Shown here one piece after another: positions 1-64,000 of a stretch of DNA of 64,000 nt (within the stretch, counting starts at the first letter, position 1; each line of letters opens with the position of its first letter). Source of the stretch: a virus. Location of the stretch: positions 26,000 through 89,999 of the IMG/VR virus record IMGVR_UViG_3300027782_004428; one strand, given 5' to 3'. Under the pieces are notes generated by a model, which had not been told where the DNA came from, ran no database searches, and saw nothing but the letters and a program-made list of their open reading frames with translations. The translations under genes were made by a program, and so were the position numbers.

Positions 1-225
1 AACCAAACCACATATGAATTTGTAGTCGAAACCTTGATTGAATACTTTGATTACACCGCGGAAACCGCAGAACAAATCACAATAGACATTCACGATGCAG
101 GTTCGGCTGTGGTGGCAGTGTTGCCATACGAAATTGCCGAACAAAAAGGTGTAGAAGTAACCATGCTGGCACGAGCACAAAGTTATCCACTGCAAATCAA
201 ACTTGAACCAGAGATTGTGGGCTAA
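1..225 (+). CDS. 3' end of an unidentified gene (truncated by window edge)
   Basis: The frame is open from base 1 to a TAA at 223-225, giving at least 74 residues with no start inside the window that must be used. The visible part is acidic and ends in LEPEIVG. It overlaps the 3' end of the convergent phosphoesterase gene by 4 bases. I do not recognise the product. Confidence 0.55.
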   Translation, partial: NQTTYEFVVETLIEYFDYTAETAEQITIDIHDAGSAVVAVLPYEIAEQKGVEVTMLARAQSYPLQIKLEPEIVG

Positions 226-1010
226 AAGTCAACCACAATACGTTGTGGGTGGTACACATGTTTTGAATACATGGTGCCACTTCTACCGCGACAGTTGTTG
301 ACAAACCGTATGCCTGACCGAGTTTGATCTATTGAGCCGTGATAGTGACCAAAACACCAGGTATGAATCTTGTTTTCAGTGTCAGCGGCCATGGCCTGCA
401 TCATGAGTCTGTTGCCCATGGTATTAAATTTCATGTGACCTTCTAGATCAATATCATGTGCAATCAAGGCAGGATCAGGCACAGTATGAGTAACCATCAC
501 AATCTTTTGCACATCTGTATGCAGTTGCAGTTTCTGTACACTAGCAATCATGTAGCTGGCATCCGTGTTGCTCATCCTTGCTATGCTTTTGGTAGCACCG
601 GCACTCATATGATATTTTTCCTGACACCATTGATCCACTTGTTCAGGATCAATGCCAAGGTCAAAATCAAAGCCAAACCAACCGTTGGTGCCTAAAATAG
701 CAACGCCGTCGACAATTACCACGTTATCTTGTAAATACACTACATTGGGTATGCGCCTAATGCGCCGCACAAGATCACTGTAGCTGGAACCAAGATCTTC
801 AAGGTAACTATAATGCTCATCATTTCCGTCAATATAAAACACAGCCTGATAACATCTACCAAGATGTCTAAGAGTACGTGTGACTGTGTCGCGGTCTCGG
901 GCAATATCTCCGGCCAAAACACACACAGGACTGGTAGCCCGATGATCCCAATCAAATTGGCCCCAGGTTTCTACGTGTAGGTCGGAAATTAAATCAAATG
1001 CAAAACTCAT
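222..1010 (-). CDS. calcineurin-like metallophosphoesterase
   Basis: The 262-residue protein carries the metallophosphoesterase signature blocks in order: SDLHVE near residue 9 (D-x-H), AGDIA near 34, GNDEH near 63 (normally GNHE, so the second histidine is replaced by Asp), VTHT near 174 and the C-terminal GHYHG. It should be a two-metal cytoplasmic phosphatase or nuclease of unknown substrate. The GND variant is odd and may change metal binding. A TAAATA box lies 6 bases upstream of the ATG, so it is probably a late gene with a very short leader. It is the first of three metallophosphoesterases in the window. Confidence 0.8.
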   Translation of the reverse strand: MSFAFDLISDLHVETWGQFDWDHRATSPVCVLAGDIARDRDTVTRTLRHLGRCYQAVFYIDGNDEHYSYLEDLGSSYSDLVRRIRRIPNVVYLQDNVVIVDGVAILGTNGWFGFDFDLGIDPEQVDQWCQEKYHMSAGATKSIARMSNTDASYMIASVQKLQLHTDVQKIVMVTHTVPDPALIAHDIDLEGHMKFNTMGNRLMMQAMAADTENKIHTWCFGHYHGSIDQTRSGIRFVNNCRGRSGTMYSKHVYHPQRIVVDF

Positions 1011-1016
1011 GATACA

Positions 1017-1022
1017 TATTTA
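1017..1022 (-). promoter_or_regulatory. putative late promoter box TAAATA
   Basis: TAAATA on the minus strand ends 6 bases before the phosphoesterase ATG at 1010. It matches the T4-type late promoter core. Confidence 0.45.
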
Positions 1023-1034
1023 AAAGGAAACAAC

Positions 1035-1385
1035 ATGAACATAATATTTGGCGATGCCATTAAAGAAATCCCGGACAGTTTTACAATATTAGAACTAGAC
1101 ACGTTTCGTACTCCCAATCAAGAGATTCGAACCGCGTACTGTGTGGTAGAAACCATACCACTGTCTGAATTTGCCACACTAGATGACTATAAAAAAATAC
1201 ATGCAGATCTTGTGAAATTCTATCGGGAACGGCAATGGAACTATTGTGAGAATGCAATAGAAGGACTCATGGGCCGTTGGAACGGTGAGATTGACACATT
1301 CTACACCAATCTATTGAGTCGTGTGATGCATTTCAAAGAAAACCCGCCATCTGATGACTGGGATGGATTTACTGGAGTCATGTGA
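1035..1385 (+). CDS. hypothetical protein
   Basis: A 116-residue acidic soluble protein with no signal peptide or membrane segment. The ATG follows AAAAGGAAACAAC, a usable ribosome binding site. It runs divergently from the phosphoesterase (24-base gap) and overlaps the 3' end of the next minus-strand gene by 8 bases. Not recognised. Confidence 0.6.
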   Translation: MNIIFGDAIKEIPDSFTILELDTFRTPNQEIRTAYCVVETIPLSEFATLDDYKKIHADLVKFYRERQWNYCENAIEGLMGRWNGEIDTFYTNLLSRVMHFKENPPSDDWDGFTGVM

Positions 1386-2613
1386 CAGAATTGGGCAAAG
1401 CAAGTAGACTTTGCATGCGTTGATTGTAGTCGGTTATAGCACTATCAAAATTCTGTTTGAATTCACCAATCAATTGGTCGTGCCATTCTGCTGAGAAAAA
1501 TCTTTGTTGATTATACTCAGCAATTGATCTTAGTGCAGCATAAACTTGTTGTTTAGCATCATGCGGCAATGTTGTAATGCGTTTCATCTCGATCAAAATG
1601 GCTTGCAGCCTTTGTGCAGGGTCGGCAATGGTGTCGTAGGTTTCATCGATTATGTTATGAAATGTTTTGAACCCGTAACCGCGAAGATATTCCAGACTGC
1701 CCTGTGTGGCTGCCAGCATAAACGGATGTCCACAAGCAATTGGTCTAAGTATTTTTTCTGTGAGCTGTAATCTATCATCATCGAACAAGGTTTCTAGCAC
1801 AACTTCTATATTGGTAGTTTGATAATCATGCGCACAGTAATCAGCACTTGAGTTACTATCACTTGTGTTGTGGAAAAAATACTGCTCAAGATCTTCTCGT
1901 TGGATTTGGAATTTTTTATTTTGAAATTGATGTTGACGATAATCAACGGAATCTTCACTGTTGAATCCCATGTTGCAATATGGATGCAGTTCATGCTGAA
2001 CCACTAGTTCAGCAAATTTTAATCTATATTCTCTAGTGCCTGACCAAGCACGGTTGTATATCAAAAAGTCTTTGTGTGGATTTCGTTTTGATAATAACAA
2101 ATCATGTTGTGCATATCTAAACCAATCTCTAGCAATCACGCCGTGACACCACCAGTATACTGACACAAAATCTATGTCTTGATACTTTTTCAAATTATTT
2201 GATCGTTGTTCAGAATGTATTAACAAAACTGGAACTTTATAAAGTGAAAAAGCGTGAATCATCTTGAGATTTAGGTATTGTGTAATTTTTCCTGATAAGT
2301 CTTTAACCATGTTTGTAACAAAATCATCTTGATCTGGCATGAGTTGGAAATCGGGATACAACGATTCAAATACGTCTTGCGACGAATAGAGATCGAAATT
2401 CAATGGCTCTTGATCATGAATGAATATGTTTTTTCTATTTGTTACATTTTGATGTTGTTCTAGGTATGTCTTACTAAGATCATTTGATTTTCCTAGCTTG
2501 GTGATATCGGTGATTTTTCTTGAGCCATGTGGAAAAAAGCCATAAATTACTAGATCGTGATGGTTGCAAACATCATGTAAAAAGTTGTATAATCTATGTA
2601 AAGGAACACTCAT
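1378..2613 (-). CDS. glycosyltransferase-like phage protein
   Basis: This 411-residue protein is not firmly assigned. Its C-terminal third holds LTEKILRPIACGHPFML and GSLEYLRGYGFKTF, a pattern I associate with phage glycosyltransferase-like proteins resembling exostosin or fucosyltransferase folds, where a Glu-Lys pair binds the nucleotide sugar. The N-terminal half (HDQEP, YWWCHG) may be the acceptor side. The start codon abuts the ATG of the next gene in a CATATG palindrome, so its own promoter would lie inside that gene. With the adjacent nucleotide-sugar dehydrogenase it may modify a glycan or DNA base. The fold assignment is inference. Confidence 0.55.
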   Translation of the reverse strand: MSVPLHRLYNFLHDVCNHHDLVIYGFFPHGSRKITDITKLGKSNDLSKTYLEQHQNVTNRKNIFIHDQEPLNFDLYSSQDVFESLYPDFQLMPDQDDFVTNMVKDLSGKITQYLNLKMIHAFSLYKVPVLLIHSEQRSNNLKKYQDIDFVSVYWWCHGVIARDWFRYAQHDLLLSKRNPHKDFLIYNRAWSGTREYRLKFAELVVQHELHPYCNMGFNSEDSVDYRQHQFQNKKFQIQREDLEQYFFHNTSDSNSSADYCAHDYQTTNIEVVLETLFDDDRLQLTEKILRPIACGHPFMLAATQGSLEYLRGYGFKTFHNIIDETYDTIADPAQRLQAILIEMKRITTLPHDAKQQVYAALRSIAEYNQQRFFSAEWHDQLIGEFKQNFDSAITDYNQRMQSLLALPNSVT

Positions 2614-3852
2614 ATGAAAAAAATTGGATTTATTGGTATCGGCAAACTAGGACTTGACTGCGCGGAAGTTATGGCAGAGAAGCACGAAGTCAGAGGCTAC
2701 GATATTTACCCGCGCACTAGCGACTCAGTAAAAGTTTGCGATATTGATGAATTGGTCAATGAAAGCGAATGGATTTTTATTGCTGTGCCTACCCCACATG
2801 CTGAAGGTTATGATGGGTCTGTGCCCAGCTCACATATGGAGCCCAGAGACTTTGGTCATGATGCTGTGATCAGTGCTATCAACAGTGTCAACAAGTACGC
2901 AAAATCACCAAAGAAGGTTGTGTTAATCTCTACAGTATTACCTGGCACAACACGTCGCAAGTTTTATCCACTGTTAGACAAACAACATCAGTTCTTGTAC
3001 AATCCTTATTTGATTGCCATGGGATCAGTCAAGTGGGACATGGTCAATCCTGAGATGGTCATGATTGGTACCGAAGATGGCAACCCCAATGCACTAGCCG
3101 GCGAGTTAATTGACCTGTACAAGACCATGATGGTAAATGATCCTCGCTATGAAATTGGCACCTGGGACGAATGCGAAGCTATCAAGATCTTCTACAACAC
3201 ATTCATTTCTGCCAAAGTTGGCCTGGTCAACATGATTCAAGACTTTGCACTACGTATTGGTCATATCAACGTTGACGTTGTGACAGATGCTTTGGCACGC
3301 TCAACCATGCGTATCATGGGACCTAAGTACATGACAGCAGGCATGGGCGATGCAGGCGCTTGCCACCCACGTGACAACATTGCACTGCGTTGGTTGGCCA
3401 AAGAATATGACATTGGTTATGACTTGTTTGACACAGTGATGCATGCTCGTGAAATCCAAGCCAAGAACCTTGCCATGTTCCTGGTTGAACAGGCCAAACA
3501 ACACAGCATGAGCATTGTGATTCACGGCAAGGCCTACAAACCTGATGTTGAATATTGTATTGGATCATACTCTACGCTGGTAGGACACTATGTTAAACAA
3601 GCAGGACATGATGTGAGATATCTTGACCCATTGGCAGATGATCCTGCTGACGTTATTTCAGAATTGGCTGGTCCTGTGGTCATCCTGTGGGCACACAATC
3701 GCAAGATCACTTATGAGTACACCGGTGATCAACTTGACACATTGCCGTATTGCCCAATTCCACATGGTAGTGTGGTGGTTGATCCATGGCGTAAACTGCC
3801 ACAGATTGAGAACTTGACCGTGGTACATTATGGTAACACACGCAATTCTTAA
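2614..3852 (+). CDS. UDP-glucose/GDP-mannose dehydrogenase family protein
   Basis: A 412-residue NAD-dependent nucleotide-sugar dehydrogenase. The N-terminal Rossmann motif is GFIGIGKLG (residues 5-13). The region VPTPH precedes the central domain with FYNTFISAK (the conserved Lys/Asn helix). The catalytic cysteine is Cys250 in GAGACHPRDN, equivalent to GGxCxPKD in UGD/ManA-type enzymes. The C-terminal domain has GKAYKPDVEY, matching the usual GxAFKxxxxD. The predicted reaction oxidises a UDP- or GDP-sugar to the uronate. AAAGGA lies 7 bases before the ATG, inside the start of the divergent glycosyltransferase-like gene. The next gene overlaps it by 23 bases. The exact sugar cannot be told from sequence. 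Confidence 0.85.
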   Translation: MKKIGFIGIGKLGLDCAEVMAEKHEVRGYDIYPRTSDSVKVCDIDELVNESEWIFIAVPTPHAEGYDGSVPSSHMEPRDFGHDAVISAINSVNKYAKSPKKVVLISTVLPGTTRRKFYPLLDKQHQFLYNPYLIAMGSVKWDMVNPEMVMIGTEDGNPNALAGELIDLYKTMMVNDPRYEIGTWDECEAIKIFYNTFISAKVGLVNMIQDFALRIGHINVDVVTDALARSTMRIMGPKYMTAGMGDAGACHPRDNIALRWLAKEYDIGYDLFDTVMHAREIQAKNLAMFLVEQAKQHSMSIVIHGKAYKPDVEYCIGSYSTLVGHYVKQAGHDVRYLDPLADDPADVISELAGPVVILWAHNRKITYEYTGDQLDTLPYCPIPHGSVVVDPWRKLPQIENLTVVHYGNTRNS

Positions 3853-4348
3853 ATATCATATTCCCAAGTTTTGGGATGATGAGTTTAAAGAACTGCTCTA
3901 CATCAACGAACAATTCAATGATGCGGAAAGCCTCGAACGTTGGACCGCTCAGGGCTATGCCAACCGATTCACTGGAGACATGTGTGACATGCGCAGTACT
4001 CAACCTAGTTGGAATGATCGTTTTGTCAACATCTATCGTGAACTAGGTTGGAAAGATATTGGCACCAGTTACTATAGAATGGGCACAGGTACGATTCTTC
4101 CAACTCACGGTGACTTGTATTTGCGTTATGTTGACTTGTTTAATCTTCAGGGCAAAGAGCAACGCATACGCAGAGCCATTGTGTTCTTGGAAGACTGGAA
4201 ACCTGGGCATTATGCAGAATACAATAGCACGGCCAAGGTTGATTGGCGAGCAGGAGATGTAGTCGAGTGGTGTTACGATGCGCCACACATGGCTGCCAAC
4301 CTTGGGCTAGAACCGAGGTACACATTACAAATCACAGGATGGGTATGA
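3830..4348 (+). CDS. probable 2-oxoglutarate/Fe(II) dioxygenase-like protein
   Basis: The 172-residue protein has PTHGD (the H-x-D metal pair), then RRAIVFLEDW, a double-stranded beta helix strand, then AGDVVEW, APHMAANLG with the distal His, and PRYTLQITG with the Arg that would hold 2-oxoglutarate. This order fits small phage and bacterial 2OG-Fe oxygenases that hydroxylate proteins or small molecules. It overlaps the dehydrogenase by 23 bases and the amidinotransferase by ATGA, so the three are one translation unit. A cupin without oxygenase activity is the main alternative. Confidence 0.6.
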   Translation: MVTHAILKYHIPKFWDDEFKELLYINEQFNDAESLERWTAQGYANRFTGDMCDMRSTQPSWNDRFVNIYRELGWKDIGTSYYRMGTGTILPTHGDLYLRYVDLFNLQGKEQRIRRAIVFLEDWKPGHYAEYNSTAKVDWRAGDVVEWCYDAPHMAANLGLEPRYTLQITGWV

Positions 4349-5262
4349 TTAACAGTCACGACGAGTGGAGTCCACTAAAACGCATAGTAGTAGGTTCGGC
4401 CACCGACGCTAACTGGCCTGTAAATGATCCTGTGTTTGCCAAAGAATCAGAAAAGACAACCTGGAAAGAAACACCTGTTCCGCGTGGACCTGTGCCCCAG
4501 TGGATAATTGACGAAGCCAACGAAGACCTGGATATTCTAGCAACGACCCTGATCGGTCTAGGCGTAGAAGTAGTGCGTCCGGATCCACTCAACTTTCAGA
4601 CCCACGATGGCATGTACAATTATTGCCCACGCGACAGGCTTCTTGTACACGGCTCAACTATTATTGATCCTGCCATGATGTATCCTTGCAGGGACATGGA
4701 ATTACAATGCTATCATGACATTGCGGATGAAGCAGAAAATTATTTGTTCATGCCTCGAAACGAAGGTATGGTGTTGGATGCTGCCAACATACTGCGTCTT
4801 GGTCCCGACAAACTGTTGTATCTAGAAAGTGCCAGCGGTAACAAAGCCGCTTATTATTGGTTGCTGGCCAATTTACCAACCAACACCAGCATTGAACTAT
4901 GTAATTTTTATGCCGGTGTGCATATTGATTCAACTATTGTGCCTTTGCGTGAAGGTTTGGTCATGCTCAATGCTAGTCGTGTAACATTTGATAATGTACC
5001 TAGAGTGTTTGATGGGTGGCACAAAATTTGGGTAAACGATGTGGTAGCACAAGGATTCCACGAATATCCTTATGCATCAAAATGGATTGCCATGAACATG
5101 TTGGTGGTAGATCCAAACACAGTCATATGCGACCGAAACCAAACCGAATTGATTAAAACGCTCAAAAGTTATCGATTCGAAGTGATACCTTTAGAACTAC
5201 GCCATAGTCGTACACTGGGTGGTGGCTTTCATTGTGTAACACTGGATTTAGAACGCGGTTGA
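4345..5262 (+). CDS. amidinotransferase / arginine deiminase superfamily protein
   Basis: Start chosen at 4345, where ATGA overlaps the previous stop. The 305-residue protein opens with SHDEWSPLKRIVVGSA, the usual opening of glycine and inosamine amidinotransferases. It has NYCPRDRLLVHG (substrate Asp), YAGVHIDSTIVPL with the catalytic His, and the C-terminal GGGFHCVTLDLER with nucleophile Cys297. The family moves an amidino group from arginine to an amine, or hydrolyses arginine. The substrate is unknown. Neighbouring sugar dehydrogenase and dioxygenase genes suggest a small-molecule or surface-glycan modification route. Similar genes occur in marine myoviruses. Confidence 0.85.
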   Translation: MINSHDEWSPLKRIVVGSATDANWPVNDPVFAKESEKTTWKETPVPRGPVPQWIIDEANEDLDILATTLIGLGVEVVRPDPLNFQTHDGMYNYCPRDRLLVHGSTIIDPAMMYPCRDMELQCYHDIADEAENYLFMPRNEGMVLDAANILRLGPDKLLYLESASGNKAAYYWLLANLPTNTSIELCNFYAGVHIDSTIVPLREGLVMLNASRVTFDNVPRVFDGWHKIWVNDVVAQGFHEYPYASKWIAMNMLVVDPNTVICDRNQTELIKTLKSYRFEVIPLELRHSRTLGGGFHCVTLDLERG

Positions 5263-5287
5263 CCATTAATTTCAAATGCTGTATAAT
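5259..5287 (+). promoter_or_regulatory. sigma70-type promoter, leaderless geometry
   Basis: TTGACC (5259-5264), 17-base spacer, TATAAT (5282-5287). The ATG at 5294 starts 6 bases after the -10, so the transcript should begin at or next to the start codon. Confidence 0.8.
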
Positions 5288-5293
5288 TATAGC

Positions 5294-6325
5294 ATGACTA
5301 CACCTAAAATTGGCTTTTGTTGCAAGTGGCTCAATGATCCCACAGAATGTGGGGGCATGAAAGTCAATGCAAAGGACCGTGACTTAAACGGCAGATCAAC
5401 TACCATGCGGTGGCTTCGCGAACACAAAGACGAAGCAGAACAACGCCAATGGGACATCATGAATCACAATGCATCGGCGGCTGTGAAGATGATTGAGCGT
5501 GTGGCCACATTGCCAGAAGGCAGACGCATGGTGCGACTGGGCAGTGAAATGCTACAAGGCTACACTGAACCATCGTGGATTGACTGGTGGCAACGTACTG
5601 AAATTCAAGATCACTGTACAAAGATATTTGCTCCTGTGGGCGAGACAGCAAAACGTCTTGGTGTTAGACTAAGTTTCCATCCTGGGCAGTTTTGTGTGCT
5701 GGCTAGTGAGAGTGATGAAATTGTAGAACGCAGTATCTTAGAGTTTGAGTATCATGCAGACATGGCTCGTTGGATGGGCTATGGTCGTGAATGGCATGAT
5801 CATGGATTTAAAATTAATGTGCATTTATCGGGTAAAGGTGGTCCCGCTAAATTCCTGAAGACCTTGGGTCGTCTCACTCCAGAGGCCAGGAACTTGATAA
5901 CCATCGAGAATGACGAGATGACAAATGGATTGGACACTACTTTGGCTGTGGCTCAGCATGTGGCTCTTGTGTTGGATGTACACCACCACTGGATCAACAG
6001 CGGCGAATACATCGAACCGCAGGACGTTCGTACAAGTAGGGTTATTGACAGCTGGCGCGGTGTTCGTCCTGCAATGCATTTTAGTACTAGTCGCGAGGAC
6101 GTTTTGGTCGACCATGATCGAAGCGTTCGACCAGACCTTGCTGAACTTCTTGCTAGAGGTCATAAGAAGCAGAAGCTCCGAGCACACAGTGACTTCTGTT
6201 GGAATTCAGCTGTGAACGACTGGGTCTTAGGCTTTCGTGATCAGTTTGATATACAAGTAGAAGCCAAGGGCAAAAACTTGGCAAGTGAACAACTGTATGA
6301 ACAATATATTTCTCAACATCTTTGA
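5294..6325 (+). CDS. uvsE: UV damage endonuclease UvsE-like
   Basis: A TIM-barrel DNA repair enzyme of 343 residues. It has the N-terminal GFCCKW, the barrel strands RLSFHPGQFCVLAS, INVHLSGKGG, ITIENDE and VLDVHHHW, and the late HFSTSRE, which supply the His, Glu and Asp metal ligands of UVDE enzymes. It nicks DNA 5' of UV photoproducts. An upstream in-frame ATG at 5276 overlaps the -10 box of the promoter, so 5294 is the start, leaving essentially no 5' leader. Phage copies probably repair phage DNA in sunlit water. Confidence 0.9.
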   Translation: MTTPKIGFCCKWLNDPTECGGMKVNAKDRDLNGRSTTMRWLREHKDEAEQRQWDIMNHNASAAVKMIERVATLPEGRRMVRLGSEMLQGYTEPSWIDWWQRTEIQDHCTKIFAPVGETAKRLGVRLSFHPGQFCVLASESDEIVERSILEFEYHADMARWMGYGREWHDHGFKINVHLSGKGGPAKFLKTLGRLTPEARNLITIENDEMTNGLDTTLAVAQHVALVLDVHHHWINSGEYIEPQDVRTSRVIDSWRGVRPAMHFSTSREDVLVDHDRSVRPDLAELLARGHKKQKLRAHSDFCWNSAVNDWVLGFRDQFDIQVEAKGKNLASEQLYEQYISQHL

Positions 6326-6584
6326 TTGGATTCGAAGTGACTACAAAACTAACCCACTTAGGTTTTTCGTGGAAGTACTGGCTTGGGCTGTGTCTATTGG
6401 GTGCAGTATTACGATGGCTGCCACTGTACCTAATCCCCCTCTCGTGGTACTTTACCCTATATGGATTAGTGGTTGTGCTATGTATGCTTGGGCTAGTTGG
6501 ACTCGTCAATCGTTTGGTATGTTGGCCAACTACATCCTCTTAGTCAGTATTGACACAGTGGGCCTAATTAGAATGCTATCTTAG
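6297..6584 (+). CDS. conserved phage membrane protein
   Basis: A 95-residue protein from the ATG at 6297, overlapping the end of uvsE by 29 bases. It has FDWIRSDYKTNPLRFFVE, then three hydrophobic stretches, including GCSITMAATVPNPP and LVVLYPIWISGCAMYAW. It closely resembles a small inner-membrane hypothetical protein conserved in T4-like cyanophages. Function unknown. The competing shorter frame at 6322 is judged a shadow. Confidence 0.7.
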   Translation: MNNIFLNIFDWIRSDYKTNPLRFFVEVLAWAVSIGCSITMAATVPNPPLVVLYPIWISGCAMYAWASWTRQSFGMLANYILLVSIDTVGLIRMLS

Positions 6585-6608
6585 TAATATCATTGTAATA
6601 TATACGCC

Positions 6609-6616
6609 TATAAATA
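6609..6616 (+). promoter_or_regulatory. putative late promoter TATAAATA (exact T4 consensus)
   Basis: Perfect TATAAATA in the 150-base gap between the membrane protein and the amidotransferase-like gene. A rho-independent terminator follows about 55 bases later, so it would produce only a short RNA. Confidence 0.5.
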
Positions 6617-6621
6617 AATGC

Positions 6622-6692
6622 AACCGACCACAATGATAGAGTGGCACTGGAACTCGTAACCAGTAGATACCCCAAAATTTGGGGTATTTTTT
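6622..6692 (+). ncRNA. candidate ~70-nt late small RNA
   Basis: Bounded by the TATAAATA box at 6609-6616 and the terminator at 6667-6692. It contains a hairpin with stem ACTGG (6646-6650) and CCAGT (6660-6664) around a 9-base loop. A 13-codon ORF from ATG 6618 also exists but lacks a ribosome binding site. Existence of the RNA is inferred from the promoter and terminator only. Confidence 0.35.
6667..6692 (+). terminator. rho-independent terminator
   Basis: ATACCCC / GGGGTAT stem around AAAATTT, followed by a T run. It ends transcription before the late promoter of the amidotransferase-like gene. Confidence 0.8.
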
Positions 6693-6724
6693 GTGTCATA
6701 AAACTGTCAAAAAATCACGGTCAC

Positions 6725-6730
6725 TAAATA
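6725..6730 (+). promoter_or_regulatory. putative late promoter, leaderless geometry
   Basis: TAAATA followed by CTGA and the ATG at 6735: a gap of 4 bases, placing the T4-type start site at about the first base of the start codon. Confidence 0.65.
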
Positions 6731-6734
6731 CTGA

Positions 6735-7397
6735 ATGAAACCCACCATAGCCCTTTTCCTGCACGACCCTAAGTGCAGTGTACAAAGCGGCAATGGGCTC
6801 ATGCGAGCCCTAGGCGATCATTACAAGTTCAAAATATTTGGTAAAAACAAATTAGAAGACGTGTTCTTTGACGACGTAGACATGATTGCTGTGCCTGGCG
6901 GCTTTGGTGATGCTGATTCATTTGAATCACTTTTTAAACACAATGCCGACCGTGTGCGACAATTTCTTGCTCGTGGCGGCCGATATCTGGGCATCTGCAT
7001 GGGCGCATACTGGGCCGGCAGCGAGTATCTTGATATCTTAGATGGTGTGGATGCAGTACAGTATATCCGACGTCCCGGCACAGATACACATAGACCACAT
7101 GCCAAGAACTTGCCTGTACTGTGGCGAGATCGGTATGGAAACATTGAACCTTGGAGCATGTTTTTTTATGACGGCTGTGCCTTGGTGGGCGACAAAACCA
7201 AGTTTAAGACTATGGCCACATACATCAACGGTGATGCTATGGCCATTATACAAAACAACATTGGATTAATTGGTTGTCATCCTGAAAGTGAACAATTCTG
7301 GTACGACAGTTACTCCTGGATGCGTGGTCGATATCATAGGGGTCAACATCACACACTGTTGTTGGATTTTGTGGACCAAATGTTTGTAACAAAATAG
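6735..7397 (+). CDS. class I glutamine amidotransferase-like (BPL_N family) protein
   Basis: A 220-residue protein of the fold seen in the N-terminal domain of fungal biotin-protein ligase. It has VPGGFGDADSFES (oxyanion strand), YLGICMGAYWAG with the nucleophile Cys and GCHPESEQFW with the catalytic His. The Cys-His pair is intact, so it could hydrolyse an amide or act as a protease-like enzyme, but the substrate is not known. A late promoter box sits 4 bases before the ATG and no ribosome binding site is present. The next gene, PlcP-like, has the same arrangement. Confidence 0.75.
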   Translation: MKPTIALFLHDPKCSVQSGNGLMRALGDHYKFKIFGKNKLEDVFFDDVDMIAVPGGFGDADSFESLFKHNADRVRQFLARGGRYLGICMGAYWAGSEYLDILDGVDAVQYIRRPGTDTHRPHAKNLPVLWRDRYGNIEPWSMFFYDGCALVGDKTKFKTMATYINGDAMAIIQNNIGLIGCHPESEQFWYDSYSWMRGRYHRGQHHTLLLDFVDQMFVTK

Positions 7398-7412
7398 TAA
7401 CACAAATATGCC

Positions 7413-7418
7413 TAAATA
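7413..7418 (+). promoter_or_regulatory. putative late promoter, leaderless geometry
   Basis: TAAATA, then CTAG, then the ATG at 7423. Same 4-base gap as at 6725 and 9861. Confidence 0.65.
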
Positions 7419-7422
7419 CTAG

Positions 7423-8217
7423 ATGCCAAAAATATACCGCAGTATTTTTATCAGTGATGTGCATCTTGGCACAAGAGACTGCAAGGCAGAAGAACTAAAC
7501 AATTTTTTAAAGCACAACTCGTGCGATACCCTGTACCTAGTGGGTGACATCATTGACGCCTGGAAGATACAACAAAACCGGTGGCGATGGAAACAAAGCC
7601 ACACCAATGTGGTACGTCGTATACTGGGTCATGCCAAACGCGGCACTCGCGTGGTATTCATAGCAGGCAATCATGATGAATTCCTGCGTCCCATGATACC
7701 ATATGGTTTTAGTTTTGGACTAATAGAGATTCAAAATCAAACTGAACACATTGGTGCAGACGGCCGACATTATCTTGTGGTGCATGGAGACCTGTTTGAT
7801 GGTATCACAAGACTGGCACCGTGGATAGCATTTTTAGGAGACCGAGCATATGACTTTATTCTTGCGCTTAATAGCCGATTTAATTGGCTACTGCATCGTT
7901 TTGGTATTGGGTACTTTAGTCTTAGCCAGTACCTTAAAAAGCGAGTAAAGAAGGCTGTAGACTTTATTTTTCACTTTGAAAAAAATCTAGCCAATTACTG
8001 TCGAAAGCGCGGCTACGACGGTGTCATATGCGGACACATACATCACGCAGAAATAAAAGAGATCAACGGCGTGATTTACATGAATGACGGCGATTGGGTT
8101 GAGTCATGCACAGCACTGGTAGAACATCATGACGGTGCTTGGGAGATTGTAACATGGACACGAAAAAATGACCAAGAAGATACTGATAATAACAGACAAC
8201 TTACCGGATCAGATTAA
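7423..8217 (+). CDS. PlcP-like phospholipase C / LpxH-family metallophosphoesterase
   Basis: The 264-residue protein shows every metallophosphoesterase block: SDVHLG (Asp12, His14), VGDIID (Asp42), GNHDE (82-86), VVHGD and CGHIHHAE. The stretch SLSQYLKKRVK followed by NDGDWVESCTALVEHHDG matches proteobacterial PlcP, annotated either as UDP-2,3-diacylglucosamine diphosphatase or as the phosphate-starvation phospholipase C that splits phospholipids to diacylglycerol. Overlap with an Agt-like glycosyltransferase, the usual bacterial partner of PlcP, favours the phospholipase reading. It has no signal peptide, so it acts at the cytoplasmic face. The main alternative is a true LpxH acting in lipid A synthesis. 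Confidence 0.8.
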   Translation: MPKIYRSIFISDVHLGTRDCKAEELNNFLKHNSCDTLYLVGDIIDAWKIQQNRWRWKQSHTNVVRRILGHAKRGTRVVFIAGNHDEFLRPMIPYGFSFGLIEIQNQTEHIGADGRHYLVVHGDLFDGITRLAPWIAFLGDRAYDFILALNSRFNWLLHRFGIGYFSLSQYLKKRVKKAVDFIFHFEKNLANYCRKRGYDGVICGHIHHAEIKEINGVIYMNDGDWVESCTALVEHHDGAWEIVTWTRKNDQEDTDNNRQLTGSD

Positions 8218-9178
8218 TGGTGTGGTCACCACTTACAAGAACATTGAGGCTTGTGCGGTACTGGATGGTTATACTGTGGATTATATTGACCCCGGGCGGT
8301 TCCGCTATGTTGATTGTCCTGGCTACAACGAAGTCAAACTTGCCATTCCGCGGGCAATGGGCAAGAAGATCGAAGAGATTGATCCGGATCATATCCACAT
8401 CGCCACAGAAGGTCCTCTTGGTCTGTGGGCTAGAAAGTATCTTTCAATATGCGATTATAGGTATAACACCGCTTATCATACTAAGTTTCCTGAAGGTCTA
8501 AAAAAGTTATTTGGTATTCCCGAAGCAGTGACTTGGCCGCTGGTGCGTTGGTTCCACAAGCATTCGGGAAAAGTTCTAACCACAACCGAAACCATGGTAC
8601 GTGAATTACAATCACACGGGTTTCGGGGCGAAATTGTTCCGTGGACTCGTGGTGTAGACCGTACAATCTTTAATCCCACTCACAGACAAAAAACTATCAG
8701 TCGCTACATCTTGTGTGTTAGTCGTGTAAGTAAAGAAAAGAATCTTGAAAAGTTTCTTGAGATGGACTATCCAGGTTTCTTAAAAATCATGGTAGGTGAT
8801 GGACCCATGCTGGAAACCTATCGTCGGCAGTATCCTGCGGTTCACTTTACAGGATTCAAAACAGGAGTAGATCTAGCCAAATACTATGCCAATGCCGAAG
8901 TATTTGTGTTTCCTAGCCAGTGGGAAACATTTGGCATTGTAATGATCGAAGCCATGGCTTGCGGCACACCTGTCGCTGCATATCCATGTCAAGGCCCAGA
9001 AGATGTTATTGACGAAGGTGTCACTGGCTGTATGAATGCGGACTTAAAGCAGGCCGTCACTGATTGTTTGTTTTTGAATAGAAATCAAGTATGGTCGGGT
9101 AGTCAACGTTGGTCATGGGATCGTGCCTGGGCGATATTCAGAGACAATCTAATTCCGGCGAAGCCGAGCAAGTCCTAG
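8168..9178 (+). CDS. Agt-like GT4 glycosyltransferase (glycolipid synthesis)
   Basis: A 336-residue GT-B retaining glycosyltransferase of family 4. The N-terminal TDNLPDQINGVVTTY loop and HIATEGPLGLWARKY are typical of diacylglycerol glycosyltransferases (Agt, SqdX, MgtA). VPWTRGVDRTIFNP and YILCVSRVSKEKNLEKF open the donor domain, and ETFGIVMIEAMACGTPV is the E-x7-E nucleotide-sugar site. It overlaps the PlcP-like gene by 50 bases, so the two are coupled. The expected product is a monoglycosyl-diacylglycerol made from the diacylglycerol released by PlcP. Sugar specificity is unknown. Its 3' end overlaps the convergent desaturase gene by 30 bases. Confidence 0.82.
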   Translation: MTKKILIITDNLPDQINGVVTTYKNIEACAVLDGYTVDYIDPGRFRYVDCPGYNEVKLAIPRAMGKKIEEIDPDHIHIATEGPLGLWARKYLSICDYRYNTAYHTKFPEGLKKLFGIPEAVTWPLVRWFHKHSGKVLTTTETMVRELQSHGFRGEIVPWTRGVDRTIFNPTHRQKTISRYILCVSRVSKEKNLEKFLEMDYPGFLKIMVGDGPMLETYRRQYPAVHFTGFKTGVDLAKYYANAEVFVFPSQWETFGIVMIEAMACGTPVAAYPCQGPEDVIDEGVTGCMNADLKQAVTDCLFLNRNQVWSGSQRWSWDRAWAIFRDNLIPAKPSKS

Positions 9179-9856
9179 TGTTCTGAACAGGCTGAGCCAC
9201 ATCCAGCCTATATCAAATTCATACCAGTTCTTAGAGAGGCGGGCACTCGCTGGGTCCAAGTGGTGGTTGTTGTGCAACTCTTCACCGCCAATAACAATAC
9301 CCCAAGGCACAATATTACGACTATGATCTTTAGTTTTGCCATTTCTATATCCAATCCAATGTCCAACGCCGTTTATGACTCCGGCTGCCCAGAAAGGTAT
9401 CCATATCATCTGGATGCCCCAGATTACCGGACCCCACCATCCAAACACCAAGACGTCTAGCACAAAGAGAATGCCAATGCCAAGTCTAGAGTAAGGCTGG
9501 TATACGTGAAGCTCCATCCAATCAGCAGGAGTACCACGACCGTATGTATCAACCATAGTTTTATCTTTTGATGCCGCATGATATAGTACTGCCCCTTTAA
9601 ATAATACCTGCCATATACCGTACACATGAGGGGTATGCGGATCACCTTCCACATCACTGTATCTGTGATGCTTGCGATGTATGGCCACCCATTGCTTGGT
9701 TACCATGCCTGTGGTCAGCCATAACCAAAATCTCATGAAATGTTCAAGTGCAGGATGAAACTCTATGCCCTTGTGGGCCTGGCCACGATGCAAATACAAA
9801 GTGACACAGACGATGGTAATGTGTGTCATTACCAATGTTGCTATTAATTCTATCAT
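9149..9856 (-). CDS. membrane fatty acid desaturase (delta-9 type) 1
   Basis: A 235-residue integral membrane di-iron desaturase. The three histidine boxes are present: HRGQAH (H-x4-H), HRKHH (H-x2-HH) and LHNNHH (H-x2-HH), with GHWIGYRNG supplying an extra His as in acyl-CoA and acyl-lipid delta-9 enzymes. Four hydrophobic segments flank the boxes. It should insert a double bond in acyl chains at the inner membrane using host electron carriers. A late promoter box lies 4 bases before the ATG. It faces the PlcP-Agt pair tail to tail. Confidence 0.9.
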   Translation of the reverse strand: MIELIATLVMTHITIVCVTLYLHRGQAHKGIEFHPALEHFMRFWLWLTTGMVTKQWVAIHRKHHRYSDVEGDPHTPHVYGIWQVLFKGAVLYHAASKDKTMVDTYGRGTPADWMELHVYQPYSRLGIGILFVLDVLVFGWWGPVIWGIQMIWIPFWAAGVINGVGHWIGYRNGKTKDHSRNIVPWGIVIGGEELHNNHHLDPASARLSKNWYEFDIGWMWLSLFRTLGLARLRRN

Positions 9857-9860
9857 TGTG

Positions 9861-9866
9861 TATTTA
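9861..9866 (-). promoter_or_regulatory. putative late promoter, leaderless geometry
   Basis: Minus-strand TAAATA followed by CACA and the ATG at 9856 (4-base gap). Confidence 0.65.
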
Positions 9867-9869
9867 ACG

Positions 9870-9890
9870 AAAAAGCCCCTCTCGGGGCTG
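9870..9890 (-). terminator. rho-independent terminator
   Basis: AGCCCC GAGA GGGGCT then TTTTT on the minus strand, just after the stop of the basic protein gene (9893). Confidence 0.8.
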
Positions 9891-9892
9891 AT

Positions 9893-10144
9893 TTATTTTG
9901 CAGGGGGTTTCCGTACTCGGGGCTTCTTGGCCGCCACTGCTGGTTTCGCAACAGGTGCTGCTTTGGGACGAGCCGGTGCTCTTGGCTTTTTGGCAGGAGC
10001 AGTTGTGGCCACTGGAACGGGTTCCGGAGCAATTTCACTTGCCTTGGGAAACGGCCAATCAGTGCTGGGTGCCTCAACTTTGTACGGTGCTGAAGTATCT
10101 GGGTGTTTTGGTTTGGCAAAAAAGCCTTTTAAAAATCGTAGCAT
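9893..10144 (-). CDS. Pro/Ala/Lys-rich basic protein
   Basis: 83 residues. A short hydrophobic/basic N-terminus (MLRFLKGFFAKPKHP) is followed by a low-complexity tail of Ala, Pro, Lys and Arg resembling histone H1-like or ribosome-associated tails. It may bind nucleic acid, but nothing specific is recognised. A good AGGAG lies upstream, and a minus-strand TAAATA box sits 18 bases before the start. The sequence AGGAGAACATTATG around its start is identical to that of the divergent phasin gene. Confidence 0.7.
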   Translation of the reverse strand: MLRFLKGFFAKPKHPDTSAPYKVEAPSTDWPFPKASEIAPEPVPVATTAPAKKPRAPARPKAAPVAKPAVAAKKPRVRKPPAK

Positions 10145-10162
10145 AATGTTCTCCTGTATAGT

Positions 10163-10168
10163 TATTTA
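10163..10168 (-). promoter_or_regulatory. putative late promoter box TAAATA (leadered)
   Basis: AATAAATAACTATA on the minus strand, 18 bases before the basic-protein ATG, with AGGAG between. Confidence 0.5.
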
Positions 10169-10193
10169 TTAGTGATAGCTCACTAGAGAAATG

Positions 10194-10208
10194 TGTTGCA
10201 TTGCAACA
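10194..10208. promoter_or_regulatory. inverted repeat overlapping -35, possible operator
   Basis: TGTTGCA T TGCAACA is a perfect 7-bp inverted repeat centred on 10201. It covers the likely -35 of the phasin promoter, a typical repressor position. Confidence 0.4.
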
Positions 10209-10225
10209 TCATTGTCATATATAAT
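10196..10225 (+). promoter_or_regulatory. sigma70-type promoter of the phasin gene
   Basis: TTGCAT (10196-10201), 18-base spacer, TATAAT (10220-10225). The start site would be near 10232, at the foot of a strong hairpin. Confidence 0.55.
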
Positions 10226-10230
10226 AGTAC

Positions 10231-10258
10231 ATAGGACGCTGGATAGGCCGGGTCCTAT
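10231..10258 (+). promoter_or_regulatory. 5'-terminal mRNA hairpin
   Basis: ATAGGAC pairs with GTCCTAT, and CTGG with CCGG inside it around an ATAGG loop. It lies at the predicted 5' end of the phasin mRNA and may protect it from decay. Confidence 0.5.
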
Positions 10259-10286
10259 GGCAACTTGCTTAATTAAGGAGAACATT

Positions 10287-10565
10287 ATGTTTACAGCAGA
10301 CGCATTCATCGACACCGTTCAAACCGGTAAAAAAACTTTCGTTAACACATTCGTCACAAACGAAACCGCCAAAGAAGCAATGATCAAGTTCATTGATTCA
10401 CAAGCAGAGTACACCAAAAAGGCCGCCAAGGTTGGCATGGATGCATTCACCACAGTCACAAGCGAAGCTGTTAAGGCCGCTCAAGAAGCTACCAAATTTG
10501 ACTATGTGAAATTTGGCGAAGGCATCATGAAGGCTTACACAGCCCAAACAGCCAAAGCAAAGTAA
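10287..10565 (+). CDS. phasin-like protein
   Basis: Start at 10287 behind AAGGAGAACATT. The 92-residue protein is almost entirely helical and amphipathic (KAAKVGMDAFTTVTSEAVKAAQ), without Cys or Trp, the profile of small phasins that coat polyhydroxyalkanoate granules. Phage copies are uncommon. An alternative is a generic amphipathic coiled-coil scaffold. A strong terminator follows directly, so it is a single-gene unit with a structured leader. Confidence 0.55.
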   Translation: MFTADAFIDTVQTGKKTFVNTFVTNETAKEAMIKFIDSQAEYTKKAAKVGMDAFTTVTSEAVKAAQEATKFDYVKFGEGIMKAYTAQTAKAK

Positions 10566-10580
10566 TACTCAAGTACTACC

Positions 10581-10609
10581 AAAAAAGCCCCAAAATCTGG
10601 GGTTTTTTT
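10581..10609 (+). terminator. rho-independent terminator
   Basis: GCCCC / GGGG stem around AAAATCT with seven Ts, 16 bases after the phasin stop. Confidence 0.85.
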
Positions 10610-10613
10610 ATGG

Positions 10614-10642
10614 TTGACCAATAAATGCCCAAATGCTATAAT
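10614..10642 (+). promoter_or_regulatory. sigma70-type early promoter
   Basis: TTGACC, 17-base spacer beginning AATAAATGCCC, TGC-extended TATAAT (10637-10642). Confidence 0.85.
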
Positions 10643-10672
10643 ATACACATAAACAGCAAAAAGGAGCCAGAT

Positions 10673-10936
10673 ATGAAAGCACTACAAGCCTACATTGATC
10701 GTCAAAATAAGTGGAATGTAATTTTTAAAGGTCGTCAATATGAGATTGATACTTTTGAAGGTCGCAAGCAAGTGGCTCAAATGATTGATGCCGCACTGAG
10801 TCCTGAAAATTTGACCTGCGATGGTGAACTACCCCGTAGTCAGGTGCAAGCCCGTTATCGTGAATTGACTGCCGCGGCAAAGGATCTGATTAAGATGGAT
10901 CCAAGGGTTGCCCAGTATATGTACGAGTTTGGTTGA
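10673..10936 (+). CDS. small hypothetical phage protein
   Basis: 87 residues from the ATG at 10673, which follows AAGGAGCCAGAT. Acidic/basic mixed and mostly helical. The pattern NKWNVIFKGRQYEIDTFEGRKQ suggests a small alpha/beta fold. Unknown function. First gene after an early promoter and 36 bases upstream of another. Confidence 0.7.
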   Translation: MKALQAYIDRQNKWNVIFKGRQYEIDTFEGRKQVAQMIDAALSPENLTCDGELPRSQVQARYRELTAAAKDLIKMDPRVAQYMYEFG

Positions 10937-10961
10937 CCAATAAATCCCAATTTGCTATAAT
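10933..10961 (+). promoter_or_regulatory. sigma70-type promoter, near-leaderless
   Basis: TTGACC overlaps the stop codon of the preceding gene; 17-base spacer; TATAAT 10956-10961. The ATG at 10971 is 9 bases beyond the -10. Confidence 0.8.
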
Positions 10962-10970
10962 TACACTATT

Positions 10971-11120
10971 ATGAAGCCCATACATTTCACACTAGCACCC
11001 GTAAAGGAACGTCGTCATCGAGCTCTGTTCGATTCGGCTCTGCCGTTCCGCGGTCGTGTGGAACGTCCCAAGACTGAGTACCGGCGCAAGCCCAAGCACA
11101 AAAATCAAGGTGAAGAATGA
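10971..11120 (+). CDS. short Arg/Lys-rich protein
   Basis: 49 residues, strongly basic (ERRHRALFDSALPFRGRVER, then EYRRKPKHKNQ). The ATG lies 9 bases after the -10 box with no ribosome binding site, so its mRNA is nearly leaderless. The stop overlaps the next start as ATGA. Perhaps nucleic-acid or host-protein binding; not recognised. Confidence 0.6.
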   Translation: MKPIHFTLAPVKERRHRALFDSALPFRGRVERPKTEYRRKPKHKNQGEE

Positions 11121-11362
11121 AACTGGTTATACCTCTGTTGCTGTCACTGTTGGTAGGCTGTGCTTCACAATCTAGTACACCACCAGCGTCAGTTGCGGCC
11201 ATGCCCAATGACTGTGCCAATCGACAAGCAATTATCAATTGGCTAGAAACTCAATCCGCAATTCCTCGACAGGCCTTTGAAAGTGAAAAACACTATGAAC
11301 AAACACGCTCGCAGATTCGTCACCGCTTGTGGCATGTGCGTTATAACTGTCAGCCTGTCTAG
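11117..11362 (+). CDS. small lipoprotein 1
   Basis: 81 residues with a short signal peptide and lipobox LLVGC (Cys15), so it should be lipidated and exported. The mature part ends HVRYNCQPV. The last 68 bases overlap the start of the next lipoprotein gene in another frame, an arrangement reminiscent of Rz/Rz1 spanins, but here both products look like lipoproteins. Function unknown; a role in envelope disruption or superinfection exclusion is speculative. Confidence 0.7.
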   Translation: MKLVIPLLLSLLVGCASQSSTPPASVAAMPNDCANRQAIINWLETQSAIPRQAFESEKHYEQTRSQIRHRLWHVRYNCQPV

Positions 11363-11618
11363 TGGTTGTGCCACTCACCCAGATGCCACCCGCATACCCA
11401 TGGCCACAATAGATCTTAACCACTTTCAAGTTGACTGTAGGGTCAAAGATCAGCAGGTGGCCATGTTGCAAGCCATGCGTCAAACACCCAACGAACAATT
11501 TGGCAGTCGCATGCGAGCCATGAATCCTTTTGTTTGGACCAGCGACCATGATGTGGCATTTAACAATCCCAACAAATACATCAACTATCATCTCAACAAT
11601 TTGAGGTATTGCCCATGA
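11295..11618 (+). CDS. small lipoprotein 2
   Basis: 107 residues from ATG 11295. The signal peptide is followed by lipobox LSSGC. The mature part contains FGSRMRAMNPFVWTSDHD and ends NLRYCP, echoing the end of lipoprotein 1. No match known to me. It overlaps the next gene by ATGA and is part of a four-gene exported-protein run. Confidence 0.7.
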   Translation: MNKHARRFVTACGMCVITVSLSSGCATHPDATRIPMATIDLNHFQVDCRVKDQQVAMLQAMRQTPNEQFGSRMRAMNPFVWTSDHDVAFNNPNKYINYHLNNLRYCP

Positions 11619-12175
11619 AACGACTTCTACTTGCCGCACTGATACCTGCCAGTGTCATGGCAACTGAGTGTGTGCTGAATGATCGAACTGTGACAGCCAG
11701 TGCCGCGCAAATTGAAGAACGATCTGGTCTACGTCAAGAGGTCGTAACAGCACCAGATGGTGCTCGTAGATGCATTGCAAGTTTCAAAGCCAGAATTGGC
11801 GCCTCGTGGTATTGGACACAAGGACAATATGACTGGACAGATGGTCGTCCCCGGGCAGAAGCCTGTGCAGTGGCAGTGGCCCGAGCAGAAGATGCAGTCA
11901 AAACACAAGTTGAACCCACTCATGTTCGCAGTGAAAAGGTTATGATTTGTACAGACCAAAAAGATTTAGAGTTGCTTCGCAGTACCAATCCAGGTAGTGT
12001 GGGACGACTACACCAATTCCGACCTCATCCAGATTTTCCAAAGAGATTCTGGCATAATGGTGCCCAGTGCAAATTCTTTTTGGATAGTGCATTTCGGAAT
12101 CAAGACGTTTATACCTATCAGGGTGTGATATGTCTGGTCCAAAAGGATCAATGGGTAGTGGTTGACAAGTTTTGA
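11615..12175 (+). CDS. secreted periplasmic protein
   Basis: 186 residues from the ATG at 11615, with GAGG upstream. The signal peptide MKRLLLAALIPASVMA precedes TECVLND. Several cysteines could form disulfides in the periplasm (RRCIASF, EACAVAV, MICTDQK, AQCKFF, VICLVQ). SWYWTQGQYDW is a notable aromatic patch. Not recognised. Confidence 0.7.
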   Translation: MKRLLLAALIPASVMATECVLNDRTVTASAAQIEERSGLRQEVVTAPDGARRCIASFKARIGASWYWTQGQYDWTDGRPRAEACAVAVARAEDAVKTQVEPTHVRSEKVMICTDQKDLELLRSTNPGSVGRLHQFRPHPDFPKRFWHNGAQCKFFLDSAFRNQDVYTYQGVICLVQKDQWVVVDKF

Positions 12176-12190
12176 CCATTTGTGTATAAT
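12162..12190 (+). promoter_or_regulatory. sigma70-type promoter
   Basis: TTGACA (12162-12167), 17-base spacer, TATAAT (12185-12190). It overlaps the end of the secreted-protein gene and drives the LPP20-like lipoprotein. Confidence 0.8.
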
Positions 12191-12224
12191 AGAAGTATCG
12201 TGTAACTAACCTGAAAGGTTTTGT

Positions 12225-13040
12225 ATGTTAATCAAACGTTTATCCGTGTTAGCAGTAGCCACAAGTCTTGTGGCATGTGCAAGCACCACGGCACCAAAAG
12301 CCGAAACTGCGACTCCCACTCCGGTGGCTCGTGTGGTTGAAATAGCGCCGCAAGTGGTCCCTGTGCATGCTTATGCAATGCCGGCTCGCCAGGCTCGTGT
12401 GGTGCCACAAGCACCTGAGTGGTATGTCCGCATGCCAGAAGACACCGCAGACATGACATTTGCTGTGGGTACTGCAACATCAACAGATGAGCAGATGGCG
12501 TACGACAAAGCACGTATGGCCGCAGAGCGCAAACTAGTTGAACAAATGTATGCTAGAATCACCACACAGACCAACAGCTTCAAGGCTGATCGTGGTAGTG
12601 CTACAATTGAAAACTACCAGCAAGTCACACGCAAAAATGCACGTGGCGAACTGAGTGGCGCCCAACGTGTGGATAGTCAAGTCACACATGATGGACAATC
12701 CTACAAGGTCTATGTACTATTGCGACTGCCAGTAGGTGCCAGCAACACAATGCAAACACGTCGTGATCAACAACGTATGCAACGTGAAGGGGAAACCCGT
12801 GGTCGTGCCGCAGAGCGTGACATGGACACAAACGAAGCACGTGACGCACGAATTGAACAAGAAAATACTCGTTCACTTGAACGCAGTCTTGAACCCCAGA
12901 GCCGAGTTACCCCTGTAACTGTACCTACCACTTCGGGAGAACTTAAACTACTGGATGTTGACAACGCTGAATATCGGCAAAAACGAGCAGAAGCACTACA
13001 AAAACCAGGTGCTGTAGTAGGACAGACAGTAGTTAGATAA
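12225..13040 (+). CDS. LPP20-family lipoprotein
   Basis: 271 residues. Signal peptide and lipobox LVACAS (Cys18), then a Pro/Thr-rich linker, then PEWYVRMPEDTADMTFAVG with DKARMAAERKLVEQM, the conserved core of LPP20-type outer-membrane lipoproteins. The C-terminal third is highly charged and Arg-rich (QQRMQREGETRGRAAERDMD), probably helical. Predicted to sit on the inner face of the outer membrane. Its role for a phage is unclear; receptor masking is possible. Confidence 0.75.
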   Translation: MLIKRLSVLAVATSLVACASTTAPKAETATPTPVARVVEIAPQVVPVHAYAMPARQARVVPQAPEWYVRMPEDTADMTFAVGTATSTDEQMAYDKARMAAERKLVEQMYARITTQTNSFKADRGSATIENYQQVTRKNARGELSGAQRVDSQVTHDGQSYKVYVLLRLPVGASNTMQTRRDQQRMQREGETRGRAAERDMDTNEARDARIEQENTRSLERSLEPQSRVTPVTVPTTSGELKLLDVDNAEYRQKRAEALQKPGAVVGQTVVR

Positions 13041-13054
13041 GTCCAAAAACGGCG

Positions 13055-13062
13055 TATAAATA
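13055..13062 (+). promoter_or_regulatory. late promoter TATAAATA
   Basis: Exact T4 late consensus 37 bases before the ClpP-like ATG at 13099. Confidence 0.6.
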
Positions 13063-13063
13063 C

Positions 13064-13090
13064 AAGCGGTGTTACCACACCGCTTTCTTC
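13064..13090 (+). terminator. hairpin, terminator or 5' UTR element
   Basis: AAGCGGTGT TACC ACACCGCTT, a 9-bp perfect stem, then TTCTTC. It could end the lipoprotein transcript, or form the 5' structure of the mRNA made from the TATAAATA box directly upstream. Confidence 0.55.
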
Positions 13091-13098
13091 ACTTTAAA

Positions 13099-13674
13099 AT
13101 GACCACCGAAACCACACAAACAATTGAGCAGACCCACACCCAAGCCTTGGCCGATGCAGGAATGTATGTTTTTATGGGGGAAGTTGATCGCGACAACATC
13201 AAACCCATAATTGAATGGATCCTGCACGAGAACTTTGTGGCCAAGAGAAAACGCAAAGAACTCTTGTTGATGATTTGCTCCGAAGGCGGAGACATGAGTT
13301 CTGCATTTGCCTTGATTGATGTCATGCGCAGTTCTGTCATTCCTATCAAAGCTGTGGGACTGGGGCAAATTGCCAGTGCCGGATTGTTGATCTTTTTGGC
13401 AGGAACACCGGGTCGTAGAACGCTTACTCCAAACACAAGTATTATGAGTCACCAATATGCCTGGGGCAGTGATGGCAAGCATCACGAGCTGTTGGCCACA
13501 ATCAAAGAGTTTGAGCTAACACAAACCCGTATGGTACAGCACTACATAGATTGTACAGGTCTAAACGAAGAACAAATCAAACAACACCTGTTGCCACCGC
13601 ATGATGTTTATTTGGGTGCGGATGATGCCTTGCGGTTGGGCATCTGCGACCATATCAGCCAACTGTCTCGTTAG
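13099..13674 (+). CDS. ClpP-family serine protease, divergent
   Basis: 191 residues from the ATG at 13099. LLMICSEGGDMSSAFALIDVM is the ClpP oxyanion loop. GLGQIASAGLLIFLAG holds the nucleophile Ser in IASAG rather than the usual ACSMG, and MSHQYAWG holds the catalytic His in place of MIHQP. It probably folds as a ClpP or translocation-dependent protease subunit. T4-like phages use ClpP-type enzymes as prohead or general proteases. A second, more canonical ClpP lies at 15291, so the two may form a mixed ring. Confidence 0.8.
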   Translation: MTTETTQTIEQTHTQALADAGMYVFMGEVDRDNIKPIIEWILHENFVAKRKRKELLLMICSEGGDMSSAFALIDVMRSSVIPIKAVGLGQIASAGLLIFLAGTPGRRTLTPNTSIMSHQYAWGSDGKHHELLATIKEFELTQTRMVQHYIDCTGLNEEQIKQHLLPPHDVYLGADDALRLGICDHISQLSR

Positions 13675-15239
13675 CCCTTTTTCTTACGTCCCAGCGTCTT
13701 TTCGTCAAAGTCGGGCTCTTGACTTTGTCTGGATGCTCGAGCACCCGGACCAGACAGTCTAGGTTCCTGACCTACCTGATCAAGTTTTGCATTTTCAGCA
13801 TCAGTATCGCCTACCGCAGTAACGTCCACATCAGTATCTTTGTCACCACCGCCATTGTAACTAAAACTCACACGACCAATAATACCTGTGGCTGAATAAC
13901 ACTTGGTAGCATCCAGTCCCACAGTGCCCTTAAAGTCTGGTGGGTATTTGCTGGTAAACCCAGTGACAGTATAATTGCCGGCTTTTTCTGACCCGTTTAG
14001 ATGTAACTGAATAATAGGACTAGAGTTCAAAAACTTCAAACATGCTTTGCCAAACTTTGGGTCCTGGTTGATGTTTTTAGATACTCGTCGAGCCAAAGCA
14101 GCCAATGCATGGTACCCTGTGTTGTAACGGGGATTATCTGTTTTGGCATTGATGTCGCCCATGAGATCTAGGATAGCCGGATTGGTAGGTGTGGCATTGG
14201 TTTTAACCAATTGCTTGATTTCTGCTCCGGTTTCCTGATCAATGATGCCTTGCTCTACGCCATACACAATGGGAAAATCTAGTGAGCTTAACTGACCAAC
14301 ACGTTCAATAACTTCTACCTGGTCTGCGTATTCTGTTAGCAATTCTGTCATGTCTTTTTGTCTTGCAGTTTTGACACCGTCTGAAATGTTCTTAACTGAG
14401 GCACTGGCACCTTTTTCGCCTTTGCTAGAGATACCAATCTCAACACCGCCTGGATGCAACAAGTAACTATCAACCAGGAGATTGTTTTTACCAGCTGGGA
14501 AATTAATTGCGCTTCCATCATAGGTACCGTCTTCGCCAAGTATATCTTTACGTGCGGCCTCGGCACCCACGCCCATGTTCATACCTTGTATCAAAGCAAT
14601 AGGCCCAATAGTTTCACCGAGATCATCACGCACAGCAGTGACCATGTCGCCCATGTTTTCAAACCTGGGCAATTGACCAGCCAGCAACTGATCCATACCT
14701 GGGCGTACTTTGTCAATGCTGGACATTTGATCGGGTGTTATTCCTGGTCGAGTGCCCATAGCGGCCACAGTATCTGCTGGTGTAGCAAAGATTGAATTTT
14801 CGGGAAATAAATCTGCTGGTTTGAGTTTGTAGTAGGAACCTTTTAAACTTACCGCTTTGTTTAACTGCCAGCCGCCAGGCAACTCAGAGTTTTTCCAGAA
14901 ACCTGCCATGTCAGGTTTGATCTCGCTGAAAAATCTACCAAAATATGTTTTTTGGCCTGCCGCAGGACCGTTAAATGTTAAAATAGCAAAGGCCTTGCTG
15001 GCTTGTGTAGGTTTGTTACTCCAGGTAATACTGGGATATTGGTTGAACAAATCTGCACCTGTTTGCGACATTTCATCATAGTTGGCATAGGCACCTGGCA
15101 TGCCAGGAAAGTAATCAACCTTGTCAAATACAATTTCGGCGGTGGGATTATCTTTGGATCCTTGAAAAAACGAGTCGCCCTGATCACGATACAACAATCC
15201 GCGACTTTTTTCCATGATAATATTGATAAGATCTCTCAT
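13671..15239 (-). CDS. large hypothetical phage protein
   Basis: 522 residues from ATG 15239 (a TTG at 15251 is an alternative). The N-terminus [14 protein letters not shown] resembles the short helix that starts several virion or late proteins of marine myoviruses. The middle has [26 protein letters not shown], whose D...E-x-G-x-SSK spacing recalls a PDDEXK nuclease core, though this is weak. The C-terminus is charged and ends LGRKKKG. No firm function. It lies between two ClpP genes, on the opposite strand. Confidence 0.65.
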
Positions 15240-15267
15240 TGCGTTTTCCAAATAATTATGTTATACT
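15239..15267 (+). promoter_or_regulatory. sigma70-type promoter of clpP
   Basis: TTGCGT (15239-15244), 17-base spacer, TATACT (15262-15267). The leader has AAGGAG 5 bases before the ATG at 15291. Confidence 0.65.
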
Positions 15268-15290
15268 TATGCTTTCAACAAGGAGACCCT

Positions 15291-15884
15291 ATGCCAAATC
15301 TAGTACCAATCGTGCTTGAACAAACCTCAAAAGGTGAACGCAGTTATGACATCTACAGCCGATTGCTAAAGGATCGTGTGATCATGCTGGACACAGAAGT
15401 TTCAGAACACACTGCCAGTTTGCTGGTAGCACAAATGTTGTTTTTGGAAAGTGACAATCCAGACAAAGATATTTCCTTATACATCAACTCACCTGGAGGA
15501 TCAGTCACAGCAGGCATGGCCATCTATGATACCATGCAGTTTATTAAATGTGATGTACAGACCATTGTGATGGGACAGGCCTGCAGCATGGGAAGTCTGC
15601 TAAGTACAGCAGGAGCCGCAGGCAAACGTATGATCCTGCCCCATGCCCGACACATGATTCACCAACCATCAGGTGGTGCTCATGGACAAGCCACAGACAT
15701 CCAAATCCAAGCACGTGAAATTCAAAAGATGAAAGAATATCTGACCACGATCTATGTCAAGCACAACTCAGCGGGTAAAACCTTTGAGCAGTTGAGTGCA
15801 GACATGGAACGTGATTTCTTTATGAGTGCTCAAGAAGCCCTGGACTACGGACTAGTGGACAAGATACTTGACCGCCGTGCCTAA
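15291..15884 (+). CDS. clpP: ATP-dependent Clp protease proteolytic subunit ClpP
   Basis: 197 residues from the ATG at 15291, which follows AAGGAGACCCT; longer upstream frames lack such a site. Classic ClpP features: [34 protein letters not shown], the nucleophile in [10 protein letters not shown], the His in MIHQPSGG and the Asp region in [18 protein letters not shown]. Active-site residues are complete, and the length fits mature ClpP. It may assemble with host ClpA/ClpX or replace host ClpP to redirect protein turnover. Confidence 0.93.
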
Positions 15885-17166
15885 CTCAAACATATTCTGC
15901 AATACTCCGTGGTATGAGCTACACATCTATTGGGATGGTAGTTTAGGTATCTGTTGTCAAGAGTCTCACAAACTCTATGACGACAACAGTTACAACATTG
16001 CCACGACTAGTATTGCAGAATGGTTTAACTCTGACCCTGTACGACATTTTAGGCAAGGTGTCTTGGGCGATCGCCCGGTGAGTGCGTGTTCTAGATGTTA
16101 TCAAGAAGAGATCGTGGGCGGCAATAGTCGTCGCATCAAAAGCAATCAAAAAAGTGTTATCTTCCAGCAGGCGTTTGAGGACAGTTTTGAACAAAGTCCT
16201 GGCCGTAGACATTTTGATGAGTCTGGAACCACTGGTACCCATCCCATTGACATACATGTGGATCTTGGAAACTATTGCAACCTGGCCTGCAAGATGTGCG
16301 ATGCTCAGGCGTCCAGTATCATTGCTTCACAACAGGTCAAGTGGGGGATTGAGTCTAGTAGACAATACCTTGGCACAGATTGGACACAAGATCAACAGGT
16401 GTGGAACAGTTTCCTAACGCAACTGATACACATACCTAAATTAAACAACATTCACTTCATGGGCGGTGAAACACTGTTGACTCGCCGCTTTGAGGATCTT
16501 GTGGATCACTTGATTGCACATGATCGCCTGGATGTGTGTTTCTCTTTTGTGACCAACGGTACTACATTCAAGCCTGAGTTGATGACCAAACTAAAAAAAT
16601 TTCGCAGAGTGGGCATAGAAGTCAGCATAGAAACTGTGGATGCACACAATGTTTACCAACGTCAGGGCACAGACAATCAGTTGGTCATGGCCAATCTTGA
16701 TCGATATCAAGATTTGTGCAACGGATCAAACATAACACTCACAGCAAGACCTGCGGTCAGTGCCCTAACCATTGGATACTTTCCGGGACTGCTGGAATAC
16801 TGCTTGGATAAAAACTTAATAGTCAAGAGTTTGTTGGTTACCAATCCACAATTCTTAAACGCAGTGATCTTGCCCGACACAGTGAAACAACAATATCTCA
16901 AGCATTATCAAGTTCTACTAGACAGATTAAATAGTGTACAAGTTCCCAAGGACTACAATGCCAGTGATCCAAACAATCATGACATGATTGTGAAAGAACA
17001 GGTGCAAATGTGCATGAATATTTTGCGTCAACCGGCGCCCCCAGACGTAGAACAACAGCGCAAACTCATGGTAGAGCATTGTCGCAAATGGGATCAGGTA
17101 TATGGGTATGATGCTAGAACATTGTATCCGGAACTGGCAGAGGTATGGACACAGTATGACTACTAA
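15877..17166 (+). CDS. radical SAM protein with twitch/SPASM-like regions (1)
   Basis: About 429 residues. The start is uncertain: GTG at 15877 or TTG at 15868, both overlapping clpP. An N-terminal cysteine block ([25 protein letters not shown]) resembles an auxiliary cluster binding site. The radical SAM motif is CNLACKMC near residue 140, followed by FMGGETLL and VTNGTTF. The family uses SAM cleavage to modify peptides or small molecules. No peptide substrate gene is recognised nearby. It overlaps the next gene by 11 bases. Confidence 0.82.
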
Positions 17167-17569
17167 AGTAAAAATGTGTGTGACGTTGGACCCAGTGGGC
17201 AAGCCCTGGATAATTGCAGAAGCCAATGGCCGAGGGCAACTTCAACAACTGTTGACCACAACTGATTTCAGTTTTGACTTTAGAGCAGATGATAGTGGGT
17301 ATTTAAAAATCACACACTTTGCCAAAGCAGATCACGATCACGATACCGCGGTGATTGTGAAAGAAATCAAATTTTTTGATATCTCGGATCCCAGATTTGT
17401 CTGGGCTGGGATATACTATCCTGAATATCCTGAACACTATCCCGATAAGACATCTCCGTTGCCAGGGCATGGATACCTTGGATGGAACGGCGTTTATAAA
17501 CTAGAGTTCTCAGTACCAGTGTTTACCTGGATGCACAAAATTAAAAATTTTGGATGGATTTACGGATGA
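17156..17569 (+). CDS. hypothetical protein
   Basis: 137 residues from the ATG at 17156, overlapping the radical SAM gene. Rich in aromatic residues (WAGIYYPEYPEHYPD, GYLGWNGVYKLEFSVPVFTW), which suggests a compact beta protein. Its coupling to the radical SAM gene makes it a possible partner or substrate carrier, but this is inference. Confidence 0.6.
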   Translation: MTTKVKMCVTLDPVGKPWIIAEANGRGQLQQLLTTTDFSFDFRADDSGYLKITHFAKADHDHDTAVIVKEIKFFDISDPRFVWAGIYYPEYPEHYPDKTSPLPGHGYLGWNGVYKLEFSVPVFTWMHKIKNFGWIYG

Positions 17570-17618
17570 ACTTCCCAGCCTTCACGTGCCCAGCGACACA
17601 GCATCAATAGATCTGCAA

Positions 17619-17738
17619 TCATTTTGCGTAGATTGCTTTGGCTTCGGTTATTTTACCAGCTCTGGCCAATACTGAGGCTGCACGAGCTTCGCCCATGGCT
17701 TCAAGAAAATTCCAAATTGAGTCTAAAAATTGTTTCAT
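17619..17738 (-). CDS. 39-residue small helical protein
   Basis: MKQFLDSIWNFLEAMGEARA begins a helical peptide ending EAKAIYAK. Its ATG overlaps the stop of the upstream minus-strand gene (17735). A possible further 20-codon frame follows at its stop (ATGA). Too short to classify. The pattern of small alanine-rich helices is common in proteobacterial small proteins. Confidence 0.45.
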   Translation of the reverse strand: MKQFLDSIWNFLEAMGEARAASVLARAGKITEAKAIYAK

Positions 17739-17905
17739 AAGAAATTCCTATCTGATTGTTTGTGGTACTGGCGTGACCAGTACTCTACGTCTGATGCGCT
17801 GGCGATGCATTTGGTACTCAAATACTGTTCCAAGCGAGATTGGTAATTTTGCTTGGGGAACATCTCAGCAAGACGTTCTACTAATTGAATAAACATTTGT
17901 GACAT
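17735..17905 (-). CDS. DUF3563-like small protein
   Basis: 56 residues: an amphipathic start MSQMFIQLVERLAEMFP and then RLEQYLSTKCIASASDVEYWSRQY. The order of a short hydrophobic helix, YL-x5-A-x-D and a charged tail resembles the DUF3563 family common in Burkholderiales. A strong GAAGGAG precedes the ATG, with a TAAATA late box further upstream. Confidence 0.55.
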   Translation of the reverse strand: MSQMFIQLVERLAEMFPKQNYQSRLEQYLSTKCIASASDVEYWSRQYHKQSDRNFL

Positions 17906-17933
17906 TTATTTTCTCCTTCTCAGTATTTACCAT

Positions 17934-17939
17934 GAGACA
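17934..17939 (-). promoter_or_regulatory. putative late promoter box TAAATA (leadered)
   Basis: GGTAAATACTGAGAAGGAG on the minus strand, upstream of the two small genes at 17.6-17.9 kb. Confidence 0.5.
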
Positions 17940-17999
17940 ATGTTGCACCGCACAAAAACTCGTGGTTTCTACTGAGTTTAGTAACTGCTCACTAAACGG

Positions 18000-18028
18000 T
18001 TGACCAATAATTCACCTTTTGCTATAAT
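18000..18028 (+). promoter_or_regulatory. sigma70-type promoter, leaderless geometry
   Basis: TTGACC (18000-18005), 17-base spacer, TATAAT (18023-18028), then 6 bases to the ATG at 18035. Confidence 0.85.
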
Positions 18029-18034
18029 ACTTGT

Positions 18035-18451
18035 ATGCTTTACTTCGCTTATGGAATGAACACAAACCGGTCAGAAATGACCCATCGTTGCCCTGGGGCT
18101 CTGAGCCTGGGCCATGCCCGGCTGGTTGACCGTATATTTAGATTTGCAACCCACGCTGATGTGGTCAAGTGCAAAGGCTCCTATGTGGACGGAGTACTGT
18201 GGACCATTGATGATTTTCATCTAAACGCCCTGGATCGACTGGAAGGTTATCCCTACTACTACAACCGCAGAAGTCTCAGAGTGGCTCATGACAATCGTAT
18301 TGTCATGGCAGAAACCTACTTCATGCAACCGGGGAATCTGGATAGCCTGCCCAGTCAGGGCTATTTTGACATGGTGGTTGAGGGCTATAATCAGCACAAT
18401 ATACCCCTAGATCAGGTGTATAATAGTGTGTACGAAAGTACTACTTTTTAA
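18035..18451 (+). CDS. gamma-glutamylcyclotransferase-like (GGCT/AIG2 fold) protein
   Basis: 138 residues. YFAYGMNTNRSEM is the substrate-binding loop of GGCT-like enzymes, and LDRLEGYPYYYNRR carries the catalytic Glu. The family cyclises gamma-glutamyl amines or peptides to 5-oxoproline and could act on glutathione-type compounds. No ribosome binding site: the -10 box ends 6 bases before the ATG. Confidence 0.85.
   Translation: MLYFAYGMNTNRSEMTHRCPGALSLGHARLVDRIFRFATHADVVKCKGSYVDGVLWTIDDFHLNALDRLEGYPYYYNRRSLRVAHDNRIVMAETYFMQPGNLDSLPSQGYFDMVVEGYNQHNIPLDQVYNSVYESTTF
18437..18446 (+). repeat. recurring motif AGTACTACTT (copy 1)
   Basis: The same ten bases occur at 33341 and 38994, each time just upstream of a sigma70 promoter; 8 of 10 bases recur at 10572. 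Possible regulator site. Confidence 0.4.
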
Positions 18452-18466
18452 CTAGTGCTATTTTGG

Positions 18467-18495
18467 TTGACCAATAATGGCTCTTTTGCTATAAT
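18467..18495 (+). promoter_or_regulatory. sigma70-type early promoter
   Basis: TTGACC, 17-base spacer AATAATGGCTC..., extended TATAAT (18490-18495). Confidence 0.85.
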
Positions 18496-18527
18496 ATAGA
18501 CATAGAGTAACAAAACAGGAGTCCCAA

Positions 18528-18779
18528 ATGCGCCACGTAGCAGGTTTTAGTAACAGCACCAAAATTCGTTTTATCGTCAACGGTTTTGGCATGTACGGTA
18601 CTATCAACGATATCTACACAAAAACAGCCACAGTCACGCATGGTGCCGCTCTGCGACTGGCCATCCAAAAATTGGCTTACGATCGCCGTCGCAGTCCCTT
18701 TACAGGCGAAGGTCGTCCAGTGGGTGTGAACATCACCCACGAAGGACATGACGTGCAAATCACCTTGATGGCCAATTGA
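18528..18779 (+). CDS. small hypothetical phage protein
   Basis: 83 residues behind CAGGAGTCCCAA. Basic centre (LAYDRRRSPFTGEGRPVG) and beta-rich ends. One gene between two early promoters. Not recognised. Confidence 0.7.
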   Translation: MRHVAGFSNSTKIRFIVNGFGMYGTINDIYTKTATVTHGAALRLAIQKLAYDRRRSPFTGEGRPVGVNITHEGHDVQITLMAN

Positions 18780-18785
18780 TTTTGG

Positions 18786-18814
18786 TTGACCAGAATTCCC
18801 CGATTTGCTATAAT
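18786..18814 (+). promoter_or_regulatory. sigma70-type early promoter
   Basis: TTGACC, 17 bases, TATAAT (18809-18814). Drives the run of overlapping genes 18845-20306. Confidence 0.85.
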
Positions 18815-18844
18815 ATACACATAGACACACAAAAGGAGCCCCAA

Positions 18845-19123
18845 ATGTCATACGTAATTGTTGCAAAAGGTACTGGTTTAATCGTTACAGACGGTCCCAA
18901 CAAAACCCGTGCATACAAAACTTTTGGTGCCGCCAAGGCAACTCGTACCCGTCTCTGCCACAAAGCAGGTTGGAACGAAAGCCAACTGAACATTATTGCT
19001 CGCGACACTTACAAGTCTCCTAAAATAATTGTCAAGAATTTGATGAGTGGCAAGCCTGTAGAAATCGACGCAGACACCCCTTGGTGTTGCAACCCAGCCT
19101 CCGAAACTTACTGGAGCATGTGA
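18845..19123 (+). CDS. small hypothetical phage protein
   Basis: 92 residues from the ATG at 18845 behind AAGGAGCCCCAA. Begins MSYVIVAKGTGLIVTDGPN and ends with a Cys-Cys pair (PWCCNPASETYWSM). Its stop overlaps the next start as TGATG. Function unknown. Confidence 0.65.
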   Translation: MSYVIVAKGTGLIVTDGPNKTRAYKTFGAAKATRTRLCHKAGWNESQLNIIARDTYKSPKIIVKNLMSGKPVEIDADTPWCCNPASETYWSM

Positions 19124-19275
19124 TGAACAAAGAAAATCAAGTTTGGACTATGAGTTGGACTCAGCCGTATTCAACTTGGCCCAAGTCAAAACCAGTAGAA
19201 CTCAAAGAATCTGAGATCACAGACTTTACTGAGGCTCGTGAAGTGCTGGCTCGTATCATGCAAAAGAGGACTTGA
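19123..19275 (+). CDS. 50-residue hypothetical protein
   Basis: Trp-rich N-terminus (VWTMSWTQPYSTWPKSK) and acidic helix. Coupled to the previous gene by a one-base overlap. Unknown. Confidence 0.5.
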   Translation: MNKENQVWTMSWTQPYSTWPKSKPVELKESEITDFTEAREVLARIMQKRT

Positions 19276-19277
19276 TC

Positions 19278-19478
19278 ATGTGGACTGTGATTTTGATCTT
19301 GGCCACTGGCACACAAAATGTAGGACAATATTCCACTGCCCAGGCCTGTGAGGCCGCGGCCCTAAAGTTCCAGCAACAAAAGGTTGTGGCCGCATGTGTG
19401 CCACAAGAAACACCCGAACAAGGTCTGGTTCGCATGCAAGCCATTATGAAAACTTTGGTAGAAAGCATGCCCAAATGA
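19278..19478 (+). CDS. small exported protein
   Basis: 66 residues with a signal-like start MWTVILILATGTQ, a helix AQACEAAALKFQQQK and a second Cys (ACVPQETP). AGAGGA precedes the ATG. Probably periplasmic. It overlaps the SWIM gene by ATGA. Confidence 0.55.
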   Translation: MWTVILILATGTQNVGQYSTAQACEAAALKFQQQKVVAACVPQETPEQGLVRMQAIMKTLVESMPK

Positions 19479-19822
19479 AATGGTTTGCTGAAACAACTAA
19501 TTGGGAAGACTCCACCCCCAACGGCATCTACTTGCTGGATGATGGCAAGACCAAGATGTATGCGTTCCGGCCCTTTGGCACAGGTGAGATCAAAGTATTT
19601 AAAAACCCAATCCGCATTGATCTGCGTGGTCGTAAGTTTGTGATTAACTCTGTGCAATTCAAGACTGAGTTAAAAGAACCCAAACCCGAAGGTCGTGTGA
19701 TCGAAGTGCGTGGTAGCAAAGGTGACATTTATAAGGTAACTGATGTCAACGGCAATCTCTCTTGCACTTGTTCAGGTTTTCGATTCCGTGGAGACTGTAA
19801 ACACATCAAGGAGCTGGCATGA
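19475..19822 (+). CDS. SWIM zinc-finger-like protein
   Basis: 115 residues. The C-terminus reads LSCTCSGFRFRGDCKHIKEL, a C-x-C-x8-C-x-H SWIM zinc site, preceded by a beta domain with KMYAFRPFGTG. SWIM fingers bind DNA or protein, often in recombination factors and transposases. Coupled by ATGA at both ends. Confidence 0.7.
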   Translation: MKWFAETTNWEDSTPNGIYLLDDGKTKMYAFRPFGTGEIKVFKNPIRIDLRGRKFVINSVQFKTELKEPKPEGRVIEVRGSKGDIYKVTDVNGNLSCTCSGFRFRGDCKHIKELA

Positions 19823-20127
19823 AATATCTTGTGATTTTATTTTTAGCAGTGACCAATGTCTGGGCACAACCACAACCACAGGTGGGCAAGCATGACATGG
19901 TCTTCACAGCACAGCCCGCATATCCAGTCAAACGGGTAGAGTGGATTGTGACTGATCAGGTGGACGAAATGTGTCAAGGCTTTGCATCGCTTAGCCAGGG
20001 CCGCCGGTATGTTGCCTGCACCAAATTCAATGATGCTGTGTGTATAGTGTACACCAGACCCAATTTGACCTTGGCTGAGTTGGGACACGAAATGCGTCAT
20101 TGCTTTGAAGGCCATTGGCACCGATGA
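19819..20127 (+). CDS. secreted protein with HExxH zinc-protease-like motif
   Basis: 102 residues. Signal peptide MKYLVILFLAVTNVWA, then a domain ending LAELGHEMRHCFEGHWHR. HEMRH fits HExxH, and the second His pair after EGH could be further zinc ligands, so a small periplasmic metallopeptidase is possible. The domain is short for a protease, and two or more Cys suggest a disulfide. The next gene repeats the same signal peptide. Confidence 0.6.
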   Translation: MKYLVILFLAVTNVWAQPQPQVGKHDMVFTAQPAYPVKRVEWIVTDQVDEMCQGFASLSQGRRYVACTKFNDAVCIVYTRPNLTLAELGHEMRHCFEGHWHR

Positions 20128-20306
20128 AATACCTTGTGATTTTATTTTTGTTTGGTACGGCTGTGGCACAGACTGTAACCACTACTACCCAGACCATTCG
20201 TGAAGAAACAACCATCGTCACAGTGACTCAAAACGGAAGCACAACCACACAATCCAGTGTTCCAATTGTGTACCGGTGCAACGGGCGAACGTGCGTCAAG
20301 CCCTAG
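20124..20306 (+). CDS. small secreted Thr-rich protein
   Basis: 60 residues. Its first codons nearly copy the preceding gene (MKYLVILFLF versus MKYLVILFLA), suggesting a duplicated signal sequence attached to an unrelated Thr-rich mature part with two cysteines (YRCNGRTCVKP). Ends just before a terminator. Confidence 0.55.
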   Translation: MKYLVILFLFGTAVAQTVTTTTQTIREETTIVTVTQNGSTTTQSSVPIVYRCNGRTCVKP

Positions 20307-20312
20307 CCACAA

Positions 20313-20334
20313 GAAAGCCCCTTTCGGGGCTTTC
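20313..20334. terminator. bidirectional rho-independent terminator
   Basis: GAAAGCCCC TTTC GGGGCTTTC works on both strands and separates convergent operons ending at 20306 (+) and 20340 (-). Confidence 0.85.
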
Positions 20335-20339
20335 ATCTT

Positions 20340-20567
20340 TTACGCAGCGTCTACAAACTTTTTAAGTTCTTCGGCCTTGACCACAATGTCCGTACTGGAC
20401 GGGAAATCGGGCATGGTTGGATAAGGAAGAGTTCCGCGATTGGCATCATTCAGTTTGGAATGATATTCGTCGCTTAGACTACTGCGTTTTTCGTAGACTG
20501 GCGCTTGAAGAATTTCCTTGGCCAAGGTCAAGAGTTCGAGACGGATCTCGTAAGGTGTTTTGCTCAT
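20340..20567 (-). CDS. conserved small myovirus protein
   Basis: 75 residues from ATG 20567 behind CAGGAG. The N-terminus MSKTPYEIRLELLTLAKEIL matches a small helical protein seen widely in T4-like phages (my recollection). Acidic, no known function. Confidence 0.7.
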   Translation of the reverse strand: MSKTPYEIRLELLTLAKEILQAPVYEKRSSLSDEYHSKLNDANRGTLPYPTMPDFPSSTDIVVKAEELKKFVDAA

Positions 20568-20639
20568 GTTTTTCTCCTGTGTATGTGTGTGTCGTTCAAG
20601 TCCCGCCCTATGCAGGACAAGATTGCTACACGAGCACAA

Positions 20640-21071
20640 TTACTTATAGATGTAATTAACAGTGTCAGAATTTTCGCGGTAGATGCCTGCACCATTCTTC
20701 AAATGAAAACGTTTGGCCATCTCGGTCTTGGGACTGAGTGTAACGTAGGTATCAATGTCCGGAAATTCCGCTTTGATTGATTCTTGAGCTCGAACAATCA
20801 GTTCACGCCCTGCTCCAGACGCATACGACCAAATTGTGTAAAATACCGCAGTTTTGGCACTCCCGACCAACTCCACCAAGTCATCCACTGCTGCAGGAAT
20901 AGCATCCAAAAACTTTACACAGGTCACTGCACGAGTTTGGTCTCCATCTTTCAGCATGTATATTCGACTGTTCGAGTTCACACGGTCAGTCACAGGTATC
21001 TCAGGGCGCACTGGGTCGTCCTTTAGGAGATTGACAATTTCGTCGGTAATACTTGTGATGGTGTGTAACAT
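20640..21071 (-). CDS. GNAT-like phage protein
   Basis: 143 residues. AVFYTIWSYASGAGRELIVRAQ resembles the acetyl-CoA loop region of GNAT folds, and TYVTLSPKTEMAKRFHLKNGAG the C-terminal strand-helix. I recall similar phage proteins with this ending. Acetyltransferase activity is not certain. A minus-strand TAAATA box lies about 30 bases upstream. Confidence 0.55.
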   Translation of the reverse strand: MLHTITSITDEIVNLLKDDPVRPEIPVTDRVNSNSRIYMLKDGDQTRAVTCVKFLDAIPAAVDDLVELVGSAKTAVFYTIWSYASGAGRELIVRAQESIKAEFPDIDTYVTLSPKTEMAKRFHLKNGAGIYRENSDTVNYIYK

Positions 21072-21098
21072 AATACGCTCTTTATATGCTTGTAAACC

Positions 21099-21104
21099 TA
21101 TTTA
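21099..21104 (-). promoter_or_regulatory. putative late promoter box TAAATA (leadered)
   Basis: GATAAATAGG on the minus strand, 27 bases before the ATG at 21071. Confidence 0.45.
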
Positions 21105-21116
21105 TCAAACACACGT

Positions 21117-21147
21117 AGAAAAAGAAAAACAGGGCCTTTCAGCCCTG
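21117..21147 (-). terminator. rho-independent terminator
   Basis: CAGGGCTGAAAGGCCCTG then TTTTTCTTTTT on the minus strand. The stem begins inside the stop region of the gene ending at 21139. Confidence 0.7.
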
Positions 21148-21405
21148 CACTTCTTGATACTTTTGTAAAGCCCGTACCCTGGCCACGAGTAATCTAATCT
21201 TCACATAGTCACTGAGTTCGTCGTCATCCAGTTCTGGTTGAAATGGTTGAACCCTGGGCTTACGTGCCAGACTAGAACACAGGAATTCATCATCCGGTGC
21301 ATCGTATGGGTTGGTACCCTGCAACCGGATTGATGTAAACCGGTTGGGATTACTTCTTAGTAGTTTCGGCTTTGGCGGCAGGCGTACCCGTTGTGCTTTT
21401 GGCAT
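21139..21405 (-). CDS. small hypothetical phage protein
   Basis: 88 residues. Basic N-terminus (MPKAQRVRLPPKPKLLRS) and C-terminal helix LSDYVKIRLLVARVRALQKYQEV, a pattern I recall from other myoviruses. It overlaps the 3' end of the upstream exported-protein gene by 56 bases in a different frame. Confidence 0.55.
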   Translation of the reverse strand: MPKAQRVRLPPKPKLLRSNPNRFTSIRLQGTNPYDAPDDEFLCSSLARKPRVQPFQPELDDDELSDYVKIRLLVARVRALQKYQEVQG

Positions 21406-21550
21406 CAGCCTTGGCAGGAGTACTGGCTGCTGTAGCAGGCGCAGTAACAGCAGGCTTGGCTTCTACTTTCTTTTCTTCTTTCTTGGGTGCATCTGCGGCA
21501 AACACAGAAACGGCAAACACGGTAGCGATGAGAGCGATAAATTGTTTCAT
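21350..21550 (-). CDS. small exported Ala/Lys-rich protein
   Basis: 66 residues. Signal peptide MKQFIALIATVFAVSVFA followed by ADAPKKEEKKVEAKPA and a low-complexity Ala/Thr/Lys tail. AGGAG lies upstream of the ATG. This type of small periplasmic protein is common in betaproteobacteria and may have been taken from a host. Confidence 0.65.
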   Translation of the reverse strand: MKQFIALIATVFAVSVFAADAPKKEEKKVEAKPAVTAPATAASTPAKADAKSTTGTPAAKAETTKK

Positions 21551-21658
21551 AGTAATCTCCTTTGATTTGAAACTATAGCAAGAACCTTCCTGCTATACAT
21601 ATACAACGCCATAGCCCTGCAAAAGGTTGACACAGTCTGGCAATGTTGCCAAAACATA

Positions 21659-21687
21659 TTGCGATTGTGTGACAACTGTCTTATAAT
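21659..21687 (+). promoter_or_regulatory. sigma70-type promoter
   Basis: TTGCGA, 17 bases, TATAAT (21682-21687). The leader runs to the ATG at 21734. The rest of the 183-base gap 21551-21733 shows no other feature. Confidence 0.6.
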
Positions 21688-21733
21688 ACTTAAATGCTGT
21701 ACGCAACGGCTACTACTATGAAAGGTAAAAAAT

Positions 21734-22000
21734 ATGCGTTTTAATCCAGAAACTAAGACTTACAAAGTGTTCAATGCACTTTACAACGGCGAGACTTTGA
21801 CTCCATCAGAAGCAAAGAAGCGTTTTGGCGTGGGTAACTTGAGTGCTGAAGCCAGCCGCATCCGTGCTGCCGGTTTTGCTGTTTACTCAAACAGCCGCAC
21901 CGCCGGTAACGGTGTCAAGGTTACAGAATATGTAATTGGCAAGCCAAGCCGCAAAATTGTAGCCGCTGGTTACAAAGCAATGGCCATGGGCCTGGTCTAA
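21734..22000 (+). CDS. winged-helix-like small DNA-binding protein
   Basis: 88 residues. LTPSEAKKRFGVGNLSAEASRIRAAG is a helix-turn-helix style segment, followed by YVIGKPSRKIVAAGYKAMA. It closely resembles a conserved myovirus protein. Probably binds DNA. Single-gene unit between a promoter and a terminator. Confidence 0.7.
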   Translation: MRFNPETKTYKVFNALYNGETLTPSEAKKRFGVGNLSAEASRIRAAGFAVYSNSRTAGNGVKVTEYVIGKPSRKIVAAGYKAMAMGLV

Positions 22001-22038
22001 AATTTAGACACGCTGTCCAATTCAGACTGGACACATTG

Positions 22039-22069
22039 AAAAACCCTGCCCACGGTAGGGTTTTTTCTT
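22039..22069 (+). terminator. rho-independent terminator
   Basis: ACCCT GCCCACGGT AGGGT with a T6 run. The late promoter of the next gene begins at its last base. Confidence 0.8.
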
Positions 22070-22075
22070 TAAATA
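22070..22075 (+). promoter_or_regulatory. putative late promoter, leaderless geometry
   Basis: TAAATA, then TCCC, then the ATG at 22080 (4-base gap). Confidence 0.65.
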
Positions 22076-22079
22076 TCCC

Positions 22080-22970
22080 ATGCACATAGAACCCACCAGC
22101 AGATGCACTTTATCTTGTCCAGCCTGTCCTAGAACATGGTTTTCTGACAGATTAAATCGCGCATTTCCCAAACAAGATTTAGACTTAGATCATCTTGAAC
22201 ATTTTTTGGATTGCAAAAGCGGTCATCAAATCAAATCATTCATGCTCAATGGCAATCATGGTGATCCGATTTATTATCCTGATCTTTTGCCCCTGATAGC
22301 TCGATTTAGAAATACCAAATCATTTAAAATCAGCACCAATGGCAGTTACCAAACACCAAAATTCTGGCAAGAGTTATCAAACCAGTTAACAGACAAAGAC
22401 ACTGTGTTTTTTAGCATCGATGGACTTGAGCACAACAATCATTTGTATCGAAAAAACAGTGACTGGAAATCAATCATGCAAGGACTGGAAATCATGTCTC
22501 AGGGTCCGGCTCGCGTGGTTTGGAAAACTCTGATATTTTCTTATAACGCAAATGAACTAGATCAAATTCAAGATGTTGCACACAGTCGCGGGGTAGAATT
22601 CATTGCCGAATCAACCAGCAGATTTGGCGATGATGCCTTGGTCCCGGATACCCACCTGATTGATACCAGTCGTTTGTACAAAAATATTCAAGAACAAGTA
22701 ACCATCCAACCACAGTGTAGCACACAAGAATATATTTCAGCAGATGGATACTATTGGCCGTGTTGTCTAATCACTTCAATGTTTACTTTACATAAAACAG
22801 AATTATGGAAACAAAGGAAAAATTGGGCTATTCAAAATCAGACGTTAGATCAAACTAGGTTACATTTGAACCACTGGAAACAATCTATTTTGGACAGCCC
22901 AGAGACTGCGCATGATGTGTGTAAAATGAGTTGTAAACCAGGTCAGGAATTTGGTTGGTCCAAAATGTGA
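22080..22970 (+). CDS. radical SAM protein with SPASM-like C-terminus (2)
   Basis: 296 residues. The SAM cluster motif CTLSCPAC is at residues 9-16, very near the N-terminus. LNGNHGDPIYYPDLL stands where GGEP is usual, and ISTNGSYQ follows. The C-terminal cysteines (IQPQCSTQEYISADGYYWPCC, DVCKMSC) would bind an auxiliary cluster. Substrate unknown. No ribosome binding site; a late promoter box ends 4 bases before the ATG. Confidence 0.82.
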   Translation: MHIEPTSRCTLSCPACPRTWFSDRLNRAFPKQDLDLDHLEHFLDCKSGHQIKSFMLNGNHGDPIYYPDLLPLIARFRNTKSFKISTNGSYQTPKFWQELSNQLTDKDTVFFSIDGLEHNNHLYRKNSDWKSIMQGLEIMSQGPARVVWKTLIFSYNANELDQIQDVAHSRGVEFIAESTSRFGDDALVPDTHLIDTSRLYKNIQEQVTIQPQCSTQEYISADGYYWPCCLITSMFTLHKTELWKQRKNWAIQNQTLDQTRLHLNHWKQSILDSPETAHDVCKMSCKPGQEFGWSKM

Positions 22971-22999
22971 TTGACCAATTATTCTAGATCCTGTATAAT
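22971..22999 (+). promoter_or_regulatory. sigma70-type promoter, leaderless geometry
   Basis: TTGACC, 17 bases, TATAAT (22994-22999), 6 bases to the ATG at 23006. Confidence 0.85.
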
Positions 23000-23005
23000 A
23001 ACTAT

Positions 23006-23458
23006 ATGCTTAAAAAACTCTTTCAACGCTGGGGACGGTACCGTGTGATCATGGACCGTGTGGAAAACGAACCCTATCTGGAACGCTACTACGTGTTCCT
23101 CAAGGATAGAAATAGATTTCCATTCAATGTTTTTGTACACAAGTTTCTCAAGAGTGACCCCGATGACGTGCATGACCATCCTTGGCCGTTCCTGACCGTA
23201 ATCCTTCGGGGCGGCTACTGGGAATGGAGACCGCAATTCAACTCAAAAGGCGCCAAGGTTAGCGAAATTGCCAAATGGTGTGGTCCTGGTAGCGTCCGTT
23301 GGGCCAGTGCCAGTCAGTATCACAGAGTAGAACTAGACCCAGATGTCACATGTTGGACCTTGTTCTGCCCTGGCATCAAACAACGTGATTGGGGATTCCT
23401 GGTCCAGAACCAGTGGGTGCAGTGGGAACAATATTTAAAGCAAAGGAAAACAGTATGA
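23006..23458 (+). CDS. cupin-fold phage protein
   Basis: 150 residues. DDVHDHPWPFLTVILRGGYWEW is the first cupin motif with two His, and QYHRVELDP the second. LFCPGIKQRDWGF closes the barrel. Probably metal-binding; enzyme class not known. Similar proteins occur in many phages. Leaderless promoter geometry. Confidence 0.75.
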   Translation: MLKKLFQRWGRYRVIMDRVENEPYLERYYVFLKDRNRFPFNVFVHKFLKSDPDDVHDHPWPFLTVILRGGYWEWRPQFNSKGAKVSEIAKWCGPGSVRWASASQYHRVELDPDVTCWTLFCPGIKQRDWGFLVQNQWVQWEQYLKQRKTV

Positions 23459-23760
23459 ATTGGTTAAAACGTTGGTTGGCCCGAGCAGTGGTTGAAGGCC
23501 ATGAAGACTCTTCTGATCGGTCAGATCGTATATACGGAACTTTGGCCAGCACCAAAAAACGTGCCGTTGGGCAAGATGTTGAAAGCGATGAAGGACTCAA
23601 CATCACAGTACGCAAGGCCATTGGTGGCAGGATTGTGACGTTTAGGCACTATGATGCCAAAACTGACCGCCACAATCACCGGCTGTATGTAATCCCCGAA
23701 GAGCTTGACTTTGAGCGAGAATTGGGCAAGATGATCACCCTAGAATCCATGAGAGGCTGA
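23455..23760 (+). CDS. conserved small myovirus protein
   Basis: 101 residues, starting at ATGA over the cupin stop. The core IGGRIVTFRHYDAKTDRHNH and LYVIPEELDFERELGKM matches a protein I recall from T4-like cyanophages. Function unknown. Confidence 0.7.
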   Translation: MNWLKRWLARAVVEGHEDSSDRSDRIYGTLASTKKRAVGQDVESDEGLNITVRKAIGGRIVTFRHYDAKTDRHNHRLYVIPEELDFERELGKMITLESMRG

Positions 23761-23763
23761 AAG

Positions 23764-23769
23764 TAAATA
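23764..23769 (+). promoter_or_regulatory. putative late promoter, leaderless geometry
   Basis: TAAATA, CACT, ATG at 23774 (4-base gap). Confidence 0.65.
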
Positions 23770-23773
23770 CACT

Positions 23774-24130
23774 ATGGAACTAATAAATTTTATACTTGAT
23801 CTTGTGTTTTGGGGCATGGTGTCCTGGTTCGTGTTTACCTGGTTGGTGAGTCGTTATTTGGAGTCACGCCAGGTTGATTCGGTGGTACATGATCTTGATC
23901 AGGAACGGCTGATCCCACTCACAGTAGAGGTTGACCAAAATCAATATTTCTGCTACAATAGTATTACTAAGGCATTTGTGTGCCAAGGTTACAGTTTGAA
24001 GGAAATTGTAGAACGTTTTAAACAACTGTATCCAGAAAAGGCAGCCGCCATTTATGACGGCGACGAAACAGCAGTACGTATACTTAAATCACAATTGAAA
24101 GAACTAGATGAAAATCGCAATAGCATCTGA
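23774..24130 (+). CDS. single-pass membrane protein
   Basis: 118 residues. One N-terminal membrane helix (FILDLVFWGMVSWFVFTWLV), then a soluble domain with YFCYNSITKAFVCQGYSLKEIVERF. It overlaps the following phosphoesterase by 23 bases. An internal sigma70-like promoter lies inside it. Confidence 0.65.
   Translation: MELINFILDLVFWGMVSWFVFTWLVSRYLESRQVDSVVHDLDQERLIPLTVEVDQNQYFCYNSITKAFVCQGYSLKEIVERFKQLYPEKAAAIYDGDETAVRILKSQLKELDENRNSI
23931..23959 (+). promoter_or_regulatory. internal sigma70-type promoter
   Basis: TTGACC, 17 bases, TACAAT, inside the membrane-protein gene. It could transcribe the phosphoesterase at 24108 separately. Confidence 0.5.
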
Positions 24131-25031
24131 CCTCCATCTTGAATTTGGTGACCTTGAAATCACCAATGACAATCAGGCTGATGTGTTGATCTTGAGCGGC
24201 GACATCCTTGTTGCCAAAGACATCACACAACGTGATCCTCATGGCGTGATGGGCCCAGAATATCGTAGCAATCGTTTTCATGATTTCATGCAACGATGCT
24301 CGGCACAATTCCCACACGTTATCTACATATTGGGTAACCATGAGCACTACCATGGTGACTTTGCCAATACAGAAAAACACCTGAAGGAAGTGCTGGGCTA
24401 CTTGTCCAACGTGTACATTCTAGAACGTGAGATCAAGGCAATCGATGATGTTACTTTTATTGGTGGCACATTGTGGACCGACATGAACAACGGTGATGAA
24501 CTTACTTTGTATCACATGAAGACCATGATGAACGACTTTGTTTGTGTGCAAAACTCTAACCGGGTTGTGAACTACCGAGCAGATGTTCTTAAAGACAAGC
24601 CAGTGGGCATGACTGACGACGAATTTTTGATGTTGCCCACTTGTGATCGATTCAAAACAGTGTTCAAGACTCGTACTGCAAAATTTCAGCCCGAAGATGC
24701 GGCGGCGGAGCATGCTCAGACCAAAGGCTACATTCAGCAAATTATTGAAGGCAAACCAGATCAAAAGTTTGTGGTAGTGGGACACCATGCTCCAAGCCGC
24801 AAAAGCACACATGAAATGTATGTTAAAGATACTGTCATGAACGGTGGTTACAGTAGCAACATGGACGAGTTTATCATGGATCATCCACAGATTCGACTGT
24901 GGACACATGGACACACGCATCATGTGTTTGACTATGTGATTGGTGAAACCCGTGTGGTTTGCAATCCACGCGGTTATATTAACTATGAAGCGAGGGCAAG
25001 TGAATGGAAACTCCTGACCGTGGATATCTAG
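24108..25031 (+). CDS. calcineurin-like metallophosphoesterase
   Basis: 307 residues with ASDLHLEF (Asp8, His10), LSGDILV, GNHEHYHGDF, VGHHAP and THGHTHHVFDY, the full two-metal set. Widespread in T4-like phages, with unknown substrate. Unlike the copy at 222-1010 its GNHE motif is intact. The genes before and after overlap it. Confidence 0.85.
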   Translation: MKIAIASDLHLEFGDLEITNDNQADVLILSGDILVAKDITQRDPHGVMGPEYRSNRFHDFMQRCSAQFPHVIYILGNHEHYHGDFANTEKHLKEVLGYLSNVYILEREIKAIDDVTFIGGTLWTDMNNGDELTLYHMKTMMNDFVCVQNSNRVVNYRADVLKDKPVGMTDDEFLMLPTCDRFKTVFKTRTAKFQPEDAAAEHAQTKGYIQQIIEGKPDQKFVVVGHHAPSRKSTHEMYVKDTVMNGGYSSNMDEFIMDHPQIRLWTHGHTHHVFDYVIGETRVVCNPRGYINYEARASEWKLLTVDI

Positions 25032-25210
25032 ACTGGTTTCGATACAGTGGGATCAGTGTTATCGTTACACTGAACCCACTGCATTGGCGTTTGATTCCTG
25101 GTGCCAGACGTGAATATAACGATGGTTGGCCCAGCCCCAATGAACGCACCTGGAGCGTGAGTTGGTTGTTCTTGACCATACGTGGTTGGGTAGACAATGG
25201 TGATTGGTAA
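25004..25210 (+). CDS. conserved small phage protein
   Basis: 68 residues. Trp-rich: GYLDWFRYSGISVIVTLNPL, PNERTWSVSWLFLTIRGW, ending DNGDW. The hydrophobic core may be membrane-associated. I recall close relatives in myoviruses. Overlaps the phosphoesterase by 28 bases. Confidence 0.65.
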   Translation: METPDRGYLDWFRYSGISVIVTLNPLHWRLIPGARREYNDGWPSPNERTWSVSWLFLTIRGWVDNGDW

Positions 25211-25362
25211 TGCGAGAGCATGCGGAGTGGATCATACTCTCGGTGCTGATCCTGTTGTCTTATCTCAACAACTCTGAAATGGGTCTAGATCGTGAACGTG
25301 CAGAATTGGCTAGACTACGAGACTCAAGTGGATACTTAATACGATATGAACCAACAGACTAA
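25210..25362 (+). CDS. 50-residue membrane peptide
   Basis: MREHAEWIILSVLILLSYLN gives one membrane segment, followed by a charged helix DRERAELARLRD. Starts on the last base of the preceding stop (TAATG). Too short for a family call; the small membrane/coiled form resembles spanin- or holin-associated peptides. Confidence 0.5.
   Translation: MREHAEWIILSVLILLSYLNNSEMGLDRERAELARLRDSSGYLIRYEPTD
25336..25341 (+). promoter_or_regulatory. putative late promoter (TTAATA variant), leaderless geometry
   Basis: TTAATA, CGAT, ATG at 25346 (4-base gap), inside the preceding gene. Confidence 0.4.
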
Positions 25363-25618
25363 ACAACTAGCAGAACAGGCAGGCTTTGTTCTAGATGACT
25401 TACCGGACACGGTACTACAGCCATTGGAAACATTTGCTGATCTATTGCGAGCCTCCAACACTCGTGAAGTGGTTGCATTGTGCGCCAACACAATCAACCG
25501 CAACCTCAATGAGCAAAAGCAAAAAACAAAACATCGTTGGGAAATCGTAGAAGCTGTGGTGATCGTAACAGCAATGATAGCCTGGGCCACCTGGTGGTAC
25601 ACTCAGTCACACACTTAA
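25346..25618 (+). CDS. C-terminally anchored membrane protein
   Basis: 90 residues: helical soluble part, then VEAVVIVTAMIAWATWWY near the end as a tail anchor. Overlaps the previous gene by 17 bases. Unknown. Confidence 0.6.
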   Translation: MNQQTKQLAEQAGFVLDDLPDTVLQPLETFADLLRASNTREVVALCANTINRNLNEQKQKTKHRWEIVEAVVIVTAMIAWATWWYTQSHT

Positions 25619-25628
25619 AGGATAAAAC

Positions 25629-26342
25629 ATGAAAGTATACATTAGCAAATATCGAGATCACTGGATCTCACCTTACACCATGTTGGACTATGCATTCTTT
25701 TGGACCGACTGGAGCAAGTGCAGTCGTGACCGGCGTATTCGCAGTCTTGAAGAAGAAAGCAAATATATAGAACATCCAGAGTGGGTAGAACGCTGGAGCG
25801 ATCGCCTGACTCCGGTTAGCCAAGTGATCCAGTGGGTATGGGACCGTGTGCATCCTCCCATCAACTATATAAAAATTGATCACTACGATACCTGGAGCAT
25901 GGATTATACTTTGAGTCCCATTATACTGCCCATGCTGAAACAGCTCAAAGAAGCCAAGCACGGTGCTCCGTTTGTGGATGATGAAGATGTGCCTGATCAT
26001 TTGAAATCCACAGCCGCACCTGCCAAAGAAAACGAGTGGGACACTGATGCCAATCACTTTGCTCGTTGGGATTGGGCCATGGACGAAATGATCTTTGCGT
26101 TTGAATGCAAAACAGATGACCTCTGGGAAGAGGCTTTCCGTGAAGGAGAGATTGACATGCTGTGGGTGCCTGTGGACAAGGACGGCAATGAAGTACCCAA
26201 AGGTGAGCACCGGTACTATCAAATGAAAGACGGTCCTAAAAATACCTACAAGTGCGATTACGAAGGAATGAAAGTGGTTGAAGCACGTATCCAAAACGGC
26301 TTCCGTTTGTTCGGCAAGTATTATCAAGCACTGTGGGATTGA
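25629..26342 (+). CDS. conserved myovirus protein
   Basis: 237 residues behind AAAGGATAAAAC. IKIDHYDTWSMDYTLSPIILPMLKQLK and HGAPFVDDEDVPDHL, with WDWAMDEMIFAFE, match a widespread phage protein of unknown function. Acidic, Trp-rich, cytoplasmic. A 292-residue frame antisense to it is judged a shadow. Confidence 0.8.
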   Translation: MKVYISKYRDHWISPYTMLDYAFFWTDWSKCSRDRRIRSLEEESKYIEHPEWVERWSDRLTPVSQVIQWVWDRVHPPINYIKIDHYDTWSMDYTLSPIILPMLKQLKEAKHGAPFVDDEDVPDHLKSTAAPAKENEWDTDANHFARWDWAMDEMIFAFECKTDDLWEEAFREGEIDMLWVPVDKDGNEVPKGEHRYYQMKDGPKNTYKCDYEGMKVVEARIQNGFRLFGKYYQALWD

Positions 26343-26902
26343 TGAAAATCGTTCGTGTAGAACCTGTTGTGCCCATGGTGAGCATGACCTGGATGATAGG
26401 TTCACGCTGTAACTATGCGTGTTCTTATTGTCCTCCAGAATTACACGACGATACAAGTCCGCATCCTGATCTAGATCGACTAAAATTGGTATGGCAAAAC
26501 TTTTATTCAAAGACCCAACAAACCGGACTGCCTTACAAAATATCATTTACCGGCGGTGAAGTCACTGCCAACAAAAGTTTTTTGCCCTTGATAGAATATC
26601 TACGTAGCAACTACGTCATTGGACAAATGCTTGTGACCACAAATGGTAGTGCCAGCACAGCCTACTATCTGCAACTGTCCGAACTAGTAGATGCAATTAG
26701 TTTTAGTACACATTCAGAATACTGGGATGAACACAAGTTTTTTGAAACAGTGACAGCAGTAAATAAAGTCATGATCCGTCCTGAAAAAAGTTGTCATGTG
26801 AACATCATGGACGAATCTTGGAATAGAGAAAACTTCCCACACTATCAAGAATTGTTAACTCAACACGGTGTGAGTCACAGTATCAATCTTATCCATGATT
26901 AA
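26342..26902 (+). CDS. radical SAM protein (3), N-terminal part of a split gene
   Basis: 186 residues. Cluster motif CNYACSYC near residue 24, ISFTGGEVTAN (GGE motif) and VTTNGSAS. The protein stops after the barrel at INLIHD, without the C-terminal cluster domain, which is found in the next frame starting 8 bases before this stop. Either the two polypeptides assemble, or the gene carries a frameshift. Confidence 0.75.
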   Translation: MKIVRVEPVVPMVSMTWMIGSRCNYACSYCPPELHDDTSPHPDLDRLKLVWQNFYSKTQQTGLPYKISFTGGEVTANKSFLPLIEYLRSNYVIGQMLVTTNGSASTAYYLQLSELVDAISFSTHSEYWDEHKFFETVTAVNKVMIRPEKSCHVNIMDESWNRENFPHYQELLTQHGVSHSINLIHD

Positions 26903-27197
26903 ACACAAAAATTACAACTGTCGAGCAACAGACGAACAAGGGCGCGAACACCTAGTGTATGCCAATTGGTTGCACAATGAAGGATTAGATACTTGGCACG
27001 GATATCATTGCGATGCTGGCCATACTAGATTTTATATTGACAAAAATTTTGATGTCTGGAGTGGCGAATGTAAAAACAACCATCTTGGTAGTGCATTAAC
27101 TGATTGGTCTCCCAAGACTGACACAGTATGCAAACGCACAACCTGTACAGGTTGCACAGATGATTTAATCACAAGAAAGTATCAAAATGACATTTAA
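26895..27197 (+). CDS. radical SAM auxiliary-cluster domain, C-terminal part of a split gene
   Basis: 100 residues in the +1 frame. YHCDAGHTRFYIDKNFDVWSGEC and CKRTTCTGCTDD show the SPASM/twitch cysteine pattern expected downstream of the previous barrel. ATGATTAA joins the two frames. Alone it would have no catalytic SAM site. Confidence 0.65.
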   Translation: MIKHKNYNCRATDEQGREHLVYANWLHNEGLDTWHGYHCDAGHTRFYIDKNFDVWSGECKNNHLGSALTDWSPKTDTVCKRTTCTGCTDDLITRKYQNDI

Positions 27198-27441
27198 ACA
27201 CATGATCAGAGACATGATGACCTACCACGCCGACTTGGGAGTAGAATTCACTCCCAACTCAATCCCCCGAAGCGATTACGAGCAGTGGCGGAAACAGTAC
27301 ACCTGGGACGCTCTGCATGATCTACGCTATGGCCAAAGTTTCTGCAACTACTTTGGCGTCACAGATCAACGAATCTTCTATGAGCGAAACTGGCAAACTT
27401 GTGACACAGTGATTCAGCGAGAGTGGCTTGCAAGATCCTAA
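27187..27441 (+). CDS. conserved small phage protein
   Basis: 84 residues. DLRYGQSFCNYFGVTD and IFYERNWQTCDTVIQREWL match a small conserved myovirus protein of unknown role. Overlaps neighbours on both sides. Confidence 0.65.
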   Translation: MTFKHMIRDMMTYHADLGVEFTPNSIPRSDYEQWRKQYTWDALHDLRYGQSFCNYFGVTDQRIFYERNWQTCDTVIQREWLARS

Positions 27442-27670
27442 CTTTCCACACGGTGCTCAAATATCATGGGGCAGAGAGTATGACACAATCACAGCCTGGG
27501 ACACAATTGCCACCTGGGGTGTAGAGTTTTTTGGCCTGCCCGGCGATCGTTATGTCACCGACATTCACATCAACGATATGACCTGGTGGTTTCGATCCGA
27601 ACATGATCGGTTGCTGTTTGTTTTACGCAACGGCCTGGCTCGATGCATACAGTTAGAGTCCACAACATAG
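27428..27670 (+). CDS. hypothetical protein (TTG start)
   Basis: 80 residues from TTG 27428; no ATG is available. Contains WGVEFFGLPGDRYVTDIHIND and FRSEHDRLLFVLRNGLA. The next two genes encode similar small alpha/beta proteins ending in a short LRNGL- or YQLKW-type helix, so the three may be distant paralogues. Confidence 0.5.
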   Translation: MQDPNFPHGAQISWGREYDTITAWDTIATWGVEFFGLPGDRYVTDIHINDMTWWFRSEHDRLLFVLRNGLARCIQLESTT

Positions 27671-27861
27671 AAGTTTTTGATGCAATTGACCTAAAGAATC
27701 AATTGCTCCAGGCGGGCCTGGCAATAGAGCAAGACTTTGAATGGGCCTGGATCACTGCTGAATACAACAACGTAGAAGGATGGACACGGCAGAAACATGC
27801 AGAATTTCGATTCCATGATCCAGCCTTGGCCACGTTTTATCAGTTGAAATGGGCACGATAA
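27643..27861 (+). CDS. hypothetical protein
   Basis: 72 residues. WAWITAEYNNVEGWTRQKHAEFRFHDPALATFYQLKW. Overlaps its upstream neighbour by 28 bases. Shares the strand-then-helix ending with the flanking genes. Confidence 0.55.
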   Translation: MHTVRVHNIEVFDAIDLKNQLLQAGLAIEQDFEWAWITAEYNNVEGWTRQKHAEFRFHDPALATFYQLKWAR

Positions 27862-27873
27862 TAAGTATTGTTG

Positions 27874-28113
27874 ATGAAGCGCACTCATGCACCCCTGTTT
27901 GAAATTCGTCCAGGCGATAGTTTTAACTATGCCCGGGAAATCAACAAACCGTTTGGTGAACTGGATCGGGTGCTGGCCTGGTGCAAAACTGAACTAACCG
28001 GCGAATGGCGTTGGCAACTGGTAGATGTCAGCACAGATCAACGTCCTGGTCGCTACATTTTCTACTTTGATTCTGAACGTGACTACTTTGCATTCACGCT
28101 GTACTGGCAGTAA
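27874..28113 (+). CDS. hypothetical protein
   Basis: 79 residues from the ATG at 27874. Ends GRYIFYFDSERDYFAFTLYW, parallel to the endings of the two preceding genes (a Phe-rich strand, an acidic turn, a short helix). Third member of the apparent small-paralogue run. Confidence 0.55.
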   Translation: MKRTHAPLFEIRPGDSFNYAREINKPFGELDRVLAWCKTELTGEWRWQLVDVSTDQRPGRYIFYFDSERDYFAFTLYWQ

Positions 28114-28118
28114 AAACT

Positions 28119-28128
28119 AGTACTTTTG
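28119..28128 (+). repeat. AGTACT-containing motif before promoter
   Basis: AGTACTTTTG, a partial match to AGTACTACTT, 7 bases upstream of the -35 at 28135. Confidence 0.25.
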
Positions 28129-28134
28129 CTGTAC

Positions 28135-28163
28135 TTGACAACAAACCCCAAATCCTGTATAAT
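28135..28163 (+). promoter_or_regulatory. sigma70-type promoter
   Basis: TTGACA, 17 bases, TATAAT (28158-28163). Full -35 consensus. Confidence 0.85.
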
Positions 28164-28194
28164 TTAGACATAGAAACTTTTAATAGGTGTCACT

Positions 28195-28431
28195 TTGTCT
28201 ATCCAAATCGAAAACTTAACTCCCGAGCAGGTTGAAATGTGCGACATCATGTGGAGTTTTGAATCTGCTGAAGAATACGTTGAATGGTATGAACTGCTGG
28301 ACGACGAAGACAAACGTCAGGCGGATGTACTGCAACGCATGATCATTCTTGAAAGCATGGAAGAAATGTTGGCCGAGGTCAACGACAACTATCGACAAGC
28401 CCGCAACTATTTGAAAAAGTTTCGTCTATGA
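28195..28431 (+). CDS. acidic helical phage protein (TTG start)
   Basis: 78 residues starting TTG at 28195, with AGGTG upstream. Strongly acidic: ESAEEYVEWYELLDDEDK. It may act as a DNA mimic or inhibitor, but that rests on charge only. Stop overlaps the next ATG. Confidence 0.6.
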   Translation: MSIQIENLTPEQVEMCDIMWSFESAEEYVEWYELLDDEDKRQADVLQRMIILESMEEMLAEVNDNYRQARNYLKKFRL

Positions 28432-28760
28432 ACCACCACTTTGTTGTTATGTGGGATAATACCGGCCTGGAGTACATAGGCGATATCACTGCGGACGAAA
28501 CCAATCGTAGTTGGTCGGCGCTGAAAGGCAAACCCGTTGGTAGTGCCTTGCCCAATCTCAACCATATGATGCTCCGTGCTAGATACAACCCACAGCGTCA
28601 CTATGAGATCTATCAGGTAGAAGCCACAGATGGTATCACGGCTGATGACATACGAAACATGTTTGCGGCCAGTCCCCAAACAGCCGCGGACACAATCCGC
28701 AGACTTGGTCACTGCTACTTTAGTGATCGAGTGCAAGAAGATCAAGTGGTAATTCGGTAA
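28428..28760 (+). CDS. conserved phage protein
   Basis: 110 residues. FVVMWDNTGLEYIGDITADETNRSW and MMLRARYNPQRHYEIYQVEA match a phage protein I recall from marine myoviruses. Function unknown. Confidence 0.65.
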   Translation: MNHHFVVMWDNTGLEYIGDITADETNRSWSALKGKPVGSALPNLNHMMLRARYNPQRHYEIYQVEATDGITADDIRNMFAASPQTAADTIRRLGHCYFSDRVQEDQVVIR

Positions 28761-28763
28761 CAG

Positions 28764-28792
28764 TTGACAGCATGGTGTATTTGCTATATAAT
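28764..28792 (+). promoter_or_regulatory. sigma70-type promoter
   Basis: TTGACA, 17 bases, TATAAT (28787-28792). Transcript begins near 28799. Confidence 0.8.
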
Positions 28793-28804
28793 ACACACAA
28801 GTTA

Positions 28805-28852
28805 GCCAGGTATGGTACCAGGCGGCTTATTAATCTGACGTATTGCACGTCA
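28805..28852 (+). promoter_or_regulatory. structured 5' leader with two hairpins
   Basis: Hairpin 1, 28805-28823: GCC A GGTA / TACC A GGC. Hairpin 2, 28836-28852: TGACG / CGTCA. A ribosome binding site GAAAGG follows. They begin at the predicted mRNA 5' end. Confidence 0.45.
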
Positions 28853-28867
28853 CTGAAAGGAAACTAA

Positions 28868-29920
28868 ATGGCACAAAAACGTCTCACACGCAAACTCACT
28901 GATGTGATTGCTGAAGTTGAAAAACAACTCCGAGCACACTACAACGTGACTCAAAAAGACCTTGATGCATGGCGAGCCCGTGCAAAGGCTTTATCACACA
29001 AATTCCCCAACAGTTCAATGATTGCCATTGAAGATCTTTGGATTGATTATGAAGTCCAGCGTGATGTGTTACACAAGCATATTATCAACATCATGCGAAA
29101 ATGGGATCCACGTATCTGTTCACCTGGGTCTGCTTGTCGGTTTGGAGGAAAACCTCCAATCTATTTGTATGATGCACAACACCGTACCATTGCGGCTGGC
29201 CTACTAGGTTATACAGAAATTCCTTGTGCTGTAGTAGAAACAAACGAACTTAATTTTGCAAGTTATGCATTTGAAATGCTCAACGACACTGGAGTCAAAC
29301 GCCTCACTCCGGGGGACCTGCACCGTAATGCCTTGGTGCGTTACAAGAACGGTAGTCGAGACAAGAAGGTTGTGGATGCTCGGACGATGCAGGACCAGTT
29401 TGATACCGCAGGCATTGACTTACAGGACAAAGGTTCACGTGCCTCAGATAACTTGCGTGGCGACAACGATTACTTTATGAGTCACTTTAAATATGCACAA
29501 AAAGGCATTGAGATTGACGACAGTGGCAAAGTATTGCTGGACATATTGACAGCCGTCAAAGACACATTCCCCTTGCAGCAAGAAATTGATCAAGGTTGCT
29601 ATATTGGATTGTACGAGCTCCATCGGATCTCAAGCAACAGTGCTAATAGTAAATTACCTGCTGGATGGATGAAGGCGGTGTTAGAAGCAATTAAACCCAC
29701 ATTCAAGAGTTCAGCATTGATACACGCCAAGGCCAAAGTTCAATGGGAACATGTGAATCCAGGTGCAACCTGGTCAGCCCCCAGTGCTATGGCTAACTTT
29801 TTACGTGAATTATACATCCGTGGCGGTGGCATGCTTAACTTGCCGTACCACGGTGAAGGTGCCAAGATGGGTGTGGAAGAAGGCAATGTTGCCCCGGGCT
29901 TGTTTCCTGAAGGAGCATAA
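28868..29920 (+). CDS. ParB/Srx-fold (DUF6551-like) protein
   Basis: 350 residues. The N-terminal part has VQRDVLHKHIINIMRKWD and then PIYLYDAQHRTIAAGLLGY, the ParB-type DGQHR motif (here DAQHR) that binds nucleotide in ParB-like nucleases and CTPases. The rest is helical. It may be a nuclease or a DNA-bound regulator. Directly followed by an HNH gene. Confidence 0.75.
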   Translation: MAQKRLTRKLTDVIAEVEKQLRAHYNVTQKDLDAWRARAKALSHKFPNSSMIAIEDLWIDYEVQRDVLHKHIINIMRKWDPRICSPGSACRFGGKPPIYLYDAQHRTIAAGLLGYTEIPCAVVETNELNFASYAFEMLNDTGVKRLTPGDLHRNALVRYKNGSRDKKVVDARTMQDQFDTAGIDLQDKGSRASDNLRGDNDYFMSHFKYAQKGIEIDDSGKVLLDILTAVKDTFPLQQEIDQGCYIGLYELHRISSNSANSKLPAGWMKAVLEAIKPTFKSSALIHAKAKVQWEHVNPGATWSAPSAMANFLRELYIRGGGMLNLPYHGEGAKMGVEEGNVAPGLFPEGA

Positions 29921-29921
29921 C

Positions 29922-30374
29922 ATGAGACCTGTGTGTATTAACTATGGATGTGACAGCGGTGTTTCTGTAATGACAGGAAGTATACATGATGACAACCCAC
30001 GATGGCGTGTACACTGCGGTCATTGCCAGGCCGCAAGTTATGGCAAATGGCCTCATCGCGCTGGAGTAACTCCGTACAAAACTGGTCGATGTAGTAACAC
30101 TGATGGGCACCTTGGATTCGATTGTTCGATCAACTGGAAAAAAATTCCGCCCTGGGCCACTGGTATGACCGAAGTTGATCATATTGATGGAGATTTTTCA
30201 AACAATGGTCTAAGCAACTTAGATGAATTGTGCCCAATTTGTCACAAAATTAAGGGACAACAATCAGGTGATTTTGATAACACAAGACGCCACTCACTCA
30301 AACTACCAGTTGGATACAAAGGCAAGACCAGTGCCCGCAGCCAATTTAATACATTATTTGAGTTACAAGAATGA
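29922..30374 (+). CDS. HNH endonuclease
   Basis: 150 residues from ATG 29922 behind GAAGGAG. TEVDHIDGDFSNNGLSNLDELC is the HNH core (D-H...N...N), followed by CPICHKIK as a zinc knuckle, with earlier CGHC and CSNTDG cysteines as a second zinc site. Likely a free-standing homing or packaging-type nuclease. Confidence 0.85.
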   Translation: MRPVCINYGCDSGVSVMTGSIHDDNPRWRVHCGHCQAASYGKWPHRAGVTPYKTGRCSNTDGHLGFDCSINWKKIPPWATGMTEVDHIDGDFSNNGLSNLDELCPICHKIKGQQSGDFDNTRRHSLKLPVGYKGKTSARSQFNTLFELQE

Positions 30375-30934
30375 ACTTAAAAGAATCTTTAGACCAATTC
30401 ACAGCGCCAGTGTATGGCAAGACACGGCGTACCACCGACACTTACAAAACTGTAGCTGACTACTGCCGACGCAACTTGGTTCGCTTGGTTGCAGAGTATC
30501 ATGCTGTTGAAAACGATCAACAACTCTTGAGAGAAATCCGCAATGATATTGACACATATCTGCGTAGATATCACGAGTACTGTATCCAACAACGTGACGG
30601 TATGAAAGCACACTATCACGAAGTTGGCGCAGATGAAGATTGTGACTTTGAACACTTGATCCCGGCCGCACGAATTCGTAACTTACTTTTAGTCAGTGCC
30701 ATTTCTGTGGAGCAGGCTCTTAATGCACCAACTGTAAGATTAAGTCGGTCTAAACATGCCGCTCTCAAAGACGCAGGTTGGGCCAGTAACACTCCGGACA
30801 TGTGGCTTCCTTTCCGGCGTTATACTCAAGTGTTTGACTCCACGTACGAAACACATGATGGAACAGCTATTGATCCTAACACCTGGACTTTACAACAGCA
30901 TTTTGACTATTTCAAGCATCTTGTGATCAACTAA
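30371..30934 (+). CDS. conserved phage protein
   Basis: 187 residues. CDFEHLIPAARIRNLLL, then VEQALNAPTVRLSRSKHAAL and TPDMWLPFRRYTQ. FEHLIPA resembles a one-His nuclease turn, but a complete HNH motif is not visible. Similar proteins occur in cyanophage-type genomes. ATGA-coupled to the HNH gene. Confidence 0.6.
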   Translation: MNLKESLDQFTAPVYGKTRRTTDTYKTVADYCRRNLVRLVAEYHAVENDQQLLREIRNDIDTYLRRYHEYCIQQRDGMKAHYHEVGADEDCDFEHLIPAARIRNLLLVSAISVEQALNAPTVRLSRSKHAALKDAGWASNTPDMWLPFRRYTQVFDSTYETHDGTAIDPNTWTLQQHFDYFKHLVIN

Positions 30935-30943
30935 GGAGATTCA

Positions 30944-31189
30944 ATGAGTGTATTGCATTTTAAATCTAGACCGTGGACGGTGTTTGATGCCGCCAACAAA
31001 GAACACAGACTTTGGTACAATCAGTTCGTCACACACGGTGGTTGGGGATCGTGTCCTTACCGATTCATTGTGCCCGAAGATCACGGAGACTTGATAACTA
31101 TGTGCCAACGTAGTCTTGTGCGTTACTATGTGGCACATGAGTTTAACAAAAAGCCGCGCCAGACTGTGCTTTTCCAAAAACGCCGATGA
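30944..31189 (+). CDS. conserved small phage protein
   Basis: 81 residues behind AAGGAGATTCA. GGWGSCPYRFIVPEDHGDLI and VRYYVAHEFNKK. I recall homologues in T4-like phages. Unknown function. ATGA-coupled to the methyltransferase. Confidence 0.65.
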   Translation: MSVLHFKSRPWTVFDAANKEHRLWYNQFVTHGGWGSCPYRFIVPEDHGDLITMCQRSLVRYYVAHEFNKKPRQTVLFQKRR

Positions 31190-32310
31190 TTCAAAATCTT
31201 TATAGTCAGTGGACAATCCAATCACATCATGTGCATGGTGATTGTTTCACTGGCTATGAACCCATATATGATCAACTGGAAAAATTTACCAACGGCACCT
31301 ATGCAAAAGACCCCGAGGGTACCATTGCCCAGGTCAAGGCCTTGTACCGAAGTATCAACTTGGTGCCCATTGATTACTACACTGAAACAGGCTTGATTGA
31401 TCACTTGCGACAGTTTAGAGATCAAGCAATAAATCCAGTGACCGACAATGTGCTGGGCCTGGGCAACAATCAAGGGCAGAAATTAAATCGTTTCTTGTTT
31501 CCCAACATGATGACTGCGGAGCCCAAGGGCCGTGGATCAAACAGCCTACGAGATAGATTCTATGACGATGCCAAACTGGAACGTGCCATCAGAATCTGCT
31601 TTGAATTTAGAACCGGCAATAGACTGGTTCATCCCACCGCTCTACGCCGAAGCCTGGAATTGGTCACAGGTGAAAACATACAAAACTTCAAGCCTCAAAA
31701 TGCTCGAGCCTTGGTAGAACACTTGTGCCCTGTGATGTGGGGCAGGGTGTATGATTACTCAGCTGGGTATGGTGGACGATTGCTGGGCATTACCAGCAGT
31801 CGCCGGGGGTATGATTATACTGGTGTAGATCCCAACACAGAAACATTTCAAAATTTGCAATACCTGGCTCAGTTGATTGACACCGCATTTGGCCGCGGGG
31901 CCACATTGAACTGTGATGTGAGTGAAAACTTCCAACCCTCAGACATTGATCTTGCATTTTCAAGTCCGCCGTATTTCAATTTGGAAAAATACTCAGACGA
32001 GCCCACACAATGCATGGTCCGATGTGCCACACTGGATGACTGGTTTGAACTGTATGTCGCACCTACCATGCAACGCATACATCAAGGTCTCAACGCAGAT
32101 GGAGTGTTTGCTACCAACATTGCCGACTACAAAACTGGTGCCAAGCAAGAATACCAAGTGGTTGACAGATGGATCTCCTTGGCTGAGAAACTGGGATTTC
32201 GATATCAAAAGGTCATACGCATGATGCTGAACACAAGACCCGGTGTGGGCAATCACAAAACAGCCGGCCGACAAAAGTGGGAAGGCGTGTATGTGTTTAC
32301 CAAGAACTAG
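31186..32310 (+). CDS. DNA N4/N6 (amino) methyltransferase
   Basis: 374 residues. YDYSAGYGGRLLG is the SAM-binding loop and LAFSSPPYFNLE the catalytic (S/D)PPY motif. The SAM site precedes the catalytic motif, and no target recognition domain of large size is seen. Probably protects phage DNA from host nucleases. No cognate restriction enzyme is recognised, so it is an orphan. Confidence 0.85.
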   Translation: MIQNLYSQWTIQSHHVHGDCFTGYEPIYDQLEKFTNGTYAKDPEGTIAQVKALYRSINLVPIDYYTETGLIDHLRQFRDQAINPVTDNVLGLGNNQGQKLNRFLFPNMMTAEPKGRGSNSLRDRFYDDAKLERAIRICFEFRTGNRLVHPTALRRSLELVTGENIQNFKPQNARALVEHLCPVMWGRVYDYSAGYGGRLLGITSSRRGYDYTGVDPNTETFQNLQYLAQLIDTAFGRGATLNCDVSENFQPSDIDLAFSSPPYFNLEKYSDEPTQCMVRCATLDDWFELYVAPTMQRIHQGLNADGVFATNIADYKTGAKQEYQVVDRWISLAEKLGFRYQKVIRMMLNTRPGVGNHKTAGRQKWEGVYVFTKN

Positions 32311-32311
32311 A

Positions 32312-33265
32312 TCATGCTGTTTTGATTTTGTTGATGAATGTTTGACCAAACATAGGAGTGTATTTGTCATAGATCATAGTGGCACGATCACGAAATTGCT
32401 TTTGAATTTCTGCATCTGGGTCATTCACTGTGATTCCGTCATCAAGGCATAACTGTCTATGCACGTGGTCATCTTCGATAGCGTCCACACGTTCGTCTTG
32501 CGCGGCCAGCAAGGCTGCCTGCTCGATCACTTGTTGCAGATCTGCGTCAAGACCGGACCAGAAATCTTGATTCACAAGTATACTGGTCAAGAATATATTG
32601 TGATTGGAATGTAGAATACTGTCAGTGTGTTCTTGAGCGTTGGCATCATACAGACGTCTGTATGTTATCTCAGCCGCATCAATTTTGTTTGAGGTCAGTG
32701 CAGCAGGGATCTCACTCAGTTCCATCATGACTGGTTCCATTCCCAGCGTCTTGAAGTAGTCTTGAATTACTGGGCTATGCGGTACGCGAACTTTCAACCC
32801 TTGCAAATCTTCAACACTGCGAATAGCACGATTGGTACTGATCACAGTGAATCCACCCGAGTAGGTAAATGACAACCCTTTGATGTTTTTGGTGCCTGGC
32901 TGGTTCTGCAATGTGCTCAGTATTTTTTGTCCGATTGGACCATCAAGCACTCGGCTGGCATGATCATCGTCGGTAAACAAAAACGGCAAATCTAATGCAC
33001 GAAACCATGATGAATGACGGCCTAGCGAGTGTGTGTACATCTGTGTCATTTCTATCTTGCCTTCGTTCATGTACCGGATAAGGTCTGAGTAGGACACAGT
33101 CACGCCATTGTTGTACTTTTCAGAGTATTCACCGAGTGATAAAATTTCCACTGCAAGTTCGCTGTTGGACATCTGATACACTTGATCAGCAAATTTTTCA
33201 GCGGCTCTTAAGAAAATGTCTAGTGGTTCGTGGGCCAATACCCAGCGAATGGTTTTTGTTGGCAT
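32312..33265 (-). CDS. TRAP-type (DctP-like) substrate-binding protein without signal peptide
   Basis: 317 residues. The body follows the DctP fold: RALDLPFLFTDDDHASRVLDG, GLSFTYSGGFTVISTNRAI, DLQGLKVRVPHSPV (conserved Arg that clamps the carboxylate) and MELSEIPAALTSNKIDAAE. Yet it begins MPTKTIRWVLAHEP with no export signal, so it should stay in the cytoplasm. No TRAP permease is nearby. It may sequester an organic acid or act as a sensor. TAAATA box and GGAGAA upstream. Confidence 0.82.
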   Translation of the reverse strand: MPTKTIRWVLAHEPLDIFLRAAEKFADQVYQMSNSELAVEILSLGEYSEKYNNGVTVSYSDLIRYMNEGKIEMTQMYTHSLGRHSSWFRALDLPFLFTDDDHASRVLDGPIGQKILSTLQNQPGTKNIKGLSFTYSGGFTVISTNRAIRSVEDLQGLKVRVPHSPVIQDYFKTLGMEPVMMELSEIPAALTSNKIDAAEITYRRLYDANAQEHTDSILHSNHNIFLTSILVNQDFWSGLDADLQQVIEQAALLAAQDERVDAIEDDHVHRQLCLDDGITVNDPDAEIQKQFRDRATMIYDKYTPMFGQTFINKIKTA

Positions 33266-33289
33266 AAGGGATTCTCCAATTATTTTGAG

Positions 33290-33295
33290 TATTTA
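33290..33295 (-). promoter_or_regulatory. putative late promoter box TAAATA (leadered)
   Basis: TAAATACTC on the minus strand, 24 bases before the DctP-like ATG, with TTGGAGAA between. Confidence 0.5.
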
Positions 33296-33340
33296 TGTAA
33301 AAAATTAATACTTTTGTACTAACTCAAAAAGTAACACTCA

Positions 33341-33350
33341 AGTACTACTT
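33341..33350 (+). repeat. recurring motif AGTACTACTT (copy 2)
   Basis: Identical to 18437-18446 and 38994-39003. The surrounding 33.30-33.36 kb has further TACTTTTG and GTACTAAC variants. Confidence 0.4.
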
Positions 33351-33379
33351 TTGTTGCGTTTATTTATGCCAAATTCTGG

Positions 33380-33408
33380 TTGACCGAATATTCCCTTTTT
33401 GCTATAAT
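33380..33408 (+). promoter_or_regulatory. sigma70-type early promoter
   Basis: TTGACC, 17 bases, TATAAT (33403-33408). Leader CTTGTATAGAAACTAAAAAGG is shared with the promoter at 33713. Confidence 0.85.
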
Positions 33409-33438
33409 ACTTGTATAGAAACTAAAAAGGAGTCAGAG

Positions 33439-33723
33439 ATGACAAATTACGCAAACGAAGTTCTTTTTGTACTTGACCCAAACAACATTGAAGTGGTGTA
33501 TATTACTGCTCGCGATGACTATCGAACAGAAAAAGCACTTGCTACCGAAGTTCCACGATATTTTGGGTCTGATTTTGTATTTGTGCGTAAACTAGTAGTC
33601 GAATCTGGACTGACAAAAGATCAAGCAGAATCAGGACGCCGGGCGTTGTTGGCTTACTATGAAGCAATGGGCAGAACAATCCTTAATGTCAAGGATGCTC
33701 CGATGCTTTTGGTTGACCAATAA
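33439..33723 (+). CDS. small hypothetical phage protein
   Basis: 94 residues behind AAAAGGAGTCAGAG. ITARDDYRTEKALATEVPRYFG and KDQAESGRRALLAYYEAMG are helical. The C-terminal Val-Asp-Gln and stop are encoded by the -35 element of the next promoter (GTTGACCAATAA). Confidence 0.65.
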   Translation: MTNYANEVLFVLDPNNIEVVYITARDDYRTEKALATEVPRYFGSDFVFVRKLVVESGLTKDQAESGRRALLAYYEAMGRTILNVKDAPMLLVDQ

Positions 33724-33741
33724 TTCCCATTTTGCTATAAT
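33713..33741 (+). promoter_or_regulatory. sigma70-type early promoter
   Basis: TTGACC inside the last codons of the preceding gene, 17 bases, TATAAT (33736-33741). Confidence 0.85.
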
Positions 33742-33771
33742 ACTTGTATAGAAACTAAAAAGGGGTTCAAA

Positions 33772-34242
33772 ATGGGTACACGCAGTCGCATTGCAGTCAT
33801 GCACGGTTCAATCGCCAAGTCAATCTATTGTCATTGGGACGGCTATCTAGAGCACAACGGTGCCATCCTGCAAGAACACTATAACTCGGCCAAAGCCAAC
33901 CAACTGGTTGCCATGGGTGATATGAGTAGCCTACGTCCTGAGATTGGCGTCAAACATCCTTTTAGTTGTCTGGATCCTGAGGCTGGTAGCGACTATGAAG
34001 AACGTTATGGCAACATGTGTACCTTTTACGATCGCGACCGCGGTGAAACAGAATGCACCTGGTCAGTAGATCACACGTTTGAAGACTTCTTGGACCGTGC
34101 TAAAGGTTGTGCCGCTGAGTTTTACTATGTGATGAAAGATGGCACATGGTATGTGGGCGACACTTATGGCTCTACTGAATTAAGTAATAAGTTAACACCA
34201 CTTGCAGAAGCCATGCAAGCCGTGGAAACGGTTGACCAATAA
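33772..34242 (+). CDS. conserved phage protein (MGTRSRI family)
   Basis: 156 residues. MGTRSRIAVMHGSIAKSIYC and HWDGYLEHNGAILQEHY are typical of a phage family of unknown function common in large myoviruses. It also ends Val-Asp-Gln-stop, overlapping the next -35 element. Confidence 0.8.
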   Translation: MGTRSRIAVMHGSIAKSIYCHWDGYLEHNGAILQEHYNSAKANQLVAMGDMSSLRPEIGVKHPFSCLDPEAGSDYEERYGNMCTFYDRDRGETECTWSVDHTFEDFLDRAKGCAAEFYYVMKDGTWYVGDTYGSTELSNKLTPLAEAMQAVETVDQ

Positions 34243-34260
34243 TCGCAGAACTGCTATAAT
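34232..34260 (+). promoter_or_regulatory. sigma70-type early promoter
   Basis: TTGACC in the end of the preceding gene, 17 bases, TATAAT (34255-34260). Confidence 0.85.
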
Positions 34261-34289
34261 ATACACATATTAAGACACAAGGAGCCCAT

Positions 34290-35066
34290 ATGCCAGGATT
34301 TGTAGACGTATCAAACATGACAGCCCGTGAAGTTCGCATGATGGATCATGCGGCTGACGCTGATGAAACTTATCAGCCCCGTCGAACTTGGAAACCCCAA
34401 GCCAAGCTCGCAGGTGTTACTTACTCTGTGGACAATGTGTGGGGTGCGGCAGTGGCGGCACAACGCATCAACGGTTCTTATGTGAAAGAAACTCAGCACC
34501 GGTTAGATGATACCATTGGTACCATTATTGTAGACAAACGTCGCAACCGCGACATCATGCTTGACATCTTGGCCAACCCTGCTCAACTCACTGTGGAAGA
34601 TATTGCACAGGGCCAGGAGTGCCGCAAGTTCCTGCAACAAGACATTACCTTCCGTGCCCTCAAAGGCCGGCTGACAGAGTTTGACTCTTCAACCAGCAAG
34701 GTCATTGCTGTGGAAGATGAATTTGATACGGCTAAGCACCGGTTGGAACTGGCTGTGGTAGCATGTCTGCCTGCAAGTTATGTTCGCAGTCTAGAACGTC
34801 AAGCAGTTCAAGAACGTGTACGCCAAACATCAGGAGCCTTGATTGGCACACCCGGCGACAAAGTCACTTTGGCAGTTGAGATTGTGAAATCCAACTACAG
34901 TCAGCAATGGAACACCTGGTATGCCACTGGCGTTACCCAAGACAACTCTGCTGTGTTTTTTGCATACCGCCAAGAACTGGCCAAGGGTGCCAAACACACC
35001 ATCGTGGGAACCGTTAAAGCTCACAGAGACGGCTCCACTCAACTCAACCGTGTGAGCATTACCTAA
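34290..35066 (+). CDS. conserved phage protein
   Basis: 258 residues behind AAGGAGCCCAT. An N-terminal helical part is followed by a long helix region (DEFDTAKHRLELAVVACLP) and a C-terminal beta part that looks OB-like (IVGTVKAHRDGSTQLNRVSI). Unknown function. Confidence 0.65.
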   Translation: MPGFVDVSNMTAREVRMMDHAADADETYQPRRTWKPQAKLAGVTYSVDNVWGAAVAAQRINGSYVKETQHRLDDTIGTIIVDKRRNRDIMLDILANPAQLTVEDIAQGQECRKFLQQDITFRALKGRLTEFDSSTSKVIAVEDEFDTAKHRLELAVVACLPASYVRSLERQAVQERVRQTSGALIGTPGDKVTLAVEIVKSNYSQQWNTWYATGVTQDNSAVFFAYRQELAKGAKHTIVGTVKAHRDGSTQLNRVSIT

Positions 35067-35075
35067 GGAAATTGT

Positions 35076-35204
35076 ATGCGTAACTTTGTACTTGGTATCA
35101 TTTTTGGACTGGTAATAGCCACGGTAGGCTTCTCCGGATTGGCACGTATGTTTGACAAAGGTGTCCATACCATCCAACAAACCAGCAAGGAACTGGCTCA
35201 GTAA
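35076..35204 (+). CDS. 42-residue membrane protein
   Basis: MRNFVLGIIFGLVIATVGFS is one membrane helix, followed by GLARMFDKGVHTIQQTSKEL. This form closely resembles a tiny membrane protein of cyanophage-type myoviruses. TAAGGAAATTGT supplies a ribosome site. Confidence 0.65.
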   Translation: MRNFVLGIIFGLVIATVGFSGLARMFDKGVHTIQQTSKELAQ

Positions 35205-35242
35205 TTTGGGCAAATTGAACCAAAAATTATTGCAAAAATGGT

Positions 35243-35271
35243 TGACCAATATCACATCTTTTGTTATAATT
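35243..35271 (+). promoter_or_regulatory. sigma70-type promoter, leaderless leader-peptide geometry
   Basis: TTGACC, 17 bases, TATAAT (35266-35271), then 6 bases to an ATG at 35278 that opens a 15-codon frame. Confidence 0.75.
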
Positions 35272-35277
35272 TAGGTA

Positions 35278-35325
35278 TGTTGTGCAGAGATGCAAAACAT
35301 TTTTTAAACTTTAGGCAACTTTGAA
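35278..35325 (+). CDS. candidate leaderless leader peptide (15 aa)
   Basis: MLCRDAKHFLNFRQL, stop 12 bases before the ATG of the next gene. Its ATG has exactly the promoter spacing (6 bases from the -10) seen for leaderless genes. Could be a regulatory upstream ORF. Confidence 0.35.
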
Positions 35326-35337
35326 AGGCAACCTATT

Positions 35338-35673
35338 ATGTCAGCAGACAAACTCTTTACAGTGGCGGGCACTGCAACAAACCCAGATGGTACTACTAAG
35401 GCTCGCTTTGCGAACGACTTGGTAGCCCGCATTAAGATCCTTAACAAGGCTAAATGCACCAACATCAACTTGGTAGAATTGCCCCGTGCAATGACCAAGT
35501 TAGAGGCTCTTCAGTTCTTGACTGAGCAGGGCATTACAGACGGCGACGCCGGCTATGCTGTGGCCAACAAATTGGCTGAGAAGTCAAAGGTTGCCAAGAA
35601 AGGCGAAGTCATGGTCAAGGCTGTGAAAGCTTCTGCACCCAAGACCACTGCCAAGACTGCTGTGACAGCGTAA
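35338..35673 (+). CDS. conserved phage protein
   Basis: 111 residues behind GAAAGGCAACC. KARFANDLVARIKILNKAKCTNINLVELPRA and LEALQFLTEQGI, with a Lys/Ala-rich tail (VKASAPKTTAKTAV). Small helical, perhaps DNA-binding. Unknown. Confidence 0.65.
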   Translation: MSADKLFTVAGTATNPDGTTKARFANDLVARIKILNKAKCTNINLVELPRAMTKLEALQFLTEQGITDGDAGYAVANKLAEKSKVAKKGEVMVKAVKASAPKTTAKTAVTA

Positions 35674-35689
35674 GCACACTGGAGTGCCA

Positions 35690-35716
35690 AAAAGGCGGCT
35701 TTCGGGCCGCTTTTCT
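35690..35716 (+). terminator. rho-independent terminator
   Basis: GCGGC TTTCGG GCCGC stem flanked by A and T runs (AAAAGG... CTTTTCT). Confidence 0.75.
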
Positions 35717-35748
35717 ATGGCTTTTTGCTCAAGACAATAATTAATACT

Positions 35749-36003
35749 ATGTTAGAACAAGACGAATTCTTACACGAGCGTATCAAAACGGTTATGCTGG
35801 ATGTTATGGCTGTGCTTTATGACAATGGTATCAAACATGTACACATGGGTGCCATGATGAGATTGTTGGGAGTTGACGATGTCAAGGCTTCTGAGCATGA
35901 CAACGAACTGATAGAACTGGACGAAAAGTTTGGCGCCATGTTATCTCAGTTAAATAAAAATGTAGCACCTGTAGAAGTTCCCAAAGACGCTACCTTCCAT
36001 TAA
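35749..36003 (+). CDS. conserved small phage protein
   Basis: 84 residues from the ATG at 35749. Acidic, helical: KTVMLDVMAVLYDNGIKHVHMGAMMRLLGV. TTAATA ends 2 bases upstream, a weak version of the late leaderless arrangement. The last base of its stop starts the next ATG. Confidence 0.6.
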   Translation: MLEQDEFLHERIKTVMLDVMAVLYDNGIKHVHMGAMMRLLGVDDVKASEHDNELIELDEKFGAMLSQLNKNVAPVEVPKDATFH

Positions 36004-36251
36004 TGACCATATCTAATTATCGCGCAGTGGAGCCACTGTTTATTGTGTTCCTGCGCAACAGCAATCAGGCCGAACAACTGTTCCGAGCCTGGATCAAACA
36101 AAATCGAATTGAACACGCCAACGTCTCCAGCAACAGAATGATGTTGCATGACCAACGTGCGTTTGAACAATTTCGTGTGACTTGGACTCATGGCCTTGAA
36201 TCAGTCACAGTCTGGGACACCTGGTTAAAAAGACACATTTACTTTGACTAA
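36003..36251 (+). CDS. small hypothetical phage protein
   Basis: 82 residues. LFIVFLRNSNQAEQLFRAWIK and MMLHDQRAFEQFRVTW, ending in a Trp-rich tail. Probably a small ferredoxin-like fold. Unknown. Confidence 0.6.
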   Translation: MTISNYRAVEPLFIVFLRNSNQAEQLFRAWIKQNRIEHANVSSNRMMLHDQRAFEQFRVTWTHGLESVTVWDTWLKRHIYFD

Positions 36252-36257
36252 CAAGAG

Positions 36258-36280
36258 TGCCAAAAACCTGGCATTTTATT
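36258..36280 (+). terminator. weak terminator hairpin
   Basis: TGCCA AAAACC TGGCA then TTTTATT. Its T tract overlaps the next -35. Confidence 0.45.
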
Positions 36281-36307
36281 GACAACCGCCTTGTATGACT
36301 GTATAAT
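36279..36307 (+). promoter_or_regulatory. sigma70-type promoter
   Basis: TTGACA, 17 bases, TATAAT (36302-36307). Drives the run 36335-38017. Confidence 0.85.
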
Positions 36308-36334
36308 TACTATTGTCAACACAAGGAGAAACAA

Positions 36335-36520
36335 ATGACACAACACGAACAGATCGTAGCCGCTTATGAAAACTACTTGGCGGAGAATGCCAAGTTCACT
36401 GAAAAAGGTGTCAAAGCCGCTGCCGCCCGTGCTCGAAAAGCACTGCAAGAAATGAGCAAGGGCATCAAAGAGCGCCGCAAAGAAATCACTACAGAAAAAG
36501 AAGCATTGACTGTCAAGTAA
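36335..36520 (+). CDS. histone H1-like small basic protein
   Basis: 61 residues behind AAGGAG. KGVKAAAARARKALQEMSK and KERRKEITTEKE resemble small H1-like proteins conserved in T4-like phages. Likely binds nucleic acid. Confidence 0.65.
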   Translation: MTQHEQIVAAYENYLAENAKFTEKGVKAAAARARKALQEMSKGIKERRKEITTEKEALTVK

Positions 36521-36717
36521 TGCCAACAGTTACAGTCCAAGTAGTTGAAGACCCAGATAATCCAGGAGAGCTACTCTTGGATTTGGGTAACGAATTGTGT
36601 GCTGAAATTGGATGGAAAGTAGGCGACACAATAGAATGGATAGACCGAAAGGATGGCTCATGGCTATTACAATCAACCTCGCAGAAGAGCAAGAAAACAA
36701 CACAACAGACACAATAA
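36520..36717 (+). CDS. AbrB/SpoVT-like small protein
   Basis: 65 residues. ELLLDLGNELCAEIGWKVGD and TIEWIDRKDGSWLLQ follow the swapped-hairpin AbrB pattern. Conserved in phages; probably DNA-binding. Overlaps the next gene by 58 bases. Confidence 0.6.
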   Translation: MPTVTVQVVEDPDNPGELLLDLGNELCAEIGWKVGDTIEWIDRKDGSWLLQSTSQKSKKTTQQTQ

Positions 36718-37238
36718 ATTTTTCCAGTGGATTGACAGTGGGCGGATTTTCAGATTACAACTATGGTGCAATTCCATCGTTGGCCACTGTTGATCTTTCC
36801 AAACTGACAACATCAAGTATCACAATATCAAATACTGCACCATCATACAGTATCAGCAACAGCGGCATCAGCAACCATCGTGCTAGTTTAGGACAGTCAA
36901 ATACAGTTTGGACCACATCGGGCACAGGCAGTATAAATTGGAACCAAAGCGCCGTGGGCGGAGTTTATCATAACCCAGCCATGGAAGTTAACCAAGGTGG
37001 ACAAGTCTCTCTTAAAGGCGACAACGCTGACATTGATATCAATGGCAAGAGCCTGGTCAAATGGATGCAGGTCATGGAGGAACGCATGAACTGGATGCAA
37101 CCCAACGTGGAACTGGAAAAAGAATGGGACGATTTGAAGAAGCTGGGAGACCGCTATCGCAAGTTGGAACAGAAGTGCCGAGAAAAAGCAGACATGTGGA
37201 AGAAACTTAAATCAATGCCCAAACCGGAGATCAGATGA
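36660..37238 (+). CDS. conserved phage protein with C-terminal coiled coil
   Basis: 192 residues from the ATG at 36660. Ser/Thr-rich N-terminal half, then INGKSLVKWMQVMEERMNWM and a coiled coil (LEKEWDDLKKLGDRYRKLEQ). This C-terminus is common in myovirus proteins of unknown, perhaps virion, function. Confidence 0.65.
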   Translation: MAITINLAEEQENNTTDTINFSSGLTVGGFSDYNYGAIPSLATVDLSKLTTSSITISNTAPSYSISNSGISNHRASLGQSNTVWTTSGTGSINWNQSAVGGVYHNPAMEVNQGGQVSLKGDNADIDINGKSLVKWMQVMEERMNWMQPNVELEKEWDDLKKLGDRYRKLEQKCREKADMWKKLKSMPKPEIR

Positions 37239-38017
37239 CCCCTAAGCAACGCATCCGACACATCACAAAGTGGATTCGACAATACGCAACAAAAAACAAG
37301 ATCTCTACGCTAGTTGTAGGTATCTCGGGCGGTATTGACAGCTCTGTGGTCAGCACACTTTGCGCAGAAACCGGACTCAAGACCATTGTGGTCCAGATGC
37401 CTATTCGTCAGAATCGCAAGCTGGACAACCGCAGTTCAATGCAGGCCGACTGGTTACTGGAACGCTACAAAAACGTCACTTATGTAAGCATGGATCTAAC
37501 CCCGGTGTTCACAGCATTTGAAAAGAAACTTGAGCCCATTTGTCGGGACAGCACGGATATAACTTTGGCATTTGCCAACTCACGTGCTAGACTACGCATG
37601 ATGACCCTGTATCAAATTGCTCAAAGTTACGGCGGCATTGTTGTGGGCACAGGCAACCGCGTGGAGGACTTTGGGGTGGGGTTTTTTACCAAATACGGTG
37701 ACGGTGGCGTGGATATTTCACCCATTGGCGACTGTATGAAAACTGCTGTTTGGGCCATGGGCCGCGAGTTTGGCTTGCCACAAGAGATCATTGATGCCGC
37801 ACCCACAGACGGACTCTGGGATGATGACCGCACTGACGAAGGACAACTGGGCATGACCTATCCTGAACTGGAGAAAGCCATGGACCAAGACACATACTCA
37901 GAACTTGAGCTGTATGCCACCGGTCCTGAAAAGAAAAATCTCAAGAAATATCGAGCAATTCGAGCTAGAAACCTGCACAAAATGGAACCAATTCCTGTGT
38001 GCCAAATCCCTGAGTAA
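37235..38017 (+). CDS. nadE: NH3-dependent NAD+ synthetase
   Basis: 260 residues. VVGISGGIDSSVVSTL is the PP-loop ATP site. FANSRARLRMMTLY, VGTGNRVEDFGVGFFTKYGD and GVDISPIGDCMKT are the NadE signature blocks for NaAD adenylation and amidation. Length fits the single-domain ammonia-dependent form; no glutaminase domain is present. It should raise NAD+ supply in the infected cell. ATGA-coupled to the upstream gene. Confidence 0.93.
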   Translation: MTPKQRIRHITKWIRQYATKNKISTLVVGISGGIDSSVVSTLCAETGLKTIVVQMPIRQNRKLDNRSSMQADWLLERYKNVTYVSMDLTPVFTAFEKKLEPICRDSTDITLAFANSRARLRMMTLYQIAQSYGGIVVGTGNRVEDFGVGFFTKYGDGGVDISPIGDCMKTAVWAMGREFGLPQEIIDAAPTDGLWDDDRTDEGQLGMTYPELEKAMDQDTYSELELYATGPEKKNLKKYRAIRARNLHKMEPIPVCQIPE

Positions 38018-38022
38018 ACTGC

Positions 38023-38042
38023 GCCGTTTACCTCAAAACGGC
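38023..38042 (+). terminator. hairpin after nadE
   Basis: GCCGTTT ACCTCA AAACGGC, 7-bp stem, without a T run. Possible attenuating hairpin or processing site. Confidence 0.4.
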
Positions 38043-38099
38043 ACCATTTCGTCCCGGTCTTTGCCCGGTTCTGCAACCAAGTGAGTAAGTAAAACTACC

Positions 38100-38687
38100 A
38101 TGAAAGCACAAGTAAACCACATCAGCGATCAAATCGCAATTTGGAGTTTGAGAGCGTTCCGAGTCGCAGGACTTTGGATCATTGCCCTTGCTGTGATCGC
38201 TGTATGCAATCACAAGTTAAACAATCTCCGCGCAGGTGTTGAATCAATGCCCGCCGGTTATGTGTCAGCCACAGAAAAAATTCGATCCTTGGATTGCTTG
38301 ACACGCAACATCTACTGGGAAGCCGCTTCAGAGCCTTTTGAAGGCAAAGTTGCAGTGGCCCAAGTCACAATGAACAGACTGGCATCGGGACGCTTTGGCG
38401 ACTCAGTTTGCGGTGTGATCTATCAGAAAAACGTATTCTACGAGCGAGTAATCTGTCAGTTTAGTTGGGTGTGCGAAAGCACACATAAAACTCGTCCGGT
38501 GCATCCGCCCTTGTGGGCAGAATCGGAATTGGTGGCTAAAAAGGTATTGTTAGAAAACTTTAGACTGCCCAGTTTAAAAGGCGCACTTTATTATCACGCC
38601 GACTACGTTAGCCCGGGTTGGCAAAAACCCAAAATTGACAAAATTGGTCGTCACATCTTTTACGGAGAGCGTAATAATGCCCTTTAA
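38100..38687 (+). CDS. cell-wall hydrolase, SleB/CwlJ type (endolysin)
   Basis: 195 residues. An N-terminal membrane segment (VAGLWIIALAVIAVCNHKL) acts as a signal anchor. The catalytic domain runs LTRNIYWEAASEPFEGKVAV (catalytic Glu), VAQVTMNRLASGRFGDSVCG and VICQFSWVC. The SleB family cleaves peptidoglycan, and myoviruses use it for lysis. The next gene is holin-like. Confidence 0.88.
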   Translation: MKAQVNHISDQIAIWSLRAFRVAGLWIIALAVIAVCNHKLNNLRAGVESMPAGYVSATEKIRSLDCLTRNIYWEAASEPFEGKVAVAQVTMNRLASGRFGDSVCGVIYQKNVFYERVICQFSWVCESTHKTRPVHPPLWAESELVAKKVLLENFRLPSLKGALYYHADYVSPGWQKPKIDKIGRHIFYGERNNAL

Positions 38688-38991
38688 TTTTCCTGTTGCA
38701 ATTGTTGCTGTTCGTGATTATATTACCAACAGTCTGGCTCGACTTTCAGCAGATACACTGGGTTGGTTGGCTGCCATTGTGTTGCATTGTGCAACCTTGC
38801 CCAGTTTCCTGGCACTCATGACCGGGCTGAGTGACCGGACTCCGGGACTGGACATTATCCTGTTTCTCTGGAGTGGTTTGGTTCTGCTGTTTCTTCGTGC
38901 AGTGGTGCTTAGAGACATGCTGAATATTATCACCATTGGATTTGGGTTTATACTACAAGCCGGATTCATGGCCCTGATATTGTTTAAGTAA
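38677..38991 (+). CDS. holin-like inner-membrane protein
   Basis: 104 residues from the ATG at 38677. Three hydrophobic segments (WLAAIVLHCATLPSFLALM, IILFLWSGLVLLFLRA, IITIGFGFILQAGFMALIL). It overlaps the endolysin gene by 11 bases, as a holin would. The family is conserved in cyanophage-type myoviruses, but pore activity is not established. Confidence 0.65.
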   Translation: MPFNFPVAIVAVRDYITNSLARLSADTLGWLAAIVLHCATLPSFLALMTGLSDRTPGLDIILFLWSGLVLLFLRAVVLRDMLNIITIGFGFILQAGFMALILFK

Positions 38992-38993
38992 AA

Positions 38994-39003
38994 AGTACTA
39001 CTT
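38994..39003 (+). repeat. recurring motif AGTACTACTT (copy 3)
   Basis: Overlaps the -35 of the promoter at 39002 by two bases, a position where a bound protein would block or recruit polymerase. Confidence 0.45.
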
Positions 39004-39030
39004 GACTACAAATCTTGAATATGCTATAAT
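39002..39030 (+). promoter_or_regulatory. sigma70-type promoter, leaderless geometry
   Basis: TTGACT, 17 bases, TATAAT (39025-39030), 6 bases to the ATG at 39037. Confidence 0.85.
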
Positions 39031-39036
39031 ATAGAC

Positions 39037-39273
39037 ATGTTTAAGACTTCCACACACACTTACCGAACGCTCAAGCGAAACGATCCTAATTTCAGTTTCA
39101 GTCCCGATGGCATTACTCTAGTGCCACGTGCTTCAATTGCTGTAAGCAATCGATGTCCAGAAAACTATCGGAATCTTATTCAGGAGTGTATCAATCATGG
39201 TTGGCTCCTGCCTGTGGCTCACATGCGTGATGAAGAACTAACTTGGGAACTATTGAAATATGAAACTCTGTGA
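39037..39273 (+). CDS. conserved small phage protein (leaderless)
   Basis: 78 residues. PENYRNLIQECINHGWLLPVAHM resembles a conserved myovirus protein. No ribosome binding site. Overlaps the next gene by 14 bases. Confidence 0.65.
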   Translation: MFKTSTHTYRTLKRNDPNFSFSPDGITLVPRASIAVSNRCPENYRNLIQECINHGWLLPVAHMRDEELTWELLKYETL

Positions 39274-39481
39274 TAATTGCGACGAGCGAGCCCTGTGCTG
39301 TGACCACTGTGCCTACTTCAACTTCAATGGAGATGCGAGCGGCGCTTACACCGGCAATGGGTTCTGCCGCTTGCACAAGCGAGCAGAAGATCCTGGCAGT
39401 CTCTGTGACGAGTATTTTTGTTTTGAACTTCTAGCAAAGGACGCACCTAATGAGCATGCATCTCGCACACCCAAGTCTTAG
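39260..39481 (+). CDS. Cys-rich zinc-binding protein
   Basis: 73 residues. LCDNCDERALCCDHCAYF, then FCRLHKR and CDEYFC: nine cysteines and a His that could hold two zinc ions. Perhaps an adaptor. Overlaps the next gene by 32 bases. Confidence 0.65.
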   Translation: MKLCDNCDERALCCDHCAYFNFNGDASGAYTGNGFCRLHKRAEDPGSLCDEYFCFELLAKDAPNEHASRTPKS

Positions 39482-39839
39482 TCTCAACGGTCGTAAAAAA
39501 GGCAAGGTCAAGTTCCGCAACGCAGACGAAGCCCGCAAGGCACGTGAGCTAGATGCTAGTTGGAAAGAACTGCTGAAAAATCAAGGAATCGAGCTAGAAG
39601 AAAAGCGCCGTAAACGTGCCCTGGCTGCTGAGCCCTTGGTATACAAACTAAGTATACCACCTGGCCGAAGTACTGCTCACTTGCCCAGCCGCAACACAGG
39701 CGGCAACGCCACCCTGGCCGCACCCAAGGTGTACACTGGTACCAAGGTCAAAGGTATTGCTACCATGCACAAGTCAAATGCTGTGCCTGTGTTTTCAGAT
39801 GAAGAAGCAATTGAAATTTCCCGGATGCGCCGTGGTTAA
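39450..39839 (+). CDS. conserved myovirus protein
   Basis: 129 residues. MSMHLAHPSLSLNGRKKGKV opens and TKVKGIATMHKSNAVPVFSD, then EEAIEISRMRR, closes. Both ends are hallmarks of a protein widespread in T4-like marine phages, function unknown. Basic, probably nucleic-acid associated. Confidence 0.8.
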   Translation: MSMHLAHPSLSLNGRKKGKVKFRNADEARKARELDASWKELLKNQGIELEEKRRKRALAAEPLVYKLSIPPGRSTAHLPSRNTGGNATLAAPKVYTGTKVKGIATMHKSNAVPVFSDEEAIEISRMRRG

Positions 39840-39854
39840 TCTAAAAGGTAAATT

Positions 39855-40118
39855 ATGACAAGAGATGAAGTTAAATCAGTTATTTTAAAAATTGCCAAAG
39901 AAAAATATAATCTAGATATTGATAATTTTGCAGAAGATGCGCCTCTGGCAGAGTTGAAAGATATCAATCCCAAAGTAGACTCCATGGCAGTGATTGAATT
40001 GATTTTTGACGTTGAGGACGAGCTGGGCATCAAGGTAAACAACAATGACATGAGTCAACCTGCAAACCTGGCAGAAGTCATTGACAGTTTGACACAAGCA
40101 GTGAATACTAAAAAATGA
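39855..40118 (+). CDS. acyl carrier protein
   Basis: 87 residues. The four-helix carrier pattern is intact with VDSMAVIELIFDVEDELGI. Ser43 in DSM would take the phosphopantetheine from a host transferase. It departs from the housekeeping AcpP consensus (DSLDTVE), so it is probably dedicated. AAAGGTAAATT precedes the ATG. Its stop overlaps the desaturase start (ATGA), tying it to desaturase and ketosynthase in one operon. Confidence 0.88.
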   Translation: MTRDEVKSVILKIAKEKYNLDIDNFAEDAPLAELKDINPKVDSMAVIELIFDVEDELGIKVNNNDMSQPANLAEVIDSLTQAVNTKK

Positions 40119-40870
40119 TGCTGTTCCAAGCAGACCCAGAACGGGTCAAGCAGGTAATGGTAACGCAGTTGATTGTGGCTGCCATGAGTGTGCCAGTACT
40201 TGTGCATTTTTGGCATTGGTGGTATGCTGTATACCTAATGGGATTTTATAGTTTCTTGTTGTTTGTCAGTCACCATGCAGGCTTGCACAGATACTTTTCG
40301 CATCGCAGTTACGCAGTAAATGAGTTTTGGCATGCGTTCCTTTGCTTGACCAGTTGTTTGGTCTGCTTTGGCTCGCCAGTGGGCTATGCAGTAATACACA
40401 GAGCACATCATGTACACACCGATACAGAACAGGATCCACACGCACCAAATCATATAGGTTTTTTCAATGTCATATTCTTTAATTGGAGTCTTCGGGATCT
40501 CACAATGTGGAGTGTGTTCAGAGAACTACGTGACCCTTGGTTAAAGTTCACACATGATTATTACACACTGATTATTATTATTTTTGCACTAGTTTTGTTT
40601 GCCATTGATCCTGTACTGCCCTTGTGTTACAGTGTAGGCGCTGTGGGTGCATTGTTTGCCATGGGCTTTGTTAATACTGTGGGCCATACTCAAGGGGCAA
40701 CTACCTATTGTAATCACCATGACGGTGGCAATAGTAGTAACAGTTATCTAGCAGTAGCAATTGGCGAATGGCACAACAACCATCATGCCCGTCCACAGCA
40801 ATGGAACCAACGTGAGCGATGGTGGGAAGTGGACTATGCGGCACAGTTTATTCGATTAATTAAAAAATGA
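40115..40870 (+). CDS. membrane fatty acid desaturase 2
   Basis: 251 residues. Histidine boxes HRYFSH, HRAHH and WHNNHH, plus GHTQGATTYCNHH with further His. Four to five membrane segments. Related to the 9149-9856 enzyme but clearly divergent. It sits between the ACP and ketosynthase genes with ATGA overlaps on both sides, so it may act on chains bound to the phage ACP rather than on free lipids. That substrate is inference. Confidence 0.9.
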   Translation: MMLFQADPERVKQVMVTQLIVAAMSVPVLVHFWHWWYAVYLMGFYSFLLFVSHHAGLHRYFSHRSYAVNEFWHAFLCLTSCLVCFGSPVGYAVIHRAHHVHTDTEQDPHAPNHIGFFNVIFFNWSLRDLTMWSVFRELRDPWLKFTHDYYTLIIIIFALVLFAIDPVLPLCYSVGAVGALFAMGFVNTVGHTQGATTYCNHHDGGNSSNSYLAVAIGEWHNNHHARPQQWNQRERWWEVDYAAQFIRLIKK

Positions 40871-42009
40871 ACAGAGTTGTCATTACAGGCGTAGGTGCAA
40901 TTACTCCACTAGGCAATTCTTATACAGAAATTGTTGCGGCCATGTTTGCTGGCACAAGCGGCATTAAGTTTGGAGAGGTAGTTCAGGCCAATGTTGCCAA
41001 AGTAAAAATGGATATAGACAGTCAATTTGACCACTATGATCTAGCGGCAACTGATTTGTTTGGACGTGCGGCCTGGCTGGCATATCAACAGGCACGAACC
41101 GATGCTGATACTTCAGTAGACGGAATTTACATTGGAACAGGTGCAGGTGCTGCACACGAAGTCAGTCGAGCCATATTGGAATATAACGAACGAGGTCGTG
41201 CAAGACCCAACAGTCTTGTGGCATCAATGAGTAGTGGAGCGGCCAGTTTCATTGCCGCAAGGGATAATATTGCTGGTCCAGTGTTTACACATAGTGCGGC
41301 CTGCTCGTCAAGTAGCGTAAGTATTGGAGAAGCATACCGAGCCATCAAGTACGGCGAAGTGAATGTGATGGCCGCAGGTGGTAGCGAGTTTTGTATTAGC
41401 CCTGTGCTGGTTGCACAATGGCGTGCCATGCGAGCCATGGGCACACGGTGTAGTCCTTTTGGTGCAGACCGTGATGGTATCATACTAGGCGAAGGTAGCG
41501 TGGTTTATATCTTGGAACAACGTGAACGTGCAGTAGCTCGTGGTGCTCGAATATACGCAGAGATTGTGGGCTATGGAATCAGTTGTGGCAGTGAGACTGT
41601 TACCAAACCCAGTGAAGATTCTCAAGTGGCCGCAATGAAATCTGCAATTAAAGATATTGATCCGGAGCAAGTGACTTATATCAATGCACACGGAACAGGT
41701 ACTCCAGTTGGCGATCTAGTAGAATTAGGTAGCATACAACGAGTGTTTGGATCGGGTGTGCCCATCAGTTCAACAAAAGCCATACACGGGCATCTGTTGG
41801 GCAATTCGGGCGCCATGGAACTGATTGCATGTTTGGGAGTGCTTGCAAGTGATCAAGTTATTCCCAATTGGAATCTAACTGACCCAGATCCTGCAATACC
41901 CAACGGCACGTACTTGCCAATCAAAACAGTCGGCTATCCACAAGATGTGTGTTTGAATAATAGTTTTGCGTTTGGTGGCACCAATGTTGTGTTGGCTCTG
42001 GCAAAATGA
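40867..42009 (+). CDS. beta-ketoacyl-ACP synthase (FabF/KAS II-like)
   Basis: 380 residues, complete condensing-enzyme fold. It has VVITGVGAITPLGN at the N-terminus, nucleophile Cys146 in SAACSSSSVSIGEA, His275 in NAHGTGTPVGD, Lys304 and His309 in STKAIHGHLLGNSG, and the C-terminal NNSFAFGGTN. Slightly shorter than FabF (about 410). It should elongate acyl-ACP by two carbons using malonyl-ACP from the host. Coupled to the ACP and desaturase genes. Confidence 0.92.
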   Translation: MNRVVITGVGAITPLGNSYTEIVAAMFAGTSGIKFGEVVQANVAKVKMDIDSQFDHYDLAATDLFGRAAWLAYQQARTDADTSVDGIYIGTGAGAAHEVSRAILEYNERGRARPNSLVASMSSGAASFIAARDNIAGPVFTHSAACSSSSVSIGEAYRAIKYGEVNVMAAGGSEFCISPVLVAQWRAMRAMGTRCSPFGADRDGIILGEGSVVYILEQRERAVARGARIYAEIVGYGISCGSETVTKPSEDSQVAAMKSAIKDIDPEQVTYINAHGTGTPVGDLVELGSIQRVFGSGVPISSTKAIHGHLLGNSGAMELIACLGVLASDQVIPNWNLTDPDPAIPNGTYLPIKTVGYPQDVCLNNSFAFGGTNVVLALAK

Positions 42010-42266
42010 AAGACTTGTACTCCACTCCCGAAGCCAGACTGGACACCATACTGGGCGAGGTCTCTTTTTGGGCCAGGATGCAACGGTGCAGAACATCAGA
42101 GGAAGGCAAGAAGCATTGTCGCACAGGCGCAGACACAATCACATGGTTTAGAGACACTTGGGGTATACAACTGCTACCCTCGGATGATACCATATTTGGA
42201 TTCCTGCGTGAAGTCCGCATTGCGGATGAACAGAAGTATATGATATTTTTATTAAAGTGGGCATGA
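42006..42266 (+). CDS. hypothetical protein
   Basis: 86 residues, ATGA-coupled to the ketosynthase. Contains GEVSFWARMQRCRTSEEG and TITWFRDTWGIQLLPSDD. No recognised domain. Its place in the lipid operon could make it a partner, but it may simply be a phage hypothetical. Confidence 0.6.
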   Translation: MKDLYSTPEARLDTILGEVSFWARMQRCRTSEEGKKHCRTGADTITWFRDTWGIQLLPSDDTIFGFLREVRIADEQKYMIFLLKWA

Positions 42267-42301
42267 TTAAAAAACGTTTATTAACTGATAGAGGAGCAGG
42301 T

Positions 42302-42718
42302 ATGCAATTGTCAAATGTGTTTGATCCCTTGACATGGGAAAAAGGAGAAATCGTTCGTTTACTTCGAGGTGTGCCAGGAACACAATATCAAGAAGCCGAC
42401 GATGCGGGCAAAGAACTGATGCGCGAGTGGATCCGAGGATTGTTACACACCAATGAGATCACTGTGACATTTACCAAGGCCGACGGCACTGATCGAGAAA
42501 TGCTTTGCACACTAAATGGTACCAAAATCCCTGCTCGACCTGTGGCACCAACCACAAGTACCGCTCCAGTGGATGGCATTGTGCGTGAGAGTAAGAAGCC
42601 CAAGAAAGCGCCAGACCCGCACAGTATCCGAGTCTACGATTTAGAAAAGCAAGAGTGGCGTAGTTTCCGTTTTGATAGGCTCAAAAAGGTCACAGCCACT
42701 TTGGATTTCAATAAGTAA
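42302..42718 (+). CDS. WYL_2 / SH3-like phage protein
   Basis: 138 residues from the ATG at 42302 behind AGAGGAGCAGGT (an ATG at 42263 that overlaps the previous stop is an alternative). The N-terminal half has EITVTFTKADGTDREMLCTL, a beta barrel strand set. The C-terminal SIRVYDLEKQEWRSFRFDRL is the WYL_2 signature of T4-like phages. Function unknown. Confidence 0.7.
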   Translation: MQLSNVFDPLTWEKGEIVRLLRGVPGTQYQEADDAGKELMREWIRGLLHTNEITVTFTKADGTDREMLCTLNGTKIPARPVAPTTSTAPVDGIVRESKKPKKAPDPHSIRVYDLEKQEWRSFRFDRLKKVTATLDFNK

Positions 42719-42724
42719 TAGTCA

Positions 42725-42943
42725 ATGGCAAAAGAAGATATCATAAGCATGGAGGGCAAGGTCGAAGAAGTGCTACCAGGCGCTATGTTCCGAGTAAAAC
42801 TAGAAACTATCAACAACTTGGTACTAGCACACTTATCTGGGCGTATGCGCAAGAACAACATCAAAGTTCTATTGGGAGATCGGGTTGAAATGGAATTTTC
42901 ACCCTACGATCTCACCAAGGCACGTATTACTCGTCGCAAATAA
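42725..42943 (+). CDS. infA: translation initiation factor IF-1
   Basis: 72 residues, the exact length of bacterial IF-1. [39 protein letters not shown] and [13 protein letters not shown] align with the whole S1-like OB fold, including the basic face that fits the ribosomal A site. The central loop (ETINNLV) is altered relative to cellular ENGH-type loops. It should bind the 30S subunit and tune start-site choice. Phage infA genes are rare. Confidence 0.92.
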
Positions 42944-42946
42944 ATA
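42941..42946 (+). promoter_or_regulatory. putative late promoter, leaderless geometry
   Basis: TAAATA begins at the infA stop codon; CATT; ATG at 42951 (4-base gap). Confidence 0.65.
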
Positions 42947-42950
42947 CATT

Positions 42951-43505
42951 ATGCATGTTAGTATAAGACAAGATATCAAATTATTAGAAGCTTCAACCCG
43001 ACCGGCCAAGCTGGAAACTACGCCTTTGCCTTACGGTGAAAAAGACCTTGAGCCAGTGCTGAGTAAAGAAAGTTTGGAATATCATTACGGACATTTGGCC
43101 AAAGGCTATGCCAAACGCTACAATGCAGGAGAAGGCAATGCGGATTTTAATCGTGCTGGCAGTTTCCTACACAATAAGTTTTTCCCTCAGCTTCGGGCTC
43201 CCAAGGGTGCAAATCGGCCACGTGGTGCTGTACTTGCACTCATAGAAGAAAAGTTTGGTACATATGAAGATTTTCGAGAAGCCTTTAAAGAAACTGCAAT
43301 GAAGATTCAAGGATCTGGTTGGGTTTACTTGAGTACTGGGGGAGATATCAAGACCATTGCCAATCATGCTGTTCGTACAGATATATGCGTACTAGTAGAT
43401 TGGTGGGAGCATGTTTGGGCCACTGATTATCAGTGGGACAAAGAACGTTACTTAGACAATATCTGGAAGATCATTGACTGGGACGTTTGCAACGAAAGAC
43501 TATAA
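42951..43505 (+). CDS. Fe/Mn-type superoxide dismutase
   Basis: 184 residues. [22 protein letters not shown] carries the first His ligand, [13 protein letters not shown] the second, and [15 protein letters not shown] the Asp and third His. GSGWVYLS matches the SOD core. The helical hairpin between the first two ligands is shortened compared with cellular FeSOD (about 193 residues), a feature of the phage version here. It removes superoxide in the cytoplasm. Late box 4 bases before the ATG; stop overlaps the Fe-S carrier gene. Confidence 0.88.
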
Positions 43506-43825
43506 TGAAATTACAAACCGGTGCTGTGGAAAAATTGCGTGAGTTAGTTGCCGAAGAAGGCAACCCCAATCTCATGCTACGAGTATTTGTACAAGGCGGA
43601 GGCTGTTCAGGCATGAGTTATGGCTTCACGTTTGATGAAGTGCAAAACGAAGATGACTTTGACTTTGCCTACGAAGATGTCCGGGTGGTGATTGATTCAA
43701 TGAGCATGCAATATCTTCAAGATTCTTCCATTGACTACAAAGAAGATTCAATGGGCGCAAGTTTTGTAATCGACAACCCACAAGCACAAACCACATGCGG
43801 GTGTGGATCTAGTTTCTCAATTTAG
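43505..43825 (+). CDS. A-type iron-sulfur carrier protein (ErpA/IscA-like)
   Basis: 106 residues from ATG 43505, overlapping the SOD stop by one base. The three cluster cysteines are present: [15 protein letters not shown] and [12 protein letters not shown] at the C-terminus. The family delivers Fe-S clusters to apo-proteins. It could mature the several phage radical SAM enzymes. Convergent with the next gene. Confidence 0.9.
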
Positions 43826-44054
43826 CACGATTTTTAGGATTCAGATACCACGCCTTGTATTGGCGTACTACTTCGCTGTTTTTAGCACGTTCAGGTACGG
43901 CACTATCTCCTCCTAGGATATAAAGGAAAAGTGGAACGTTGGGTATCATTTTATTATAATATTCCGCATTTTTACTGACCTGCACAAACAACATATCTTT
44001 TTGTGACTCATCGAGTGCGTGAAATTTTTGTGTTAGCTCTTCTATAGTAAACAT
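43809..44054 (-). CDS. small hypothetical phage protein
   Basis: 81 residues from ATG 44054 behind AAGGAGTAAT. Helical: [28 protein letters not shown]. Its 3' end overlaps the Fe-S carrier gene by 17 bases. Lies just downstream of the tail-fibre genes on the minus strand. Confidence 0.65.
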
Positions 44055-44055
44055 A

Positions 44056-45888
44056 TTACTCCTTGTAATCAATAGTAGTGGTCTTTTTCATTTTCTTTAC
44101 AATGTAACCAATGGCTTTGTTAATTCGTAGACCCACAGTTACAACCAACCATCCTCCAATGCCAAATGGAACATCATGCCCAGCACGTCGAGCAATTTCT
44201 TTAGAGAATGCGCCACCAATTATTCTGGCCAATAGTATCCATGCCTGTTGACTAATTTTTTGTTGTTCACTGTATGTTTTCCAGAACAACAATCTAGACA
44301 ACACAGGACGTCCTTGTCCCTTGACCAGTTTTACTAGTACATCAGCCCAGGCTCTGTATCCACGATAAGACACAAAGTCATTTTGATACAGCCATAAGCC
44401 AAAGGCTTGATCGTATTCAAATATTTCTTTTTCCATGTAACCAAGTTCGTACAGTGCTGTGCAGATCACTTTGCCTCCGCCGCCTCCACCGCCGCCGCCG
44501 TCGTATCCACCTCCATCGCCACCGGGATTGGTTACTTCGCCTGCTTGTGTTTCCTCTACACCGCTACGAGGGTTGACACCAAATCTGTCAACAACATTTT
44601 CAAACTGCGGAGTAATAGACCCGTTGACTGGTAACCAGGCACCCCCTTGTTTGATATAGGCGGACCTGACTTGATTCCAAACGCCATTGGCCTTGACATA
44701 GGTTTCGTTGACAGGATTGAATACACCATTTACATGTACAAAGAGACCAGACACGTCAAACTCAAACACAGCATACCCAGTAGTGCCATTGCCGCCATTG
44801 GCGGTTCCGCCTTGTCCTGCATTACGCCAGTACTGGTTAGAGGTCCCACCAGCAGTACGTCCACTGGGGTTGGCCACAACAGTGCCCGAACCTAGACCAT
44901 ATGATCCAGCCAGTCCGCCTTGATCACCCCCGGGGCAGGTTCCGCCTTGTCCGCCTCCCCAGCCACCACCACCACCTCCGCCGCCACCGCCATCGCCGGC
45001 TTTGTTGGTACCGTTTTGTCCAGCATTGTCCCCGGGTGCAGCCTGGCCATTAGGTCCCGGGGCACTTCCGCCAGTGGCAGCACCTGAATTGCCACCTCCT
45101 CCGCCGCCACCACCGCCAGCGGCAGCTGCAATAGCTGTACCATTTAAAATAATTACAGTGGCGCCACCTCCACCACCACCGGCACCGGATGATCCCGAAG
45201 GTCCTGAGTTACCACCACGTCCACCTGAAAAACTCTCACCATTGATACTGTTGGCAATAGTCAATGCCACAGCACCAGGTCCGCCTGTGTTGTCGCCCAC
45301 TATTCTTATGGTACGAGTACCGGCTGTGACTGGATATCCAACAGTCCAGGGATTTGTAAAGTTATCTGAATAAAAAACTTCCACGCCGTCCACATAACAT
45401 CTGGCAAAATTATCAGCGGCCATGGTAAACTGATAGTTTCCAGTTGTTGGAAAATTCACAGTCCAAGATCTATCAAACACAGCCGCACTGGTTGGGTTGA
45501 CCCAAATTCCATTGTTGTTTAAGAATGTGCAATAGGCTGAATTGAACTGGGCAAACACCGGGGGAGAAGTAGCCGCAGTTCTTGCGTTAAAATCAAAATC
45601 TGAAATAAAGCTAGCGCCAGCTTCTCCGCCTGCAGCATTGCCTGCACCGCTCTGTCCGCCTGTGCCCTTTCCTCCCACAGCAACTTCTATGATGTCGCCT
45701 TCGTTGACTACAAAATTTACCTGTGTGTATCCGGCCCCGCTGCCACTACCGCCAGAATTGCTGTCAGCACCACCACCGCCTCCACCGCCACCCCATAGAT
45801 AAGCAGTAACTGGCACATTATCGCCCTGTGCCCAAACAAGGCGTTGAAGGTACCCGGTATAGCCGGCTGGTCTAACTACTAGTGCCAT
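44056..45888 (-). CDS. glycine-rich tail fibre / adhesin
   Basis: 610 residues. The N-terminus starts MALVVRPAGYTGYLQRLVW. Then comes a glycine-rich beta domain (long Gly runs near residues 33-80 and 220-330), split by a PA14-like domain (FPTTGNYQFTMAADNFARCY, residues about 150-190). Repeats near VNGVFNPVNETYVKANGVWN follow, then a helical C-terminal region beginning KVICTALYELGYM. Such glycine-rich domains form the tips of long tail fibres that touch host receptors. Start follows the upstream fibre gene by 6 bases. Confidence 0.8.
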   Translation of the reverse strand: MALVVRPAGYTGYLQRLVWAQGDNVPVTAYLWGGGGGGGGADSNSGGSGSGAGYTQVNFVVNEGDIIEVAVGGKGTGGQSGAGNAAGGEAGASFISDFDFNARTAATSPPVFAQFNSAYCTFLNNNGIWVNPTSAAVFDRSWTVNFPTTGNYQFTMAADNFARCYVDGVEVFYSDNFTNPWTVGYPVTAGTRTIRIVGDNTGGPGAVALTIANSINGESFSGGRGGNSGPSGSSGAGGGGGGATVIILNGTAIAAAAGGGGGGGGGNSGAATGGSAPGPNGQAAPGDNAGQNGTNKAGDGGGGGGGGGGWGGGQGGTCPGGDQGGLAGSYGLGSGTVVANPSGRTAGGTSNQYWRNAGQGGTANGGNGTTGYAVFEFDVSGLFVHVNGVFNPVNETYVKANGVWNQVRSAYIKQGGAWLPVNGSITPQFENVVDRFGVNPRSGVEETQAGEVTNPGGDGGGYDGGGGGGGGGKVICTALYELGYMEKEIFEYDQAFGLWLYQNDFVSYRGYRAWADVLVKLVKGQGRPVLSRLLFWKTYSEQQKISQQAWILLARIIGGAFSKEIARRAGHDVPFGIGGWLVVTVGLRINKAIGYIVKKMKKTTTIDYKE

Positions 45889-45894
45889 ATTGAA

Positions 45895-47562
45895 TTATAT
45901 TTGATACCAAAGATCACCTTCACTGCCCCCGGTTGGTGCCGCAGTACTCACATATCTTGTGCCATACCCATTGGAGTTGGCAGCAAATGCAACAGTCATG
46001 TTGGAAGCCAGGCTACCACCGCCTGTCAATCCACTGCCCACAGTGATAGTGATTGCTGATGCAGCTGCACCTAGATTGGCTCTGGCCGCAGTGGGATTGC
46101 TGGCACCAGTACCACCGTCAGCCACTGCAAGGTCTGTTATGCCAGAGATTGTGCCGCTGGTGATGTTGACCCCCGAAGCATTGAGCAAAGTGATGTTGTC
46201 CAAGGTACCACCAGTGATACCCACCGCTGATGCATTTTGTGTGGCCATGGTACCCAGGCCAAGATTGTTTCTAGCGGTGATAGCATCACCTGCTCCTGTT
46301 CCGCCAGATACCACTGCAATGGGTGAAACTCCTGCGATTGTGCCGCCAGTAATGGTCACGGCATTGGCATTTTGTGTGGCAATTGATCCCAGACCAATAT
46401 TAGTTCTTGCCAATGTAGCAGTAGTGGCTCCTGTGCCGCCATCAGCTACGGCTAGTGCAGTGGCCAGGCCTGAAACAACACCACCAGTGATTATAATGTC
46501 ACTAGCAGTGCCACCTGTAAATGCCACATTGCTGGTATTCATTATGGCAATGTTGCCCAGTTGTAGGCCTGCTCTGGCACCTGCGGCAGTTGATGCACCT
46601 GTGCCGCCGCTGATTATGGCTATTGGGCTGATGCCAGTAATGGTGCCACCAGTAATGTTCACAGCATTGGCATTCTGCTGACTCATTGTGGGCAGAGCAT
46701 TGGTCCAGTTAGTTACAAATCGTGTGGTAGCAATCTGCGTGTTGCTCACAGCAATTGTTGCAGTGGGCGCTGTAGGCACACCTGAGAATGCAGGACTGGT
46801 TTTTTCACCTTGCACAAATGCAGTAGTAGCCAGTGTTGAACTGTTGTCAGCGTATGTGGGGGTGGGTGCAGTGGGTGTTCCAGTAAGAGCAATATTGGCT
46901 CGTAAATTTTGCACAAATTCAGTGGTGGCCAACTGAGTTGTTGTTGTTCCATTGGCTGCTGTGGGCGCAACAGGCACACCTGCAAATTGTGGACTGTTGG
47001 TCACAAACGCAGTGCTGGCAATCTGTGTGGTTGCTGTGCCCGGAGCTGCTGTGGGAGTTAACGGTATTCCTGAAAATTGTGGACTCTGACTCACAAAAGC
47101 AGTGGTAGCCAGTTGTGTAGTAGATGTGCCGGCAGTGGCAGTGGGTGCCACAGGTGCACCGTAAAATATTGGACTGTTAGACACAAAAGCAGTTGTGGCA
47201 ATTTGTGTGGTTGCTGTGCCAGACCCAGCGGTGGGTGCAGTGGGCACACCTGTAAATGTAGGACTGATTTTTTGTAATTGTACATAGTCTTGTGTGGCCA
47301 ACGGCAACCATGTATCGGTGCTGCTGTAGGTAGAAATCTCATCTGTGTCGCTGTTGTACCAAAGTTGCCCCAACACCGGCTGAGTTGGTGCTGTGGAATT
47401 AGCAAAGTTTTCCAGCAAAAACACATAGTTTTCGTTTTCATAGGTACCGTAATCCGTAAGGGCTCGACCTACTAAGAAAAGATCTGTGGCTGTGGTATTA
47501 ACTGTGCCGTCTGCAACTACAGCTACAATATCCCCACGAGTGTTATTGATAATATATGACAT
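45895..47562 (-). CDS. repetitive tail fibre protein
   Basis: 555 residues from the ATG at 47562 behind CGGAGC. The N-terminal ~90 residues (MSYIINNTRGDIVAVVADG...) look like a baseplate attachment domain. Residues ~100-260 contain about six copies of a PTAPTA-G-TTQIATTAFV repeat, then about five GGTGA-RxNLGLG-A-QNA-ITGGTI repeats typical of phage fibre shafts. The C-terminus ends GSEGDLWYQI. Divergent from the plus-strand fibre genes. Confidence 0.85.
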   Translation of the reverse strand: MSYIINNTRGDIVAVVADGTVNTTATDLFLVGRALTDYGTYENENYVFLLENFANSTAPTQPVLGQLWYNSDTDEISTYSSTDTWLPLATQDYVQLQKISPTFTGVPTAPTAGSGTATTQIATTAFVSNSPIFYGAPVAPTATAGTSTTQLATTAFVSQSPQFSGIPLTPTAAPGTATTQIASTAFVTNSPQFAGVPVAPTAANGTTTTQLATTEFVQNLRANIALTGTPTAPTPTYADNSSTLATTAFVQGEKTSPAFSGVPTAPTATIAVSNTQIATTRFVTNWTNALPTMSQQNANAVNITGGTITGISPIAIISGGTGASTAAGARAGLQLGNIAIMNTSNVAFTGGTASDIIITGGVVSGLATALAVADGGTGATTATLARTNIGLGSIATQNANAVTITGGTIAGVSPIAVVSGGTGAGDAITARNNLGLGTMATQNASAVGITGGTLDNITLLNASGVNITSGTISGITDLAVADGGTGASNPTAARANLGAAASAITITVGSGLTGGGSLASNMTVAFAANSNGYGTRYVSTAAPTGGSEGDLWYQI

Positions 47563-47581
47563 TAATTGCTCCGAATCCATC

Positions 47582-47587
47582 TATTTA
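47582..47587 (-). promoter_or_regulatory. putative late promoter box TAAATA (leadered)
   Basis: GCTAAATAGATGG on the minus strand, 19 bases before the fibre ATG at 47562. Confidence 0.5.
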
Positions 47588-47633
47588 GCACAGGATCAAC
47601 TGAGTGACTGTGAGCACCATCTGTGTGGATTGG

Positions 47634-47639
47634 TAAATA
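47634..47639 (+). promoter_or_regulatory. putative late promoter box TAAATA (leadered)
   Basis: GGTAAATACAG, 19 bases before the ATG at 47659. With 47582 it makes a divergent late promoter pair about 50 bases apart. Confidence 0.5.
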
Positions 47640-47658
47640 CAGCACTAGGACTCCAAAC

Positions 47659-49968
47659 ATGACACAGCAAGTAATTGACGTAGGCAATGTTGCCAATGAC
47701 GGGCAAGGCGATCCGTTGCGCACAGCGTTTACCAAAACCAACGACAACTTCACAGAACTCTACAACATTGGTGGTATTTCAGGTATTGCCAATGGTACAT
47801 CTAACATTAGTATTGCAGAAAACAGCACAGTTAGCATCAGTTCTGCGAACGTGGCCAACGTATTTGTGGTATATAGCACAGGTGTTACCAATCTGGGACT
47901 GATTAGCAGTAACAATATTTCTGCCACAGGCAACATCACTGCGGGCGGTTTGATTTTTGGCAACGGAAGTCAACTTACAGGTGTAATATCCAGTGCTCCT
48001 GCGGCATTGATTACAGGCGCCACGCTCAGTTCCAACGTGATAAATTCCAGCTTGACTTCAGTTGGTATATTGACCAGTGTCAGCGTCACAGGAAACGTAC
48101 AAGGCGGCAATTTGAGAACAGCCGGCACAATCAGTTCAGCCGGTAATATTCTGGGACAAAATATCAATACAGTGGGCGATTTAGCAGCCACAGGCAACAT
48201 CACTGGGGGCAACGTTACTACCTCTGGACAACTGAGTGTGACTGGTGCTATCACCAGTGGTGGCACAGTCACAGCCAATGCTTTTGTGGGCAACGGTGCC
48301 GGACTTACTGGATTTGTGGTCAGTGCTAACGCAGCGTTGTTGACCGGCAGCTTGTTGGCGGCCAACGTGGTCAACAGCTCATTGCAAACTGTGGGCAACC
48401 TCAGCAGTCTTGTGATCAGTAATGCTCTGGGCGGCACAGGTAGTATCACTGCCAATGCTCTGACACTTGGCACAATTCTTAATGCCACAGGCAACATTAC
48501 CGGGGGTAATTTAAACACAGGCGGCAAGGTAGTGGCCACCAGCGATGGATCATTTGGTGGCGATGTGATTGCAGTGAATTTTACCGGTAATGCTGTAACT
48601 GGCAATCTTAACATCAACCAAATAAATGCCAACACTTTGATCACAACCAACCTGTTGAGTGCGGCAGGCAACATCACAGGAGCCAATGTCAATACTGGCA
48701 ATGTGAGTGCAACTGGCACTGTCACAGCCAATGCTTTTGTGGGCAGTATATCCACAGCATCTCAACCGGGCATTACTACTGTTGGTACGCTGGGCTCGCT
48801 CACAGTCACAGCCAACATCACTGGGGGCAACATCAACACCGGCGGCATAGTCAGCGCCGCGGGCAATATCTCAGGATTGAACCTGGTAACCACAGGAGCT
48901 GTTAACGGTGCTTCTTTGAGTGTGAGTGGCAACATCACTGGTGGCAATGTGCTGGGCGGTGCCAATGTCAATGCCACAACACACACAGGTACCACTGCAA
49001 GTCTAAGCGGCAACATCACAGGCGGTAACTTGCTCACAGGCGGATTGATATCTGCCACAGGAACAATAAACGCCGGTGCAGCAACATTTGCTGGTAGTTT
49101 GATCGCCACAGGCACAGTTGGTTATATCAATGCAAGTACCGTGGCAATCACAGATCCTATTTTGAGTTTGGGTCGTGGTGCAAACAATGGGTCATTGGGT
49201 AGTGCCACAACCACAGACCTTGGCAGCCAGCTGTACTACTACGACACATCAGAAAAATCTGCATTTATTGGTTATCAGTTGTCGACTGGTAACATAGTGG
49301 TGGCCAAACAGGTTTCAATCTCCGGCGAACTTGTGACTGTGAACACTTACGGCAATTTGGTAATGGGAACATTACTGGCTCAGGGCATTGTGAGTGCAGT
49401 GGGCAACATTGTTACCACAGCAAATGTCAGTGGCGGTAACGTTATTGCCACAACACACCTGGGCACAACATTCAGCGCCAGTGGCAACATCACGGGCGGC
49501 AATGTACTGGGTGGCGCCAATGTCAATGCCACAACACACACCGGTACCACAGTATCAGTCTCGGGCAACGTGAATGGCGGCAATATCATCAGTGCCGCAG
49601 CCCTGTCAGCTGCGTCCTTGGTCATCTCTGGCAACACAGCCACAGTTACCTCAGCAGGTTACACAATTGGCTACAGAGATTTACCGCAGTTGACATCATT
49701 TGGCACCCTGGCCACAACAGACGGCGGCAAACACTACTACGGATCAGGTACGTTGACTATTCCAACCAATGCCAGCGCGGCATTGCCAGTGGGCACTGCA
49801 ATTTTGGTCATTGCCAGTGCATCCACAACAATCAGTGCAGCCAGTGTTACGTTGATCTGGGCTGGAGTAGGCACCACTGGTTCTAGAACTCTGGCACAGT
49901 ACGGTCAAGCCAGTTTGATCAAGGTGGGAACAGACACCTGGTATATTTCCGGCACAGGAATCACATAA
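47659..49968 (+). CDS. long repetitive tail fibre protein
   Basis: 769 residues from ATG 47659. The N-terminus MTQQVIDVGNVANDGQGDPL, with RTAFTKTNDNFTELYN, is the standard baseplate-binding start of many phage fibres. The shaft consists of dozens of GNITGGN-type units (NVTTSGQLSVTG, NINTGGIVSAAG). The C-terminus (from about residue 660) has RDLPQLTSFGTLATTDGGKHYYGSG and a beta head. Its stop overlaps the next ATG. Confidence 0.88.
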   Translation: MTQQVIDVGNVANDGQGDPLRTAFTKTNDNFTELYNIGGISGIANGTSNISIAENSTVSISSANVANVFVVYSTGVTNLGLISSNNISATGNITAGGLIFGNGSQLTGVISSAPAALITGATLSSNVINSSLTSVGILTSVSVTGNVQGGNLRTAGTISSAGNILGQNINTVGDLAATGNITGGNVTTSGQLSVTGAITSGGTVTANAFVGNGAGLTGFVVSANAALLTGSLLAANVVNSSLQTVGNLSSLVISNALGGTGSITANALTLGTILNATGNITGGNLNTGGKVVATSDGSFGGDVIAVNFTGNAVTGNLNINQINANTLITTNLLSAAGNITGANVNTGNVSATGTVTANAFVGSISTASQPGITTVGTLGSLTVTANITGGNINTGGIVSAAGNISGLNLVTTGAVNGASLSVSGNITGGNVLGGANVNATTHTGTTASLSGNITGGNLLTGGLISATGTINAGAATFAGSLIATGTVGYINASTVAITDPILSLGRGANNGSLGSATTTDLGSQLYYYDTSEKSAFIGYQLSTGNIVVAKQVSISGELVTVNTYGNLVMGTLLAQGIVSAVGNIVTTANVSGGNVIATTHLGTTFSASGNITGGNVLGGANVNATTHTGTTVSVSGNVNGGNIISAAALSAASLVISGNTATVTSAGYTIGYRDLPQLTSFGTLATTDGGKHYYGSGTLTIPTNASAALPVGTAILVIASASTTISAASVTLIWAGVGTTGSRTLAQYGQASLIKVGTDTWYISGTGIT
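48925..48997 (+). repeat. fibre shaft repeat, copy A
   Basis: About 70 bases nearly identical to 49480-49550, both coding GNITGGNVLGGANVNATTHT. Indicates internal duplication in the fibre gene. Confidence 0.7.
49480..49550 (+). repeat. fibre shaft repeat, copy B
   Basis: Second copy of the block at 48925-48997, differing by silent third-base changes. Confidence 0.7.
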
Positions 49969-50519
49969 TGAGTGGTATCATGGTGGCCATGGGCGCACTG
50001 TTGCCCACAGTGAGCTATGCAAATGGTTTGTATAATACCTCATATGGCGTTGAACTGTCGCCTATTGACATTGGTACGCAGTCATCCCTTGGCGGGGCAT
50101 ATTCAGTGACCTATCAATGGATCGGCTACTACAGGCCAGCATCGTCTAGTGCCATTCAGCTGGGTGCTGTGTGCAACTATCAGGAGTACTACAATTATTT
50201 TGGCAGTAACTATGCCTACAACTGGGGTGGCGGTGGCAACAGCACCTGTTATATCTGGACCGGCAACACTGCCAAGTCCGGCTACAATGCCGGCAACTAC
50301 ACAGCACTAATTCAAAATGGCACCAGCGGCAGCAATTTTACTGCCACAGCCAATTCATACGTGCCCATGAGAATTCAGTGGTCCACATATTTGCCGTATA
50401 GTTACGATGGCGTTTATAGCGTCACCTATTTTGCTCAAAGCAATTTTGCTTTTACCATTGCCAGCACCAGTTCAATATCTGGTCGTATATTCTACAACAG
50501 CTTGACCAATGGTTTCTAA
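49968..50519 (+). CDS. fibre-associated adhesin-like protein
   Basis: 183 residues, overlapping the fibre stop by one base. Aromatic, Ser/Gly/Asn-rich: NYQEYYNYFGSNYAYNWGGG, CYIWTGNTAKSGYNAGNYTA and SYVPMRIQWSTYLPY. The order resembles PA14/GLEYA-type glycan-binding domains. A fibre tip or chaperone is likely. The apparent signal-like start (MSGIMVAMGALLPTVSYA) may be accidental. Confidence 0.6.
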   Translation: MSGIMVAMGALLPTVSYANGLYNTSYGVELSPIDIGTQSSLGGAYSVTYQWIGYYRPASSSAIQLGAVCNYQEYYNYFGSNYAYNWGGGGNSTCYIWTGNTAKSGYNAGNYTALIQNGTSGSNFTATANSYVPMRIQWSTYLPYSYDGVYSVTYFAQSNFAFTIASTSSISGRIFYNSLTNGF

Positions 50520-50526
50520 CCGCAAA

Positions 50527-50532
50527 TAAATA
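50527..50532 (+). promoter_or_regulatory. putative late promoter box TAAATA (leadered)
   Basis: AATAAATATC, 19 bases before the ATG at 50552. Confidence 0.5.
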
Positions 50533-50551
50533 TCACAGAGGCACAACAACA

Positions 50552-53500
50552 ATGGCACAACCAGTTTGGGAAACACCGGCAGGCAGTTTAGGGGTAGTAC
50601 CTGAAAGTATATTCTACCAACAGACTCTGCTGGCCTATGATCCCGACGGCGGTGACGTATACTATGCAGTGATTGCCGGCAGCTTGCCCGAAGGTATTCA
50701 GTGTACCGCCAACGGTCTCATAGTGGGCACTCCTCTAGCAGTGGCCAGTCTACAAGGTGTACCCACAGCAGTAAATCAAGACGTCACTAGCAAATTTACA
50801 GTTCGTGCCTATACTGAAACAGTGGATGAACAAGTTGACCGCATACGTGATCGAACTTTCACGCTCACAGTCACTGGCAATGACATACCTGAATTTACCA
50901 CACCTGCTGGCAGCATTGGCACATTCTATGATGGTGATCGATTGGATATTCAAATTGGGTATACCAACACAGATCCTAATGAAACAGTCACCGTGGCCCT
51001 GGTGGGTGGTGAGTTGCCTGGCGGTATCACGGTGAGTTCTACCGGACTAATTTCAGGTTACATACAACCTGCTGTGAATGTGGATGAAACGCCGGGTTAC
51101 GACCAGACTCCAATCTATACATTGCCTTATGACTTTGTGGTGTCAGCCATTAGCAAAAACTATCAGTTTACTCTGCAAGTCACAGATGGCAAAACCAGTA
51201 ATCTACGTACATTTTATTTCTTTGTGTATGATCGCGGTACACTCACAGCTGACACCACAGAAATCACAGCTGATTCAACCACAGTTACCGCCGATGAAAC
51301 AACCGAACGCAGACCTTTTATTGTCAACGCTGATCCTAGTGATCTGGGCACAGTTCGAGGCGACAATTATTTTGCCTATCAGTTCATTGGCAATGACTAT
51401 GATACGCCGGCCTTGAAGTATGCTATCAATGTCAATGAAGGATCAGGCCTTCCACCTGGCCTGGAGCTCGACCCCAACTCAGGTTGGTACTATGGCTATG
51501 TGCCTGACCAAGGTGTTACAGAAGTTGAGTACAGTTTCAATGTGGTGACCTATCAAGCAGACTTTGTGGGCACACCTATAGCCTGTACTGCCACTGCATT
51601 TGGCACCAATCGTATCACATGCGACAGCACTGCACAGATTGAAACTGGTCAGCCCATTGTGTTTACCGGCACAGGATTTGGCGGCATCACTGCCAGTTCC
51701 ACACAGGTTTATTATGTGTTGAGCGTGAATAATAGCACACAATTCACTGTCACAGATAACCTCAGCACCAACGTTGCAGTCACACTGACCACATCAGCTG
51801 GCACAATGCAGGCCAACTTGATTGTGGCATCTGACTCTTACCCATTTACCATCACACTTTCAGGTGCAGTAGACGCCGAAGTAGTATGGATCACCCCCGA
51901 AGATCTGGGTTCTATTGAAAATGGAGACACCAGCCTCTTGGTAATTCAGGCAGAAAACACAGGCGGCCGAACTCTCTTTTACAGACTGGAATCAGGAGCA
52001 TTCAACGAATTGCCACAGGGCCTGGAACTGTTGCCCACTGGTGAAATTTCAGGACGTGTGAGTTTTAATACTTTTGCAGTTGACTTGGGCAGCACCACTT
52101 TTGATCAGAATCAAACCACCTGGGATAGTTCATTCGTGTTCACAGTGAATGCCTATGCCGAAGATACAGAACAAATTGTTTATGACGTGACTTCAGTCAC
52201 TATCAACAACAGCGGGTCAGGCTACAGCAGCGTCACTACACCGGTGCTGACATTCAGCACACCAGTGGGTGCAACAGCAGTACAGGCACAGGTGGGCAAT
52301 GTGATTGTGACTGGTGGTGCTATTACTTCAGTAGAAGTAGCAGATGCTGGTGCCGGGTATACTGGCCAAGCCACACTGGTTGTGACTGAAGGGTTTGGCG
52401 GAACTGGGGCGGTGTTTACTCCGGTCATGCGAGCCACTGGAGTACGAGATGTGGTATCAGTGTACAAAACTTTCAGCCTCAGATTGATTCGTACCTACAA
52501 CAAACCCTATCAAAATCTCAGCATCATGGCCATGCCGCCTGCCAATGATCGTGTGCTGATTGCCAGTTTGCTGGACAACCAAGATATATTTGTGCCTGAC
52601 TATATCTACAGACCTGATGATCCTTATTTTGGTAAATCTCGACGGGTAGTGTACCAACATGCTTTTGGTCTTGCACCTGAGACTTTAGACACCTATGTCA
52701 GTGCGTTGTATGAAAATCACTACTGGAAAAATCTTGTGCTAGGAGAAATTGAAACAGCACAGGCTGTGGACCCGGTCACAGGTGAAGTGATCTATGAAGT
52801 GGTGTACAGTAAAATTATTGATGACTTGGTCAATGCCAATGGAGACAGTGTGGCCAAGATTGTGAATTTGCCCTATCCCATTGTTGATCCCGGTGATGGC
52901 AGCACAGTGTTAACACAGGTATATCCCAACAGTTTGATAGACATGCGCAATCAAATGATTGATCAAGTGGGTCAAATATCCACCAAGTTGCCACTGTGGA
53001 TGATCAGCAAACAAAGCAACGGGCGAGTGTTGGGATTTACTCCGGCCTGGGTCATGTGTTATACCAAACCCAATCGATCAAAACAAGTTGCCTATTACAT
53101 TCAAACTGAATTTGGTGAACAGCTGAATCGCGTGGATTTCAAGGTTGATCGATATGTGCTGGATCGTACACTCAGCCGTAACTGGGATGCCGAGACTCAA
53201 GATTGGACTCCAGAAGCCAGTCTTACTACATTTGACCGATTTGGTTCGGGACAGTTTCCGTTCTTGGGTTACGTGGACATTGCCACTGAATTGGCCTATA
53301 ATGATGTCAACCAAAAAACTCTGGCAAGTATTGCTCTCTTGGGTGGCTTGGACGGCCAAATCAGTCAAATTGATGGAGATACCTTGATTTTTGTCAAACA
53401 AGAATATTACCAAGATTATCCTGTGATTGATGATGCTTGGCAAGACTACAGTATCTTGTATGACGAAGGTGGTTTCTCATCAGAGTTACCAGGCGCCTCA

Positions 53501-54358
53501 TTTGATGAAAGTGCCATGATCCCCGGCGGCACACAAGTATCATGCACCAATACCTTTTCGGGCACCAATCGTATTCAGGCTGCCAGCACAGTGGGTCTTG
53601 TGGTCGACGATCCTGTGTGGTTTTCGGGTACCACATTTGGCGGAATACAAGATGTCAAACCTAGTGGTCTTACACAAATTTACTATGTGACATCTGTGGT
53701 GGGTATTACTTGCACTGCCACCGCCACAGGTTCTGATGTCATAACCTGTGCTAGCACCACTAATTTGTCCGACAATGACATTGTATGGTTTTCAGGCACC
53801 ACATTTGGTGGTATAAACAAACTGAATGCCAGTAATGCCATACAGCCTTACTATGTGACCAAGGTCAGTGGTACACAATTCAAGGTCAGTCTCACCCTGG
53901 GCGGTGGTTTTGTGGGGTTGACCTCGGCCTCTGGCACAATGACTGTGAACACAAGATTCTTCACAGTGAGCACTATTGCCAACAACACCAACACAACTCT
54001 AACCACAGCATCTGGCAACATGCTGATGAATTTTGGCAATCAACGCATGGCAATCTTTACTATCTCTGTGGACCCGATGACCACTTTGGTTACCTTGACT
54101 CCTACTACGCAAACAGCAGAAACCCAGTATATACAGGTAGTGCGTGGCAACAATTTCCTGGGACAGCAGTTGTACTACCCAACCAGCCCTGCACAAGGAT
54201 ATACTGTGGTAAACTGGATTCAAGTGCCTGAATCTAACCTGGGAGAAACCACGTTTGACCAAGGATCCATGGCATTTGAAGTGCCTTTGGATATGTACGA
54301 TCCTACCGATCGCTATGATAAATATCTCGTATTCCCCAAAGCCAATGTATTGGTATAA
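50552..54358 (+). CDS. large Ig/cadherin-like virion structural protein
   Basis: 1268 residues. The first ~650 are putative Ig-type domains (WETPAGSLGVVPESIFYQ, LPEGIQCTANGLIVGTPLA, LPGGITVSSTGLISGYI, LPQGLELLPTGEISGRV), the pattern of phage baseplate or tail surface proteins. The middle (about 690-960) is a unique domain with PDYIYRPDDPYFGKSRRVV and PLWMISKQSNGRVLG. Three copies of a further repeat (T-G-x-N-x-I-x-C-x-S...FTGTGFGGI or FSGTTFGGI) lie near residues 350, 990 and 1055. Largest gene in the window and probably a tail or baseplate component. Confidence 0.8.
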   Translation: MAQPVWETPAGSLGVVPESIFYQQTLLAYDPDGGDVYYAVIAGSLPEGIQCTANGLIVGTPLAVASLQGVPTAVNQDVTSKFTVRAYTETVDEQVDRIRDRTFTLTVTGNDIPEFTTPAGSIGTFYDGDRLDIQIGYTNTDPNETVTVALVGGELPGGITVSSTGLISGYIQPAVNVDETPGYDQTPIYTLPYDFVVSAISKNYQFTLQVTDGKTSNLRTFYFFVYDRGTLTADTTEITADSTTVTADETTERRPFIVNADPSDLGTVRGDNYFAYQFIGNDYDTPALKYAINVNEGSGLPPGLELDPNSGWYYGYVPDQGVTEVEYSFNVVTYQADFVGTPIACTATAFGTNRITCDSTAQIETGQPIVFTGTGFGGITASSTQVYYVLSVNNSTQFTVTDNLSTNVAVTLTTSAGTMQANLIVASDSYPFTITLSGAVDAEVVWITPEDLGSIENGDTSLLVIQAENTGGRTLFYRLESGAFNELPQGLELLPTGEISGRVSFNTFAVDLGSTTFDQNQTTWDSSFVFTVNAYAEDTEQIVYDVTSVTINNSGSGYSSVTTPVLTFSTPVGATAVQAQVGNVIVTGGAITSVEVADAGAGYTGQATLVVTEGFGGTGAVFTPVMRATGVRDVVSVYKTFSLRLIRTYNKPYQNLSIMAMPPANDRVLIASLLDNQDIFVPDYIYRPDDPYFGKSRRVVYQHAFGLAPETLDTYVSALYENHYWKNLVLGEIETAQAVDPVTGEVIYEVVYSKIIDDLVNANGDSVAKIVNLPYPIVDPGDGSTVLTQVYPNSLIDMRNQMIDQVGQISTKLPLWMISKQSNGRVLGFTPAWVMCYTKPNRSKQVAYYIQTEFGEQLNRVDFKVDRYVLDRTLSRNWDAETQDWTPEASLTTFDRFGSGQFPFLGYVDIATELAYNDVNQKTLASIALLGGLDGQISQIDGDTLIFVKQEYYQDYPVIDDAWQDYSILYDEGGFSSELPGASFDESAMIPGGTQVSCTNTFSGTNRIQAASTVGLVVDDPVWFSGTTFGGIQDVKPSGLTQIYYVTSVVGITCTATATGSDVITCASTTNLSDNDIVWFSGTTFGGINKLNASNAIQPYYVTKVSGTQFKVSLTLGGGFVGLTSASGTMTVNTRFFTVSTIANNTNTTLTTASGNMLMNFGNQRMAIFTISVDPMTTLVTLTPTTQTAETQYIQVVRGNNFLGQQLYYPTSPAQGYTVVNWIQVPESNLGETTFDQGSMAFEVPLDMYDPTDRYDKYLVFPKANVLV

Positions 54359-54371
54359 CTAGGACACTTTA

Positions 54372-55883
54372 ATGGCAAGTAACATCAACCCAAATGACAT
54401 CGACGGCTCGTATCCCGTTGCTGGTCAAGACAATAATTCGCAAGGCTTTCGCGATAATTTTACCAACATCAAAACAAATTTCACATCAGCAGCCAATGAA
54501 ATAACTGATTTGCAAAACAAAGTTATCTTGAAATCCGCGCTTACAGGCACAACCCTGGACAACAACATGGGCGGCGCTTTATTATATGATGCACTGATTC
54601 AAGATTTTGCAGCTCAAAAGGTGTCGCTGGGTTCTGTAACAGGTGCAGTTTCTGTTAACTATGCCTCAGGGCACTATCAAGCACTCACAACATCAGGCGC
54701 TATCACCCTGAGTTTTATCAACTTTCCTGGTAGTGGAACCTATGGATACATCAAACTACAACTGGTCATATCCAACGCAGCACACACAGTTACCTTGCCA
54801 GCCGCAGTAACGCTGGGAGTGAGTGGTATTCAAGGCATCAGTCCAACTCCGCCGGCAGCAGGTCCTTACACAATTACATTTACAGCTGGCACATATGAAT
54901 TGGCATTTGGAACCTACAACAACGGGTCAACCATTACTATATTTGACTTGAATCGCGGCTTGACCAACTTTGCCGGCGCTGACATCACCCTGGACGACAT
55001 TACTGCTACAGGTAACATCATTGCTGGTTCGGGCGGTACCAAGTTCATGAGTGCCACAGGCAACGTGCTTGCAGGTGGCAATGTAGTAGCAGGCGGCAAC
55101 GTGATTGGTGCCAATATGACCACAGTTGGCCTACTCAGTGCCACAGGCAACGTAACCGGTGGCAATCTGGTAAGCTCAGCAGGACAAATCAGCACAGGTG
55201 GCAATGTCACAGGTGGCAACGTAGCAGGCTTTGTTCGCCCAACAGCAGGTTCAGCAAGTCAAGCACCTGTTAGATTCACATCGGGCACAAGTACATCTAC
55301 CGCAGCCGCTGGTGCCATGGAATATGATGGCGTGGTGTTTTACGGCACAGCCACAGCAAGCAATCGTGGCGTGTTACCAGCAGAACAATTCATTGCCTTG
55401 GCCAACGACTATGTGGCCAATGACTCGGCTGCGGCACAAAAAGTATTCAACTCTCCTACCAATGGCGCTATCACCCTGGATGCCACCACTACCTATCGAT
55501 TTGAAGGTGTGTATTACATCAGTCGTGCGCTGGGATCAAACAGTCACACACTCAGCACTGTGTTTGCAATAGGTGGTACGCTGACCAGTATTACCTACGT
55601 CGCCGACACAACTTCTACCGCTTCTAACATCCTGGGCACAGTCAGTAGGATCTATGGCACAGGCGCCACAGCCGTAGTAGTCACAGCGGCCAGCAGTGCA
55701 ACCAATGAACAAATCACTGTGGTAATCAAGGGCATGGTACGTACCAATGCTGCAGGAACATTTACTCCTCAAATTCAATATAGTTCAGCACCAGGCGGCG
55801 CCCCGACTATTTTGAAGAACAGCTATTTTAGAATGATCCCTGTGGGCACAAGTTCCGTGGCCAGTGTGGGTAATTGGAGTTAA
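54372..55883 (+). CDS. tail fibre protein
   Basis: 503 residues. N-terminal SNINPNDIDGSYPVAGQDNN, then FRDNFTNIKTNFTSAANEI, is a baseplate-attachment start shared with the 47659 gene. The shaft has GNVLAGGNVVAGGNV-type units, and the C-terminal head runs from about residue 310 (RGVLPAEQFIALANDYV...). It shares the GN-x-x-GGN repeat with the 47.7-50.0 kb fibre. Confidence 0.85.
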   Translation: MASNINPNDIDGSYPVAGQDNNSQGFRDNFTNIKTNFTSAANEITDLQNKVILKSALTGTTLDNNMGGALLYDALIQDFAAQKVSLGSVTGAVSVNYASGHYQALTTSGAITLSFINFPGSGTYGYIKLQLVISNAAHTVTLPAAVTLGVSGIQGISPTPPAAGPYTITFTAGTYELAFGTYNNGSTITIFDLNRGLTNFAGADITLDDITATGNIIAGSGGTKFMSATGNVLAGGNVVAGGNVIGANMTTVGLLSATGNVTGGNLVSSAGQISTGGNVTGGNVAGFVRPTAGSASQAPVRFTSGTSTSTAAAGAMEYDGVVFYGTATASNRGVLPAEQFIALANDYVANDSAAAQKVFNSPTNGAITLDATTTYRFEGVYYISRALGSNSHTLSTVFAIGGTLTSITYVADTTSTASNILGTVSRIYGTGATAVVVTAASSATNEQITVVIKGMVRTNAAGTFTPQIQYSSAPGGAPTILKNSYFRMIPVGTSSVASVGNWS

Positions 55884-55892
55884 CCAGACTGC

Positions 55893-55922
55893 TTGACTCA
55901 GCTGGTTGGTTCCATGTATAAT
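55893..55922 (+). promoter_or_regulatory. sigma70-type promoter, leaderless geometry
   Basis: TTGACT, 18 bases, TATAAT (55917-55922), 5 bases to the ATG at 55928. Confidence 0.8.
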
Positions 55923-55927
55923 ACAGT

Positions 55928-56170
55928 ATGGAACATCCTTTAATTGGTAATCTAGATGAACTCACTGTTGATGAACTCAGCACTCGAGTAAACGAACTCT
56001 CAAACAAACTTTCAATGGCCACTCGATCGGGTAATGGCCATCTTTGTAATCAAATTCGCATGGCTCTGGAAAGTTATCAAACCAAGTATCAAGAAAAACT
56101 TCAAGAAACATATCGTCGCCAGGACGAAATGTCACCCATCAACTTTGACAACAAAATCAATATCAAATGA
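55928..56170 (+). CDS. conserved small myovirus protein (leaderless)
   Basis: 80 residues. LDELTVDELSTRVNELSNKLSM and HLCNQIRMALESYQTKYQEKL form two helices. A close pattern is conserved in cyanophages. Function unknown. ATGA-coupled to the next gene. Confidence 0.7.
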   Translation: MEHPLIGNLDELTVDELSTRVNELSNKLSMATRSGNGHLCNQIRMALESYQTKYQEKLQETYRRQDEMSPINFDNKINIK

Positions 56171-56760
56171 ATGTACGACTACAATATGATCTAGAATTTC
56201 TTGCAGGAATCTACTATGATGACTGTCTGCAATTAAACAGCTATGATGTAAGTATGAGCTTACTGACCAAAACCAAAGACTCTGCTAGTACAAATATTGC
56301 CATGGAACGGCTCAAAGCATTTGTGCATGGCGTATTAGAAAGCACAGTTTTTATAAATCAGGCCAATATGGAACGTGCAGAGTTCCTGCAACTGGCCGGT
56401 TGCAATGTTACCACTTTGCCTGAAGAACCAGTTGACCAGATCATTGGAATGATGTTATACTACAAACTCAATGCTATCATGGAAGATCGAATGGTCATAA
56501 CCAGTTTGGATCTAGCCAGCAGACTGGGTGATGGTGTTTGGTACCAACATGATGCGGAAGAAGCAGCTGGACCTTTTGTTTCCGATGGCTGGTGGCATCG
56601 AGCAAGTGTACAACATGACACTATTGAGCAAGAAGAAGTTCCGGCAAATGTTCTTAAAGTAATCTCAAATGGTTGGTACGAAATGGACCTAGAGTGGCCA
56701 GAAAACTCTGTATCATCCAGCGACAACACAGTGGTATACGCAAACTTTCCTAAAAAATGA
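56167..56760 (+). CDS. conserved myovirus protein
   Basis: 197 residues. LQYDLEFLAGIYYDDCLQLN, DQIIGMMLYYKLNAIMEDRM and ISNGWYEMDLEWPENS. I recall a similar protein in large myoviruses, without known function. Overlaps both neighbours by 4 bases. Confidence 0.65.
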   Translation: MNVRLQYDLEFLAGIYYDDCLQLNSYDVSMSLLTKTKDSASTNIAMERLKAFVHGVLESTVFINQANMERAEFLQLAGCNVTTLPEEPVDQIIGMMLYYKLNAIMEDRMVITSLDLASRLGDGVWYQHDAEEAAGPFVSDGWWHRASVQHDTIEQEEVPANVLKVISNGWYEMDLEWPENSVSSSDNTVVYANFPKK

Positions 56761-57272
56761 AAACAGATCACTGCGGTAGAATTATATTTGATGAAATAGA
56801 TTTGATAGACATGGTCATGCGTGGCCAGCCCTTGGCAGATCTCAACGGATTGATTGTACAGCCCTGGATAGATTTAGAATCAGCGGCCGTCATACTAGAT
56901 GACATTCCCAAGTTCATTGAATACGATAAACTAGCGCAAGAAACTCAAGAACAATTTGATCATCGTTGTAGGAACACTTGGTTCATGCCGGACAAGTATA
57001 AAGAGTTAGATATTGCAGAACTAGTGATATCTCGATGTACCACACCTGAACAACTGCAACGCTGTGGAGAAGAGTTGCTGTTGTATCAAGAACGTGGGTT
57101 ATTCAATTTATTACGTTATCTGGTTTATGTTGTAGATATCATGCGAGATAATCATGTGATTTGGGGTGTAGGACGTGGATCCAGTGTGTCCAGTTATGTG
57201 CTGTACCTACTGGGAGTGCATCGGATTGATAGTATGCATTATGATTTAGACGTGAGTGAGTTCTTGCGTTAA
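56757..57272 (+). CDS. DNA polymerase III alpha-like fragment protein
   Basis: 171 residues. The C-terminus VIWGVGRGSSVSSYVLYLLG followed by VHRIDSMHYDLDVSEFLR matches the palm-region block of bacterial DnaE (GRGSAAGSLV...LGI...DPL.Y.LLFERFL). The catalytic aspartates that follow in DnaE are absent because the protein stops there. The N-terminal 100 residues are not recognisably PHP. It could be a remnant or a small protein that mimics the polymerase. The stop is genuine and followed by a late box. Confidence 0.65.
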   Translation: MKTDHCGRIIFDEIDLIDMVMRGQPLADLNGLIVQPWIDLESAAVILDDIPKFIEYDKLAQETQEQFDHRCRNTWFMPDKYKELDIAELVISRCTTPEQLQRCGEELLLYQERGLFNLLRYLVYVVDIMRDNHVIWGVGRGSSVSSYVLYLLGVHRIDSMHYDLDVSEFLR

Positions 57273-57275
57273 ATA
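57270..57275 (+). promoter_or_regulatory. putative late promoter box TAAATA (leadered)
   Basis: TAAATA at the stop of the preceding gene, 18 bases before the ATG at 57294, with TAGGAG between. Confidence 0.5.
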
Positions 57276-57293
57276 TGTTTTTAGGAGACAATT

Positions 57294-57527
57294 ATGAGCA
57301 AAGAAGTATATAGATCAGCCAATGGCAAGCCTGTAGACATGGGCGCCTTGCGTTTAAAAAACGAAAAGACTCGTGCAGTAGGCAACATGAAGGTCAACGC
57401 CCGCGGCGATGAAATCAACGAGCTGGGACAAGTGATTAGAAAAAAAACTGAACAGGTGAGCAATCAATATCAACGACAAATCAAGACCACTCTTCCCAGT
57501 TCACGACGCAAGGACAATGAGATATGA
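57294..57527 (+). CDS. conserved small myovirus protein
   Basis: 77 residues behind TTAGGAGACAATT. SKEVYRSANGKPVDMGALRL and AVGNMKVNARGDEINELGQV match a basic protein conserved in cyanophage-type genomes. Function unknown; possibly a head protein. ATGA-coupled to the co-chaperonin. Confidence 0.75.
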   Translation: MSKEVYRSANGKPVDMGALRLKNEKTRAVGNMKVNARGDEINELGQVIRKKTEQVSNQYQRQIKTTLPSSRRKDNEI

Positions 57528-57925
57528 CCCGAGCAGCTTTTTCAGCACACAGAATTGATCGTCATCAGCTCCGGCCCTTGCGTGATGCTGTGATTGTTGG
57601 GGACATGAACTTTGAAGAACGCCTGTCAAATGGTGGTATTGTACTGGTCAAAGACAATGGCAAAAGCTCAGGCATTCGCCCACGTTGGGGCCGAGTGTAT
57701 GCTGTGGGTCCAGATCAAACAGATATCAAGGTAGGCACATGGATCTGTGTAGAGCATGGACGCTGGACACGTGGTATTGAGATTGAAGATGAAACGGGCC
57801 GGCAAACCTTGCGCAGAGTAGATCCCAAAGATATCATGATGGAGTCAGATGAGGAGCCAGCAGACGTTACCTTCTCCGAAGCCATTCATGTAGAAGCCAA
57901 ACCCACACACATGCAACACAATTGA
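57524..57925 (+). CDS. GroES-like co-chaperonin (gp31-type)
   Basis: 133 residues. RPLRDAVIVGDMNFEERLSNGGIVL is the GroES core with the mobile loop (FEERLSNGGIVLV), followed by WGRVYAVGPDQTDIKVGTWI, parallel to GKVLAVGxG...VKVGD. The C-terminal extension is acidic. No GroEL is in the window, so it would cap host GroEL to fold capsid protein, as T4 gp31 does. Confidence 0.8.
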   Translation: MTRAAFSAHRIDRHQLRPLRDAVIVGDMNFEERLSNGGIVLVKDNGKSSGIRPRWGRVYAVGPDQTDIKVGTWICVEHGRWTRGIEIEDETGRQTLRRVDPKDIMMESDEEPADVTFSEAIHVEAKPTHMQHN

Positions 57926-57926
57926 T

Positions 57927-58169
57927 ATGATAATAAACTGGAACGTAGATCAGGTTATTGCTGATTGCCAGAAAATGTATTTTGCTGCAAACGACAATTA
58001 TGAAACTGGCTGGAACCAATGGCCTTGCAAACAAGACTTGTATCGTGTAAAATTTGCTGTAGACGAGATGTTAAAAAACACATCGGGTTTTGCAGGTGAA
58101 GAAGAATGGTTAGAACAATTGGAAAAACAAAAAGTATGGAAGGCGCTGAATGAAAGAACTATGGGTTGA
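57927..58169 (+). CDS. small hypothetical protein upstream of the clamp loader
   Basis: 80 residues. NWNVDQVIADCQKMYFAAND and EEEWLEQLEKQKVWKALNE, helical and acidic. Overlaps the clamp loader by 20 bases. It lies near where T4 relatives carry the small clamp-loader subunit, but it is too short for gp62 and I cannot identify it. Confidence 0.6.
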   Translation: MIINWNVDQVIADCQKMYFAANDNYETGWNQWPCKQDLYRVKFAVDEMLKNTSGFAGEEEWLEQLEKQKVWKALNERTMG

Positions 58170-59073
58170 AAAATACCGTCCCAGTACCGTGGATGGTTAT
58201 GTGTTTGTGGACGATGCACAACGTGAGCAGGTGACACAATGGATCCGGGACGGAAGTATACCGCATCTGATGTTGAGTGGTTCAGCAGGCACAGGAAAAA
58301 CAACCTTGGCCAAACTGTTGATCAATGAATTAGGTGTGGACGAATATGATGTGATGTATGCCAACGGATCCAAGGAAGCTCGCAAAGTTGAATGGGTAGA
58401 CAAGTTAATCTCATTCTGTCAGACCATGCCGTTTGGCAAATTCAAGGTGGTGCTGATCGACGAAGCAGACTACATGAATCCAAACTCGGTACAACCTGCA
58501 CTACGTAACCTAATGGAAGATTACAGTCAGACCGTGAGATTTATTCTCACTTGTAATTATCCATCAAAGATTATTCCACCCTTGCACTCACGTTGTCAAG
58601 GGTTTCACATTACCAAAACAGATCACACAGAGTTCACTGCTAGAGCAGCCACTGTGCTGGTTACAGAAGGCGTGGAGTTTGATCTGGATGTGTTGGACAC
58701 TTATGTCAAAGCCACATACCCAGACCTGCGCAAGTGTTTGAACTTGTTACAGCCTAACTCAGTATCGGGCACACTGGCTCCGCCCGCGGCCAGTGACAAG
58801 AGCGTACGAGATTGGAAACTGGAATGTGTGGACTTGTTCAAACACGGACAGATCAAACAAGCACGAACCCTGCTGTGTCAAAGTTCTGATCCGGAAGAGT
58901 CCAGTGAGATATTCACCTGGATGTACAACAACTTGGATCTATGGGGCCGGACTCCTGAGCAACAGGATCAAGCTGTTGTGATCATTCGTGATGGTATGGC
59001 CAAGATTCCCTTGGTTGCAGATCAAGAAATCAACCTGAGTGCCACCTTAATTGAACTTGGCCAAATCACTTGA
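58150..59073 (+). CDS. sliding clamp loader large subunit (gp44-like)
   Basis: 307 residues, AAA+ ATPase. EKYRPSTVDGYVF (RFC box II), SGSAGTGKTTLAKLL (Walker A), VVLIDEADYMNP (Walker B), ILTCNYPSKIIPPLHSRC (sensor 1 and the SRC arginine finger) are all present. The C-terminal collar is helical. It loads the sliding clamp for phage DNA replication and, in T4, for late transcription, which fits the late promoters seen here. Confidence 0.93.
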   Translation: MKELWVEKYRPSTVDGYVFVDDAQREQVTQWIRDGSIPHLMLSGSAGTGKTTLAKLLINELGVDEYDVMYANGSKEARKVEWVDKLISFCQTMPFGKFKVVLIDEADYMNPNSVQPALRNLMEDYSQTVRFILTCNYPSKIIPPLHSRCQGFHITKTDHTEFTARAATVLVTEGVEFDLDVLDTYVKATYPDLRKCLNLLQPNSVSGTLAPPAASDKSVRDWKLECVDLFKHGQIKQARTLLCQSSDPEESSEIFTWMYNNLDLWGRTPEQQDQAVVIIRDGMAKIPLVADQEINLSATLIELGQIT

Positions 59074-60169
59074 ACCTGTAATTGATCCCAACCATAGAAT
59101 AACATTCTTATTGGATTGGGAACTCACAATGAAGTGCAATTTAGATTGCACTTATTGTCCAACAGGTATCTACGGTGGTCATGATAATTCACAACGTCAT
59201 CCCCCTTTAGAAGATTGTTTGCGTACCATTGACTTTATGTTTGAGTACGCAGACATCTACATGTCCAGCAAACCCAAAAGTATCAAGTATGTGATACTGA
59301 ATGTGTATGGTGGCGAAGCATTGCATCATCCCGACATTGTGAAAATATTAAGTGTGTTACGCAAGCGGTATGAATCTTATCAAGATTGTTGGCATCTCAC
59401 TGTTACCACTACTACTAACGCCATTATTGCCCCTGCCCGACTAGATCAAATCATCCCACTGATTGATGAGTTTACAGTGAGTTATCATACTGAAAACACC
59501 CCAAAACAAAAACAGCAGTTTCGAGATAATTTGTTAAAAATCAAATCTGCAGGTGTTAGACAAAAATGCATAGTACTCATGCATGCAGAACCAGATCGAT
59601 TTGCGGACGCACAAGAAATGATTGCATGGTTAACACTCAATGACATCAAATACCTGCCACGTCAACTGGACCATCATCTCGACTGGGAGGAGTTTAACTA
59701 CAATCAGCAGCAAGTGGTTTGGTTTGAAGGCTTGTACAAAAAATCTCTCAATCACGCTGTGATGCGCAATGACAAAGCAGATCTGGCAGACACTGGCAGA
59801 GCCTGTTGCGGTGGTCGTAGTTTGTGCGCTGACCAAAATCGTAGAGATCCTCAAAAGTTTGTTTCAAATAAATTTCCCGGATGGTACTGCTCCGTAAATC
59901 ATTTCTTTTTGTATGTGAAACAAGTGAATGGCGAAGTTTATGTCAATAAAGATTGCAAAATGAATTATGATGGCACAGTGGGACCAATTGGTAATTTAAA
60001 TGATATTGAGCCAATTCTAGTGCAGGCACGTGACACGGACAAGCCCGTTATACGCTGTGCCAACGAACAATGTCGTTGCGGACTTTGTGCGCCCAAGGCC
60101 GAGAACCTGGATACATATAAAACCATAATGAGGAAATATGAGATACCTAATCCTGACGTACTACACTAA
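59051..60169 (+). CDS. radical SAM protein (4), full length
   Basis: 372 residues from TTG 59051 (another TTG lies at 59057; no ATG is available). CNLDCTYC near residue 29, LNVYGGEALHHPDIV and VTTTTNAII. The C-terminal auxiliary cysteines (RACCGGRSLC, WYCSVN, NKDCKMN, CANEQCRCGLC) are many, enough for two extra clusters. Same family as the split gene at 26342-27197. Substrate unknown. Confidence 0.82.
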   Translation: MNLAKSLEPVIDPNHRITFLLDWELTMKCNLDCTYCPTGIYGGHDNSQRHPPLEDCLRTIDFMFEYADIYMSSKPKSIKYVILNVYGGEALHHPDIVKILSVLRKRYESYQDCWHLTVTTTTNAIIAPARLDQIIPLIDEFTVSYHTENTPKQKQQFRDNLLKIKSAGVRQKCIVLMHAEPDRFADAQEMIAWLTLNDIKYLPRQLDHHLDWEEFNYNQQQVVWFEGLYKKSLNHAVMRNDKADLADTGRACCGGRSLCADQNRRDPQKFVSNKFPGWYCSVNHFFLYVKQVNGEVYVNKDCKMNYDGTVGPIGNLNDIEPILVQARDTDKPVIRCANEQCRCGLCAPKAENLDTYKTIMRKYEIPNPDVLH

Positions 60170-60449
60170 ACCTAGTGGGCAAATTGATGAAGTGATGGCA
60201 GTGGCCAAAAACTTAAAAACCCGTGACCACCAGACGGCAAATGTGATACTTGACTTTCGAACCCTCTCTGTGTTAAAATGTAGCATGGGCGGTGTACAAG
60301 TCCCCAGGGACTTCAACCGCATTGTGGAATACTACATGAAACACTATGAGGCAACCATAACACGGTTGTTTACAGAAAATGGATATGAAATTGTCAAACC
60401 AGAAGAACCCGGCCCAGAAGTACAATCCCCGGAAATTAATCCTAGTTGA
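60138..60449 (+). CDS. conserved small myovirus protein
   Basis: 103 residues. MRYLILTYYTKPSGQIDEVM, TANVILDFRTLSVLKCSMGG and VEYYMKHYEATITRLFTENG match a cyanophage-conserved protein near replication genes. Overlaps both neighbours. Confidence 0.75.
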   Translation: MRYLILTYYTKPSGQIDEVMAVAKNLKTRDHQTANVILDFRTLSVLKCSMGGVQVPRDFNRIVEYYMKHYEATITRLFTENGYEIVKPEEPGPEVQSPEINPS

Positions 60450-61008
60450 TGCAGATGGTGTACTCTTAGACTGGGAATATGCATTCTCAGTTTGGATGGA
60501 GGAACACGGTCATGAAAAACAACCTGGATTCGAATTCATATACGATATTGGCGATCGTTATGGTATTAGTAAAGACCAAGGTCGTAAATTAATTAAAATT
60601 TTTAACGAGTCAGCGGCAATTGGTTTCTTACCACCGCTACGTGATGCCATGTTCTATGTGAAACGACTGCATGAAGAACACGGCTATGTGTTTCATTGTA
60701 TTACCAGCCTGAGTCTAGACGTCAACGCCGGCCGATTGCGCGAAATGAACCTGCGCAAGTTATTTGGCAAGACAGCATTTGAACGAATTGTGTGCTTGGC
60801 AACCGGAGCAGACAAACATGCGGCCCTGGATGAGTACAAAGACTCAGGTTGTTATTGGGTGGAAGACAAGCCCGAAAACGCTGACGTAGGGCATGACCTA
60901 GGACTAAAAAGTATTTTGGTCGAACACGGACACAACATGACACATGAGTGTACGTACCCAGTTGTGAAAAACTGGAAAGAAATTTATGGAATTATTGTAA
61001 ATGATTAA
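60379..61008 (+). CDS. HAD-superfamily hydrolase
   Basis: 209 residues (start 60379 or 60385). KLILVDADGVLLDWEYAF holds the D-x-D nucleophile pair, HCITSLSLD motif II, and WVEDKPENADVGHDLGL motif III/IV. The small cap resembles 5'(3')-deoxyribonucleotidases and phage haloacid-type phosphatases. Probably acts on nucleotides. Overlaps the TctC-like gene by 8 bases. Confidence 0.8.
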   Translation: MDMKLSNQKNPAQKYNPRKLILVDADGVLLDWEYAFSVWMEEHGHEKQPGFEFIYDIGDRYGISKDQGRKLIKIFNESAAIGFLPPLRDAMFYVKRLHEEHGYVFHCITSLSLDVNAGRLREMNLRKLFGKTAFERIVCLATGADKHAALDEYKDSGCYWVEDKPENADVGHDLGLKSILVEHGHNMTHECTYPVVKNWKEIYGIIVND

Positions 61009-61915
61009 AAAGTTATTGATTATTGCCGCACTTGCAGCGGCATCTCTTGCACAGGCACGAGAAACTATCAATATTGTGTGGGGATTTGCCATTGGCTCCA
61101 ATCAAGCCAACACAGTCAGAATCATGTGTGAAGAACTCAATGCCGCACAAGACAAGTATACATTTGTACTGGTACACAGGCCCGGCGCAGGTGGCACCAT
61201 TGCAGCCACAGCAGTGGCCAGTGATCCTGCCAACACACTGGTCAGCATGAGTTCCAGTTTTATTATTCGCCCGCTGTTTGAAAAGACCGAGCCCACACAC
61301 AACTTGGACCACTATATCCCCATCCTGGTACAAGGCACAGGATCTCCGCTGTACGTGGTGAGTGGCAAATACACCAGCATAAACCAAGTGTTGACCATGC
61401 CCAATGTCAGCATTGGCATCAGTGGCAGTGGTGGCATTGCTCACATGGTGGCATCCGAGATTGCCAGCATCAACAAAACAGCCAACATTATCTTTTTCAA
61501 GAGCATGGTCGAAGCTGGCACAGCCGCAGCCGGCGGTCACGTTGATGTGGCCATTGGTTTGTATACAGATGTCAAACCCATTGTGGGCAGCAACAAGGTT
61601 GAAGTACTAGCCTATACCGGACGAGTTGACATGCTAAACAACAAAAATATGTTGTTGACCAGATTCAAAATGCCCGACGCCCGTGACCTCACAGCAAACT
61701 ATGCTATTTTTGCCAGCCGGGACATGCCTCGTGAACGCTTCGCAGAGTTGCACCGACTGCTCGGTTGGGCACAACTACGTGCTCCTGTTGTGGACAGCCT
61801 GCTGAGAGATCAGTTGAATATCTCTACCATGAGCCTGGATCAATCTGTAACATGGTACAGCAACGAACGTGCATACTGGCAAAAACAAGTTGAAAAAATC
61901 AACCGAGTAAAATAA
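61001..61915 (+). CDS. TctC-like tripartite tricarboxylate binding protein
   Basis: 304 residues with a clear signal peptide (MIKKLLIIAALAAASLAQA). NIVWGFAIGSNQANTVRIM and VLVHRPGAGGTIAATAVASDP are the TctC/Bug hallmark (PGAGG loop), with ISGSGGIAHMVASEIA and the late helix region. It would bind a carboxylate in the periplasm. Bug proteins are massively expanded in Burkholderiales. No TctA/TctB is nearby, so it would need a host permease or do another job. Confidence 0.88.
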   Translation: MIKKLLIIAALAAASLAQARETINIVWGFAIGSNQANTVRIMCEELNAAQDKYTFVLVHRPGAGGTIAATAVASDPANTLVSMSSSFIIRPLFEKTEPTHNLDHYIPILVQGTGSPLYVVSGKYTSINQVLTMPNVSIGISGSGGIAHMVASEIASINKTANIIFFKSMVEAGTAAAGGHVDVAIGLYTDVKPIVGSNKVEVLAYTGRVDMLNNKNMLLTRFKMPDARDLTANYAIFASRDMPRERFAELHRLLGWAQLRAPVVDSLLRDQLNISTMSLDQSVTWYSNERAYWQKQVEKINRVK

Positions 61916-61918
61916 TCC

Positions 61919-63091
61919 ATGGACAAAACTCTAGGCTATTACACCTGTGATGGCATGGAATTTGAAAGCAAGATCCATGCTCTACAACATTCTACCACGA
62001 CACACAAACCTGTAGAGTGGCATTTTAATTGTTGGGAGTTTGGTCAACACAACTGGGCAATCGAACCGCCAGAGACTCTAGATCAACTGTATCAACGCAG
62101 AGCACAACAAATACGTGAGCAGTATGATTATGTGATTGTGAGTTTCAGTGGCGGCAGTGACAGCTGGAACATCATGCGGGCATTCATGGACCAGGGACTG
62201 CTGGTGGATGAGATTGTGTCTAACTGGGCACTTGACGCCAGCAGCAAGTATATTGTATTGGATTCAACGCAACACAGCAGTTGGAACAATGTGGCTGAAT
62301 ATCATTTGAACTGTGTGGAACGCATCAAAGAAATACAAGCACGTAGTCCTGCTACAAAGATCACAGTAAACGACACAAGCCAGGCCCTGATTGACACATT
62401 CCTTACTGCTGATGATGCCAGCTGGACTGCTGGCAAGCGCGAAGTACTCAATCCCACAGGTGCAACCAACTACAACTACAGGTATTTCAGTGACGTTCGC
62501 AAACAGTTTGATCGAGACAAAAAGATTGCCATTGTACTGGGACAAGACAAACCCAAACTGATTATCAAAGACCATCAGCTGTACACATATTTTATAGACA
62601 AGACCATAAATCTAACCAATGTACAAGAACACCTGGGCGAATACCCCAACTGTCATACCATGTTTTTTTATTGGAGCCCTGACTCTTGCGATATGTTGGC
62701 CAAACAGGCACATGTAATTTTACGTGCGATCAATCAAAATCCACGCCTGGCCGCAGTATTTTCTACCACTGATGCTAAGACACAACGGGTTCTTCAAGAG
62801 CCCATGCTAAAGCGTTGGTTGTATTCTACCTGGGACACCAACTGGTTTCAAGTGCATAAAGCCATGGGTGACTGGAACAGCACACTGGATCACTGGTTCA
62901 CTCGCGGCTGGGCAGGCACACGAGAGCATGCCATATGGCAAGCAGGAATACAACATGTTACCTCAAGTCTCGATGCCAAATACCTTGCCAAAGACAAAAA
63001 CGGCACAGTTAATGGTACTGTGCCGTTCACAAGTCCTTGTTATTATATAGGGACTGTGGTACAATTACCCCCTGTCACTGTAGAGTTTTAG
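61919..63091 (+). CDS. PP-loop ATPase (asparagine synthase / tRNA thiolase-like)
   Basis: 390 residues. VIVSFSGGSDSWNIMRAF is the PP-loop (SGGSDS) of ATP pyrophosphatases, near residue 75. The remainder is not matched to a single enzyme; NYNYRYFSDVRKQFDRDKK and WFTRGWAGTREHAIWQ are notable. It may adenylate and amidate a carboxyl group. TAAAATA lies 4 bases before the ATG, an imperfect late box. The 3' end carries the phoH terminator on the other strand. Confidence 0.75.
   Translation: MDKTLGYYTCDGMEFESKIHALQHSTTTHKPVEWHFNCWEFGQHNWAIEPPETLDQLYQRRAQQIREQYDYVIVSFSGGSDSWNIMRAFMDQGLLVDEIVSNWALDASSKYIVLDSTQHSSWNNVAEYHLNCVERIKEIQARSPATKITVNDTSQALIDTFLTADDASWTAGKREVLNPTGATNYNYRYFSDVRKQFDRDKKIAIVLGQDKPKLIIKDHQLYTYFIDKTINLTNVQEHLGEYPNCHTMFFYWSPDSCDMLAKQAHVILRAINQNPRLAAVFSTTDAKTQRVLQEPMLKRWLYSTWDTNWFQVHKAMGDWNSTLDHWFTRGWAGTREHAIWQAGIQHVTSSLDAKYLAKDKNGTVNGTVPFTSPCYYIGTVVQLPPVTVEF
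62995..63027 (-). terminator. rho-independent terminator of phoH, inside a convergent gene
   Basis: On the minus strand ACGGCACAGT ACCATTA ACTGTGCCGT then TTTTTGTC: a perfect 10-bp stem with a T tract, about 40 bases after the phoH stop at 63065. Confidence 0.75.
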
Positions 63092-63805
63092 CACTGACCC
63101 GATGATCCGGTGACGTTGAACGTCACGAGCCTCGAGTGCGCAAACAGCAATGCCTGTTGTGGGCGTTGACTGCAAACGTTCACAAAGATCCAGCAGGCCG
63201 TTGTCTCCGCTATGTCGGTCGGCCTGCTCCACATCTCCTGTGATCACTATCTTTGAATTCGTCCCTATTCGAGTCATCAACATCTTGACCTGTGCTGGTG
63301 TAGCATTTTGCATTTCGTCAGCAATAATCCATGAGTTTTTAAAAGTTCGGCCGCGCATGAATGCCAGAGGCGCAATCTCCACAACTTGATCTTCTATAAG
63401 GGCTACAATGTCCTGGGCACGATAATATTCGCGCATGACATCCAATAGCGGACGAGTCCACGGTTCCATTTTGGCAACCAAATTGCCCGGGAGGAAACCA
63501 TGACTTTCTCCCTCCACACCCACTGCTGGGCGTGTCATTACGATCCTATCACATGCACCTTCCTTTAATGCCTTAACGGCCGCCTGCATGGCTAGATAAG
63601 TTTTGCCCGTACCTGCGGGACCTACTGTAACTACTATGTGGGCGTCAGGGTCTTGTAGAGCCATGACCAAGCGTTCTTGATTTCGTGTGCGAGGGATCAA
63701 GTCTATGCGGCGCTGTGCCGTTCTAGGTGCTGGACTAAAGCTGATGGTGTTTTCTACTGCCTGATTCATTCTTTTTTGTGCTTTCGCTGATCGCTGTCTA
63801 CTCAA
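63065..63805 (-). CDS. phoH: PhoH-like ATPase
   Basis: 246 residues starting TTG at 63805 behind CCAGGAGAATAGC. HIVVTVGPAGTGKTYLAMQ (Walker A), IVMTRPAVGVEGESHGFLPG, SWIIADEMQNATPAQVKM (Walker B) and KIVITGDVEQADR are diagnostic. PhoH is common in marine phages and is thought to act in RNA metabolism or phosphate stress, though its role is debated. It overlaps the PP-loop gene by 27 bases. Confidence 0.93.
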   Translation of the reverse strand: MSRQRSAKAQKRMNQAVENTISFSPAPRTAQRRIDLIPRTRNQERLVMALQDPDAHIVVTVGPAGTGKTYLAMQAAVKALKEGACDRIVMTRPAVGVEGESHGFLPGNLVAKMEPWTRPLLDVMREYYRAQDIVALIEDQVVEIAPLAFMRGRTFKNSWIIADEMQNATPAQVKMLMTRIGTNSKIVITGDVEQADRHSGDNGLLDLCERLQSTPTTGIAVCALEARDVQRHRIIGSVLKLYSDRG

Positions 63806-63842
63806 GTGCTATTCTCCTGGTAAAAGTCCTTTCGGACATGCC

Positions 63843-63848
63843 TATTTA
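63843..63848 (-). promoter_or_regulatory. putative late promoter box TAAATA (leadered)
   Basis: GTAAATAGGC on the minus strand, 37 bases before the phoH TTG. A GNRA-looped hairpin GTCC GAAA GGAC lies in the leader. Confidence 0.45.
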
Positions 63849-63929
63849 CGGTCAGGATCTGGAGTCAAGAGTGGGCACAGATTTCCAAGATTTGCCGCAT
63901 AAGTATTAGACTTTGCGGTAAAAAACAAA

Positions 63930-63951
63930 CAAACCCTTGCCCAGGGTTTTC
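63930..63951. terminator. possible bidirectional terminator
   Basis: AACCCT TGCCC AGGGTT with A and T tracts outside. Separates phoH from the last plus-strand gene. Confidence 0.5.
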
Positions 63952-63953
63952 AA

Positions 63954-63959
63954 TAAATA
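63954..63959 (+). promoter_or_regulatory. putative late promoter, leaderless geometry
   Basis: TAAATA, then ACTCT, then the ATG at 63965 (5-base gap). Confidence 0.5.
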
Positions 63960-63964
63960 ACTCT

Positions 63965-64000
63965 ATGCGGGCAAAAGAATTCATCAACGAAAACACACAA
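63965..64000 (+). CDS. 5' end of a late phage gene (truncated)
   Basis: MRAKEFINENTQ, 12 codons to the window edge. The MRAKEFI start resembles virion or late proteins of marine myoviruses, and the late box just upstream agrees. Confidence 0.5.
   Translation, partial: MRAKEFINENTQ

Follow-up and report, generated by a model that had tools for sequence, protein, structure and literature searches.

Gene layout and phage origin of the locus

The stretch of DNA analysed here, which we refer to as the window, comprises 64,000 nucleotides of an 89,999-base IMG/VR virus record, itself a genome fragment. Three intact genes on the + strand at positions 39855-42009 encode an acyl carrier protein (ACP), a desaturase (DES) and a beta-ketoacyl-ACP synthase (KS), with an ATGA overlap at each junction (Table 1). 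Open reading frames, starts and ATGA overlaps across 39855-42266 are as given in a first-pass annotation made from the sequence alone. That annotation also joined to the set an 86-residue hypothetical protein, which has no match in Pfam or PHROG. Its translational coupling to KS holds in the window, but its membership of the cassette does not: relatives lie 5' of the ACP gene in one other carrier (L011) and several kb 3' in another (L010), and the protein is thereby rejected as a fourth cassette member. A promoter and terminator scan gave a result at chance level.

Table 1. Features of the window, with positions counted from its first nucleotide
Feature	Position	Strand	Remarks
UDP-glucose/GDP-mannose dehydrogenase-like protein	2614-3852		PHROG match, 3e-88
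PlcP-like calcineurin-type metallophosphoesterase	7423..8217	+	PF00149
GT4 glycosyltransferase	8168..9178	+	PF00534/PF13439; overlaps PlcP-like gene
Second SCD-type desaturase	9149..9856	-	PF00487, E = 6.9e-13; His boxes conserved; away from cassette
Radical-SAM proteins (three)	15868-17166, 22080-22970, 59051-60169
ACP	39855..40118	+	87 aa; phosphopantetheine Ser43 in atypical N-P-K-V-D-S-M motif
DES, predicted SCD/DesA-type membrane fatty-acyl desaturase	40115..40870	+	251 aa; ATG overlaps ACP stop (ATGA)
KS, FabF-like beta-ketoacyl-ACP synthase (condensing enzyme)	40867..42009	+	380 aa; ATG overlaps DES stop (ATGA)
Hypothetical protein	42006..42266	+	86 aa; ATGA overlap with KS
Fe/Mn superoxide dismutase, then A-type Fe-S carrier protein	42948-43825		Conserved near cassette in L011

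The record derives from the genome of a tailed phage, of which it is a fragment. It carries genes for both the large and small subunits of RNR, an ATP-dependent DNA ligase, virion proteins, a gp44-type clamp loader, a baseplate wedge match, PhoH, an endolysin-like SleB and a phage NAD synthase. The concern that the contig might be a piece of host DNA is thus answered, and host contamination is ruled out by the phage genes that flank the cassette together with independent assemblies of the same synteny.

Identity and ancestry of the three proteins

The ACP scores above the cut-off of the PP-binding family PF00550 (E = 3.7e-5, 24.3 bits, cut-off 20.8), and Asp42-Ser43 is invariant among 16 aligned ACPs, in agreement with its first description as an atypical ACP with Ser43. 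We found the signature K-[LVI]-D-S in 13 of 13 phage ACPs and in 0 of 57 bacterial ACPs, the latter taken from bacterial KS loci; the bacterial ACPs of ACP-KS pairs have the canonical G-x-D-S-L motif. PPTase genes (PF01648) are present above the cut-off in the records of two other carriers (L040 and L044); in another two (L016 and L131) the ACP gene is directly preceded by a weaker AcpS-like gene. Because several relatives encode phage PPTases, phosphopantetheinylation of the phage ACP is likely. The window's record yielded no PPTase match, which in a fragment is weak evidence of absence, and the window phage may thus rely on a host PPTase.

DES also exceeds the cut-off of its family (PF00487, FA_desaturase; E = 1.9e-9, 38.1 bits, cut-off 29.7). 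Its three His boxes, the feature by which it had first been recognised (H58/H63, H95/H98/H99 and H220/H223/H224), are invariant among 10 desaturases, as are N187/H191, and its AlphaFold2 model (pLDDT 88.8) superimposes on the SCD1 structure 4zyo with a TM score of 0.77. His boxes, additional Asn/His ligands and predicted SCD fold together point to a membrane desaturase of SCD/DesA type.

The KS matches both the N- and C-terminal ketoacyl-synt families (PF00109/PF02801; E = 1.6e-30 and 6.3e-29) and a solved FabF (phmmer, E = 3.6e-67). The four residues singled out in the first-pass annotation of a FabF-like enzyme, Cys146, His275, Lys304 and His309, are invariant in 13 phage and three bacterial KSs, and the Cys-His-His triad plus Lys fits condensing enzymes of FabB/FabF type. 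Sequence similarity amply supports this identification; the predicted structure, with a mean pLDDT of 35.5 (six sequences), was set aside. KS-like acyltransferases exist, and a match of our KS to one of them, cispentacin AmcF, falls under that model's cut-off; no reductive enzymes are encoded beside the KS, and ACP-KS pairs without a desaturase occur. It could therefore be supposed that the KS transfers acyl groups without chain elongation, the ACP delivering them to protein, RNA or glycan. We consider this very improbable, as none of the four residues that make up the decarboxylative condensing site varies among the 13 phage KSs.

We reconstructed a tree (IQ-TREE) of 97 KSs, 14 of them from phages; the bacterial sequences, selected by pattern, are a sample. 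The 14 phage KSs share a common ancestry, forming a single clade (support 100/100) on a stem of 1.05 changes per site. This clade falls within a well-supported group (100/99) whose other members are proteobacterial, nitrospirotal and acidobacterial KSs, with housekeeping FabF placed elsewhere. The sister placement of the clade on this long stem is weak (86/17). With this separate placement and a score of 290.5 bits against the housekeeping FabF equivalog TIGR03150 (NCBIfam), below the cut-off of 493.75, a housekeeping FabF is ruled out. Several other KS matches were set aside: 29 from the annotated phage collection (less than 40% identity, many of them on short contigs that lack annotation) appear to be contaminating bacterial FabF, as do most IMG/VR matches that score below the phage clade (contigs of 5-13 kb), and KSs near desaturases in L141, L153, L169 and L189 belong to unrelated types in the tree.

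The bacterial KSs that neighbour the phage clade are themselves coupled to an ACP. One such cluster (L048) includes a type III PKS, a methyltransferase and an FAD monooxygenase, and another (L058) an aminotransferase, a hydrolase and a FemAB-like protein; these pairs look like dedicated rather than housekeeping elongation pairs. They resemble the phage unit in their coupled ACP and KS and in their related KS lineages, but no such desaturase was detected alongside them and KS identity is at most 40%. Among 369 bacterial genomes of the class of L048, the 30 best desaturase loci had neither ACP nor KS within flanks of about 1.5 kb, and thus no bacterial source of an ACP-DES-KS unit was found.

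Recurrence in viral contigs and relation to described systems

The search for the same gene order in other viral contigs, proposed with the first-pass annotation, placed KSs of the phage clade in 25 other IMG/VR contigs (profile scans), several of which represent one virus assembled repeatedly; all carriers of the cassette are metagenomic contigs. Wherever a contig extends far enough, the ACP gene lies 5' of the KS gene, either directly or via desaturases. The order ACP-DES-KS is found in the window, L010, L011-L014 and L015, and is preceded by a PPTase gene (PPTase-ACP-DES-KS) in L016, L129, L130, L131, L256, L261 and L275; the variants are ACP-DES-DES-DES-KS (L026), ACP-KS (L036-L039 and L044) and ACP-KS-DES (L040 and L041). 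What had been proposed as a minimal acyl-modifying unit with its own carrier is therefore conserved in many viral contigs, and its key residues are retained rather than lost. ATGA or similar junctions are kept across divergent phages, and dN/dS for ACP, DES and KS is 0.08-0.11 (close-group pairs with unsaturated dS); values of about 0.1 indicate purifying selection on all three genes. Four contigs of 138-364 kb (L011-L014) have the same locus, with the order NAD synthase, SleB, small proteins, cassette, WYL_2, superoxide dismutase and Fe-S protein maintained, and T4-type core genes adjoin the unit in others: gp33 coactivator and gp59 in L044, gp59 in L129 and gp32 in L131.

Desaturases are widespread in phages: IMG/VR contains at least 538 related stretches. 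A membrane-fluidising role has been suggested for them (PMC7300359, PMC7678222). On this basis the cassette might simply boost the host's synthesis of unsaturated lipids, as ordinary auxiliary metabolic genes whose ACP is interchangeable with that of the host. We regard this as improbable. The ACP is strongly divergent and bears its own signature, its gene precedes that of the KS in every intact context, and a phage PPTase accompanies it in several carriers, all of which argues for a dedicated (private) carrier; nor is the KS a housekeeping FabF, by its score and by the tree.

Stand-alone phage desaturases (PMC7300359, PMC7678222) and phage ACPs (PMC5463345) have been published. The first-pass statement that no phage system with this set had been described stands as regards the full unit: our search of open-access full texts turned up no account of a phage unit of ACP, PPTase, desaturase and KS (subscription papers and preprints being outside the scope). 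It does not stand for two of the genes, as fabF and a stearoyl-CoA desaturase (SCD) are listed, without analysis, in two genomes of freshwater pelagimyophages, PMP-D or fonsimyophages (PMC7029224). The parallel lies in an aquatic myophage group with both fabF and SCD, several of our carriers having the cassette near T4-type gp33/gp59/gp32. The passage in question makes no mention of an ACP, PPTase, operon or mechanism. The window phage differs further in its 45.5% GC and in its radical-SAM genes, a kind reported to be missing from PMP-D. Desaturases of cyanophages (Roitman 2018, as cited in PMC7300359) and of viruses from cold brine are thought to alter host membranes and, like DES, are of SCD type with three His boxes; in the passage concerned they are described alone, without a dedicated ACP, KS or PPTase (PMC7300359). 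In putative roseobacter prophages ACP and FabF have been reported together as fabG-acpP-fabF (PMC8224337); unlike the window's unit, this set follows the E. coli order and has no desaturase, and it could be host DNA.

The first-pass annotation had also likened the locus to clusters for alkyne-bearing chains. The JamABC alkyne cassette and polyyne clusters do combine a dedicated ACP with one or more membrane desaturases, as here, and the three desaturases of polyyne clusters recur in L026; both systems need a fatty-acyl-AMP ligase, and polyynes also a thioesterase and a rubredoxin (PMC8406139). The window differs in possessing a KS and in yielding no ligase match (PF00501) in its 90-kb record, itself a fragment. 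On that count the likeness to JamABC is unsupported and was set aside; a polyyne cluster was likewise rejected, on the missing ligase and the single desaturase of the unit.

Other acyl gene sets were seen in viral contigs. In a three-desaturase variant (L043, 9152-10238), a PF10118 metal-dependent hydrolase gene overlaps the end of the KS gene and is followed by a peptidase M15 gene. Arrays of three to five neighbouring desaturases occur in the predicted viral contigs L141, L147, L155, L134 and L189, and in L141 and L189 a divergent KS is also present. The phage contig L182 (IMGVR_UViG_3300009703_000012, 76.9 kb), with a T4-type prohead protease nearby, has about 12 kb of acyl genes (164-12893): ACP, TauD dioxygenase, type III PKS, PPTase, 2OG-Fe oxygenase and seven tandem desaturases. 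No KS of the phage clade lies within the stretch read, and this set resembles a biosynthetic gene cluster carried by a phage.

Instead of a membrane lipid, the cassette's product might be a specialised acyl molecule, such as a diffusible fatty-acid signal or a toxin of polyunsaturated or acetylenic type. The nearest bacterial KS-ACP pairs, in L048 and L058, do occupy pathway clusters, the three desaturases of L026 echo those of polyyne clusters, and the gene set of L182 points the same way. Against this, the window's record has no AMP ligase, neither a thioesterase nor a rubredoxin gene was noticed in the neighbourhood of the cassette, the window's unit has only one desaturase, and L182 is a different cluster. 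We therefore consider a specialised product unlikely.

Other lipid genes and proposed function

The window phage has further lipid genes. Its second desaturase is possibly a partner in lipid remodelling; the relatives G002-G005 contain three to five desaturases each. The PlcP-like protein, possibly a partner in lipid renovation, is 57% identical to proteins annotated as UDP-2,3-diacylglucosamine diphosphatase and 48% identical to a protein of the isolated Pelagibacter phage Mosig, in which the PlcP-like gene adjoins a phosphate transporter gene. In order and families, a metallophosphoesterase followed by a GT4 glycosyltransferase, the genes at 7423-9178 match plcP-agt, of which they are a putative counterpart. 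In marine bacteria the plcP-agt operon has a proven role in membrane lipid remodelling from phospholipid to glycolipid (PMC4796936, PMC8231724). Among cassette carriers, strong similarity to the Agt-like GT4 was found in one other record only (L010, a 69% orthologue), most of the others lacking a strong match, which tells against a membrane destination. The dehydrogenase-like protein could be a source of UDP-glucuronate for a glycolipid.

The window's record of about 90 kb contains no glycerolipid acyltransferase (PF01553), fatty-acyl-AMP ligase (PF00501) or SDR reductase (PF13561) match, which is weak evidence given that the record is a fragment. The destination of the acyl group is thus not encoded beside the cassette, and reductase, acyltransferase and ligase steps, if they occur, must be the host's.

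We propose that the cassette is a phage-encoded, translationally coupled module for acyl-ACP elongation and desaturation that borrows host FAS, its output probably going into lipids of the membrane or envelope, a reading to which we assign a probability of roughly 0.55. In its favour we count the intact domains and catalytic residues, the persistent ATGA junctions, the low dN/dS, the recurrence of the unit with or without a PPTase, and the nesting of the KS clade beside ACP-coupled bacterial KSs. The second desaturase and the PlcP-Agt-like pair in the same phage speak for the membrane destination. As regards substrate, order of steps, desaturation on the ACP, host partners and lipid destination, we infer the following course. 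A host PPTase, or in relatives a phage PPTase, would convert the phage ACP to its holo form, on which an acyl or malonyl group would be carried, and the KS would lengthen the chain by condensing acyl groups with malonyl-ACP. Host FabD, FabG, FabZ/A and FabI, invoked because no reductase or ligase partner is seen in the phage record, would perform malonyl loading and the reduction and dehydration of the product. The membrane desaturase, with O2 and a host electron donor, would introduce one double bond into the chain, and multi-desaturase relatives perhaps several. Host acyltransferases would then pass the unsaturated chain to lipids of the infected cell's membrane or envelope. Unsaturation is not a universal output, as some carriers have ACP-KS without a desaturase.

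Given that the unit recurs across many related viruses, it is probable that its carriers produce a particular fatty-acid chain within the host cell. More tentatively, T4-like phages may operate acyl pathways of their own, drawing on a private carrier, a PPTase, a condensing enzyme and between one and several desaturases. The products would be (poly)unsaturated or acetylenic chains specific to the virus and beyond the host's own capacity, serving as membrane building blocks, signals or toxins; we think this possible and clearly less probable than the module proposed above.

Phage lipid genes have so far mostly been seen as lone desaturases. The cassette directs attention to a broader range of acyl clusters in phages, among them the one with a type III PKS and seven desaturases in tandem (L182), and it makes testable the question of which chain is built and what need of the virus it serves. 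A private carrier and KS, kept together as a conserved unit and joined in some phages by a PPTase, would imply that phages set up an acyl pathway of their own, beyond tuning that of the host.
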